From Antedon mediterranea (lineage: Eukaryota > Echinodermata > Crinoidea > Comatulida > Antedonidae): a DNA stretch of 64,000 nucleotides. Every line of letters begins with the position of its first letter. Position 1 is the stretch's first letter. Below, in pieces: positions 1 to 64,000 of the stretch. The position numbers and the translations under genes are program-made. The DNA lies in the NCBI RefSeq assembly GCF_964355755.1, contig NC_092670.1, positions 12,647,201 through 12,711,200 of the forward strand, in the 5' to 3' direction. Below the pieces are notes generated by a model. That model did no database searches and was not told the origin of the DNA. It saw nothing but the letters and a program-made list of their open reading frames with translations.

Positions 1-1747
1 CCTTTCTTTAGTTATTTGCGTGTAGGCCTAGGCCAAAATTAGCTTATGATAGTAGAAACAGAATCTAGATTTTAGGCCTAAATAAACATGTATCGCAACA
101 TTATAAATAATGGCAATCATAATATATCATAATCCAACAATCAACACTTATTTTATGGTTGAATAAAACAAATTCAGAGGGAGAAGTTTGGAGAGAAGCG
201 CGCGGATGATGCAACATTAAAATAATAGTATAAATCAGAGTTAGTATCCACTTTAGTCGACTAATTAATGAACTAACGCTACCAAGTTAATAATGGTAAT
301 CATAGTATAATCACAATTTGATTATTTTGGTTGAATAAAATAAATCGAGAGGGAGAGTTGGGAGGGAGTCATGTGGAGGATAGCCTACGACGTGATCAAT
401 ATAAATAAGCAGCTTCAGTATTTCACAGTCATTTTTTTAAATATATTTATTTAGCTCTAATGACTTAATTAACATTCATGCAAAACAGAATTTAGAAATA
501 CAGTGTTGTCTTTTAATTTGTTTGGTTAACAATTCATCTACACACAACATTCTTGTATTATATAAAGTTTCTTAAATTTAAACAGAAATCTGTTCCAGTA
601 CGTTTAGTTATGATGGTACTACCGACATACCGTACTTTTACATACATAAATATTGACATTTTACGGGTAGGCCTATTATTCATGACATGCACACCCCATC
701 AACTCTGAACTTCACTGGCATTCGAAGACCCCACCGTTGACCGTACCCTCGTCAGGGAACCCATTACTAAAGGACATAGCTGAGCGTGCGTGCGTAACGA
801 CACAAACTCCCGATGGATTCTGCCGTTACATTCATGTTGTATGCCTATGCAACAGATATTAGGCTATATTATCATACCTTAACGTTTAATAAATGTGTGT
901 CTTTATTCCATAGCACCCTTAGAAAAAAAAAACCCCACAGGGGACATCATTTAAGGGACTCTTCTATTCAGGAGACGCTTTCCCCTGAAACGAACAAGGG
1001 GGAAAATGGAAACGGAAAACCCCTCCTATAATCAGTGGACACATTAGGCCCGTTCATACTTAGTTATTTAACCGGGTAAGTTTGTGACCACCCACCAAAG
1101 TTAGCGATATACTGTGCCCATGAAACCAACTTAACCGAGCAAATAATTAAGTCTGAACTGGTTCTTAATTGTTGTAAATGAATTTCATAAATTTGGCCGA
1201 GGAGCGCATGAGCCCGCGCCTGATCCACCAATTTTGAAAATAGGTACGTTACTACAACTTTACTTAGCATTTTTATCACATACTGTATATCTATCCCAAG
1301 GTCAATTTTGTGGCTTATTCCAAATTATGCGCCGTTAGAATGTAGCCTCCTTATCGATTTCACCAACAAATCGATTTCAAGAAGGGGACATTTTATAGAA
1401 TCAAGGTTACGTATGAAATGTTAATGAGGCTTAAGAAGGAACCATTGTAACGCTCGAGATTAGTGTAGAAAATCTCTCAAAGAGTAAAACAACACTTACG
1501 ATCGATTGGTTCAATGTAATCCGACAATAACATTGGATTTTCAGGTTACAACTAATAGTACTTGCTTGCTGAATAGTGTTGTTTTGTCTGCTGCTTGGTT
1601 AATTTTTTTAAATTTACAATATTTTGGGACCATAATGGAACTTAAAATATTTGTTTTTTGTTGTGTTTTTTTTATCCAATTTATTATAACAAGAAAGTCA
1701 TTATAGTACTACTTTAAAGAATGATGATGCTTATTTGACGATGCGTA

Positions 1748-1933
1748 GGCCAATTTACACATACGAGCGGTAACGGTAAGCAGAAAACCGCGTAGCTTGT
1801 CCCACGTAGAATCTGTATCTATCCGAAGCGCGGAAACCGCCCGTCCGCTCAGCGTTGTGTGTAAAAATGGTCATAAGGAATAAAATAGATTCTATATTGT
1901 ATTACCGTTGCCGCTCGTCTGTGTAAATTGGCC
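1748..1933. mobile_element. MITE, GGCCAATTTACAC terminal inverted repeats (copy 1)
   Basis: It begins GGCCAATTTACACATACGAG and ends with the inverted form GTGTAAATTGGCC, 186 bp apart. The flanks begin or end in TA, which suggests TA target duplication as in Tc1/mariner-like elements. The interior (ACCGCGTAGCTTGTCCC, AGAATCTGTATCTATCC) is shared in inverted orientation with the copy at 5760-5914. It has no coding capacity. Confidence 0.8.
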
Positions 1934-2974
1934 TTTAAACGGAGGTCCAAGTGACATAAGACTTCAGGGTGTACGCATTGCCACCTCTCCTCAGTGTCCA
2001 TTTGAGCTTGAGGATCAACATTAATAAATTTAATATTTACATATACTAAACATATACATCTATGACAAGCAAGCAAGGACAAAAAGTGTATATTGTTATT
2101 ATACAATTATAATTAAATACTGATTCAATATTGAATGAAAAATGATTTGACGAATCCAAAACACTCATACTGTACACAAAAAAAGTAAAAAGAATTGACC
2201 AAAAATTAATTATTATAGAGGGCTCTCTTCGAATGGAGATAGCAGAGGGGTTAACTAGATCGGGTCAAATCACACTCCAAGAAACACGAATATCTATCTG
2301 GTACAATTATGATTTAATTAACACCATAATGACAAAAATAAAGATAACAATTTACTTATCCAAGACTGTTTTTAATTTATAATTCACAAATGGTTTATAG
2401 GGGCGTTATCATTGAGTAGGCCTAATTATTAGGTTATATGGGACGTCCCATGAGACTTTTCTTAATGGTAGCCGTAATTTTATAAGTTTGTACAACTTCG
2501 AAGAAGACGTGTTGAACACCAGGTCGTAATAATAATGTAGACCTCTGATGGAACGTGTCAATATCTATGATAGTCAACCTACATAAAGTTATACATAGTT
2601 AAATGTCATAGCTGTTGTCCAAACTAATAAATCAAATGATTTTAAATTCTTTGAACCGTAGCTAACCTGGCAAAAGTAGGTTACAGAAGGGACGCAACCA
2701 AGATCCCGCCTGGCAGATGGTCTAGACAAGCGCAGGTAGATTTGTGTAGCCTTCCTTAATTTTAGGGCTAAAGTAGACCTACATGAAAATGATTTCTCAC
2801 CATCTATAATTATCACATTAATAGAATATTTCACGACATATCGTTACAGATTTGGCATCTAATAAATATCAATAAGACGAGATGTATTTTAACGAGCGAT
2901 GGTGTGTGTTACTGTGTTAAAGGTAGCGGCATGAACACGCTCGAGTGTGTTGATGTATTAAGTAATACGGGCGA

Positions 2975-3366
2975 TTAGTTGGGGAACATTAAACTTGGGA
3001 AAGTCCTTCCGAAGTCAATATAGACGCTCACTATGTTGATGTATTCAGTAATAGGGTCGATTAGGAGAACATTAAACTTTAGAATGAAAGTCCTTTCAAA
3101 GTCGATACAGACGCTCACTATGTTGATGTATTCAGTAATATTAGGGAACATTAAACTTGGGAAAGTCCTTTGGAAGTTAATATAGACGCTCACTATGTTG
3201 ATGTATTCAGTAATAGGGTCGATTAGGAGAACATTAAACGAAAGAAGGAAAGTCCTTTCAAAGTTAATATAGACGCTCACTATGTTGATGTGTTCAGTAA
3301 TAGCGTCAATTAGGAGAACATTAAACGAAAGAAGGAAAGTTCTTTCAAAGTTAATATAGACATTAA
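2975..3366. repeat. Degenerate tandem array, about 87-bp and 75-bp units
   Basis: The string AGACGCTCACTATGTTGATGT recurs at about 3022, 3109, 3184 and 3271, with a decayed fifth unit near 3358. Units share AGTCCTTTCAAAGT and GAACATTAAAC. The 101-codon minus-strand frame in this array is a by-product of the repeat. Confidence 0.85.
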
Positions 3367-4329
3367 TAGCACATTATGTTAGTTTCTTTGTTTCCATGAC
3401 AATACAGCAATTCCTATTAACCTTAACAGTGATAACACGTAGGCCTACCCGTAATAACCGTATAAAATGTAGTAACAAAAAAGTAAGTACTGTAAAAGAA
3501 ACTAGTATGTTATGACGTTCCAGAACCAGGTGTTTTTTTGTTATGGAACGCCAAACTATCATTTATTCGGAAAATAGAGATCCAGGTATCTTTTAACGAA
3601 GATATCTGTCCTCTTTTGTTTCTGAATGTTAAATTAAACATCAATTTTATAACTGAATTTCAATATAAAAGTGGGGCAAGACCGACAAAAAGAGGAGAGG
3701 AAAATCAGCAAATGATCAAGAAGATGTTCGAATAGGTATAAGGCATACTGATCAAACTTGCTTAAGGTATAAGTTCCAGGCACCTGCTGTTCGTCATGTC
3801 CACTATTACTTATATCTGACACTAATATTTATGTAAAGCCATAGTAAACCAAGAGCAGTGTATAGAAACAGACACTAACAAATTATCCAATTCGGTGTTA
3901 GATTCTGGATCCAAAGCCCCAAAACGTTTGTTTAACAGACATAAACTAAGTGCCTCCATAGTTAGTCTTACACGCAGTGCTGACTTCTTCTTTAGACTCA
4001 GAGTACAAATAAACAATTGTATTAGATGGAAGACTTCAGTCTTAGGTGTGGATGTCACGCAAACGATCTCGTTACAATCTCGTTACAAACACGCTTTGTA
4101 ACGCGTGTGTTCTTCATTTTAATCGATGTACTTTTAAACACCGCCCTATAAAATAATGGCATTCGATGGCATGCATTGTTTTATCGCAGCGTGCTTGAAT
4201 GACTTTCCAACATTCACGACCCGGTTAATATATCGAATGTTACTACAGTATTAAGTCGATTCTCGGTCTGTATCTGTAATTTAAAATAAATGTAATAAAA
4301 AATACACATTGGCTAAATATGATACACAT

Positions 4330-4425
4330 GTATATCACATATGACGCCTGTATCATAGCCGGGAGCATAGCACAACATTAATCATAACACAATACAGGCA
4401 TATGTGATGCATATGTGACACTGCA
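4330..4425. repeat. Inverted repeat, ATCACATATGACGCCTGTAT arms
   Basis: The left arm near 4332 (ATCACATATG then CCTGTAT) pairs with the right arm near 4400 (ATACAGGCATATGTGAT). A related, more decayed block (TCACATGTGATGCCTGTAT) lies near 15860-15905 in the 3' part of CCDC43 intron 3. It is probably a small hairpin-type MITE. Confidence 0.5.
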
Positions 4426-4879
4426 TTATAGCATTTTTGACATGATACTGTACATTATAATGCGATTATTATTGTGGAGATTAGTACAATAAAAAATTCA
4501 CCGATTTACCACCCGAGGCACCGTAACGAATCTACGTAGGCAAAATGTGATTTTTTCGACGATTGGAACAAAACATAAGAATTTATGATGACGTCATGAC
4601 GGATCTGGCGGGGTATTCAAGGCAATATGAACATCAGACCACCGCGAAGAGAATGTTTCCTTTTCAGTATATTACCGTATTTATATTCTTTTATATTTGT
4701 TACTAATTTTCAAAAAAAAACATTACAATACCGACTTGACTGTATAAAAAAGATTTAGATTTAAATATATTAAACATTCCAATAGTCAATATTCAAAAGA
4801 AATTATTTTTGTTTTTTAACTAATAAGCAGAGAACCTAACCACTACAAGTTTTTGTTTAGAAACATCTCAAATTCAAAT

Positions 4880-5013
4880 ATATGTGTGTAGAGGCTACGT
4901 AAATTGACCAATAAGCGACAGTTGGTATTATAACCAACGCGTCGTCGTGATTGGTCAATACTGCGTTAGCCTTACGGCCTTTTGCTTTGGGTTTAAGTGC
5001 GAACCAAGCCTAA
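4880..5013. mobile_element. Decayed AAGCTTGGTT-type MITE
   Basis: It contains TTGACCAATAAGCGACAG and the inverted GTGATTGGTCAA, and ends near GTGCGAACCAAGCC. That is the same layout as the better copies at 9613-9910 and 13779-13976. Confidence 0.5.
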
Positions 5014-5089
5014 GATTTAAAAGAGAAAAATAAAGTGAGGTTATAGGTCAAATGAAACGGAAGTGACGTTTGTTTTTAGTCTCTTTAGT

Positions 5090-5131
5090 ATTAATTAACA
5101 TGGAGAAATATTATTTCTCCATGGTATTAAT
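5090..5131. repeat. Short near-perfect palindrome
   Basis: The arms ATTAATTAACATGGAGAAAT and ATTTCTCCATGGTATTAAT are separated by a few A/T bases. On its own it could fold to a stem of about 20 bp. Confidence 0.6.
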
Positions 5132-5759
5132 ATCGATCGACACTTTGCGCTCAAAACTTTTGAGACACCAGAGGGCGGTCAACCATGAAACTACACTACT
5201 CTCGGGACTAAATTGTATCTTCAACTATAGTAAGGAGGAGTATAAGAAGGAGTTTATACTTTCTTTCAATTTGATTTACAGTAAATAATTTTTCACAAAG
5301 CAAATTTATCAAATCAATAAAACTGAAATCTAAATTTATATCAGTTTAGTTTAAATGTAAAAAAAAACCCATTTTTATTATTATTTTTTATGGCGTTCTC
5401 CCTTTTTAGGCCTATAAATTATAAATTCTACTTTTCTTTAAAATAATTTTTGAATTAAATAATTATATTAAGGACAAAATATGGATAAGACAATCGTTTC
5501 GTAAAAATAATTATTTATTTGATTTATAATATTCGTTTTCCAGTTCAGTTCAAATGTTTCTATCAATTTGGAAGACTTGTTGTGGGTTTGACTCCAAATG
5601 AACTTCCCTGAGAAAGAACAAGGCAGCGCATTTTTATTGATGTTGTCCCTAAATAATGATGTTAAGAAAAAATGATAGATCCCTGTTTACCGGTTTGTCT
5701 CTTTCTGGGGAAAATTGGCTCCGTTCGTCGGTCTTCTCTTTCGAGGGGAAGAAGTGTAA

Positions 5760-5914
5760 GGCCAATTTTTACAGTTATAATGTTATATTCTTATGGCCAT
5801 CAAAACGCGGAGTGGACGGCCGGTTTCCGATCAGGATAGATACAGATTCTGTGCGGGACAAGCTACGCGGTTTTGCCGCTTACCGCCGTTACTGCTCGTC
5901 TGTATAAATTGGCC
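5760..5914. mobile_element. MITE, GGCCAATTT terminal inverted repeats (copy 2, inverted)
   Basis: It is bounded by GGCCAATTTTTACAG and CTGTATAAATTGGCC, with TA-containing flanks (GTGTAA / TTAAGT). Reading the minus strand restores the same internal order as copy 1. The ORF across it is incidental. Confidence 0.8.
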
Positions 5915-7807
5915 TTAAGTTTAATATTCCCAGCGCTAACTTTAAATACAACACTGTATCACAGAAACATTCAGTAAACAGTATCTCATGTGGCACCTGT
6001 GTTCCTAACTGGAAAAGAAATTTAGATACAGAACCGAGAATCGAGTGAGTTTGAAGCTGGTTTTGCAATTTTGTAAGTACTGAATTTCAAAATTTATACT
6101 TGATGCACAAAACTGTTTTATCACAATTTTTACTTTGTTATCATCCGGATTCTGTTTACAGAACATTTTAATTTATCACGTCAGATGATCTTTTATTATA
6201 ATGTCCTCACACATAATATAACATTAATTCGTTTGATACGTCACTGCTATAATAAATAACACTGACATGAAGTCAAGTTCATGGCAATAATGATGCACTT
6301 CTGTATGCCTCTTGGACTCCCTGGACGGTAATCTAGCCTGGGAGCTACCCCCACCAGACTGTACGGTTCACAGAGGCGTGGCACCCACACGGATTTGCCA
6401 ATCATCTCCGGTTACTTTATAGTACGTGATTGTTGGTAAATTATTCTAAGCGATGACTCAACACAATTTTAATAGCCTAAAGCCAGTTTGTAGGCCTACA
6501 ATGCCGAGCGCTGCTCTGCGTTTGCGCAATAGTTTGAGGGGTAAGAAGTCACATCATTTGCGACAAGGTGACGCGTTTATCCGTCAGCGACGCTACGAAG
6601 TGACACTAACGATGGATAAATAGCACATTAATTTATGCTATAGCATACGCCACCAAACACTACGATACGCATGTGGATGAAATGGATTTTGTTTTTTCAC
6701 TAATGTTTATCCTATATTTACACTCCTTAAGATTAAACTACACATTTTAATAGCTCAATTTTCTAGCTTTCGTCTTTACATTTAAAGTAAATATCTAAGT
6801 GACAATTTCATTATTCTGAAATTTAAGTTGTGCTAATAGGGGTTTTTTAATTAAGTAGTACTGTACTTAATCGCGTTTTTTCATAAAAACGTCATGTGTC
6901 GTCAACGCCGATAAATTGGGGACGCCAGGAATCTTTCAAATCTATGGAACGGCGTTCCATACAAATCAGAAATGATGTTGAAATAATGTGACGTTCATAT
7001 TTCCATAATTTGTTTGCGAAATTTGAATTTTTCCGATTGAATTACAATTCATAAAAGCATTTTATATTAGGTGCACATGCGCGAAATTATCCCACATACA
7101 TCGTAATTTACATATATGCGCGCGCAGCTCTAGATCGTGCAGACATAGGAATGTACGTGAAAAGCGTGCATGGTGAGGAGATTTAGGCTGTACATGCAAC
7201 CAACATGCAAGTGTGTTTGTATACAAATAAAAAAAAACACAAAAACTAGGTCAAAGTACGTAATTATTTGAACCATTAAAATCACACCAGAACAAACGTG
7301 ATTCTGTAATGTTCCCCCACGAAATTATAAACAACATTTCAAACAATCAAGAAAAACATCTGTTTTATGAAAAATATTTTCACCACATAGTCGAGATGTA
7401 CATATTTGATCTTTGGAGTCAACTGTTTTCTCTTTGAAATAATTAAATTATGATTAAGGTGTTAACGCTATTTACACGTTATAAACGGGTTATGGAGCTA
7501 TAACATCCGTGACTTCCAATCTATATTGAAAGGTTCAAGAAAAATGATGCCAAGCTTTGAAATTGACAAACACCGCACATGGAACAAAATCAATAAACAC
7601 ACCATCTTGCTGACATACATTTGAATGTAGGCCCTACGTCTTCGTTTCTACTACATAACACCACTTTAAAAACATCTAAATACACTCGACGCTAATTCGT
7701 TTATTTTGCTTCTTAACCAACGTCTTTTTTAAATGATTTTTTTCAATACATTTATACACATAATTGCGTATTGGTAGGCGCTAATCACAGTATCATTAGT
7801 CAAATGC

Positions 7808-7866
7808 CTAAACAGGATTCGAACCCAATCAAGTCTTTCAACGCGCCCTTAACCACAAGGTAAACA
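7808..7866 (-). repeat. tRNA-like relic (possible SINE head)
   Basis: On the minus strand, a box A-like TACCTTGTGGTTAAGG is followed by a box B GGTTCGAATCC. The acceptor stem does not pair, so a functional tRNA is unlikely. Confidence 0.35.
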
Positions 7867-8533
7867 GGTGTGCACGATTCTAGTGTAAATAAGTGATCGA
7901 GAATGTCCGAAAAGTTCCAATAAAAACACGATAACGTACCTCATAATATAATGTAGACCTATTTTTCTTCTCACATGGCCTATACAATTGTACATTATGC
8001 TCAGAAAAGGTAGTTTTTAGAACGCATTTTTACCACGTTTTAAAAAATAAATTTTAAGTTTTTTGGTTAAAAACACGTGTTTATTACTAACCGTTTGAAA
8101 CACGTGTTTCCGAAGAGAATTCCTTCTCGTTATATTGTATAGGTGTAATAAATCCTAAAACACTAACAATTAACTACGGCAGAAAGGTTGAACATGAATT
8201 TCGCAGGCCACCTAAATATTACCGTATAAGTAACGTTTGGATCAAGAGAGGTGACATAATAGATAGGGGGCTAATAATCGTTTCATAATTACTGGTTTTA
8301 GAAACGAGTTTGTTTTGGGGGTTTTTCGATACAAACTTGCTAATCCACTACACTGTTTACGAACTCCTCGCAGGCTAATGTTTAGAGTGTGTAAAGTTAA
8401 ACTAAAATGTTCAATATCAATCACTCAAATCTTTCAACTGTTCAATAAATTCAATAAATATGACAGTTACATTTGTTTAGCAAAAAATATTCACCTTGTG
8501 TTATTAACATGATATACACCGGGGGAAAACTGG

Positions 8534-8924
8534 TTGTTTCAACTTCACACGTTGTTGAAACTTCGTGTTCACACGTTGTTGCAAGTTCGCGTTCACACTT
8601 TGTTTCAATTTTGCGTTCACACGTTGTTGCAGCTTCACATTCACACGTTTCGCGTTCACACATTCACACGTTGTTGCAACTTCGCGTTCACACTTTGTTT
8701 CAATTTTGCGTTTACATGTTGTTGCAACTTCACGTTCACACGTTGTTGAAACTTCGTGTTCACACGTTGTTTCAGCTTCACATTCAAACGTTGTTGAAAC
8801 TTCGCGTTCACATGTTGTTGCAACTTCGCGTACACACGATGTTGTTGCAACCTCGCGTTCACACGTTGTTGCAACTTCGCGTACACACGTTGTTGTTGCA
8901 ACTTCGCGTTCACACGTTGTTGCT
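8534..8924. repeat. 24-bp minisatellite
   Basis: About sixteen imperfect copies of a unit near CTTCGCGTTCACACGTTGTTGCAA. Some units are shortened or carry an extra GTT. Because the period is a multiple of three and lacks stops, several frames on both strands stay open for 70-200 codons. Those frames encode only 8-residue repeats (for example ATTCEREV) and are not evidence of a gene. Confidence 0.95.
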
Positions 8925-9612
8925 ATTAAGTCCAAAGGTCATTCTGTGTACTCTATGTTTCTAAGCGTACGCAGAATGACGTTTCGACTCGACAGTTGCG
9001 TAGTTGCTGGCGTTGCGAAGAAGAGTGCGGCTGTTTGTGTCGGAAATATAACTACTCTCTCTCTCTTACTGGCAAACACTTTTATCTTGTTTCTGCAATT
9101 CTTAAAACAAACCTATATAGTATATATTATCGTTCGGTTCCGTGATCGGTTTGAGATAACTTAAAAACCAACTTTATAAAGTCAAGCCTTTGACAAAAAC
9201 GGGAAGTGCATAGTAGTTTCCCAGGCTTTCACTCACTGTACTCAATTATTAAGTTAGCTTAAAGAGTACTGTGGGAATGCTGCTAATATTAAACAATTAA
9301 ATTAATGGCGGACCCAATATATTCCCAAAATAGGAATAAATTCAAACATTGTCGTTCTACAAATAGTATTAAAATTGTACAAGTCACATTATTTATTTAT
9401 TTATTGACCATTGATATTTTGATAGAGAACATCAAAAAGTTTGGTGTCAAAGGACCAAGATAGATGGAGGAGAGTCGGAGGAATTGACATTAAACTGTGG
9501 TATGATGAAATAAACAAATCAATTTCAACTGACAAGCTTTAACAAATAACACTTGTAACTGTTTCTTTATGAGAAACATAAGAAGACCAATGGCCGATTA
9601 AACTTGAGCTTT

Positions 9613-9910
9613 AAGCTTGGTTCCCATTAGTGGACGCAACGCAAGGGTTTACGCGCAACACAAATGAATTAGCCAATTACGAAAGCGTGGTTCATTCATT
9701 CATTCTTTATTTAGCCTTCAAAATCGAAATACATTTATACATAGGTAACAAAATCAAGACACATGGAAATCTAAGGAGGCAAGGATAAGAGACGCAACGC
9801 AATGACTTACGCAAGCGAGTTGACCAATGAGCCACTGTTCGACATCGCTTTTGATTGGTCAAACCTTTTCGTCACGTCCTTGCGTTGCGTCGCTAGTGGG
9901 AACCAAGCTT
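9613..9910. mobile_element. MITE, AAGCTTGGTTCCCA terminal inverted repeats
   Basis: Starts AAGCTTGGTTCCCATTAGTGG, then ACGCAACGCAAGG. Ends CCTTGCGTTGCGTCGCTAGTGGGAACCAAGCTT. Internal TTGACCAATGAG and TTGATTGGTCAA are inverted partners. A foreign A/T-rich stretch (about 9690-9780, TTCATTCTTTATTTAGCC) seems to be inserted. A second partial terminus follows at 9921-9960. Confidence 0.8.
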
Positions 9911-10960
9911 TACGTTGTTGCGCCTACGTCCTTGCGTTGCGTCCTAGTAAGATCCAAGTTTATAAACGTATGTAACCTATTATAACGTTGGTTTTTAATT
10001 GTCCTTATGTTAGACAAACGATGGACTAGTTTGAGCATATAAAATAGAAACGAGGTACAGAAATTAATCTCTATAATATTTATACAATAATTATATTTAT
10101 TTGCTTTTCTATTTTTTGGGCCCTACTACTGTATGTTAAATTCATTAGGATATTGGTTCAAGTAGTACAAGTTCAAATATGTTTCGTCATTAATTACTGT
10201 AGTTACTTATTCAATAAAGTTAAATTTTCTAATTTTGTATATCTTATAGTTATACGAAACTAAAAAAAAAATAATTCATAAATATTTCCGGTGTTGGGGC
10301 GGAGGTGAAACTCGACTCTAATCAAAGGGCAAACAAACGCCATTGGGCTTGTACGTACGTGTCATTTTTTTTAAACTGCAAATTTGTAAAATTTTGTATA
10401 ATTCAATTTTTTCCAACAGTTATTAATATTATCGGATCCAAATAATTTAAATTTATACTTTTTCCATCCATTGTAGTCTGACTTTTGTTCTTGAGTGTCT
10501 GACTTTAATTTTAAAATGTCAATTCAACTAACGATTTAACTTTAAAAAAAAATAAGGAAAACTCACATTCTTTTGTCGGTCAAGGATTTCCCAAAAAAAG
10601 CAGTAAAAACTGGAAAAAAAATTGGTAAAATATTGCCTTTGACAGCAACCTGCAGACATCTAATTATTCTCTATGGTTTCATATGATAGTTAAAATCACT
10701 CCAACGCAGAGAATAAATGTGTTTTTAGGAAGCACGTTCAGTTTAGGCTAATGGTGTGATGTTATGTTTACTCAGACGACAAGCGAGAATCTTTTATGAA
10801 CTCAAAATGAACATTTTCGAATCATACTATTTTGTCTTTTTTTGGATGGGAGGGGATGGGTAGGGGAGGACCTTTTCTTCAAGAGATAAAGTAAAATCTG
10901 GGAAGAGTGTAATTAACGGTCATCTTCATAACCTATTGATGGTTTGTAAAGTAATGCAAC

Positions 10961-11152
10961 AGCAACGCAACGACAAAGCCATGGCGCGCCTTGCGTAGCT
11001 TACGTCTTGCGTGTGAACTAGACAGTGGCGTAACGCAAGTAAGATGACCAATCACAAGCGAAAGTTCGGAGAATTCTTCGCTTTTCAATTGGTCAAATTA
11101 CTTAGAGGGGAGGGGTAACGTTCTTTTCGCCTCCAAGTGGAAACCAAACTTG
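10961..11152. mobile_element. Decayed AAGCTTGGTT-type MITE
   Basis: It shares GCAACGCAACGAC, TGACCAATCACAAGCG and the inverted CAATTGGTCAAATTA. The right end reads AAGTGGAAACCAAACTTG, a worn form of the family terminus. Confidence 0.55.
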
Positions 11153-12031
11153 ATAAATAGGCCTACCGTAAGCTCAGATATTACAACATTTATTTATTTA
11201 TATGGATTTACACCTTTAGATCGGTGACATACTCATAACACAAAAGTGCATCCTTCAAAATAACAATATAAAATATAACATATAAAATACTAAAGAGAAA
11301 AAAAAATTTAAAAAAAAGAAAGATCTTTCATATGTTTTCTTGTGCATGGAAAATAAATGTCATTAAATTGAAAACACATCACACTAGCATAAACAGGCCA
11401 GTTAGAATTAAAGTACATACGAATTTCAGTGAAAATCAAATAAAATTGGGACGGCGGTCGCGCGCGAATCAATGGAATCAATGCGTCATTTGGCTACCTG
11501 TCTAAGGCATACTGTACTTCAGTATTTTGATTTGAATTCATTTTTGTACTATCAAAATCTCCCATGAGGTTGATACAGGTACTCTGTGGGGGTAAACCAA
11601 TTATTATGTTAAGATCAAAAGCGTTTATTTATTACATGACGTACGATGAAAACAATCATAAAGCATTGTCAGAAGATAAAATTAATAGTTTTGAGGTAGA
11701 AGTTGAAATCATTATTCCAACAATGGAGTAGAATAAAACAACCAGGATATAACGTACTTTTATTATATGCCTCTTTCATCAAAACATTGTGTTTTGCGGT
11801 TCAAACTGTCATAAAAATAATAGAAAATCGAAATCAATAAATTGTGAAACACAACATAAAAGACTCCTGGGTTGGTTCAAAACTAATCAGACGACATTTG
11901 AGATTAAATATTGTCAAATTGTTAACATAATTATGATAGTTTTAAATTGATCAATTTTAAAATAAGATACCGAGATAAATATGCATTTAATATTAAATAT
12001 TATATAATATAACAATAATATTTTCACAAGT

Positions 12032-12126
12032 CCAATCAAATGACGTCATGATTAGTAAGAGCAATAATATCGTAACAATATGAAACAATGATTTTATTGT
12101 TCTTATTGATCATGACGTCATTTGAA
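12032..12126. repeat. Hairpin with two consensus CREs
   Basis: The left arm TCAAATGACGTCATGAT with AGAGCAATAA pairs with the right arm TTATTGTTCTTATTGATCATGACGTCATTTGA. Each arm holds a perfect TGACGTCA (12041-12048 and 12113-12120). The arms run about 33 bases and the centre is A/T-rich. It may be a small hairpin MITE or a selected palindrome. Confidence 0.7.
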
Positions 12127-13778
12127 AAAAATAATATTATAATTTTAGCAGCATAAATGGTTTTCAATAACAGTTAGCCTAATACTTTAATAAAAGCGTA
12201 ATTTATATTGTTGTAAAGATTAAATTGTGTAAGATTGTCCAAAATGAATATTATGCAATTTTTATTTACTTTTCTTCGGCCACACTACCGATACGAAAGT
12301 TGTAAATAATATAAAATGTCGTTAAAAATTAAATGAAAAATATCTAAATTGACTGATAATAGGCCTAAAGCCAATTTCATTGCATCAATATATTATCTTC
12401 TATTTTGTATGCGAAGAACAAAACAATAATATTACATTGCAACCATACATACATAAACAATTTTAATAACAAACAATTTCTTTTTCCAAGAAATATCAAT
12501 TATATGAAATAACCCCAACGACACTGAAGGACAAATACTGCTTGCATTGGTGGTTTTAAAGTTCAACTTAATAATATTACCTAAACGTTATGGCAATAGA
12601 CTCTACTTGACAGGAGGCATTATAATAACATAATGATGATAATGATATGAAACCATCTACCTTGAAACATTAGACACTCATGCATTAATTGTTCACTTGT
12701 TTTGATCCTTAATTTGATTCTTAATTTCCCCTTTGACCGTTCCAACTTCCATAAGCAATATTGGAATGGCGCTATTGAATACAAAACAAATTTGACTAAG
12801 TAAAGATAGGCCTACAGCGGAACCAACCCCCCTCTTGTTGGACACGCCTGTTCATTTAACACCCCTATAGATATTAAGGGTGAACATTACCATGATACAC
12901 CAACGAGGGCAATACTTTCTAACACTACGACCAATTCTACAGAGGACCTTCTATTAAGGGAACACAGTGTAAGTAAATTCTATAGATACATTTTGTGACG
13001 GCAGTCTTCCACATTGATATGTGACAACTAACAGAATTGAAACGAGTTTTCCCTAAATTTAAAAAGAATGTAGGCCTAAAAAAAGACAATCTGATGATAC
13101 TTCACCTAACCTAAAAAAAGGCATCGAATTTATTTTTTTTTCTTATAATAAAACTTTCTTGGGATTTTTCGCACATAAAGTGTCAAATACTATAATGAGC
13201 TGTCTGCCAAGATTTACGCGGGCTTCTAGTACGATTACATTGTACGGTAATTCTAAAGCGTTGGGGGGATAAAACCGTAAAGGAAGAGTACAAACCGGAC
13301 GGCTAGGCTAACCTGTTTTAAATTAAAGCAAGCGCGGGGGTTAGGTACTTAGGGAAAACACCGAACAACAATGGTCCAAATATTCTTTTGATTGATACGG
13401 ACATTTAGTACTACAAACATAACACAGTGTGTATTTATTATCTAATTGGGCACTTATCACTATAAAGAAATCATATTGAATTGAATATAGTCATAATATA
13501 TACATTTGGCAAGTTTCTTGCCAGCGGCTTTAGTGCGGTATCACGCAACTCACCACCTGTTCGACGTACCCTTTCATTTCCTTCTACGACACTGACATTC
13601 GCCAAGCTATTGTGTGTCCACACCGGTACAGTATTACATAAAGTAGTACTACACACTACATTGACATACATTATTGCAATGTCACCAACATCCGCATAAA
13701 CCATTAGAATTTTGATCGTATTGTGTGCGAACATGTTGACTTTTACCGCTACGACGGATTACCGTACGGATTGCGTAA

Positions 13779-13976
13779 AGCTTGGTTCTCACTAGGACGT
13801 ACCACAAGGACGTAAACGCAACACAAGCTAGTTGACCAATGACAGACTACATTTAATGTTCTACGGTATGTAGTAAAATTACTTGCGTTGTTGCGTTTAC
13901 GTTCGGTACGGTTGCGTTTACGTTCGGTACGGTTGCGTTTACGTTCGGTACGGTTGCGTACTAGTGGAAAAACGCG
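13779..13976. mobile_element. AAGCTTGGTT-type MITE with internal 21-bp triplication
   Basis: The left end is AAGCTTGGTTCTCACTAG, followed by TTGACCAATGACAGAC. The right end has GTACTAGTGG but is worn. A 21-bp unit (GTTGCGTTTACGTTCGGTACG) is repeated three times at about 13890-13957, which produces a KRNRTER peptide repeat on the minus strand that is not a gene. Confidence 0.7.
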
Positions 13977-14159
13977 GAGTCTACACATGTAAATGGTATA
14001 CAAATAGGTCTATCGCCCATTATTACAAGTAACGCTAATCTATTTACGTATTGTATTTTTTCCTTTCGTACACTTTGTTTTATTCCATTTACGTCATGAA
14101 TGTTACCACATTCACTTCGATTTTCAACAATTCAGGGACAGTTTTTAATTAAGCGCAAT

Positions 14160-14200
14160 AGGAATTACACATTATTATATTATTATTATTATTATACACA
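14160..14200. repeat. (ATT)n microsatellite
   Basis: A short ATT/TTA run in otherwise unremarkable DNA downstream of CCDC43. Confidence 0.7.
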
Positions 14201-14456
14201 TTTATCATCCAAAAATGAACACAAATAAAAAATATACTCTCGAACCCGTGACTTCATTTCATACTATAACACCACGTTTACACTTCGATTGAGATGGAGT
14301 TTAAATAAGTAGCAAACTGAAAGTGTATGTACAATAGAGGGCTCACTTCTAAATTTTACAATTTTCTTCAACTGAACGATGAAACACACACGCACACAAA
14401 CTCATGTTAAGTCTGCAAATTTATTTTAAGATACAATAAACAAAAACAATTCAGCA

Positions 14457-14462
14457 TTTATT
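14457..14462 (-). promoter_or_regulatory. Candidate polyadenylation signal for CCDC43
   Basis: AATAAA on the minus strand about 580 bp past the CCDC43 stop; a second lies at 14420-14425. The true 3' end cannot be fixed from sequence alone. Confidence 0.3.
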
Positions 14463-15038
14463 TAATGTGTACCATACTTAAAATGGCTGGTTCATCAGAG
14501 AAATATTTCCACAATTTCTAATTGCCAACCATAAGCATTTTTAAAAATGCATAGTACATGGCAAAAAATAGGCTTACAAGCTGAAAGAAAACTGGTTGAG
14601 CAAGTGCTTCCAGCTGTTATAAAATAAATTATTAATTTCTAAAACAGCACACATATGCAAGTGGTATAATAATTGATCATCTATACACAGGATCCCAATA
14701 TTTTAACTATGGGACGTTTATCATTGTACAGTATAACAACATGTTCTTCTTAATTGTATATTTAGTCATAAAGTAGAACACCAACTTGGTGCCAATATGG
14801 TTCAATTTAGGGTATTATTTCTTGCAGCAATTTTGTAATTGATATGTTAATTACATTTTAAAATAACATAGCATAGTTTTCATTCACATCTACAGGGTAC
14901 AGGTTAGAGCACTCTTCCCACTCCTCCGCCTACCATAAATAAATACTGCCAATCAAATACCATTACTATCTTGGTTTTCAGATGGCCCCCATTTCATCTA
15001 ATTTGGTTAAATAAATTGGTCATAAACATTAGCAAATG

Positions 15039-17397
15039 CTACCGATGTTTTTCTTGTTTTTGTGTACGTTTCTTTTCTTTTTCTTTACGATCTAAGGCCG
15101 CTTGTTTTTGTTTTTCTTGTTGTAAACGATTCTGTTCTTTACGCTGTTCGTGTTGGCTCTTATCTTTCTCTCGTTGCTCTCGCTGACGCTTCGCTACGTC
15201 TTCTGCGTTCCTGTTTTTAAAACCTGCGACTATTCATAGTTGAGGAAAAGTATCAACATTAAATTTTAAAATCTAAAAGTGTAGTTTTTAATTAAGATCT
15301 GCTTCAGTAGTTACAGACCAAATGAATGGTAATAGTTTCAATTGCCATTGACTTATGTCAACTTTTTAGTTTTGTTTATTATATTTTGTTTATAGGTTTC
15401 TTGTTTATTTTGTTATTCTTTACTATGGATGCACTTTCCTCTTGTTCGAGTGCCAATGTTACAAAAGTGTAAACTCCAAATAAATTATTATTACCGGTAT
15501 TAAAATAAAATGAAGCATTATTGGCCTATTTGATTGTGTAATTTTGTGCTCAATAAAAAATCTGTTATTTCATTGGAATATTAATTAGTTAATTAGTATT
15601 AATTACTCAAGATTAATGTTAAAAATAACTTAAATACTATGTTCAGGGTTTATAAAGGATACCATCATCGTTGCCATCCTGGTCTTCTTCATCCTCTTCA
15701 GTAAACTTTGGGTTAAGGTAAACAAATAAACAAAATCGTTTGCAATAAACCTATGTTCAATTATTAACTCCAGGTGAGGCGGGCTTATACCCACATTTAG
15801 TATCGCAATATAGATTCTCTGTATTGTATCACATATCATAGGCAAATTCTGTCTTATATTTATCACATGTGATGCCTGTATTATGTGAGGGATGTGATAG
15901 AGGTGTCGCATGTTATACATAACAGTGTATCACAAAATTTGTGGTGATGTATAACTTATAAATATATATAAAGTACAGATAATCTGCTATATAATTCAGT
16001 TAGTCACACCAAATCTACCGATAAACCAGATAATTTCACATTATTAAGTGACCAACAGTTTAATGTTCCATCTGAAGGACAAACTAAATTTTGTAAAATA
16101 TGAATGAAATGAAGATAAAAGGATATTTGTCAGATATTTCAGCATATTGTGCTAATAGCCGTTGCTTTTCTGCAGTTGATTGGTTGCTAGCAACTTCTTT
16201 TTTCAGAACTGTAGTAGCATGTTTTTCCATTATAGAAGCCATCTTAGATTCTGAACTTTCCGAAGCTGGAAGAATAAAAAAAATGTATTCTCTTAATATG
16301 AAAGATTTCACAGTTGTGCAGATTTTATGTGCCTTTTTTTCGAAAACATTAAAGTACAAAGGTAAAGTTAGGCCTATGACTATGCACACGCACAGCCTTA
16401 ACCAACCAGGCAGTTTTTATTATAACTTCTTTCATTCAATTGGGCCTAGGCCTAGCGTTATTATTCACCTCTATTAGACCACCGATTACCCCATTAACTG
16501 ACCTGGAAAAAATACACTTGTGATGTCTAGCAGCAGTGACCAAAAGGTGATAAAAAAAAACAGTACAGACAATTAGATTAAAAAATAATACAAGAATAAG
16601 TATTATTATTATATATTAATATTAAATTAAAAATGACATGCGAATAAAAACATGTTTTAAACTTCACGGTCCAGTAAACAAATCAGGGATTTTCCCAAAA
16701 TTTACTGTACTAAACTTACAATTGCCATTGTCAATTCCTGGTGTTGCTTGTTCAGTTTCATGCCATTTTGTTATTATTTCTTTACAAGTTGATTCTACAA
16801 CCTCTTCCTCCTGTAAAATATTTTAAAAAGTAATGCCTATGTTGATGGTTGCAAAGATGATAGTTTACAGTAGTAGTAGCAGTTGAGTAGCTAGGTGATA
16901 TTAATAATAATTAATTAATATAAATGTACTAATTGTATGTATCTAGCTAGTGTAGGCTAGCCTAGTTACTTAGTAGGTCTAATTTTTTAGCTAGAAATAA
17001 TAATGACTAGGCTAAATGATAGAATTAATTCTACATTCCCTAAATAGGAGCATTGGTTCGCCCTCTATAGCCTAGCTAGGCCCAAGTCTTTCGGTGGTTT
17101 TTATTGACAACACACGGCCGGCCGGCCGCAACCAAAGCAGGCACCACTTTTAACTTCCTTCTCATTCATTCATTCATTCAATAAAATTGGGCTAGGCCTA
17201 GCGATATTTACCTCTGTTACACCACCGATTACCCCATATAATGCTTCTGATTTGTCTTCATCCGATATATCTTCTGTTTCCAAAATGCCTGTAATATAGC
17301 TACCGAAAACCTCATGGTCTATACTCAACTGTTCGAGTCTTTTGATGAGCCACGACCCGAAGTCAGGCTCACATGTCGCATTCGCCATGTTGATCAT
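15039..17397 (-). CDS. CCDC43: CCDC43 orthologue (coiled-coil domain-containing protein 43), 5 coding exons
   Basis: Coding exons, in transcript order: 17212-17397, 16720-16810, 16127-16265, 15663-15700, 15039-15223. They join in frame to a 212-residue protein; the human protein is about 224. The N-terminal third holds the conserved CCDC43 block, with FGSWL at residues 13-17 and a tract around FGSYITGILE at 31-40. Exon 2 has CKEIITKW, matching the family's CKEIVERW. Exon 3 has the KQRLLAQYA stretch. Exon 4 is a short acidic linker (EEDEEDQD). Exon 5 is a highly charged Lys/Arg/Gln/Glu helix ending in KEKEKKRTQ, a predicted coiled coil. Introns 1, 2 and 4 are GT-AG; intron 3 has no usable GT donor and reads as AT-AC. 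The first ATG is at 17395-17397. A second in-frame ATG at 17386-17388 has a better start context (A at -3, G at +4) and gives MANATCEP; either may be used. The molecular function of the family is poorly known. Identity is by recognised similarity and is strong. Confidence 0.93.
15701..16126 (-). other. Putative U12-type (minor spliceosome) AT-AC intron in CCDC43
   Basis: Exon 3 of CCDC43 runs into a stop with no GT donor in the remaining open frame. At 16126, read on the minus strand, the sequence is ATATCCTTTT, the consensus of a U12 AT-AC 5' splice site. At the far end, minus-strand 15720-15701 reads ACCTTAACCC then AAAGTTTAC. That is a U12 branch-site consensus about 12 bases before a terminal AC. 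Splicing gives ...YAEISD-N-EEDEEDQD..., which keeps the frame and matches the family pattern (acidic run after the QYA motif). The intron is 426 bp. Confidence 0.82.
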
Positions 17398-17399
17398 GA

Positions 17400-19750
17400 C
17401 CAAATATGGACATTTAATATTGCCAGGGAAATATACAGGTACATAATTGGGTACCCAAACTTGGTTCTAAATTTATGAAAGGCAATCGTCGCCAAAAAGG
17501 CACAAGTTAGAAGGATAACTATATTAATCGATTTCACGAACGAAGCGCATTACGTAATATAAATCATCACTTGATATTGTCATCACCTCTAATCTTCTCT
17601 ATATCAATCATTCAGTTGTTCTTACTATGTTTGATAGCAAAAGTTTGATATAAAAATCCGATACAGCAAATAAAACAAATTCAATTTTGATCGTCTTTGA
17701 TTTGGTGCTATTCCGACAGGACGTTTATCTTGAAAATAATGATGTTTGGAATATGCCACAAAACTACTATTCTGTTTGAAATGTTATTTTTATATTGGTA
17801 GGCTACAACAGAGACCGTAACTATTATTTATGAAACTAAGGTAATTTAATTTATTTAACAAAGGCATAGGCCTACTTACCTTATACCTACAAGAACAGCA
17901 TTAATCATTCAGACGTCGACAAAGTTTTCAGATCCTCCCACCATTACGGTAAAACCGTAAAAAGTATTGTATGAAGTATGTGTATCACACAATCAAAACA
18001 ACGGCAGGAGAATGCCATTTCATTGGATATCGATCATTCGTTAATATATGCAAAGAATGTATACATCTGTAGGCTCAAATATTTGGTGATAAGCGTTTAT
18101 TTTCTATGTAATGCATGCTATGCATCAGTTTAATGTTTTTTTAAATATAATATACTGTAAACACGTTTTTTTTAAATTACGCAATTAAAATGTATCGGGA
18201 CGCGATATTTCTTTTCGTACATAATTAGTTAGGGACCCATCATGAAACGTCACAAAATAAACATGAATATTCATTAGAGTGTGACGTAAGAATTGATCTA
18301 ATAACAATTCACTAATGCAAACGCTTTCTGTCGAGCCTCTGTTTTGACTATGGACTTTGCATGTAGATGTATGGGGTTCAAATCCCATGAGCAACTTCTT
18401 TTTACTTTATAGTAAGAGAGATTGTTTAGAGGGTTAGGTTTAGCTATATTTTATTAGGAAGTAGTTCGGCTATCTTTCACATAAGGGATAAGGGGTGCCC
18501 ACTCATGTACGAAAAAACATCGCGCACGGGATCCCGTTTTTTGGGGACGGACTATGTCATTTTGCCGTGTCCCAAACGGCTCCCCGTAGAGAAGAACACA
18601 ATGACGTAATGTATTAAAACGATCAATCCTTATTTCTGTATTTATTAAGTTCTTTTACTGTATTTAAATATCCTAATGTACATAATTAAAGTATATAGAT
18701 GACACACTGCCTTTGAGGTAGAATGTCAGGAATTGTTGTAGGATCGTAGATGCAACGCGAGCGAGTTGACCAATGACAACCAATAGTTTGAATAATCCAT
18801 GATTGGTCAAATCATTTACGTTGTGCTTACGTCCTTGGGCTGCGTCTGGGATCAATCATTACCATGTCTGTAGTTAGTTCACAGACCAATTATATACAGT
18901 GGAACCCTTAAAGAGCCATAAAGTGACTCTTAATTGTGTTGGCTGTTTAGTATTAAAACATATTATAGCCCCCTCATTCACAGAAAAGTTGTACAGTAAT
19001 AGGTGTTGTAACTGTACCCATTACAATGCACACATGTATTCTCCGCCCAATAATACCCCCACCTCCTCCTTCCTCCAAACAAAATTTATTTTTGCGCCAA
19101 TTATTAATTGTTCTGTTCTAATCTAAACTATTTACAGAGAATTAAATACAGTAAGATATATATTAACACTATTCTAAATAAGATTCTTTCTAAATATCTA
19201 TTATTGCAACATTTCTAATATAATATACAATATGTTGTAACAAGTTGATTGCAAAAAAATATGTTTTTACTATAGCAGTAAATTTAAGAATTATCATTTC
19301 AGTTTAAAAAATAGTTTACATAAAAAACAGAATCATTTTACCATACCCCACCCTTACCCCATTACTTCACCCAATCTCTATACTTCTGGATCCCCTTAAT
19401 GTTTTATCTCCAACCCCCTTTGTAGTATCTACACCTATACTGTTCATTTTCACCCCAACCCCTTTACAGCATCCCCATAAATATCTATATCCCAGCCCTC
19501 TTACCCTGCCCTTTGTAACTCCCATTAGCTCATTGTAGCAAACTACATAATGAGCAAGGCAATCTAACATTAACAACAGGATTCTTCGGAGACCTTAACA
19601 CATGCCGTGCGCCACAGAGAATGTGTACATAGTGCAGTACTGTTGGTATTTGTTGCAGCCAGCCAGACAGCTCAGTGTCCTGTTGTTAGATTGCCTTGGT
19701 CTTCTTTTAATCACTAAAGGGCAATCCATCTCCATTTCTATTTAAACATT
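17400..19750. other. Intergenic stretch between CCDC43 and the CREBL2 3' end
   Basis: It holds the CCDC43 upstream region and a T-arm-like TGGGGTTCAAATCCCAT near 18375. There is also a decayed AAGCTTGGTT-type MITE at about 18750-18850 (TTGACCAATGACAACC and ATGATTGGTCAA) and a C-rich strand around 19340-19510. No exon is supported. The far end probably includes the CREBL2 3' UTR. Confidence 0.5.
17481..17494. promoter_or_regulatory. Promoter-proximal motif GGCAATCnnCGCCA, CCDC43 copy
   Basis: GGCAATCGTCGCCA is 84 bp upstream of the first CCDC43 ATG. It differs from the CREBL2 copy only at the two central bases. No binding factor can be named from the sequence. Confidence 0.3.
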
Positions 19751-19758
19751 GAGTGCAG

Positions 19759-21059
19759 TTATTCATTGTTCTGATTGGACGTTGATTGCAATGAATTCTC
19801 CAACTCAGCAGGAATTATGCCACGATCAATTGAAAGACACCATTTTTTATACTGAAACAAAAAACAAATTGAAAAATAAGAAGAAGGAAAACAGAAATTA
19901 CAGTATTTATTTATACTTTATTTTTATTTAGAGAGGCTAACCCTATAACACATAATATATGGTCCAATATTCTTAAAAATTACTTAATATTTTGCAATTT
20001 TACACTGTTCAAAATAATGGAAGAGCCATTACAATGTATAGAAATCCATAGCTAGCCCAATAAAACTATAGAATAGTATGGTTGTTTTTGTTTTCTGTGA
20101 GTCTGTGTGGCATTTATCATACATGAGTACACCTACAACAGTCACTGTGCATATCTATATAATAGCACTAACCCAAAATGTGTTATTTTTAAACTACTGC
20201 ATGATCAAAACCTGCGCTATTTCAGATGTGGCACCTTCAAGGCCTACTGTACTGTAATTTAATTCTCCTTAAAATCCGGTTATATTAGGCTGATGACAGT
20301 TTTTTTGCGAAAAATGTATATTTTTACACCATGAATTCATTAATTGGATAGTACCTGTCTATTGAGACTAAAAACTGCTTTTACTTCAATCAATCAATAA
20401 AATATAAAAAAGACCTTTAGTTTAAACTCTACATGTAAGGTTTGCTCTCTGGATACTCACCAATTCAAGTTCTTCACGTAGAGTACAGATTGAACGTTCT
20501 TTATTTGCGACCATATCATCAAGGTACTTATAGCGTTGTTTTTTCCGAGCTCTACATTCTCGTGCACTCTGCCGACTTCGTTCAAGCTTCTGTTTCTGGT
20601 CAATTTGGGCTGGGCGGCGACCACGCTTGGAAACTTTTCTCGTCTTATCACCAGTGGTACTTTTTTTCTGGAAGAAAAGAAATTCAAACACTCTAATGAT
20701 TAATGTCCAATCACTACTTGAAGAAAAAACAAATTTACTTTTCAACTTTTTATTATTACCTACTGGCTTACAAAATAATAATTACGTCGTCTAGTATTAA
20801 GCTAAACCTATCTGCATACATTATTGGTTAAGCCTAGACTTCAATATATGAGCTAGTGTAGGTACATAGGCTAGCACAGAACAGAGTACTTTCTACACAC
20901 TTTTAGCACTGCAGCCAGCCTAGCCAGGTTTGATGTTGAGCATATTTTACTTACGTGATGTAAATCTGGTTGACGTTTTCTCACTGAATCATCGTGATCT
21001 TCATTATCATCAATATCCATAGCATCTATTGAATATTTCGAATCATCTTCGTGTGTCAT
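19759..21059 (-). CDS. CREBL2: CREBL2 orthologue (CREB-like bZIP protein), 3 coding exons
   Basis: Coding exons: 20955-21059, 20461-20667, 19759-19851. All junctions are phase 0 with GTAAGT and GTGAGT donors and pyrimidine-AG acceptors. The product is 134 residues (human 120). Residues 1-35 are acidic and poorly conserved (DDNEDHDDS). Residues 46-81 hold KRGRRPA and the basic region LERSRQSARECRARKK, nearly identical to human CREBL2. The Asn that is invariant in most bZIP basic regions is Ser66 here, as in the human protein, with the partner Arg74 kept. A short zipper-like helix follows (residues 82-104). Exon 3 adds YKKWCLSIDRG and IPAEL, matching the family's YKQWCMAMDQGK and IPSEI. The exon 3 ORF is only 30 codons, too short for simple ORF calling. 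In mammals CREBL2 partners CREB family members and acts in adipogenic and metabolic regulation; that role is only inferred here. The protein is expected to be nuclear. Confidence 0.95.
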
Positions 21060-21133
21060 TATAGAGGCTAATTTTACAAAAAAATGTAGTATAAGCCCAG
21101 CGTATTCGACCAAAACAAAAGACTATTTTGGAA

Positions 21134-21162
21134 TGACGTAGTTTCAAAACAAAGATGACGTA
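21134..21162. promoter_or_regulatory. Pair of CRE-like sites upstream of CREBL2
   Basis: TGACGTA occurs at 21134-21140 (TGACGTAG) and 21156-21162 (TGACGTAA), about 75 and 97 bp upstream of the CREBL2 start codon. Both are good ATF/CREB-type half or variant sites in the position of a proximal promoter. They suggest, but do not prove, regulation by CREB/ATF proteins, possibly including CREBL2 partners. Confidence 0.45.
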
Positions 21163-21183
21163 ACGTATGTACTGGGTATGGAA

Positions 21184-21197
21184 GGCAATCAACGCCA
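21184..21197. promoter_or_regulatory. Promoter-proximal motif GGCAATCnnCGCCA, CREBL2 copy
   Basis: GGCAATCAACGCCA lies about 125 bp upstream of the CREBL2 start. A near-identical 14-mer lies at 17481-17494, 84 bp upstream of the CCDC43 start, in the same orientation relative to the gene. The shared motif reads TGGCGnnGATTGCC on the coding strand. The factor is unknown. Confidence 0.3.
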
Positions 21198-21364
21198 GAA
21201 ACACGAACATCAGTTTTTATCGCGCAACCATTCATGATCACAACGATCCTCCGATATTAAATAATATACTATTGCTTTCCTATTTACGTTTCTTTATAAA
21301 ATTTAAAGAATAATGTAAATATATATTTCCTTGATTGATGTATGATTTAATAAATAAAATGATT

Positions 21365-21378
21365 AGCGCCATCTATTG
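21365..21378. promoter_or_regulatory. CTCF-like site 1
   Basis: AGCGCCATCTATTG, reverse complement CAATAGATGGCGCT, contains the AGRTGGCGC core known for bilaterian (insect-type) CTCF. It lies about 300 bp upstream of CREBL2. A short motif, so only suggestive. Confidence 0.3.
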
Positions 21379-22550
21379 TTTATCTTCTATCGACAACCTA
21401 ACATCCGACATAATGGAAATTTTGACAGGCTAAATTTTAGTTTGTGATGAGAGCACACTTATTTCGAACAAAACAGGCAACACATAATAACTTGTATTTA
21501 CTACTCTTTCATACGGCAGCGTTCTATTTTTGTCCATATACTAAGTACCAATCTATAAATCGGGCAGTAGTTCCAAATTAATTAGGCTTCTTACTGTACT
21601 GGTTTTGTTTGCCGTTTTTTAAATTTAACAACCTGCCTCTCTCTAATTCCCTCTCAATGGATTTAGTTCTCATTCATGTGGTGAATTAAAATAGGACAAT
21701 GCCCTTTTTTTTTAATGACGATTTAAAAGATTTATTTAAAAAGTAAGGTCATCAAAAAATTCCACCAGTATTTAAGATTTGACTTTTGTAAGTTGAAGTG
21801 CGGTTTTGTTTTGTACAGTACTTGTACTTTCAAAACGTATACCATTGTTTCAACAAAAGTATTTCTTGGGTTTGTTGGTTATATCAACTTGTCAGCCTAG
21901 TCCACTTAGCTACCTAGTTAGCTTAGTAATAGTTAACATTCTCCATGAGTTAACTAAGCAAACGTAGGTTATTTACCGTTAAAAGCAATCTAGTTAGCAA
22001 GAAAAGGTTGTTAGTTACTAGACAAGTTGACAACTTCTCTTCCGAAGAAAACTAGTTTACAACTGGTCTACTAGCAAACTTTTTAAAACCTCTGTTGCCT
22101 AACTCAAGAGTTTGCTTGGGTTTGCAAACTAGACAAGGTTAATGAAATTGATATGGGCTGGGCATACACTCTAATGTGAGTAGGCATACTTATTGTCTTA
22201 TGAGACCCAACGCTCCATGAAGTGGAATTCCATTAAATACCACATTTCCTATTCAGCTTTCCTGCGTGGAAGTAGAAATCTACACAGATGAATTAATATC
22301 GGCGGAAGAAGCGATGATTATTGAAGACAATGACACTCATTTAATTAGAATATCATTTGCATATTCATGAGGCTGGAGATGCCATTGTTTAATGAAAAAA
22401 CAGTGTGGGTAGAAGCGTTACTAGTGGGCAAAAAATGTACCAATGCATGACACGTTGATATACTTGATATTTCACAACTTGTCGCTGTATGTAGTATTCG
22501 ATGTGAAATAACTATAATTTTGCATAATTATTTGCATATATATCCATATG

Positions 22551-24392
22551 TGTACCGCCAAACCAAAACCAGGCGTTTGTCGGCAGCAAGGGATTTCTGT
22601 AAAATGCTTCTGAATGTGTAAAACCTATATCTTGACCATTTTTAGTTTTTTAAATAATCTTACAGAAAATTTACCGTAGATTCCAAAAATCTAGGTATTT
22701 TAAAGAAATTATAAGTATAAATCAATGAAAATAACATTTTAATGAGACCCCCTTTTTCGTCTTTGGTGAAAAAATCAAGTTCTATTCTGTAATTTGTGTC
22801 TATTTCTAACCAACTTTTACCTCTTTGATTATGAGAAGACCCCTTAATGTGTGGTATTTTTAGAAAGCTCGTGAAAAAATCTTTCCAAAGATAAAGGTTG
22901 TAGGTCATGTAAAATAATAGTATAGCCAATCAAACACATTCTTTAATAACCTTTTGGTATAAGCAAACCAGTCTTGTTGCTACGGAATCCTGAAACAGGC
23001 AATTTGATTGGCTAACAGAGTGGCTCAAGTCATTGAAGCGTTAAATTTGCCTTTAACAGCTATTCAAAGTACACTGAGGAAGCGGTAAGGTTTTAACAAA
23101 ACATTCTTACTGTAAAAAACATTTAATATTAATTTATACTTGCTATTTATGCATCCTAGATAATAATAAAACAACCTAGAATAGTTTAATGATTTATATA
23201 ATATGAAAAGTAGAAATATTGGCTTCGCTAGCGAATCGTAAACAACAAGAGGTTAGAAAGTACGAAATGACTTTCTAGCGCGACACACTCAGTTTGGTGA
23301 ACACAGAAACACTTTTGATCAAAATATTAGGCCTAGCCTAGGCATAAGATAAGAGATGAACTGTATGCCAGCTTAGTACTTCAAGTTAGCCTAGTAAAAC
23401 CACCTAGCATACCTTGGTCTAGGCCTAGCCCAAAAAAAAAAGATTTTTAAATGTGTTTAAAAAAGTTTAATTTAATTTTCCATTCTGTTTTCAGATCTTG
23501 ATTGGTAATTAATACTGTAAATGTATACCAATAGTTTTGACAGTGGTGGTGATGCTGTTGCTACTTTCTCTTCTCAAACAACTCCAATAATGGTGATACG
23601 GTGCTTAATATAACTTTACAAAAATGACTTTGATTCTGATGATACATGACACATGTATTCTATTATGCAACGTAACCCTGAATAAAACCGTGAAATAATT
23701 GTATCGAAAAATATGTATGTATTTAAAACTTAAAGACCCGGCACAAAAGATGATAATACTGTTGTAACACGCAGCCTGAAATGACCAAAATGTTATAATT
23801 TAAAGTGTACCAATTGTAAATAAATTTAAACACATATCAAACACAATCAACTGTCTGTGTATCATTAATTTTGGTTCATTTCTATATGTTGTATTTTTAT
23901 TGTCACTTTATTAATAGTACTTATTTATAGTTATTACAAGCCTCGCACATAACATAAGTTTAGTAAAAAAAAGTTTACTAACGTATGTTGTTATTTGAAG
24001 TCTCATTTGACAATGTTAATGTTACTGGATTTCTTTGAAAATTTCAATGATTATAGAAAAATGTATTAGTTACATTTGTGCTAAATTTCAATGTCATAGG
24101 TATACTAGAAGTTAGCGTTGTCAAGGTGAACATGAGTCGCTGTCTGCCAGCACATTTAAACTTCCTGTTTGAACTATTGTTGATCTTTGAATGCATTTTT
24201 CACTGCTAAATAAAAATGAATTCTTACTTGTATTTCTTTACTTATTGTATCATAACTCTAAAAATACTTGACCAAATTGAATAATTTTTTCAGTATTTTA
24301 AAGCAAATTATGTGCTCTGTACAAATATCTTTAAAACTCAAAATGTCACATTTACGACAAATGCCTGGTTTTGATTTGGCTGTACACATATA
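22551..24392. mobile_element. Candidate 1.84-kb TIR element without a transposase
   Basis: TGTGTACCGCCAAACC with CAAAACCAGGCGTTTGTCG at 22551 is matched in inverted form at the other end (CGACAAATGCCTGGTTTTG then ATTTGGCTGTACACA). The ends are about 33 bp with few mismatches. No transposase-like ORF lies between them and no clean target duplication is visible. It could also be two unrelated insertions of one family in opposite orientation. Confidence 0.45.
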
Positions 24393-24805
24393 ATATGAGT
24401 TTTTGCATTGCACTATTTTATTAATTTTATTCTAAATATCTTGGCATTTTACTATTAATTCCAATAAGATTACAGGGGACACTTGAAAAAAAAAACAAAC
24501 ATGGGACCGGGGAAATATTAATTGTACACCATATACGACCAACTTCTATTTAGGGTACACGCCTAGGGGACATTTTGGGTCCTGTAAGGTTCACCCATAT
24601 ATTATGGGTTCTGTATTAATAATACAAAATACAACTCTTTTACAGCAATCCTGGTTTGATGAAAATCGGTATTGCTATTTTAAATCGAAAGTTATTATAC
24701 TACTAGGTACTGTGTAGTGAGACGTTGACTATTTGAATGGTCACAATGATCAAATACTGTAATCGTTGAAAGTGAAACAAACACAATCAATATTTATTCT
24801 TAACT

Positions 24806-24916
24806 TCTGTCTACACTATCAAACAAAAAACGTGATGTAACCATGGACATGATGATGCCATGTCACTGCCATATTTGGACACATCACATTTTTTTGTGTA
24901 GACAATGTAGACAGAG
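24806..24916. mobile_element. MITE family CTACACTATCAAAC, copy 1
   Basis: TCTGTCTACACTATCAAAC at the left and GTAGACAGAG at the right frame a core containing ATGGACATGATG, GCCATATTTGGACACATCACATTTT. Four further copies occur inside the syndecan gene. Confidence 0.75.
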
Positions 24917-26056
24917 ATTAACAGAAAAAAGTTGGTTTGATTTAGCGGCAATATTGGTGGGCTTTCTGGTTGGGCGCCATAAGTTTAAATATTTGCATTG
25001 AAATCTGCAAGAGGAATCGATGGCATCAACATGAAATTAGACATTTGAAGATGGTCTTTTCCCGAGATGTTTTTCCCAAGACATAAGATAGCACAATAAA
25101 GAATCAAAAAGCATTCCTTTTTTTAAATATTGGAGATTTTATTCAACACGAGAATGTCAGGGCGTGCTTGTAAACACGTAGGAAAGGCACTGATGTTCTT
25201 CATAACACTTCGAGCGAATACATTAATAATTGTAAAGATCAAGACTGAGAAGGAATATTCAGTAACGGTTGCATGAAACAAATTACCAACAAAATGGAAA
25301 AGTTAGAACGATATAATTGGATTACAAAAGATGTAATGCTATTCACCTTTGACCTCAGTTTCGCTCCTCAAGACATTTCTAGTTTAGAACGAAGTGTGAA
25401 TGTATGTTAAAAACACCTTATTTACTTAAAATGATGACAAAAATTAAGTTCCTCCAATATTTGATCAGTTTTTTTTTCAGTTAGTAATTGGTTTGCTTTT
25501 GTACAATTTGCATGTTAAAATATACAAAAATATGATTTTCAATAACTTAACAATTTAGCCTACAAGTTTTTTAAAGAGAGAAAAAAAGTGAAAATGGTTG
25601 ACCACTACTTAGATTATTGTAACTACACCATCAAAGATATGACAGAAAAGAAAAAAAAAACACATTTTGAAAAGAAAGTGAACATCATGTTTCGTTTTGG
25701 TAGTCATAAATTATAAGTTTGTTTCGACATACCAATTATTTTCCATTTCTTAATATATATACTGTTTAATTTTTCTTAATTATGTAAAATAAAAATGAAA
25801 AGCAAATATACAAGCAAAAATAATGTTAATTCAGAAACAGACATTTTTATGAGAATTTGAATGTTGATCATTATCATGATTTGTTAATAAATGGATTAAC
25901 CACAGATGACTATATAAAAAAATTATTGATGTACAGTTTATTCTGATATGTTATTAAGTTCTATGTAAGATAATGTATGTTTCACATGTTAGTTTAAAAG
26001 GATGTTGAAATGTGTAATTAACTTCTGAAAAAGAAAGTGATTCGTGGAATGAAGAC

Positions 26057-26174
26057 CAGGGGCGGATCCAGGGGTATTTTTTGGTGACCATTTCTAGATG
26101 AGGAGCAGCAGGGTTTTAACATTGTCACCCCTCCAAAATGGCTCCTCTTTTTTTCCACCATTGGATCCGCCACT
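26057..26174. mobile_element. Short MITE, AGGGGCGGATCCAGG ends
   Basis: CAGGGGCGGATCCAGGGG at the left and TTGGATCCGCCACTG at the right form the imperfect terminal repeats widely seen in hAT-type MITEs of marine invertebrates. The length is about 118 bp. No exact 8-bp target duplication is evident. Confidence 0.7.
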
Positions 26175-26631
26175 GATGATGGATGTTAACAATGATGTGG
26201 AAACTGATATTAGTGATAATGATGATAGTGAAGAATGATGATGTCATGATCATGCTGGTGATGATTGCAATGATTTGATGACGGACTATGACATCACAGA
26301 TGATGTAATGATAATCATTCTGATCATGGTAAAATAGAGATTGTTGTTTTTTTTTGTATAACAAATAAAACTCATTATACCATCATTACAAACCAATCTG
26401 TCCAAATTCTCAATAAGAAACATTCAACACATGTAAATGAAACATATTTAAAGACAACACTTAATCTAAAATTACTTTTTTACATGCTTTTACTACCACC
26501 CAAAAGTTTACTTAAACATACCAAACTTTTTAAAATGTCGATAATTTTAGAATTAACTGTGGCATGCATGTTTTAAACTATTTTATATTTTTGAAAAAAC
26601 GTCAGGTATACAGACTACGCATTATTTACAG

Positions 26632-26761
26632 AATGGCGGCGACAACATTAAAACTCTTTTGTTTTTGCACCAGCAATTTGACAAGAACACCGAAAGAAAA
26701 ATTAGACAAATCAATTATGTGCGATATATTACAGACCAACGTGTTTGTTATATTAAAATAG
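26632..26761 (+). other. ATGGCGGC start-like site with a 42-codon ORF
   Basis: GAATGGCGGC around 26633 matches the YY1-type AANATGGCGGC initiator and has an ideal start context (A at -3, G at +4). It opens a 42-codon frame beginning MAATTLKLF that ends at 26761 without a clear splice donor. It may be a decayed first exon or a chance match. I cannot name a gene. Confidence 0.15.
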
Positions 26762-27807
26762 CAAGTGTTTGTTATATAAAATACATTAAGATGTAAATGT
26801 TGAATGTGTTGGGTCTATTATAGTGAAAGATTTTATGCCCTATATTATTAATTCAAATATTTTCCATAGAATGTTCATTAAGTAGTGTAAAACTGGTTTA
26901 AACCCGTTCTCTTGGTAACTAAAAAGTTACAAAATTCATTATTCCACAGGCGATAGCACTCTAGCAGGTTGTATATAGTTTTCTTACTATGGGCGCACAC
27001 ACACACTAGTCATATCGTCAAGATTATAAAAGCGTACCTGTATTAATTTGTCACCTAATCTACTATAATCGTACGGCCTCTAGAAAATATAACGTTACTT
27101 ATTCAAAGTCTAATCCATTATAAATTGAATAGAAAATAAATCACATTACTTAATATTATCTTACATAGCAAAATACATACATTAAACAACGAAAAATAGT
27201 TGATATACTTTAGTATGCTTCGATGTTACACCTTAAAATCGTTTTAAAAACCACATTAAAAAAAAATTTTTTTTGCAGGGGTTGTTTTAATACTACATCA
27301 AAAATTATCCGGTATTTGAAAATACAGTACAAATACACGCATTACATTTTCCTAATGCAGATTTAATTGCTATAGGGATTGTTAATAATAATACTTGGAT
27401 AAATGAAGATAGAAATTTGCTATATAAATACCAAGAAAAAAAAAAGGGTTTTCTTCAACCAAGTTGCATAAATGGAGTACAATAACTGCATGATTTTGCT
27501 AAAATTATTATAAAATAACTTTGTCCAATTTGTTTACTTTTCATGTGCAATAGTAATATAGTATCCCATGTTTTTTTAAAGATGACTATAGCATTTATAG
27601 GCACAAAATAGTACTGCTGTGTACACAATGGTATATATTAGTGCCACAATAGTGTGCAGTATTGTGTATACAATAGTAATTTTAATTCCATGGTGGATAT
27701 TCCATTCAAACCATGGTATAGTGCATACAAGGAATCAAAGGGTGTATTAGGAAGTGTGGATACTTATTTTGGCAACAAAGAAGGCGTAGAGAATGTAATT
27801 TATTTAT

Positions 27808-30800
27808 TTATGCATAGAACTCCTTAGTGTCTTTCCAATAGGCTTGTGGATCCTTCTTGTTTGGTTCATCCAGCGAGTAGCTGCCTTCATCCTTCTTCTT
27901 GACGCGATAAACGATGAACATACTCAGTAAGATCATGGTGAGCAGAATAAGCACGGCAGCGCCAACCATACCTAAGGGGGGTGAATGACAGACATGTATT
28001 AGAGTTTATGGAAGAAATTAATATACTGGTAGGTTCTGATTTCATATTAAAATTATATTGTTTCACGTGGCCTTGGAGAAAATCATAAATCTAACAGCCT
28101 CAGTACGGGCTTATTCCCATAAACATTTATCTTTCATTGAAATTTACAAAACTATTCCTTCTTTTAACCCTCTCAAAATGCACTAGAACTCTGGACGCAT
28201 AGCCGGAATTGTACAATCAAAAGCAAAACAGATGGTACTATTGGATTTCGGGATATTCACAGTTGGTCCCAAGGTACAGTAGTTTCCATGCGAGAAGAAT
28301 TTTTTTTTTCGTACAAAAAAAAAATATGAAAAAATGAAACATCATCGTTTAACTATCAAACACCATGTGACCCACAATTGTCCAATCATATGACAGGAAT
28401 TGATTTAGATGTTATATAGTATTCTATCCTTACCTGCAAGCAATACTGGGCTGTCAAATAATTTGTCAAAGAATGACGATTCAGTTATCTCGGTTGGTTG
28501 AACTTCAATCATCTGGGTAGTTGTCTCTGTCATTTCAAACACAAACTCGTCTGTTGTCCTTGCTTTTGGCTTCATATATTTTTTCGTTGTCTGTAAATTA
28601 AAATATATATAATATTGCAAAAATAAATTATAATATAAAAGAACTGTATATTGATATAATAGACTTTATAAATCTAAAGCTCTACTGTATCTACACTATC
28701 AAACTTTATGTGACAAAAAAATGTGATGTGCCCAGTGTATATGGACATGATGTCACATCACTACCATATTTGGGCGCATCACTATCATTTTTGGGCACAT
28801 CCCACATTTTTTGTCAAACTACTGTAGTTTGAAAGTGTAGACAGAGCTTTATACTATATACAGTACTAAATTTTAGAGTACAGATTAATAATATCAAAAC
28901 AGTGTTCAGTGATAAAGACATTCAGTAGAAAAAGTTGCTTCTAACAATGATTTGAACTTATACTTTTCGGGTTGATATGTAGGCACTTTACTGTTAGACC
29001 ACTAGTATTTTGATTTATGATATATTTATATCCAATCCTAATTATATACATGATGTAGCAACTCTTTTAACCCTCAATACGGTACAGAGAAACTGTTTAA
29101 TACGACAATATGTTAATAATACAGTATTATAAATTTAATAAAAACGATTTTACAAAATACCAATAGGCGTTGTGGACTATCTCTATACAGTAGCATGAAA
29201 TTGAAATATAAAACTACATTTCACACGAATGGAAACTGAAGAACGCTTTTGGAATAATAAAATAGAATAGTCGTGCTATTAACTGGTTTACTTTTAACTA
29301 GTCTAAGTGGAATTGAAAATAAAAAGCGCAATAATGCCGTTTCGCAGACATCATGCTAGTTACCATGGAGACTAAGTTTTTTATGCAGATGCATTATCCT
29401 GGAGCTTTTAAACTAGCCCCTGGGGTGGGTCAGTAGAACCTTGGGGCTTTTGCACAATTATTTTTACATTATCAATCGAAATGCGAGCATGTTTATGTTG
29501 CATTGACTTTACAGGAGGAATAATTCCAAAGCGGCCGAAATGAAACAGAAAGATAATTAATTTGATTATAAAATAATAAAAATATGATTATTCTTATTAT
29601 CACCACCAAATGTTATGGTAAAATGTTATAGTTTGCCTTTTCTTTTATTTGCAATGCATTCAGTTTCAAATTGTACATTGTTTGAAATATACTAACTTTT
29701 GATAATATTTGTTTCTTTTCTTTCACTACAAATGAACCTAGATGAAATTATTTAATTACATACTTTGTATTTATTTATTTATTATATTAATTATTTATTC
29801 AAGGATACCCGAGTACAAGGGTATCTCTTACAGCTGTACAGTACTACAGCTGACTTGAAGTTGAAGAGGCCATCTCAGGCCCTGTTCAGACCCATGGCGT
29901 TAGACCGTTTTAGCGTACAACGTTACTATCAAGGTCACGTTACAAACCGCAGAGAAAAAAACGAGGTGTTCAGACCCATAGCGTACGATTATCGTTACAA
30001 CGGAAGTACGTCATCCAGGTTGTTTCTAGTTGCATATTCATGTGCTCTTACCCACGCGTTTTCATCATTATTTCCACTGTATATAGGCCTAGATCTCAGC
30101 CCTACAATTATGACAAAATTTGCCGTAAATAAAACATACCTCAGCATTTATTTAAGAAAAATATAGTAAAGCCAAATTTCTGTTTCTATTGTTTTTATTT
30201 TGTAGTAAAAAACATTTTCCCCAGGCTCTTGTGTTACGAAAATAAAGCAGGCCTCGTAATGATGAAGAAAAAAATGATTGTGATTAGTCTATCCAGTCCA
30301 GTCAAAGATATATATTCTTTGGTCCAGTCGGTTGAAAATAACCCTTAACTTGCTAATAAAAGGGACACAGCTCCCCTTGTTTGTTTACTGATTTTTTTAG
30401 GAGTTAGGGGGTTTTCAGCATTAAACTTGTCCAGTCTAGTCTGCCTTGTATGAATGAGTGACTTGATGTCCCACGCTAGTTTTTAGCTTGAATGAAATGC
30501 GTGAATGACTCTAGGCCTAGCTAGGCCTAAAAGCGGACGGGATCGTAGTCCCTATGTTTAAATACAAGGTGCATGTATTTATGTCATTTGTTAGAAAATA
30601 TAATGGTAATCAGTTGATAATAGTTTGTAGCCTTTGTAACAGTTGTATTTGTAGTGTAGTTAGGCCTTATTTCATCCAGCAGACTTCTTCTAAAACCTGG
30701 ACCCCGTTCCAGAACTCGGTTTTACGGTGATCGTGCTTTCGCTGTCGCAGCCCCAAAACTCTGGAACACTCTACCACTCGAAATACGCTCATCAAAATCT

Positions 30801-33800
30801 GTTTTCACATTTAAAACTAAACTCAAAACTCATCTCTTCAGAGAAGCATAATCGCACGCTACTACTTGCACTGATCTTGGAAAACACAGCGCTTTGAAAC
30901 CTTTGTCTCTTGCGCTTTATAAATGTTATTTATTATTATTATTATTATTATTTATTCTGGCCTTTTTGTTATTGAAATCCATCTCACACAATGACGATAC
31001 AAGATGTCAGCTCCTAGGTCAAACCTTGTTTCGCGTCATAACAGGAAACGTTCTGATTGGATACAACGTTGACTTACAGTAGCGTCGTACGCTAAAACGG
31101 TACTATCAACCGTTTTCCACTACAACGCTACAACCGTTGTACGACGCGTTGTACGCTAATCCCCAACTGTTCAGACACACATTCTTTTAGCGTCGTACGC
31201 TAAAACGGTCTAACACCATGGGTCTGAACAGGGCCTTAAACAATACAACATTATACAAATGACATTCAAACATAAAGATACAGTACAAGAGGATTCATAT
31301 CTGAGTAAGTTAAAATTCTTAAACAGAAAAAAAAAAGTTAAAATTCATACATGTATAGTACAATAATTTAGACAAATGTTAAAATTTATTAAATTTCATA
31401 TAACTGTTTATTCTATTTCAATGTTCTTTTGCCTAGCAACATAAACAACTAATTCTTTGAATCTTCTTAGGAGACATCATTAGCAGCAGTTGTGTTTGTC
31501 GTACAGTCACACAGGATGTACTATACAAATACCAGTTTCGGAAGTGAATATTAAAACAAACAGCTTATTATCAATTACATAGGTTCTTAATGACCTAGAA
31601 CTTAGAAGAGTATCATTATACAATACAATATTACCCAATTAGGAAAGAGAGCATAATTAAAAAACGTTAGTTCAGCTGCTATGCTAAAGAGGGATCTTGT
31701 TTCAGAATATATTTATGAGAATTTTGAATTTAAAGGAAACATTGGCTGTTGATACAAGTCTGTGAGGTAGCACTAGTCTTCCATAGAGTCAATAGTGAGT
31801 TGATACACTCACTTGAATTATAATGCTTTGAGGCACACACTGGGCTTATATTTGAACTACTAGGATAAAACTATAACAGAATTTAATTAAACACCAGCAA
31901 AAACACCTCCAAAAGCGGTCTTTAATTGGAGTCACAATCACATGTGTAATGAATAACATGGTTGCAGTAGAACAATCGTGTGTGTTGGGTATTGTACAGT
32001 ACACCAATTATTAATAATAATGTAGATCTTCATAAAAAATATTCTAATTTGCGACCACCAAAAAGAACAATAATGTTCCAAAAGCGGTATTTAATTGGAG
32101 TCACAATCACGTAATGAATGAATGGTTGCAGTAGAACAATCGTGTGTGTTGGGCAGGGAAAAATTTCATTTTAAAATTTTGTAATGTACAGTACACTAAT
32201 TAATATGTAGATCTTCATAAAAAATATTCTAATTTTAGACCACCAAAAAGAACAATTTTGTTCCAAAAGTGGTCTTTAGTTAGAACCAGATGAGTCATGA
32301 TATGTTAAACACTGATAATAAAACTGCATACCTTTAAAGTACAAAGGTACAATGTAGTTATCGCTGACATAGTGAGTAAACATTACAAATTGAGCATGCT
32401 TTTTTCAAAGGTTAAGATTGTCTGGCAATAATCTGTCACATAATCAGTCATTAGGAGTTGAAAAAATACTCTTTGAAAAAAAAAAACTATCCTGACAGTG
32501 AACATGTTGACTTGATGACATGCGAATGGTTGAATAAATACAGAGTAGTACACTGTCCAATGTTGATCACAAACTATGAGGATGATTTGCTGTTAGTATC
32601 GTAATGACAGGATTAATGAGATGTCAGAGTCTGTTGGCTGATGGCGACGCTTGGCTCGCTCACATTTGCCTCTTTGTAATTTCAAAACTCATACAATACC
32701 AAATGGATCACTTTACATCAGTAGCCTCCAACATTAGCATGTGATCATACACAATTACATCAGTTGAACAATTCTAGCATCCACTATATATTACCACTGA
32801 CAATCTGCTTTCCGTATTGATAAAGCGTTTTACATAAAACTAATTTAAAATGAAAACTAAAATATTAATAGTCCCCGTAGTATAATTAATGTCTAAAAGA
32901 TTATGCATACTATGCTATGAATATTTCCTTCGTAGCTTGTGTGTTACGATTTGTGTTACAATTCTTGTGGATCAATTAAATGTATTCTAATAACATAATC
33001 TGTTCGTTTATTAGTATGACAGGCTGTAATTTCAAAATATATTGTATATAATATTCTCTTTCAAAAGGAAATTTATCTGACTTTGAGTACAGTAATTTGT
33101 ATTTTATATAGCGTTTTTTTTTTATATCAAAATATTATTTTAATATTTGATGTGCATGGCCCCAGGGAAGAAAATGAAAACCCTGTGTTGATCTTGGCTT
33201 CAGTAGATAAATAAAGGTGAACTGTACGATTCTGAATCTACTGTAATAAGCTCCACAGCAGTTTTTGTTATCATAACGTCTTCAAAATGGAATTTTTGTG
33301 TCTTCTACCCTATTCTCAGAATAGACTATCCATGTATTCTTTTTCTCAGTCCAGTAGGAAGATAGTTGCAGATCCCCTACATTTACCTTTTCTTTTTCTA
33401 TTTTATACGTGAACATTCAATAGCGAGCAACTCAATTATATTATGAGGGATAAACTATACTTTATCGTGCTTATAAACTAAGTCTCGTTTGAGGCTTAGG
33501 GAGTGGAGTTGAAAACTACAACCCTGACATTACTGTAGGTCAGGATCGAACCCTGAACCTTGGGATTGGAAGGCAAGCATGTTAACCACCAAGCTACTCC
33601 ACTCCACTTATGGTTCAACAATATTTTCTTTTTAATCTTGTAGTTATCAATTATTTGTAACTATACAGTAAAAAGTGTTCCATATTTTAGATTTGTAAAG
33701 AGCTACATATATTTTGATGAGCTATTTTTAATGTGTGTTTACCACTTGTACTTATACCGACTATCACTTGACAATGAATGCCGAGGCCAAAAATAAGGTT

Positions 33801-36800
33801 ATGATAAAATGTGTCACACTGTACAACATTTATAAAATAAATTTACAATAACATGTTTGTTATTTTAGAGAATTAATCTTGAAATCATATTGATCATATT
33901 GAGATTTTAGATTAAAATTATTTGTTGTTTCTAGCTTTTAAACAATAATGGACATATGGCGAGATCTAAACAGTAAAATGGTAAAAAATTAATCTGACTG
34001 CCGTACTGTACATGTTGGAATGATGGAACTTGTTTCAACACTGTACATGTGTGTATAGAAGACAAAAGATCTTGCGTAGTGCATTGTGTTTTTGCTCTAG
34101 ACAAGCCCATTGATACTTTTATAGTTAGAACACCTTCAGGACCAACAAATATTGCCCTCTGTATAGGTATTAGCTGTATTGTAGTGCGTACTGTACATTT
34201 CCCCGTCGTTCATTTCAAAGAAAAGTGTTCACTCAACAATGTGTGTCCTCTGAATAGGGATGTCTCAAAGAGGGGATTATACATTAAAATTAGTTTACTG
34301 TACTGCATCATACTTTGGCCAAGCCATCCGATGGACAAAAATGACAAAAAGAATGCATGAATGATAAAGACAGGCATACTGTATGTTATGATTTATAGAC
34401 AGGGACATTTTCAAAAAAATGTGAACTCCTCTTTAAAGGGTGTCAATTACTACCAGCAGGCCTATGTAACATAACTTTTATAGCATGCTTTATTGATTTC
34501 ATGCAAATGTTGGTTCAATGTTGTATTTTGGTATTGCTGTCAAGTAATAAAACACACTGGATCAAATGCCTGCATTTAGTGTATATTGCCAACATCAAAG
34601 TAATCCTACTCCAGTGTACCATGTACCAGTGATTGCATTCGGTATTGGATTTACTGTATTATCATATAATTTAATGAGAAGTCAGAGTGAAATAGTCAAC
34701 GCTTTAGAGTTTAGAGAAATATAAACTTTTCCATTAGTTATAATCCACCTGTCTTTTAAGCCAAGCCGAACTCAGAATACCATTAACACAAAAATAGTAA
34801 GACAATAACCTTTGACCTTAGATAGTTCAAATGCACAAGACAGACGTAAACATTGTTAGAGACAGCATCCATGTTTATCACACACACACACAGCTTGGTT
34901 TCCACTAGGATCCAACGCAAGGACGTAAGCGCATGTAGTAATATGATCAATCCCAATTTGATGATTCCATCATTTCATGATTGTACACATTTTTTGTATT
35001 GTGGTTACGTTGGGTCTTTAGTGGGAACTACAGTACGCTTGAGATAGTTCTTAGATAGATATATGTGACTAAATATACAAAATCATGATTTAAAAGAATA
35101 AAAGACAGGTTTAAAGTTCAGCTAATATTACAGTTCAAAGTAAATGCAAATAATTACCGTTTCACTATCCATTTCCGGTGATCGAGTACTCGTCATTACT
35201 ACTGTAGTGTATGGATCTGAAAAACACAATGATGGTATAAAATTTAATGTTTTAAGGAAGCAACATGATATAAGTTATTACACAAAACGAGGTGGGACAA
35301 TGGGGTTAGGTAGCTTTTTCAACTTTAACCTTTGACCCCAAAAAGGACATCAGGCACAGGTCATCTTCTAAACCAGCCTACTGTACAGTACATGAATAAA
35401 ACAAAATCTAAGAATTTCACAATAAAAACTGTTGGATGACCAAATACCTGTCAAATGGACAGCATTAATTTGTCTACACCTTTTAAGTTGTCATGCTTAT
35501 AATTCGCAAAAAAAGGCATTAAAATCAATGGAGTCAAGATGTCATATGAGATTGTCTGCTTTTAATTTAGTGATTTACTACTGTATGGTGATGATAGCTG
35601 AGATGTTAAGATCTACAGTAAACTGCATATATTATAGTTGAACAGTATACAGTACTTATACAGTACAATGGAGATACTTTATTGGATCCTGAAAGTGGAC
35701 CCTATAGGGATTCTACTGTAAATAACAAAACAGTTAACTATTTCATAAAACAGTTTAAATAGCAATTAATTGTAAACAAGCTGAAGCTGAAAGGAAACAT
35801 ACAGTAGTTTGAAATGTTTATTATACTACTGTATACTTTCTTGCTATTGTTTTATGAAGTGGTAGAAAAAAGGTAGTTATGTAAACAGTTTTCCATGCTA
35901 CTGTACACTGGTGAAAACTGACATCTAAATCTAAAAAAGATGTTAAATTATTAAAATAAGTTTTTATTTATTTATTTTTTTTTTGTTTGTTACCGTAGTC
36001 ATCTTTTCTATACATTTCTTTCCCTGAAGTGACCCCTACATTCAAATACTAAATCCAACACTAACACCATGATTTAGTGAGAAATTCAGCAAATGAGAAA
36101 ACCAGAGGAAACTACTTATGATGCTTAGAGACTATATCCGAAGGCCAGAGAAGTTTTGGCTATATACCGGAAATAGTAATTTCAAATCCATTCCAATTTT
36201 TCTTCAAAAGGAAAAGTTTAAAAACCAGTCATTTAAATGGTATTTTTCAGGAAGGCGAATTCAGTGAACTGGAAAACTTCACAATAAAGGTCAAAGATCA
36301 AATTATGAGTGACAAAAAACTTTTTTGTTGAAAGATGTGTATCAATTGTATTTAATTTAATTCAATTGTGCTTCTTTAAATAACAGTATGGTGGGCCAAG
36401 CTGTTGTTTATTGAATAAAGATATATTTTGGAAATGAAATATTTAAATTTTAAATGGATGTTTCTATTAAAAAATGAAATAAAACTAAAGAAATCTATTT
36501 AATTAGAAAGCATTAAGTTTTTAAAAGAGATATATATTTATTCTCTATATCAACAGAAATCTATATTTAAAAAATATCTTTATTAAAACTAAGATACCTA
36601 ACTATTAACTAACTCTATATCTCTATTTTCCAAATAAATGACAGTACTAGAGTACAGTATGATACTACGGTAATACTGTATGGTAAGTAAAATATAACTG
36701 TATTTTGAAGGACATAGTTTGTACAGTATTAATAACATAACAACTGTAGCCCTTTCAAGGTGCTATTTATTAGTAATGCCAGTTTAATTTAGGAAACAGA

Positions 36801-39800
36801 CTTGTATCTTGTGAGAAACTTGGGCGTTCATTTGCAGATGAGCTTTAATATCCTTCCCACTGGAAGAGTGCCAAGCAAAAAGTTACTAAGTTTAACTTTT
36901 AAGAAGAATATTAAATGCAAAACACAAACAAATTATCTAAAATCATAAAACATTTGTACTGTATTGTAGGTGTTAGATAAAATTTGAAATGCTGTAAATA
37001 CTAAAACGGAAATTAATTTGGTACAACCTCTCCAATATAAGTTTTGAGATAAACTTGGGATATTTAGTATTATATAACACCTATATAAATTCCTGTCATT
37101 TGATTGGACGAATGTGGGTCACATGGCGTGCAATAGTACGCACTATTCAACGATCGTTAAATAGTACTTTTTGAAACATTTTTGTGTACGAAAAAAAAAC
37201 GTCTCGCGGATGAAAAAAAATCTAGTACACAAATTATCCTATGATATGGCTATGTACTGTGAAATACAACAGCGCCACCTGTCGTCTGGTCTCAGTTTCA
37301 TTTGTAAACACCACCGCGAGATATGCAACAGCAGCAGATATTTGTGTACGATTTGGACATTATGTACTAATTTCATTCAAAAAGGCATTTAAATTAGCTT
37401 TAGATCGTTTTTAGGATTTTGATTAATTAATGGGGACATCCCTACAAGACGTGGAATTGTTGGAAAAACCATAATTAGCTTAGATAAGTTCCAATTGTCT
37501 GTCGAAGTTTTGCCTTTCAGCCAAGCTAGTACTAGGCTACTAGGTCTAGCCTAGGCCATGCTAGTATTAGGCTAGGCCTAGCCTAGGCGTTTTAGCCTTG
37601 CTAGGCCTAGGATTGTTTGGTCGTTTGTTGACATAATTAACACAAAAGTAGGTGTGTTTACAAAATCCATATAAATATAACATTTAATATAACATTATTA
37701 AAAACCAAATGTTACTGTTTTTAATCAAATGTGTGTGAATGAAATGTAGTAAGCTTTGGCTAGGGCTACCTTTTATTTTATTCAAATAACTAGAATTTAT
37801 TTAGATGTTATATAAAACAAATAATGAATGTTTTGTATTGCCGAGTTGATATAACCTTTCATCATTCACCAAGTGCCATTATTTGTACCATTGCACTCAT
37901 AAACATTCATTATTTGTATACTGTATGAGATAAGAGCAATATCAATGTTTCATTCAATACAGATTCGTGAAATTTATAAGTCTTGTTCCTCTGTATGTGG
38001 CTAATAAAGTTTAATTTTTATAAATTACTCGTGATATTAAATTGTTCACATAATTATTATAATACAACTTCCTTCTAACATGCTTACATAGGTTAGTTTC
38101 AGTTATTATTTAATTGTATTGTAAATTAAAAAAAAATAATAACTGTTAAGTCTAGTTGCTGAGTGGTTTATAGATGGATGCTCTTAGAACTGGAGAGTAA
38201 ACAGAAGAAAAGAACAAGGGTTTGTCTGGTGTTCTGATCAATGTTATTGTTATCCCCTTGTTGTTTAGCACTGTGTTGGGCTACCCTACAAGTTTGTTAT
38301 GGATTGGAAATTGGAAACCAAGAGTCGCCATATGTCGTAATAGAATGAAAAGGAAAAATGATAAACATAATTATTAATAGAACTACATTACTGTACACCA
38401 ACTGTACACACTTTTGTTTTCGGTTTCTTTTTTCTAACAACAAGTTTAACTGGATGATAAACGTCATCGCTGTTTGTACAATGTTTAAATTACCATTGAG
38501 AAATGTAAACAAATTGTTCCTACTATACTTAAATCGTGCAAGAATTTTATTTTGTTAATGTAGAGAATCTGGTAGCTTTTTGAGGTAGGGTGGAGGCGAT
38601 GGGGAAAAAGATGGAATTATGTTTCATTAAGATGAGTCTGGTATTGAGTTTTACAGTAGTTATAATGGCTGCCAGTGCAACTTATGAGCTCCCTTTACAC
38701 CCAGCCAAAGTTCAACAATTGTTACTGGTTTATAATGCTCACATAAACTGTTCGCAGGACCAAATTTGGGCTTGTTTGAGAAGTGGAAATTTTGGCAGAT
38801 ATAAATAATGTAAACATGTCAACATTTCAATACATATTGCCCATAATAAAGATACTTTATTGGGCCAATTGAAAAAAGATTGATATCTCTGTGTGCTTTC
38901 ATAAAGTCCATCAAAATAGGGGAATTACGTCAGTGGTTTTCCCTTTCCTTTTATACAGTCATATTTACTAATATGGTCAAAGTTTCAACAGTATTGGCCC
39001 ACTAGTTATTATTCACTCCAACCAACTCAATACTAATATGTAACCAAAGTTGTAATGTAATAAACGTAATGAATTATCCCAAAATTTTTTTCCAGCAGAA
39101 ATGGGACATACAGTATTTAAAATGAACAGGTAAATGGCAGACTGAAAATAACAGTTAAAAACACCAATGGGCTGGATTTAACCAGTTATCGTGCAACTTT
39201 TAGCTGTAACTCAAAATGCCGCATGAGCACATTTCATTACAAAAAAATTGTTATGTTCATCGCCGACGATCAGTTCCGATTCAAACATTTTTTGGGGAGA
39301 AATGCGGTCAATGTAAAAACTACATCTTCAAAAAATGTTGAAACAAACTGCTTATTCGGCGATATGCAGCAGAAAGAGACCGCATTGTGTCTATTAAATA
39401 CTGAAGCCTCTGGGTTAACCAATCCCATCTTTCTTTGTTCACAGTGGATTAAGTAAAAAATAAACAAACGATCTCATTATCATTTACTGGGCAGTTTTCA
39501 GTGTGTAGACCTTGTACAATACAGGATCTGTTCATGTACAACCAATGCGGTTGCTAAAGAAATAGCAAGTTGGTTGGTAAATAATATACCAACCAAGTAG
39601 GCTTAGAAAACAATTCAATCAGGCCCCAGGCTTATACCTCTAATGGATTCCCAAACTATACATTGCGTGTACACTGGCAATAAACTTTGTTGTGATGCAA
39701 CAATACAGTAGGTTGAACAACCATCAAGTTAGATAAATAATAGACATAGGGTATTAATATAGGCACTACTGTAAAATGGGTCTTTCCAAGACAGATTATT

Positions 39801-42800
39801 AGTACTGTTAGCAAACATAAACTTTGGCATACAAAGATATTAAATTATGATGTTAAATTATAACCTGGTATCATCAGGTCAGATAATAATTAATGTACAG
39901 TACAGGGCCGTAGCCAGGATCTGTCAAGGGGGGGTTCCCACCCCAATACCTCCCCCCCCCCTGGGGTGGGGCCTGAGGCGAAGAAAATTTTGTTAAATGA
40001 CACCCCTAGATGGCCGGAAAAGACACTCTCATGCAGCATTCTACCAATGAGCAAAACGATCGTACTTGGACTCGTGGACTATTTAAACGATAACATTTGT
40101 TGCCGTATGTTAGATGCGCGTGTTCTGTGCGGAACCGCCGATTGTTTGATCATTTACTCGATATTTTGTTTTGCGTTCAAGTTCAATGCGAACGTACGTC
40201 TAGGAGAAGCCCCGAAAAAAGCACACTGGGTGAAAGCAAATGCAATTCTTATTATAGCTCTATCTATAATATTTATTTACAGCAATTTGTTGAGGAAATT
40301 AAATATGCCAATGTAAATAGGTGATATTGATACATTTGAGTACGTATCGGCGAAGCAAATTTTGTTAAATGACACCCCTAGATGGCCGGAAAAGACACTC
40401 TCATGCAGCATGCTACCAATGAGCAAAACGATCGTACTTGGACTCGTGGACTATTTAAACGATAACATTTGTTGCCGTATGTTAGATGCGCGTGCTCTGT
40501 GCGGAACCGCCGATTGTTAGATCATTTACTCGATATTTTGTTTTGCGTTCAAGTTCAATGCGAACGTACGTCTAGGAAAAGCCCCGAAAAAAGCACACTG
40601 GGTGAAGGAAAATGCAATTCTTATTATAGCTCTATCTATAATATTTATTTACAGCAATTTGTTGAGGAAATTAAATATGCCAATGTAAATAGGTGATATT
40701 GATACATTTGAGTACGTATCGGCTGGTGGTCTAGAAAAAAATAATCGGATGCCATAATGTGAACTACAGTACATGATACCATAGATATTATAGTGTAAAA
40801 TATTAATATTCACTATAATCCTCTATGATACATTATACTTCATAGCCACACATAAATACTGATGTATGTCGGAAGGCTATATACTTTATGCATGCTGCCT
40901 GACTGCCAGTGATCTAAACAATTGGTACGCAGTTGTCTGGCGGTGTCCTTTGTACGAATCGTTCGTCCCCCAGCTCGCTGTGAGACGCGTCAATATCATG
41001 TTGAATGCAGGGACCAAACATTTATTTTTCAGGTTAAAATCGGCAATTCATTCGCTCGAAGTACGCTCATACAGGGAAGAAGGTACTGTATGAGTTATTC
41101 CGAACGAGTTTACGAATTTTTTTATTTACGAACAACTTTTTGTACTGTGGGGCACGTATTTGGACGATTTTCGGAGATGAGGGTGAGGTATTGGGCATGT
41201 CGGGGATGGGGGTTCGCAGTCGGTTAAGGGGGGTTCGCTGTAAAGGGGGGGTTCGCCCGAACAATAAAAACCCCCCCTGGCTACGGGCCTGCAGTACAGT
41301 ATGTCAAGTGTTATTGGTAAACAAGTTATATCTTAACTGTACAATTGATAATGTTATAATTTATTAAACGTTGTATGGTTGGTAGGCCGAATGTAATTAA
41401 TTAATGAATAGTTTTCGCACGTAAACCTTAATTTTAATTGATGACGTTAATAATCTTCTACTTATTAGTAGCGTAGTTCAGCAAACGGTTACGATAATGT
41501 ACAGTACTTCTTCGTTTTGTTTTCGCTTCAAGTCGAATGCAACGCATGTGTCAGTCACGCAAACGAATTGTTTACAAAGTTCGCAGAGCTTGCTGCATGT
41601 TCAGAAAAATCTCTAAAGTTTAAATAGCATTTTCATGATTATTGGCTTTCCAATTTATTTGCAATGAGATGAATAATACAGTACTGTATGTTTTTGTAAA
41701 GTCTGTCTGGAATATGTTAACCTAAAAATGAACCTCTAAATACGTATCATGATATATTCAAAACATATTACAGGCTAATAGGTAGAAAATAATCATCATT
41801 AATATATTTCTACAGGTACGCTGTACGTTTTTTTTTATTCAGAGATAATCTAAACTAACCCACATAATTAAACCTAATTTGCATAATTTATTCAAAATTA
41901 ACAAATGATATGAATTGTTGTTTTTAATACCATGTACTGTATGATTGATAATTCTTTTATTAATACATTTTCTTACAGGCACTTAATACTGTACTGTACA
42001 CTGAATGAATGTTTGTTTTATTCTGGGATAATAACCCAAAAAAAAACTGACTACATAATTAACCTAATTTGCATAATTTATTCAAAATTAACAAATGATA
42101 TGAATTGTTGTTTTTAATACCATGTACTGTATGATTGATAATTCTTTATTAAGACATTTTCTTACAGGCATTTAATACTGTACTGTACACTGAATGAATG
42201 TTTGTTTTATTCTGGGATAATAACCCAAAAAAACTGACTACATAATTAACCTAATTTGCATAATTTATTCAAAAATAAAAAATGGATATGAATGGTTGTT
42301 TTTACTAGATGTGTATATTGTATAATAATAACCAGCAATATTATCATATTATATTTAAGGGTTTTTTAAACCAATCGATAATCTACAGTAGTAATAATTT
42401 TTTACAACATTATTTATAGATATGGAAATGAAGAGGAATAGTCAGCCTTCATTTCTTCTCTTAGTCTACAATACTGTAAATCTGTATTAGCTTTGTACAC
42501 TGTACTGTAAGCTCCCTTTATAACAAACCACACCCTTCTTTTGTTAAAATCCCAACCATTTTGAATTCACCTTTAACTTTGTGTGACCCGCACATCTCGG
42601 CCAAACTCTCTCTTTCTCCGAAAAAAGGACACTAGGACTTTCACTTTGTCCTATTTGTTACAAAAAAACAATCTTAAACAAAACTTAGCCAGACTTTTTA
42701 CAAAAGCCTCATGACAAAAGTCCATTCTGAATCGTTTTTCTATTTGTGTTTAAATGGTACTTGTGCAGGCAGCGTTTCCTGTTGACAATATTCCATAATA

Positions 42801-45800
42801 GTTTTTGCAGTTATATAACTGGGATAGTGCCTTCCGTAGGGAATCAAGTGACACTGAGGCAACATTGGTGGAAGTAATCATTGCTGGTGGACTCGAATAA
42901 AGGGCAAAAGGAGGGCTAGGACCAAAATATTATCAAAATTGTTTGTAAAGTAAATGACTAGATTTGCTAGTATAGTACTACTATCTAAGTTAACTGGGAT
43001 AATGTTCTCCAGATGCAAAACGTAGCATTGGCAATAGTTTAAGCTCCACTAAAGATTCATAATGGTCAGATGGTTAGGTCAAAGGTGGTATCTTTTTTTT
43101 ACTGCAGTTTAATTAGTAATTTCCTATACTTTCCAGTACTGGTATATAACTTGGGATGATTTAGTGTTTCCGAGACGGAAACAAAGTTGGTAAACATTGC
43201 TAATGAAGATTGCCAAATGGTTTCAGTAGTTAGGTCAGGGGTCATAATTTCTCTACTTCTGTTCCTGTAATTTTCCATTGCGAATGCCATAATTTGAAAA
43301 GAGAAAATGAAACGTATTACGAAAAAAAAACAACCTATTACTATTACGAATTGAATTGGTTACTCTATAGATGGTCAAACAGGCTAGGTCAAAGGTCACA
43401 ATTTGTTTACTTAATATTACCATTTTTTTTTTATACAATTTTTAATTTATAATTTTATTGAAGTTGCTGCAACATAACAGTGTTGTCTTCATAGTAAAAT
43501 CTTTAATACATTATTGATAATATTTAACCTAGAAAATCTACTTATAAATGTAAAAATTCTACAATATATTTAAGTGGCTTGGCCTAGTTCTGAAATCCCA
43601 TCAATGTCTCAACGAAACAATTCTACTCGCATATTTCCTAGCTAAAGAACGCCATTAATTCTTATTACTTTCATGAACAGACCATTATCAGAGAATTATT
43701 AAACAGACTACATTCATGTACAGCGTTATGGATCTTATTTTACCACAGTTAGTAATTTTAATATCAGATGTTGGCATTAATTTTAAATCAATATTTTTAG
43801 AATTTGTGGAGGAAAAACGAAAATCATTATTTATAAATTCAGAAAATAATGTGCAGTACTCTACAGGTAATCTGTAATGTTAATTCTGAATGTTCCTTAT
43901 AACACATAACAAACTGCAAGAACATGACTCACATATTACAGGATGGGAACAAACTCATTTCTTTTAAAACCGTGTCCTGTACTAGGCTTCAATGGCTCTG
44001 TGTTGGCAATGAGAAAGGATTTGAACCTGTGACTAGGATTTCTAAAAAAACACCAGCAAAACCTATCAATTGGATTGTTAAATCCAAAAAACTCTGCAGA
44101 CCTCCAAAAAAATAGCAAGCCCCATCAAAACCAATTAGTAATTCAATCATGTTTAATAATAATGTCTTTCGAATAGCGCCTTTAAAATAAACAAACATTT
44201 TCAAGCGCTACGATCAAAAGGCTCGAACTAGGTAAAAATTATGTTGTTTCAATGGGGTATCAGTGTTCTCTCGATGTAAAAATAAATTTTGGATAATTAG
44301 GCGAGGTAACAACAAATAATAAATTGTACTGTCAATCAATAAAATTTACAAATAAAGCCCCGCGATTACTTTTGTGTAATGTTTTTATTAGCCTAGCCTA
44401 CCCTACAAAGACACTATTCTTTAAGGTCATATTTTCTTACAATATTTTTAATAATGGGTGGGAGAAATTTGTCCATGTTTTTTTTCTTCAGTATTTAGTA
44501 GAAAAACTCTGTTAATACTGTAACCACGAAGCAACAGTTCCACTAATATTCTAGGATATTAATTTTGTGTTTAACGCTACTTCAGTAAACCTCTAATTCA
44601 AACAGCATACACGACAACCTAAGGCGTTGCTTAGCATACAAAATCAAAAAGAGATCCGAGAAGTGGTTCACGAGAAATGAATATTGTAAACTCTGCTTTC
44701 GTGTTTCGAATTAATAAAGTCATTTCATCATTGTCATCTCTAGCATGATGACATTATAAAGGTTAAATAATCTTGTATCCCTATGAATGATTGATAATGT
44801 CATAATTAATTTTAGTTTAAAGCACTGTCTACACTATCAAACTAGTTTGACAAAAAAGTGTGATGTACCCAAATATGGTAGTGATACTATACAGTATGCT
44901 CAAATATGGTAGTGATATGACATCATCATCATGTCCATATATGGACACATCTCAATTTTGTGTCACATAAAGTTTGACGGTGTAGACAGAGCTTTACTGT
45001 AACATCAAAAACTAGTTAAGCCGTCCACTTACACTACTGTAAGTTCTGTGTTTATTACATTTACTCAGAAATCTTACAGATTATAATTAAATGAAAATAA
45101 ATGAATACCTTCTTTGATTATTATTGTGCAAACCTCTTCTATTTAATTAAATATAGCAACTGCAATAGAATAATTTTGAGACGATTCCTTACACTTTTAC
45201 AGTACCGTATTTTGTCTACGTGAAATGCGATTAATCGTGTACTGTATATATCAAACAACAGTATGAATGAATTAAGTGGTTACTTTGTTTTTAGTAGAGT
45301 ATCATTAGAGAAAGTCGATGTCTATAGCCAAGGGGTAGTGCTTATTAATAAAACCACAGAGACTATTTCAATGATTTTACTATTACACTGCAAGGTGCAT
45401 AAATTGTACGACTTTAAAACTTAATCTGTTATTGGGATCGATTCATATACCTGTAGTCGTTCACATTATTTGCCGAGCACAAAGCATGCTTGATACAGTT
45501 TACTGTACTGGCCCATGAATCTTTTTACTGTACCATAAAAAAAAAAAAGTCAATTCCCCTGAAATGAAATGGTCAGGGAATTTTGTTGATACGTGGGGCT
45601 ACTGTACTACATTTAATTTAAAGTATAAAAATAGTATTTGGAAAAACTCAATTTTTCATAAAGTGGTACAGTAGAGCATCATGTACAGTTTTTGTATGTT
45701 ATTGTTACAATATTATACTGTACTTTTTATGTAAAGTATGGCAAGGTAAAGTCAAATGTTATGTTAACCACGCTTATTATTTATAATAAAAGAGAATTTG

Positions 45801-48800
45801 TAAAGAATAATTGTTATGATGGCGTCAGAAATATCCAACAATTTTTCATGTTATGTCTACTTTTAAAGCATCTTTTTCTTAAGGCATTGTAGTAAATGTC
45901 GAATTACTTTAATTGCAAATTTTTCGTGGAATAATAAAAAACAAAACGATTTCTTTGTTTGGTAAAAAATCAGGCATAACAATGTTAAAAGCTGATAATT
46001 CTTTTAACTACCAAGAATAATAAAACTTCAATCTGTTGATTAAAAATAATGGAAAGTTATTGCAACAATGTATTAAACAAAGGAATCCTAAAACAATACC
46101 CAGAGGAACAAAGGAATCATAGATAAGAATAATAATCATTATCTAGAGACACCAGGAAATCGTAGAGACTGTAAAAATAAACGCATTTTTACAACATTGA
46201 AAATTACATTATGTTGTTGAGTTGCAACTACATTTAGATAAGATTTCTATCCATAGGGAAAAGGGCAGTTTTCCACTAATGTATGAAATGTCATCATTCC
46301 ATGTCCAGTATAGAGTACGGTAAATGTAAATTATACAGTTGAAAATGTGAACTACTTTTTTAAAAAATAAATAAAAAATGCCACATTCAAATTTATCATT
46401 AATAAAAGACATTCAAATAACATTCTTCTCATTTCCTCAATTTTGAAAATAGATTAAATAAATGAATTTGGTAAAAAGAACCTCGACTAAATTGACCAAT
46501 CTGAATGCTGGCTTCAATTTCTCAAGTTTAAATTCTAAGACCAATGGTCAATGTTATCAACCACTTCCACCCAGTAGAACTTACCATGGTCTTGGTAAAA
46601 CAACCATGCTGGCTAAAAAGTACAATCTGAACAATGTGACTCGGGGTAAACCAATGGTAAAACCGAACGGAATTAGTGTGAACAATGATTAAAGTTACAG
46701 TCCCTGGTTTAATTTACAATTTTTTCAAGCCCAGTGCGAACAAGGCTTAAAATGTCTGCTTGCCATCTGGTAATTACATGTACTACAGTATATTATCACA
46801 CCACTTGCAACTTGACAATATATTTACATGGAATATTTGTCCCACTTGGTACAGTCTGAGTAAGTACTGTAGTGTATAGTAATATATGGACGATTTATTC
46901 ACCCTTGACCATTGATGGTCAGTACATGGAATATCTGTCATCAATAAAGGACCGCTACCTATCATCAAATACATTTAAGTACTGCTTATCTATAATATAA
47001 TAAAAATTATAGAATATTTTCATGAAAAAAAACCCATTTACCTGTCCTAATATTTCCGGTAATAATTATTAATACTGTACTGTGTTATCTGAATTCTCCA
47101 TTAACATTTGACATAATAATGATTGCGTCATTGGTGGAAAATCACGAGCATTAAACATCAAGAGAGATGGTCAGACGTGTGACTTGAGCTTATGGGCATG
47201 GTACAGTGGTCTAAAGCAATGTCGACACTATCAAACATTTTGTGACAAAAAAATGTGATGTGCCCATATGGACATGATGTCATATCACTACCATATTTGG
47301 GAATACCACTACGATATTTGGGCACATCAAACTTTTCTTGTCAAACTAGTTTGATACTGTAAGTGTAAGTGTGTTCTACCCACTGCATTATACTTACTTG
47401 ATATTGAAACAGATTTAGGGTCAATTGTGAGGCTACCAATTTCTCCCTTATTTGCTGCATCTTTGATCACCGTCTCAAGTTTCTTAAGAGACAATGTTGA
47501 ATCTTCAACTATTTTTAATTGTGTGGTTGCAACGATAGATCCCTCATAGAATTTTAGTACTCGGCATTCATGGCCATTTTCTCTGTTCACTATTGTGTAT
47601 ACCTAGAAAAAGTAAGAATTACTAAAATGATGCAAGTCCTATGTTACTACTGGACAGTCAGCATGAAAAATTGTTTTGATCCCTTCTGCTATCATTATTT
47701 TATAAAATAATGTTATGAAATATTTAAATTTTGTAAATTTGTATGTTAATTTTATTTTTATAAAAGATTTTCCACAAACAACTTTTAAAACTATAATTTT
47801 CAAAATTTTTTAGAAATTTGCAAAATTTAGTAATCACTATAAAAATTAAATACCAGAGCAGAATTAAAAAGTAATATACTCAATTTTGACATTTGAAAAT
47901 ATATAAAGATAATTATATAATTTTATATATACAGTACAGTTCATGTTTTTGAAACCTTTTCTTAATTCAATCAATTTCTCTCAGTTTACAATAATACAGA
48001 TAAAAATATTTGGTAGGAAGGATAGCAGAACGTATTTTTTTCACAAGAAAGATTAAACAAAGAGTTCATGTCCCCGAGTGACCTTCGCAAAAACTAATCT
48101 CGATATTTATATTATTCAGAGTTAATACTTTAGAGGTTAGTTGGTATACTACAGTACATACTTATACAATAGTAAAACATTACAAAAATATATATAAATA
48201 ATTGTGTAAAGTTAGTCTGTCTTCATTTCACTAAAAGACATTAGCATTATTTAATTATTCATGTCACGATGGGAAGTGTTAACATGAATACTGTAGCCGG
48301 CTTGCTGGGCTTTCGTCGGAGAGAAACAGCGAAAAGAATTAGATAATATGAGTAAGGGAACTACAGTCAGATGATGAAACTATCAGGAAATGAGTCAAGA
48401 TCGAATGGACAGTTTCATTAAATCGCTTACTGTACAATTAATTTTTTTTTTAGACAAATAATTGTATTATTTGTAGTCGTTGGTATTGTACCTTCCAATT
48501 ACTGGTGTCTTATTATTTTGATTTATCCAACCTCCCTCCCTCCCTCCCTCCCTCCCCCCCCCCCCCCTTGTACAAGGAGCATCCTTGGCCATGTTGACCA
48601 CACTGAGGTTTTTAAGGAGCCAATGGAAAGATACATGTTTCCTCACCTTCCTTATCTTACCAAACTCATTTTTGGAAATTGAACAAGGTTAAATTTGGCA
48701 CTTATTTTCCCATCTATAAGCTAGCCACAATCATTTATTTTTAAATCATGGATCCGTCATTTAAATAACAGAAAATGTCCACCATCGCCAATTGTCAGTG

Positions 48801-51800
48801 TTGCTTAGCTAGAGAATACGGGATTTTTTTAAAATGAAACAGGAATTGGCGATTAAACAAAATTGTTCGACAAATTGAATAAATCGAACAATAAGAATTG
48901 GCATGATGCCAATTAACCACCAGAACAACAACAATTTAAGAAACATGGGTTCTGTATGGCCTTGTTTACAAAGGCTAAATATATTCTGCAATTCTTCAAC
49001 TGTGAAGGTCGGAAACATTGTTTTTTACAGTGAATTACACTTTGTTCAAACATTGCTGTACAGTACAACTTGTATTGTTTCTAAAGTTACTGCGTATTGT
49101 GGATTTCCATGTTTACTGGGGACGGTATTTAAACGCACTTTACAGTTAGTATAATTATGCTTACCCCATTACAAACAGTTTCAGCCGTTTCAATAAAAAG
49201 TGGCGATGTATTATCCAATAGTTCATCAGAGAATTTTGCTTTTTTGCCTTCGATGTTAGTAACTCTCAGGTTCAACACAACAATTTCTGTTTCTGTAAAA
49301 TATTTTAATGAAATGTTAAAACAGGTTTATCCAGGTAAGTTAGGCAGAAAACAGACACAATTCAACCTAGAGAATAACCGATTATGAAAAAATGAAAGAA
49401 CAGAAGAAAAATTGAAAAACTTCTTAGTCTGTTTCAACCATCTTCCTCCTTACATTTTTCTGAATTTTTTTATATTAAACTGTGCAATTGTTTCAGCATA
49501 ACCTTGCATACTGTAGAGTAGTCTCGTATGTAAGTACATCATCCTACTACAGGCCTGGCTTTGAATGTACTGTACAAATAGTAGCCTACTTTATCCCTGC
49601 ATACTGTAGTGTCATAGGGTTTAATATAAATTTAGTTAAAAAATGTGTTTACTACAGTACCATACCAAACAATGTTGCAATATAGCAAATATTTACAAGC
49701 TGATTTTTAAAATGAACATGGCATGCTACTACAAATCTATATTACTAATTAGGTCACCTAATTCTGGCTCATGGTAATTGGTATAGTACTGTACAGCACT
49801 GTACAGTACATGTAAGAACTAACTACTGTAACTACAGTACCTGTACTGTACTTTATGTCTTGATTTTAGGATAAATTAAACATCCTACAAAAATATTAAA
49901 TACTCTATCAATCATCATCATGGAAGAACACTACTCTGTATACGGTACGGCAGTTTTTTTTTTCCATAAAGTGTCTCCTTGTATAGTCCTATTTGTGGTC
50001 TAATCAATATTAATTGGTTTGAAGGAGGTTTTCACAGATTGTTTGGGGTTTGTGCAAGGTTTGCATGCAACACCCTAGAAATGTCACATACAGTACCTTC
50101 TTCTTCAGTACCTGATCCATCCACATTATTATTTGGAGGTGGGGAGCCACTACCCTCGATGCTAATTCCATCCCCACTGCCTCCTTCCATTTCTTCATCA
50201 GGATTTATATCCATCGTATTCCTTACTGGTACGTGGTCTTCATCTTTCTCCCGTGAATATGAGTTTTTGTTGTTTGATGCGTTTGCAAGCTTCAGAAAAA
50301 GAAATAAAGATTAATTTATTGTTTTAAACTAAACCACAAACCAACAGTGATGTAAGTACACAGTAGTAGTCTATGATATGAGTACCACTTAAATTACAGT
50401 ACCTGAATATCAAAATTAGCCTTTGTTTCAGAACAGAAAAAAATAAGAATTTTTCATTGAAACATCGTTGCCTGGAAATGTGACGGTCCACAAACTGTGG
50501 ATCATTTATTTTCTCATTGCTGTGAGCATGTTTAAGTACAGTACAAGAATCAAAGGAACTAAAAGTATTCCAGGAATAGTATTACTGTACAATGAGTTGT
50601 TTTCTACACTTTGGATATAAGGGCTAATGTTGGTTTATCCGGGTAAGTTAGTCATGAAATAGACTACAGAATTTAATGTTCAGCTTTTAAAGTAAACTGG
50701 TACCAAAAAAATTTCGTTTAGTTTCGCTGAGGTACAATACTGTAGACAAAGATGTTAAAAACACACTTAAAAGAATTTAAAAATTTCACTGCATTAATAA
50801 TCTTCTAAGAGAATATGTTAAGCCAGTACCTCAGTCAACTTTGGCTTAGCCTACTGCACAGGTAGGTTGTACTATTCTGTACAATAACAAACAATCAGGT
50901 CCTCCAATACTGTACCACACAATATAGTATTAATCTTAATCTTAGTACAGAAGTGTATTGTTTGCTCTTTCGCAATAAACTGTTCAACTTTCCCAAATTA
51001 AATACAGTTGAATATTATTACACAAACTAATGATTGAACCTTCAACCTGCAACTAATGGGCACAAATGGCTTGGAATTAAGAATCTATGCTATCATAAGT
51101 ACCATTAAACGGGAGCCAGGGATTTGCAGAGGTCGTAATATGGTTGTTACTAAACCAGGTACATCATGCACTTAAAACTATTGAATTTACAAACGAACGC
51201 ACATATAATTATCATCTCATTAACTTTGATAATATATTAAGTCTTTAGCGTCCGAAGTTCATTGCATAAAATTTTATGCGGTGCAATTAATTGATAGATT
51301 TACACGCCTTTGCGATTGGGTACATTATCCTGATTATCTAGTCGGGCAAACTTATCCATTTTTATTATTAAATGCCACCTTCAATCAATATTCGCAACGC
51401 CTTTGAACTTTTACACATAATTCTATCAGTCAGTAAAGAAAGTTTATACGACTAAAACTGTTCATTGTACTGTATTTATTATAAAATACGACATACTTCA
51501 GTCGGTGGTAAAATACAGTAGCTAATGATGTTAATCAGTAGTAACGTTAAATGTGTTGTGAATATTGATGCACATTAGGATGGGCTCTTCGGCATTGATG
51601 TTGTGTGAATTAGATTGCAATTTGAACCTTAAGGCACAGCTCAATAGTGTAACAGATATATCTGTCTGAATACATCTTATTAGTGTGTGAAATTAAGGCT
51701 CTGTCTACACTATCAAAACATGTTATGTGCCCATTATATGGCCATGATGATGTCATATCACTACCATATTTGGGCACATCACATTTATTTTGTCAAACTA

Positions 51801-54800
51801 GTTTTATAGAGTAAACACAGCTTACAGAATGTCTGCATCTGATATTACAGCAGTTAATAAAGATAAAAACATTATCCTTACTTTATTTATTACTTATTTC
51901 AGTGATGAATACAGTACATAAAAGGGAGCTCGGAAGAGAGACAAGAGTTGTCAAAGAAAACTACTCTAACACAATGTACCAATTCAAACATTATCAATGG
52001 CAGTAAACAAATTTAGCAAACTAAAAGCGATTTTAATATTGTTCAAAATGAATGTCATAGTTTTAAATGTGTTAAATTTATAAAGATTGGCACATTGGTC
52101 AATAAAAGATTCCTAAAGGTTCCTACTCAGAAAAATAAGGTTGTCCATAGAGCCTGTTTTTTGTTTAGCATTACTGTACAGTACAGTGTACAGTAGTTTA
52201 ATAAATGATTTTTATTATTAATTATAATTTAATCAGATAACAATAGTTTGTTTTTAACCTGCTACTACACTACCTGTGACAATAACCACCACCCATATGA
52301 TGAATTAACCATTGTTTAAACTGTGGTTTTGTACTGGGTGGTGGTAGTGTTGTAATGTCCAATTTCCTATTAATTATTAATTAAAACACAAGTTGAATAG
52401 AAATAGCTGGGTGTTGGATAAAATTGGCTGTGTGGAATCTTATTTCAAACAATACCCTTATATGTTCCTTGTGTTAAAGAATAACAGGTATTTCCCCTCA
52501 ATAACGTGAAAAAGAAATATCACTGAAAAGGACCTTTAATAGGCCATTTCGCAGTTTTACTCAAGTTAACATTTCCATACAAAACAGTTTTCACTTATCA
52601 AAAGAACCAAAACCCATCGACTTCTATTCTATTTCTAATCAATTTAGCTTTACTTAACACCGTTTTTTACAGACAAATAATTTTTTCTCAATCCAATTTT
52701 TTAGTAACTATAGTAAATGTGACATTAAAATGGCATATTCAAACATTTAAAAAAATATTCTTTTAGGGAACAAAATATCTTTAGTTTCTGTACATTTACA
52801 GAATAATAACAATACTTAGAACTGTATACAGTTCAACCATTATTTTATATATTATTTTATAGGCACAAAGCAGAGAGCAAACAAAATAATAAAAGCTTAT
52901 CATCATATCATAAACCATAAATATGGTCAATAAATGTTACAGTACAGTAATTGTTACCTAGTACCATGTCTCATAAATTGTTAATATTCTAAGACTGTGA
53001 ATTGTATGATACTGTAAATTATACCAAACAATGATACAGTACTGCAGCCTGGGTACTGTACAGTATGGGTCGGTACTATCTCGCATATTACTGCAACACA
53101 GTTGTCAGTATCAATAGTTCCAGGAAAAAGTGAGTGAAAAAAAGAAGTTGATAAAACACTGCTTTAAACCAAAGTACTATATTTCCAGGAATTAGAAAAC
53201 AAAATTGAATGCTAAATCACATCCATACAGTGTAACCACCAAAGGTGGCTCACATTTCATCATGGCCATTTGAAAATGAACTTTAATCTAATTACAGTAA
53301 TAGATTTTCAATTCATCCATTAGAATAGAAGATATTTTATTTTAATACAGTTTAAGTTAAATTGGCTATAAACAAATTAATTACCTAAATAAGGCCACAA
53401 CCAGAGGGTTTTAGGGGTTTAAACATACCCTTTTGATTTAAAACAGCCTAGTTCTTGACGAATTTACTTTTTAGCCCTTTTTGTAAAAAAAAGGAACTTC
53501 TCTCTACAGATCTGCACATTAATATCCTGGCTACATGTTTGCCTAATTCACTGAATATTCATATCGTATGATACTACTGACTGTATACCAATGATCAAGT
53601 ACTGTAACTCTTCAAAAACTGGACAATTTTGGTGGTGCAATATTTGAACAAGATAGTATACTATTTACTCAATACTTTGTCTTTGTTCAGTGTATTGTTA
53701 TTAATAATACTTGTCAAAACGTCACATCAATCACTCAATAAATACAACAGTTTACAGGTAATACTGTGTGACATTGTAAAGGTTCAAAATGTCACTAAAA
53801 ATACAAGACTTGAAGCACCCTCAATGAAATTTGACCTCTGACCTTGGGTAAACATAGAAATACTTTGCCCTACATGGGCCTTGTACTAAAGATCTACTGT
53901 ATTGTGACACACACCCATTAACTCATAAATTCAGGGTTGTGGGTCAATAACATGTGACATTTAATGTTAGTTTTCAATGATGATGACTGGTTTATTTCTG
54001 AATTACCCTAGCAACTAAACAGTAAACTGTACATTGTAATACTTTTGATGACATTTTCTTCAACATTACATGGTTCAATTCAAGGCCTGGGTTTGCAAAG
54101 TTTTTTGGAGGTTTTGATCATCTGATAATACTGTACTAAACTGAGTATAGTGTAACATACAGTACTACTATTGAATTGCTGTATACACATCGTAGAGACG
54201 AAGAAAACCATTGTTAATTAACAAAGTACAATACAATAAATAATAATATTCGTTCATAGTGCTATTTGCACAATGCATCTAAGTTACTAAGTGCGGGTAT
54301 TGCTAAACACCGCAAACCCCGCAAACCCCCGCAAACCTCCAAAAAAACATAGCAAACCCCACCGAACCAACATAAAAGTGATTGAATCATGTAGTATACA
54401 ACCCACTGGGTTTATCAATGTAAAAAAAAAATACATTTTTACTGTTAACAACTTATTTTTGGGGTAAAACATCATTTTTTCAAATCAAAAATGATTGTTA
54501 AACCCCGCAAACCTCCAAAAAACCATAGCAAACCCCACCGAACCAACATAAAAGTGATTGAATAATGTACAGTAGTGTACGACCCACTGGGTATATAAAT
54601 TATTAAAATTCTACTGTTAACTACTTTTTTGGGGATAAAACATCATTTTTTGGTTAAAAATTAGCAATCATTTTTGACCAAAAAATGATGTTTTACCCCA
54701 AAAATAAGTAGTTAACAGTAGAAATTTAATTTTTTTTTTACATGGATATAGCCAGTGGGTTGTACACTACATGATTCAATCACTTTTATGTTGGTTCGGT

Positions 54801-57800
54801 GGGGTTTGCTATATTTTTTTGGAGGTTTGCGGGGTTTAGCAATCATTTTTGACCAAAAAATGATGTTTTACCCCAAAAATAAGTAGTTAACAGTAGAAAT
54901 TTAATATTTTTTTAACATGAATATACCCAGTGGGTTGTACACTACATGATTCAATCACTTTTATGTTGGTTCAATGGGGTTTGCTATATTTTTTTGGAGG
55001 TTTGCGGGGTTTGCGGTGTTTAGCAATACCCCTAAGTGCTTCACATTATCGCCTCTGTCATTTTTTGGTAAAACATGTATGAATTGAAACCATAGTGTTC
55101 TCCCACAATGCAGCAGCTAGTAATCAGGTTAAAGTTATGTCTTGACCTAACCGGGCACTCCCATTATAAGCTCTGAAGAACCCTGTCTGTACACTTACTG
55201 TAACACAGTATAAAAGAACCCTGTCTGTACACTTACTGTAACACAGTATAAAAGCAACAATCATGGTTGTTCTTTTCATACTGTAGTTTAACTAGTATTA
55301 CCAACACATAATTTAATCCACCAGTGATCTACTCTTTTGTCACCTGAATGAAGAAGATTTTGCATTTGTCATTGTCACACCATAAACTAACATAATCCCT
55401 GTCTATTGAAAATTTCAATTGTTCGGCCTAGTCAAAGAGGCGACAACACTAGTGATCGATCCTTTCGGGTGGATGAATAGACCCACAGGAAGTGATCATT
55501 GTGTGCAAAATAAAAAGATTTTCTTGATTTTAAACTAAAATGCTAAATCTTCTATGGTATTTACAGTCCTATATTTAAAATCTTTGATGAAATGGCTATG
55601 AATAATAGATGAAAAATACATGCTGATAAAGTAACTTTCACACCTTTAGGAATTGGTTTAAAACATGACTGATTTTGAATTCTTGTACAGTACAGAGATT
55701 GAACACTCTCTAAAACCTTTTAATAGACTAGTGTTTGGCAACTGTACATCTACATGTAAATAGTAAAGGTGAAAGACATGTACTGTATGTAGCGCTATAT
55801 GAATAAATATTTAAAAAAAGAAAGTCCTATTTCTAGTAGCCCTAAAAGTATTACTATATTTTTGCTTACACCATTTTTAAAAATGTGTACATTTAGTAGC
55901 AAATATCGTACTACAGTACCTGTACTAATAAAGGTAGTTTATGTAGTATTTTGCTATCAGTATGCTACACACTTCAAAAATGTTACCCGACTAATACTGT
56001 ACAGTATAGTTTTTATTAATACCATTCCATTTTGTATTAAAATTGTAATTAATTCCAAGCTGCACTTTACAAAAAACCATTGAAATAAACTCATGATTTA
56101 TGTATCATAACAATACTACCAAGTAATAAAAACATAATTTGTTTATGTCTCACAATAAGAACTATATACAATAGTACTAAACTGAAAATACTATAGTGAA
56201 ATGATGGCAATATATTTTATTGTGCAACAGAAACCACATACGGTAACTTTATTATTGTGTAGATTTACAATACAGCACATAAATGTAAATTAAATAATAA
56301 AGTACACATTAGCTCATGTCTGAATATAAATTTCTTAAGTTACTGTATAAGTTAAGTTACTGTATAAGTTACACAGTATGATTTTAGACAGTGAGTGACA
56401 AATAAACAATGCTTGATTTGAGGATCCAGAAATTATATGTAAAAAAATAATTATTAAATAATATTCACACTCACTGAACTGAGCATGGGTGGTACATTTA
56501 GGCATGAGGACTTATTTCAATGAAATACTGTATAATCCTACAGAACTGTACATCATTGTGATGATGTCACAATATGTAGTATGAAAATAAAATAGCTTTA
56601 AATTTAACAAATAAAAAAAGTCATTGACCCATTCAATAACCTTAAGTTTTCTTCGAAAAAAGATTTGAGCAATACTAAAGGAAGTAGTGATTTACTTTGT
56701 TAAGCACAATTTGTACATTTGTTTCAGTTCATCAGTGTGTGGGTGAGCTAGCCTAGAATATCATTCACCAGATACAGTTAATACATATCTCTATGCATTA
56801 TATATTCAATAAACACAAGTTGTCACTGGACATGTACAGTATGTACAAAGTATAAAGTCTTGTCAATCAAGGTTTAACAGGAAATTTCAGTACCAAGCAC
56901 ATTAAAAGACAATTAGGGAAAAAAATTATTGTCTACACATTATCCATTCCCTTTTCATTGGGTGATTAGTCACACAGTAGACATTTTATCAATTCAAAGT
57001 AGAATGACTCATACCACATTAAATTTACCTATTTTCATTCAAATAAATTATTTTTAGATAAATTAACAGGTAGAACTCAACAAAATATCCCGATAGGGAT
57101 GTCCCCTAAATATAGGTGTTGGCCGTAATGTTTGAAACAGTAATTTTTCCTTACTTTTACTATACTAGGCCCTTATATTATTTAATATAAATACTAATTA
57201 TTAATATTACTATGTTTTTAATAATATACATATATATACCGGTACTGTATTTTAAATTGTTAATATCTTTTAAAAAATAAATAGGGGCCTAGGCCTAGCT
57301 AGGCCTAGAAAAAAAAATACCGCATGATTCGATTGTCCATCGTGATGCTGCGCGCCTAAACTAAAAAGTAGGGCGCGCTACACTTGGTTTGGTTCAGTTC
57401 CACCTCTTGTCTTCTAATAAAGAGCTAGGCCGGTCTAGCCCACTAATATTAATACTATAGGCTTTATCATTATTTATTGGAATACATCATAGGCCTCACA
57501 TAGGCTAGGCCCACCACCACCATACATTAACGTTGATTGAGAAAACATTTTTTTAGTAACAAAGAGTGCAAGACAAATCAATTTGTGTAAAATAATACAG
57601 TATTATGAAGACTAAATGTAACGTATTATATACACATAACGGTACAGGATTATATATATATTTCCATTTTGTATAATAGATGCTAAATAGTCGTAACAAA
57701 TCAATAACACAGATCCCACAGTCAGCCCCGGTACGACACGACGGCAGCAGGGGACTGTTTCATGCTTTCACAAATAATTACCTCGTCCAGGCTAAAAAGC

Positions 57801-57832
57801 GCCAAGAAGCACACGCAAACGTACAACCTCAT
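27808..57832 (-). CDS. SDC: Syndecan with an inserted SEA domain, 7 coding exons over 30 kb
   Basis: Coding exons: 57782-57832, 50097-50289, 49165-49292, 47398-47602, 35158-35216, 28434-28590, 27808-27971. All introns are GT-AG and all seven phases join in frame to 318 residues. Exon 1 encodes a hydrophobic signal peptide starting MRLYVCVCF. Exon 2 is an acidic ectodomain with three Ser-Gly glycosaminoglycan sites (Ser55, Ser64, Ser76) in acidic context. Exons 3-4 encode a SEA domain (about residues 83-192) with FSDELLD, a tract ending FYEG-SIVA, and a G145-S146 cleavage-like site. Exons 5-6 are a Thr-rich stalk. Exon 7 has one membrane span (about 265-286), then RVKKKDEGSYSLDEP and terminal EFYA. 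These are the conserved syndecan C1 region and the C2 PDZ-binding tail, so the family call is secure. Role known for the family: cell-surface heparan sulfate co-receptor linked to PDZ scaffolds. Exon 1 is the least certain exon. It rests on a signal-peptide ORF and a GAG/GTAATT donor. A further 5' UTR exon is possible. Confidence 0.95.
28679..28848. mobile_element. MITE family CTACACTATCAAAC, copy 2 (syndecan intron 5)
   Basis: CTACACTATCAAACTTTATGTGAC at the left, GAAAGTGTAGACAGAGC at the right. The core TGGACATGATGTCACATCACTACCATATTTGG is partly duplicated internally. The copy ends about 90 bp upstream of exon 6 in transcript terms. Confidence 0.8.
28950..29015 (-). repeat. tRNA-like relic
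   Basis: On the minus strand, box A-like CTAGTGGTCTAACAG is followed by box B-like AAGTTCAAATC. Stems are degenerate. Probably a SINE remnant in syndecan intron 5. Confidence 0.3.
29877..31236. mobile_element. TIR element of 1.36 kb carrying a nested LINE fragment
   Basis: The left end is AGGCCCTGTTCAGACCCATGG, then GTTAGACCGTTTTAGCGTAC. The right end is the inverse, with CCATGGGTCTGAACAGGGCCT. Subterminal TTTTAGCGTACAACG motifs repeat in both arms. There is no transposase frame, so it is non-autonomous. No clear target duplication is visible. Lies in syndecan intron 5. Confidence 0.85.
30660..30955 (+). mobile_element. 5'-truncated L2/CR1-like LINE: reverse-transcriptase C-terminus and 3' tail
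   Basis: From about 30678 a frame reads ...YGDRAFAVAAPKLWNTLPLEIR, then TFKTKLKTHLFREA and a stop. This is the characteristic C-terminal block of CR1/L2-clade non-LTR reverse transcriptases. After the stop come AGCGCTTTGAAACC and GCGCTTTATAAATG, then an (ATT)n tail, the usual 3' end of such elements. Only the last 57 or so codons are kept, so it is a dead insertion. Confidence 0.9.
31909..32275. repeat. Two-and-a-bit-copy tandem repeat, 169-185 bp units
   Basis: CCAAAAGCGG at 31909 recurs at 32078 and (as CCAAAAGTGG) 32263. Units share TTTAATTGGAGTCACAATCAC, GCAGTAGAACAATCGTGTGTG and AGATCTTCATAAAAAATATTC. In syndecan intron 5. Confidence 0.9.
33530..33606 (-). repeat. tRNA-derived SINE relic
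   Basis: On the minus strand, GGAGTAGCTTGGTGGTTAAC (box A), then GCTTGCCTTCCAATCCC, then a T-arm TCAGGGTTCGATCCTGA with a perfect 5-bp stem. The acceptor ends do not pair, so this is a tRNA-like sequence rather than a working tRNA gene. Confidence 0.55.
34891..35045. mobile_element. AAGCTTGGTT-type MITE (syndecan intron 5)
   Basis: AGCTTGGTTTCCACTAGGATCC with AACGCAAGGACGTAAGCGC at the left; GGTTACGTTGGGTCTTTAGTGGGAAC at the right. It ends about 113 bp before exon 5 on the map. Confidence 0.7.
37271..37283. promoter_or_regulatory. CTCF-like site 2 (syndecan intron 4)
   Basis: AGCGCCACCTGTC, reverse complement GACAGGTGGCGCT, carries the same AGRTGGCGCT core as the site at 21365. It is the better of the two matches to the known consensus. 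Confidence 0.35.
37531..37612. repeat. Cluster of overlapping AGGCCT/CCTAGG palindromes
   Basis: A run of TAGGCTAGGCCTAGCCTAGGC and similar words. Shorter runs of the same kind occur near 23330-23345, 23420-23432, 57290-57310 and 63855-63935. A genome-wide simple-word bias rather than a gene feature. Confidence 0.6.
38599..38808 (+). CDS. Unrecognised small ORF, possible secreted peptide, inside syndecan intron 4
   Basis: A 69-codon ORF on the strand opposite the syndecan. It begins MGKKMELCF and has a strongly hydrophobic stretch (about residues 12-25, SLVLSFTVVIMAA) ending in small residues, as in a signal peptide. The remainder is polar with a Cys pair (C51 and C59) and a GR near the C-terminus that could be an amidation and cleavage site (SGNFGRYK). 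I do not recognise a family. There is no visible splice context or promoter. An ORF of this length can occur by chance, so it is only a candidate for a small peptide precursor. Confidence 0.25.
   Translation: MGKKMELCFIKMSLVLSFTVVIMAASATYELPLHPAKVQQLLLVYNAHINCSQDQIWACLRSGNFGRYK
39903..41291. mobile_element. TIR element of 1.39 kb with an internal 372-bp tandem duplication
   Basis: The left end is CAGGGCCGTAGCCAGG and the right end is CCTGGCTACGGGCCTG (16 bp, one mismatch), each followed inward by C/G-rich runs. Inside, a block of about 372 bp (from TTTTGTTAAATGACACCCC to GAGTACGTATCGGC) occurs twice, at about 39986-40357 and 40358-40723, about 98 percent identical by eye. The ORFs of 75-116 codons in each copy differ by frame and do not resemble a transposase. 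In syndecan intron 4. Confidence 0.85.
41813..42300. repeat. Tandem repeat, 187-191 bp units, about 2.5 copies
   Basis: ACATAATTA followed by ACCTAATTTGCATAATTTATTC occurs at 41862, 42053 and 42240. Units two and three are nearly identical, including GAATGAATGTTTGTTTTATTC. Confidence 0.9.
43060..43440 (+). repeat. Degenerate 155-bp tandem repeat with a DR1 site in each unit
   Basis: Three units each contain an AGGTCA direct repeat with one-base spacing: AGGTCAAAGGTGG at 43076, AGGTCAGGGGTCA at 43232 and AGGTCAAAGGTCA at 43386, spaced 156 and 154 bp. The rest of each unit is only weakly alike, so the DR1 cores are better kept than their surroundings. Confidence 0.7.
43386..43398 (+). promoter_or_regulatory. 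Perfect DR1 nuclear-receptor site
   Basis: AGGTCAAAGGTCA is the consensus DR1 for RXR heterodimers and HNF4 type receptors. It is the third and best of the array in syndecan intron 4. Confidence 0.45.
44085..44150. mobile_element. Decayed fragment of the foldback hAT-like family
   Basis: GACCTCCAAAAAAATAGCAAGCCCC followed by CCAATTAGTAATTCAATCATG resembles the arms of the element at 54295-55031. Confidence 0.55.
44819..44994. mobile_element. MITE family CTACACTATCAAAC, copy 3 (syndecan intron 4)
   Basis: GTCTACACTATCAAACTAGTTTGAC at the left; GTTTGACGGTGTAGACAGAGC at the right. It contains a duplicated AAATATGGTAGTGAT core. Confidence 0.85.
47213..47370. mobile_element. MITE family CTACACTATCAAAC, copy 4, next to syndecan exon 4
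   Basis: GTCGACACTATCAAACATTTTGTGAC at the left; GTCAAACTAGTTTGATACTGT at the right. Its edge is about 28 bp from the exon 4 splice donor. Confidence 0.8.
47398..47602 (-). CDS. SDC: Syndecan exon 4: second half of the SEA domain with G-S cleavage-like site
   Basis: Sixty-eight residues lie between a TTTTTCTAG acceptor and a GTAAGT donor. The VLKFYEG-SIVATTQLKI stretch aligns with the SEA consensus F-x-x-G-S-V-V-V, where autoproteolysis occurs between Gly and Ser in MUC1-type domains. The last strand and helix follow as LKKLETVIKDAANKGEIGSL and then a terminal strand with the SVSI pattern. An odd Cys (CRVLKF) pairs in number with the Cys in exon 3 (ETVCNG), so one intradomain disulfide is possible. 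A MITE copy begins about 28 bp beyond the donor. Confidence 0.9.
48531..48567. repeat. (CCCT)n and poly-C tract
   Basis: About six CCTC repeats run into a C homopolymer of about 15. A strongly strand-asymmetric simple repeat in syndecan intron 3, and a likely site of sequencing error. Confidence 0.95.
49165..49292 (-). CDS. SDC: Syndecan exon 3: first half of the SEA domain
   Basis: The acceptor TATTTTACAG precedes 49292 and the donor GTAAGC follows 49165. The exon encodes 42 residues plus a split Glu. It begins TEIVVLNLRVTNI, a typical SEA first beta strand. Then comes AKFSDELLDNTSPLF, the SEA helix-1 pattern of Phe, acidic-Leu-Leu and a Ser before an aromatic. It enters in phase 1 and leaves in phase 0, and it joins the Ser-Gly exon to the exon with the cleavage-like site. 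Confidence 0.9.
51697..51833. mobile_element. MITE family CTACACTATCAAAC, copy 5 (syndecan intron 1)
   Basis: GCTCTGTCTACACTATCAAAAC at the left; GTCAAACTAGTTTTATAGAGT at the right; the core has CCATGATGATGTCATATCACTACC. Confidence 0.8.
53832..53844 (-). promoter_or_regulatory. Perfect DR1 nuclear-receptor site
   Basis: On the minus strand AGGTCAGAGGTCA, two perfect half sites with one-base spacing, in syndecan intron 1. Weaker one- or two-mismatch DR1 sites lie at 25343, 34806, 35326 and 36288. Confidence 0.45.
54295..55031. mobile_element. Foldback hAT-like element with perfect 8-bp target duplication
   Basis: The ends are GGGTATTGCTAAACACCGCAA and its exact inverse, TTGCGGTGTTTAGCAATACCC. 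The insertion is flanked by CTAAGTGC at 54287-54294 and again at 55032-55039, a perfect 8-bp target duplication typical of hAT transposition. The interior is made of four related units, two direct in the left half and two inverted in the right half, each with CAAACCTCCAAAAAA and CCAACATAAAAGTGATTGAAT. The whole can fold into a long hairpin. No coding capacity. Confidence 0.95.
55179..55253. repeat. 38-bp tandem duplication
   Basis: Two exact copies of a unit starting AACCCTGTCTGTACACTTAC. Confidence 0.95.
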
Positions 57833-58287
57833 TCTACGTCGATTTTGTGTATTATCCTTTAGGAATAAATCCAAAGTAAGAGTAAATAACCAACAATACT
57901 TATACTTCCAGTTGAGTACCAATTTAAACTTCACAAATGTCCAATAATAAACAAAACTAAACAATAAATTCTCTCAAATTTTGTTCACTGTACTTGTCGA
58001 CGATAACCGAATGAAATTCCATACAAAACAACAACTGTGAAACAATTAGCGGATGAATCTAAAGTTCGCCAAAAGAGAGAGTTAGCACTTGCGCTGTGTG
58101 TGGTACGTTCTGCAAAAACTACACAATTCTAGAATAATTACGCAACAGAAAAAACTACTAACAAGTTAAACTTCATCCAACTTGTTTACATTTTCTATGA
58201 TAAATTATCTATGTGTAATTTATTTTTCAAAAATTAGGGACTTTTTCGAACTATTTCTTATCCTGTGTCAAGGACTTAACTCTCCAA

Positions 58288-58295
58288 TGACGTCA
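58288..58295. promoter_or_regulatory. Consensus CRE upstream of the syndecan start
   Basis: A perfect TGACGTCA palindrome lies about 456 bp upstream of the proposed syndecan ATG, between this gene and TTC32. Its position fits a promoter or proximal enhancer element, but a chance match cannot be excluded. Confidence 0.3.
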
Positions 58296-59398
58296 TCTTC
58301 AAAAGTCACTGAAGTTTTTTATTTCCGGATGTGGTGACAGGATACTGACCCAATTATAAATTTCTTAATTTTACTTTTTAAACTGTGACGTAATATTACA
58401 CTTGTCTGTGTACTTTCTTCACATATTAAAATCATAAAAACACGTGTGTAACTTTTGTTTGCAACCCAGTAAAATAATGTTGCAAAATTAATTAAATGTT
58501 TCCCTTTTTTAGATTTAATTGTGATTATGAAATGAAATAAACCTAAGATTGGTGTCCTTCACACCCACATAAATTAACAATACAATACTAGTCATACTTT
58601 TAAAATTTATTTAGTGAAATTTATTTTAAAAAGATAAATCTTTTAAAATCGTATACAATTTATATTTTCAGTCATTTCTTCGTTGAATCAATTTGTATTG
58701 TCGTTCTCAAGTTCATTTTAAACTACTAATTAATTAATTGTACTGAGTTTATTACTATTTATACATAAATTATATAATTCTCTGTCCAATATTGTTTTTC
58801 TAACGTCTTTTATCATCTTTTTTTCTTTGTTTTATTATCCCAAATATATTTCAGTTTTCTAATTGTTCTTTCTTTTTCACATTCCTCCATAGATAGTGTT
58901 TTAATTGGTGTGTATTTGAAATCGAATCATAATCTTCATACAGCATATTAACATTTGTTTGTCTGTGGCATGGTTACATAACACATACAACAAAAGTTAC
59001 TAGTACAGTACTTCAAAATACTGTATACTAATATTATTATTCACTTTTATTTAAAATATCAAAAATCGACCAAAATTACAACTCGTGGCTAAGACTAAGA
59101 GCCAAATTGCGTGTAAAAAACATGTCATAGCAAAAATATATATAATACTACTGTAGTATATTTCCCAAAAAAATATGTGGACCTAATAATGTTAACATAG
59201 AGGGCGTTTTTAGAATTAATAAGTTCACTTCACAATCTATAATAATAAAATTAATATACAGTAGTACAAAACACACAAATACAAAGAAAATTTACTATTT
59301 ATTTCAAAATAGTTTATTTCAAAAATTAAAATTAATTGCATCAAAAATTAAACATCAAATATTAAAAAAATATTTGATGCAAATAGGCCTATACATTA

Positions 59399-59404
59399 TT
59401 TATT
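59399..59404 (-). promoter_or_regulatory. Candidate polyadenylation signal for TTC32
   Basis: AATAAA on the minus strand lies about 50 bp past the TTC32 stop codon. It is the nearest canonical hexamer downstream and would give a short 3' UTR. Confidence 0.45.
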
Positions 59405-59454
59405 TAAAAGCAATAACAAAAATATTATTTCATAGATATATGTATTTCGTATTG

Positions 59455-62533
<3,079 letters not shown>

Positions 62534-64000
62534 ATTGAAGAATAATCAGTTCATTTCAACATAAAACACCGAATCTTGCCTCTGTAAACTTTTAGGCCTC
62601 GGTCGCGCTTATCTGACTAGGGACTCTGACTACTAGTTGTTTTGGTGGTGGTGGTCGGTGTGAAAATTTAGCTCTGGTTCCCGACGCATTTTCGGTCATA
62701 TTCTGAACTACAGAGGGCTCTCTTCCGAATTTCTCTCTCACGCAAATAATTATTTTATATTAATGAATACTTCGAGAAATAATAATTTATTAGGTCTATG
62801 AAATAATGATAATCATGACATTGAAGCGATTACTATTTATCATTATAATAATAATGATATTATTATCCGAACACAATGATGAATGATGTTGGTACAGCAG
62901 TTTAATGCGCATTAGACGACGGGTTATCATGAAGGTGCATTCGCGCGTACGTAATAATGGCGTATCATTATGAGCGCGCATCTCGTGTGATGCCGCTGAT
63001 GATGGTCAAATAGATTAAACCATTTCTCAAGCAAATACTTCAAGTCGTTAGGACAACGGCACGAAAATGCACCGGTATGTTGATTCCATGTAAACAGAAA
63101 GATGGACAATTGTTAACAATAGATTCTATAATAAAGATTAACAATAGATTCTATAATAAAGATTAACAATAGATTCTATAATAAAGATTAACAAAAAAAT
63201 CTAAGGTCTATTATGCATTAGCAAATAACCCTGGAACAGACTGGCAAATGTGAACGTCTTATGTTACTTCTCCGTTAGATTAATAGCGCACATTAATTCA
63301 TTTCTTTGTTGGCGAGGTTGGGTCCAGACCGGCCTATGTTTTCTAATGAGATCGTGTTTGAAATTAATACTCGCGTGTAATTAATCTTCCTTGATTACTA
63401 CATTTAGCTATAATCCTGGTAATATTAATACGCCAAATAGATGATCAATATTTTGTAATTATAATTTGTAAGTATACTATAATTTATTAAAGTCTAATAT
63501 AGGCTGTATTTTTGTTGTGCGTGTTCGTAGTTGTTACTGCCGTGAATAATTAAAACCTTTACTTTAGATTTGAATTTATTTTATTTTGGTATTAATGTAT
63601 TTAGATATTTAGAATGCTATCACTTTTTTCATAAAATTATTCGTATTGAAAGTCAACATTTTCAAGATTCAGACTGAAATAATTTACAACAAAACCCATC
63701 GTAAAAAATGAATAATAAATACTTTGACACATAGGTCTAATAATGTCAAAGAATTCATGGTGTAAATCATTTTGCGAATAAAATATTATCTTAAAATGTG
63801 TGGAATTTAAGAATGTCTTGTACAGAAATTATTGGTCTTCTCGCATATAACATTTGGTAGGCCTACAAAGGAGTTCCTATAGGCTTTATAGGCTTATATC
63901 GTGTTTTAGGAACAGCCTATATAAAGCCTAGCCTATTTACCATATTATTAACTCGACTCGACTGCGTAGAATTAATGTTATAGCCAGTTTTCTTCTCATT
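62534..64000. other. Region upstream of TTC32
   Basis: The first 200 bp probably contain the TTC32 promoter: GGTGGTGGTGGTCGG and an ETS-like CTCTTCCGAATT occur there. Beyond this I see a 25-bp triplication and AGGCCT-rich words near the window end. No exon is supported. Confidence 0.5.
63115..63193. repeat. 25-bp tandem repeat, three exact copies
   Basis: The unit AACAATAGATTCTATAATAA plus AGATT is repeated three times without change, followed by a partial AACAA. Confidence 0.95.

Follow-up and report, generated by a model that had tools for sequence, protein, structure and literature searches.

A SEA-type module, with a predicted self-cleavage site, inserted in a syndecan gene of the crinoid Antedon mediterranea

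Introduction

The combination of a syndecan with a SEA domain is not new: it has been published in a brittle star (PMC4336488) and in sea cucumbers (PMC10381214). In the brittle star Ophiocoma wendtii, contig 00358 encodes a skeletal protein that, like the one described here, joins a C-terminal syndecan domain and a SEA domain in one product; it was presented in 2015 as a "novel combination" and ranks among the most prevalent proteins of the skeleton (PMC4336488). We compare it by description, which gives it several serine- and acid-rich repetitive regions; the portion of that report devoted to it mentions neither a G-S site nor self-cleavage. Similarly, a survey of echinoderm syndecans assigns one syndecan gene to echinoderms, reports a central SEA domain in the syndecans of E. 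fraudatrix and A. japonicus and a match below threshold in those of H. leucospilota, A. rubens and P. miniata, and treats the domain as an exception among echinoderm syndecans (PMC10381214). The central position in the E. fraudatrix and A. japonicus proteins is also that of the Antedon domain. Where the survey deals with the holothurian and sea-star syndecans, it gives neither a cleavage site nor an exon layout nor a mechanism for the SEA domain (PMC10381214). In the literature searched, we found no report of self-cleavage of an echinoderm syndecan or of the gene structure of such an inserted module.

Several other membrane proteins offer points of comparison. In MUC1 and MUC17, as in the Antedon protein, the SEA domain separates a glycosylated outer region from the only membrane span, and an autocatalytic cut during folding yields a heterodimer (PMC6705488); their glycosylation is of the mucin type, whereas that predicted for the Antedon syndecan is of the Ser-Gly type. 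The retinal proteoglycans IMPG1 and IMPG2 are proteolysed within SEA, which in IMPG2 leaves one part in the membrane and another outside the cell (PMC9478142), but they are not syndecans, carry chondroitin sulfate and have two SEA domains. In matriptase the cut falls at Gly149-Ser150, after which the chains remain associated (PMC5567652). Finally, vertebrate syndecans share with the Antedon protein the C1 region, an EFYA-type tail, a membrane span and glycosaminoglycan sites in the ectodomain (PMC1464127).

Gene structure

The window is the whole stretch of DNA that was analysed (64,000 nucleotides; contig NC_092670.1, positions 12,647,201 to 12,711,200), and coordinates refer to positions within it. 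Five exons, all on the minus strand, join in phase (0-1-0-1) into a spliced model with a coding sequence of 741 nt and a product of 246 aa, and all four introns have GT/AG borders. The product would consist, in order, of a signal peptide, three Ser-Gly sites, a SEA-like domain, a transmembrane helix and a syndecan tail with an EFYA end. Exon 1 (57782..57832; donor phase 0) encodes residues 1-17 (MRLYVCVCFLALFSLDE), which look by eye like a signal peptide. Exon 2 (50097..50289; phase 0 in, 1 out) encodes an acidic N-terminal region, residues 18-81, in which Ser-Gly pairs at residues 55, 64 and 76, in acidic context, are predicted as possible glycosaminoglycan attachment sites. The SEA-like domain is split between exon 3 (49165..49292; phase 1 in, 0 out), with residues 82-124, and exon 4 (47398..47602; phase 0 in, 1 out), with residues 125-192; a genome search at E 0.1 gave no second copy of exon 4. 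Beyond intron 4, which spans 19,426 bases (27972..47397), exon 5 (27808..27971) supplies residues 193-246: the transmembrane helix, the C1 region (YRVKKKDEGSY), a variable region and the KEFYA end with its stop. The original prediction had set exons 3 and 4 between a Ser-Gly exon and a membrane/EFYA exon in compatible phases; its coordinates are exact, the phases run 0/1/0/1 in the spliced model, and its SEA region (residues 83-192) is nearly the 82-192 of that model.

The syndecan profile PF01034 scored 57.5 bits on the full protein against a cut-off of 25.2, and it matches two places in the genome, of which the exon 5 locus is the better and the other (31.6 bits) is presumably neurexin-like. 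Judged by profile and tail, the locus is the syndecan gene of Antedon mediterranea, and the sole one found in the genome. A search for LAPTM4 (PF03821), as a marker of shared synteny with the syndecan loci of vertebrates, gave no match, a negative that carries no weight.

What the sequence supports is one syndecan, spliceable throughout, that contains a SEA-type insert. As a chance control, places in introns 2-4 were sampled in one given frame; the frame stayed open over 205 nt, the length of exon 4, at 17 of 3084 places and over 128 nt, the length of exon 3, at 158 of 3095. It is hardly credible that exons 3 and 4 are instead a separate gene nested in the syndecan gene; the 19.4-kb length of intron 4 speaks for such a gene, but the two exons lie on the same strand with phase 1 on both sides, and published relatives have both domains in one product, and we rejected it on the grounds of phase, strand and relatives. 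Alternatively, exons 3 and 4 could be a cassette skipped in some or most transcripts, the joint of exon 2 to exon 5 giving an ordinary syndecan of 134 aa with Gly at the joint. The flanking introns are both phase 1, the 2-5 product is in phase and open, and two splice sites beside exon 3 are weak in a simple matrix of our own making (0.8 for the donor of exon 2, -3.3 for the acceptor of exon 3), all of which would suit a cassette; we nevertheless think it quite improbable, given the fair splice sites of exon 4 in the same matrix (6.0 and 4.6) and the presence of SEA in the cDNA-derived brittle star protein and in holothurian syndecans. Skipping would be compatible with the explanation that we favor below if both forms exist.

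The SEA-like domain

Vertebrate syndecans, to our knowledge, are without a SEA domain. In the Antedon syndecan, exons 3-4 match the Pfam SEA profile (PF01390) with E 1.2e-5 and 25.8 bits over positions 5-106 of 106, the first letter of the query being intron-derived, and the whole protein matches with E 8.2e-5 and 23.1 bits; both scores lie below the curated Pfam cut-off of 26.4 bits. The SEA match anticipated for this region is thus significant and, falling just short of the cut-off, marginal, and from exons 3-4 we infer a full SEA fold.

Exon 4 alone, folded without an alignment, reached a mean pLDDT of 47.9, and this low-confidence model has a strand at its start, then two strands around the E-G turn, a helix and two short strands. 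Searching the PDB with the single SEA domain returned no SEA structure; the one match (E 0.39) was a zinc transporter. When five SEA domains, this one included, were combined in a profile, the search found ADGRF1 (7wxu, 1.8e-8), aligned at GSIVA, and in the same search chain 8hc0_B stops at the aligned Gly of that motif; three of the 11 chains retrieved by the profile are zinc or manganese transporters rather than SEA proteins. Aligned by hhalign with a profile of the genome's other SEA modules, the domain obtained a probability of 11% (E 0.0026).

A predicted self-cleavage site

The sequence FYEG-SIVA falls where strand 2 turns into strand 3, with the codons of Gly145-Ser146 at 47537..47542 (minus strand) in the spliced model, and aligns both with the LRSG-SVIA modules of the genome and with ADGRF1, whose SEA domain has the identical five letters GSIVA in the five-SEA profile alignment. 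GSIVA is named as a motif leading to autoproteolysis in the SEA domains of ADGRF1 and ADGRF5 (PMC6954182); the extent of the ADGRF1 domain is given in PMC7060178, where the relevant section does not treat the cut site. These two receptors are adhesion GPCRs with a GAIN domain, whereas the Antedon protein is a single-span proteoglycan. Many mucins carry the site GS[V/I]VV (PMC10687090), and a stricter rule for self-cleavage is GSxxV (PMC9478142); the fifth letter of GSIVA is A. Since GSIVA misses GSxxV and fits the broader list, we say that the site may work like a strict MUC1-type site, not that it is one. Of the autoproteolysis-like site originally predicted here, then, the G-S at the expected cut position stands, and the sequence is GSIVA rather than G-S[V/I]VV.

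On balance, we favor the explanation that a SEA module was inserted in the syndecan ectodomain and is self-cut at Gly145-Ser146, which would make the protein a non-covalent two-chain proteoglycan. The inserted unit would be a two-exon module with phase-1 introns on both sides and a phase-0 intron inside. Its domain would fold within the secretory pathway, and the turn from strand 2 to strand 3 may be strained enough to break Gly145-Ser146 with no protease involved. The outer chain, ending at Gly145, would bear the Ser-Gly sugar sites, and the membrane chain, Ser146-Ala246 (101 aa), would keep the remainder of the SEA domain, the helix and the EFYA tail; the sugar-bearing chain could then come off by pulling or unfolding rather than by a sheddase. 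We consider it rather unlikely that the domain instead folds without a self-cut and serves as a spacer close to the membrane or as a switch controlled by a protease, with metalloprotease shedding as in vertebrate syndecans. Such an uncut domain would be consistent with the missing final V of GSxxV (PMC9478142) and with the acidic, low-complexity stretch that neighbors the SEA domain here, and is opposed by a G-S at the expected place within a named autoproteolytic motif of ADGRF1/5.

The last SEA strand nearly adjoins the transmembrane helix (residues 184-200, IDPKSVSISSMVGAAVL), with a very short spacer between them; that of MUC1 is longer. Like the SEA score below the cut-off, the PDB and hhalign results, the miss of GSxxV and the weak splice sites around exon 3, the short spacer counts against the explanation that we favor; on its side are the in-phase gene model, the strong syndecan match, the SEA exon layout described below, the alignment with ADGRF1 at GSIVA, and the precedents of matriptase and IMPG1/2. 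Because of this short spacer, intron 4 was searched for a missing juxtamembrane exon, and two scans of its 19.4 kb with stricter splice thresholds found none; the acceptor threshold of one exceeded every known acceptor of the gene, and the thresholds of the other exceeded the gene's weaker sites. With thresholds of 1.0 for the acceptor and 0.7 for the donor, the scan of intron 4 gave three candidates on the gene strand versus two on the opposite strand, none of them persuasive; as the exon 3 acceptor (-3.3) is itself under the threshold of 1.0, an equally weak exon in intron 4 would be missed.

Possible function

Syndecan shedding is usually attributed to metalloproteases, and the connective tissues of echinoderms change stiffness rapidly. 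If the self-cut syndecan that we favor is real, it would permit a protease-free, force-sensitive release of the sugar-bearing chain. We tentatively suggest that it might act as a mechanical clutch, with growth-factor-binding sugar chains released under load without a sheddase, and that the clutch could be turned on or off from tissue to tissue by leaving out exons 3-4 in phase. A self-cut SEA clutch might also help explain the presence of a membrane proteoglycan in the echinoderm skeleton, as reported in the brittle star (PMC4336488).

Comparison with the genome's further SEA modules

Finally, exon layout backs the SEA identity of exons 3-4 independently of the profile score. The genome holds 11 SEA matches, nine of which are a first SEA exon, and in 9/9 of these, as in syndecan exon 3, a phase-0 donor lies exactly 11 codons past the helix-1 F/Y anchor, an anchor picked after the sequences were inspected. 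Since a single family accounts for seven of these nine exons, the nine count as three lineages. Phase-1 entry of the first exon is likewise common to syndecan exon 3 and the genome's other SEA modules, and the second SEA exon of the seven copies from one family (phase 0 in, 202 nt, phase 1 out) is close to the 205 nt of syndecan exon 4. Of the two remaining matches, L003 has no internal split, and L013 begins in phase 0 behind an acceptor-like AG; its start, at profile position 37, makes the anchor not assessable.

Structure of the syndecan gene

Rebuilt from the sequence and spliced by script within C1:12647201-12711200, the gene comprises five exons on the minus strand (exon 1, 57832-57782; exon 2, 50289-50097; exon 3, 49292-49165; exon 4, 47602-47398; exon 5, 27971-27808). 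All four introns carry GT...AG ends, and their phases are 0, 1, 0, and 1. The spliced model agrees with the original observation that exons 3 and 4 lie, in compatible phases, between the Ser-Gly exon 2 and the membrane/EFYA exon 5. The predicted product of 246 residues opens with a hydrophobic segment (residues 1-17), followed by an acidic region in which Ser-Gly occurs at residues 55, 64, and 76; then come a SEA-like part (residues 82-192), a membrane span (the top hydrophobic 19-mer begins at residue 195), and a tail that contains YRVKKKDEGSY and terminates in EFYA. Profile PF01034 matches the whole protein at 57.5 bits (cut-off 25.2); judged by its sequence, the gene is a syndecan. Genome-wide, PF01034 returned two matches, the gene studied here being the higher; the second (31.6 bits, contig C10) resembles neurexin, and we therefore count one syndecan gene found in Antedon mediterranea. 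This agrees with the figure of one per echinoderm in the accessible part of PMC10381214.

Evidence for a SEA domain

Exons 3 and 4 very probably encode a SEA domain, and the gene structure is better evidence for this identity than the sequence matches. A Pfam SEA match extends over nearly the full profile (PF01390 against exons 3-4 alone: E 1.2e-5, 25.8 bits, profile positions 5-106 of 106), but this score, like that of the whole predicted syndecan (23.1 bits, E 8.2e-5), lies below the curated cut-off of 26.4 bits. Searched as a single sequence against the PDB, the domain matched no SEA structure, its sole match being a zinc transporter at E 0.39. An hhalign comparison with four of the genome's other SEA domains, combined in a profile, gave 11% probability (E 0.0026) and set FYEGSIVA against the LRSGSVIA stretch. 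Exon 4 folded alone as a single sequence gave a poor model (mean pLDDT 47.9) whose order of strand, E-G turn, strand, helix, and short strands is as expected of the second half of a SEA domain; we give this model little weight.

A genome search with PF01390 at E 0.01 yielded 11 matches (loci L003-L013), nine of which (L004 to L012) are first SEA exons. In all nine, a phase-0 donor lies exactly 11 codons past the helix-1 anchor F or Y, an anchor selected after inspection of the sequences, and the acceptors read leave two bases to complete a codon (phase 1). Syndecan exons 3-4 share this layout (phase 1 in, phase-0 intron 11 residues past the aligned anchor F, phase 1 out). A single family accounts for seven of these nine loci (the two copies aligned are 76 and 95% identical to L004), so that we count three lineages rather than nine. 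In those seven, the second SEA exon is phase 0 in, 202 nt, and phase 1 out; syndecan exon 4 is 205 nt. No second SEA half was found within locus L008, and that of L012 may be divided once more. L003 is unsplit. The L013 match starts in phase 0 after an AG, close to the profile position of the SEA-internal intron.

As a gauge of chance, places were sampled within syndecan introns 2 to 4: a stretch of 205 nt, the length of exon 4, was open in one given frame in 17 of 3084, and a stretch of 128 nt, the length of exon 3, in 158 of 3095. Searching the genome with exon 4 at E 0.1 returned no match besides exon 4 itself.

Six of the other loci (L004, L005, L007, L009, L010, and L011, on contigs C1, C2, and C8) are closely alike two-exon SEA modules with LRSG-SVIA, and L006 (C4) is a more diverged member. 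These modules form a multiplied gene family, spread over several chromosomes, whose cleavage motif is of the same type as that of the syndecan.

The predicted cleavage site

The turn of the syndecan domain reads FYEG-SIVA (Gly145-Ser146). When five SEA domains, that of the syndecan among them, were combined in a profile and searched against the PDB, 11 sequences matched with E no higher than 1: three cation transporters and eight SEA proteins (ADGRF1 twice, MUC1 twice, a MUC16-type domain, two transmembrane proteases, and agrin). The top match, ADGRF1 (1.8e-8), has GSIVA at the same aligned place as the syndecan GSIVA, and its separate chain 8hc0_B terminates at the Gly, as would be expected of a cut domain. 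As far as the accessible parts of the sources go, the rule for self-cleaving SEA domains is GSxxV (PMC9478142), and the mucin site is GS[V/I]VV (PMC10687090). The syndecan has its G-S pair at the turn, in register with ADGRF1; the last letter of its site falls outside both patterns, which counts against self-cleavage. The matriptase site reads GSVIA. Cleavage of matriptase falls at Gly149-Ser150 and leaves the chains associated, according to the available portion of PMC5567652. Self-cleavage of the syndecan is a reasonable and specific prediction, as yet unproven.

Were it to occur, folding would break a strained Gly-Ser bond and the halves would still form one sheet; the Ser-Gly sites would then be on the outer chain, and the membrane span and tail on the inner chain. 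The final SEA strand runs almost directly into the membrane span, IDPKSVSISSMVGAAVL, and this closeness is odd. A search of intron 4 for a spacer exon gave three candidates versus two on the control strand, none better, in a scan that would miss an exon with splice sites as weak as those of exon 3. Removal of exons 3-4 leaves an open 134-aa syndecan; a splicing switch through their skipping is therefore possible.

Relation to known syndecans

The observation of a probable SEA domain in this syndecan gene is real and sound; the domain combination is ordinary for echinoderms. It was published in 2015 for a brittle star, Ophiocoma wendtii (PMC4336488, seen in part), and the accessible part of PMC10381214 (2023) likewise reports that the syndecans of two holothurians contain SEA, as do, below threshold, those of a third holothurian and of two sea stars. 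Among the search results listed, in which few subscription papers figure, we found no statement of a self-cleavage site or exon module in echinoderm syndecans, the broadest search being a weak test of this.

Neighboring genes and repeats

Immediately upstream of the syndecan gene, and on its strand, lie two exons of a tetratricopeptide protein (59458-60707, minus; TPR_1, E 7.7e-16) that resembles TTC32. As TTC32 lies near SDC1 in humans, this may be an ancient gene neighborhood. A bZIP exon (20425-20781, minus; bZIP_2, E 1.5e-5) resembles CREBL2, and two further candidate exons (17173-17466 and 15042-15233, minus) resemble CCDC43, the former having no significant Pfam match. By eye, a short dispersed element, which may be a small non-autonomous mobile element, is present in copies at about 44840-45000, 47210-47360, and 51690-51810, with parts such as ATATGGTAGTGATATGA and GATGTGCCCA. 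At about 54290-55060, a stretch around GCAAACCTCCAAAAAAATATAGCAAACCCC is likewise seen by eye in repeated and inverted copies.
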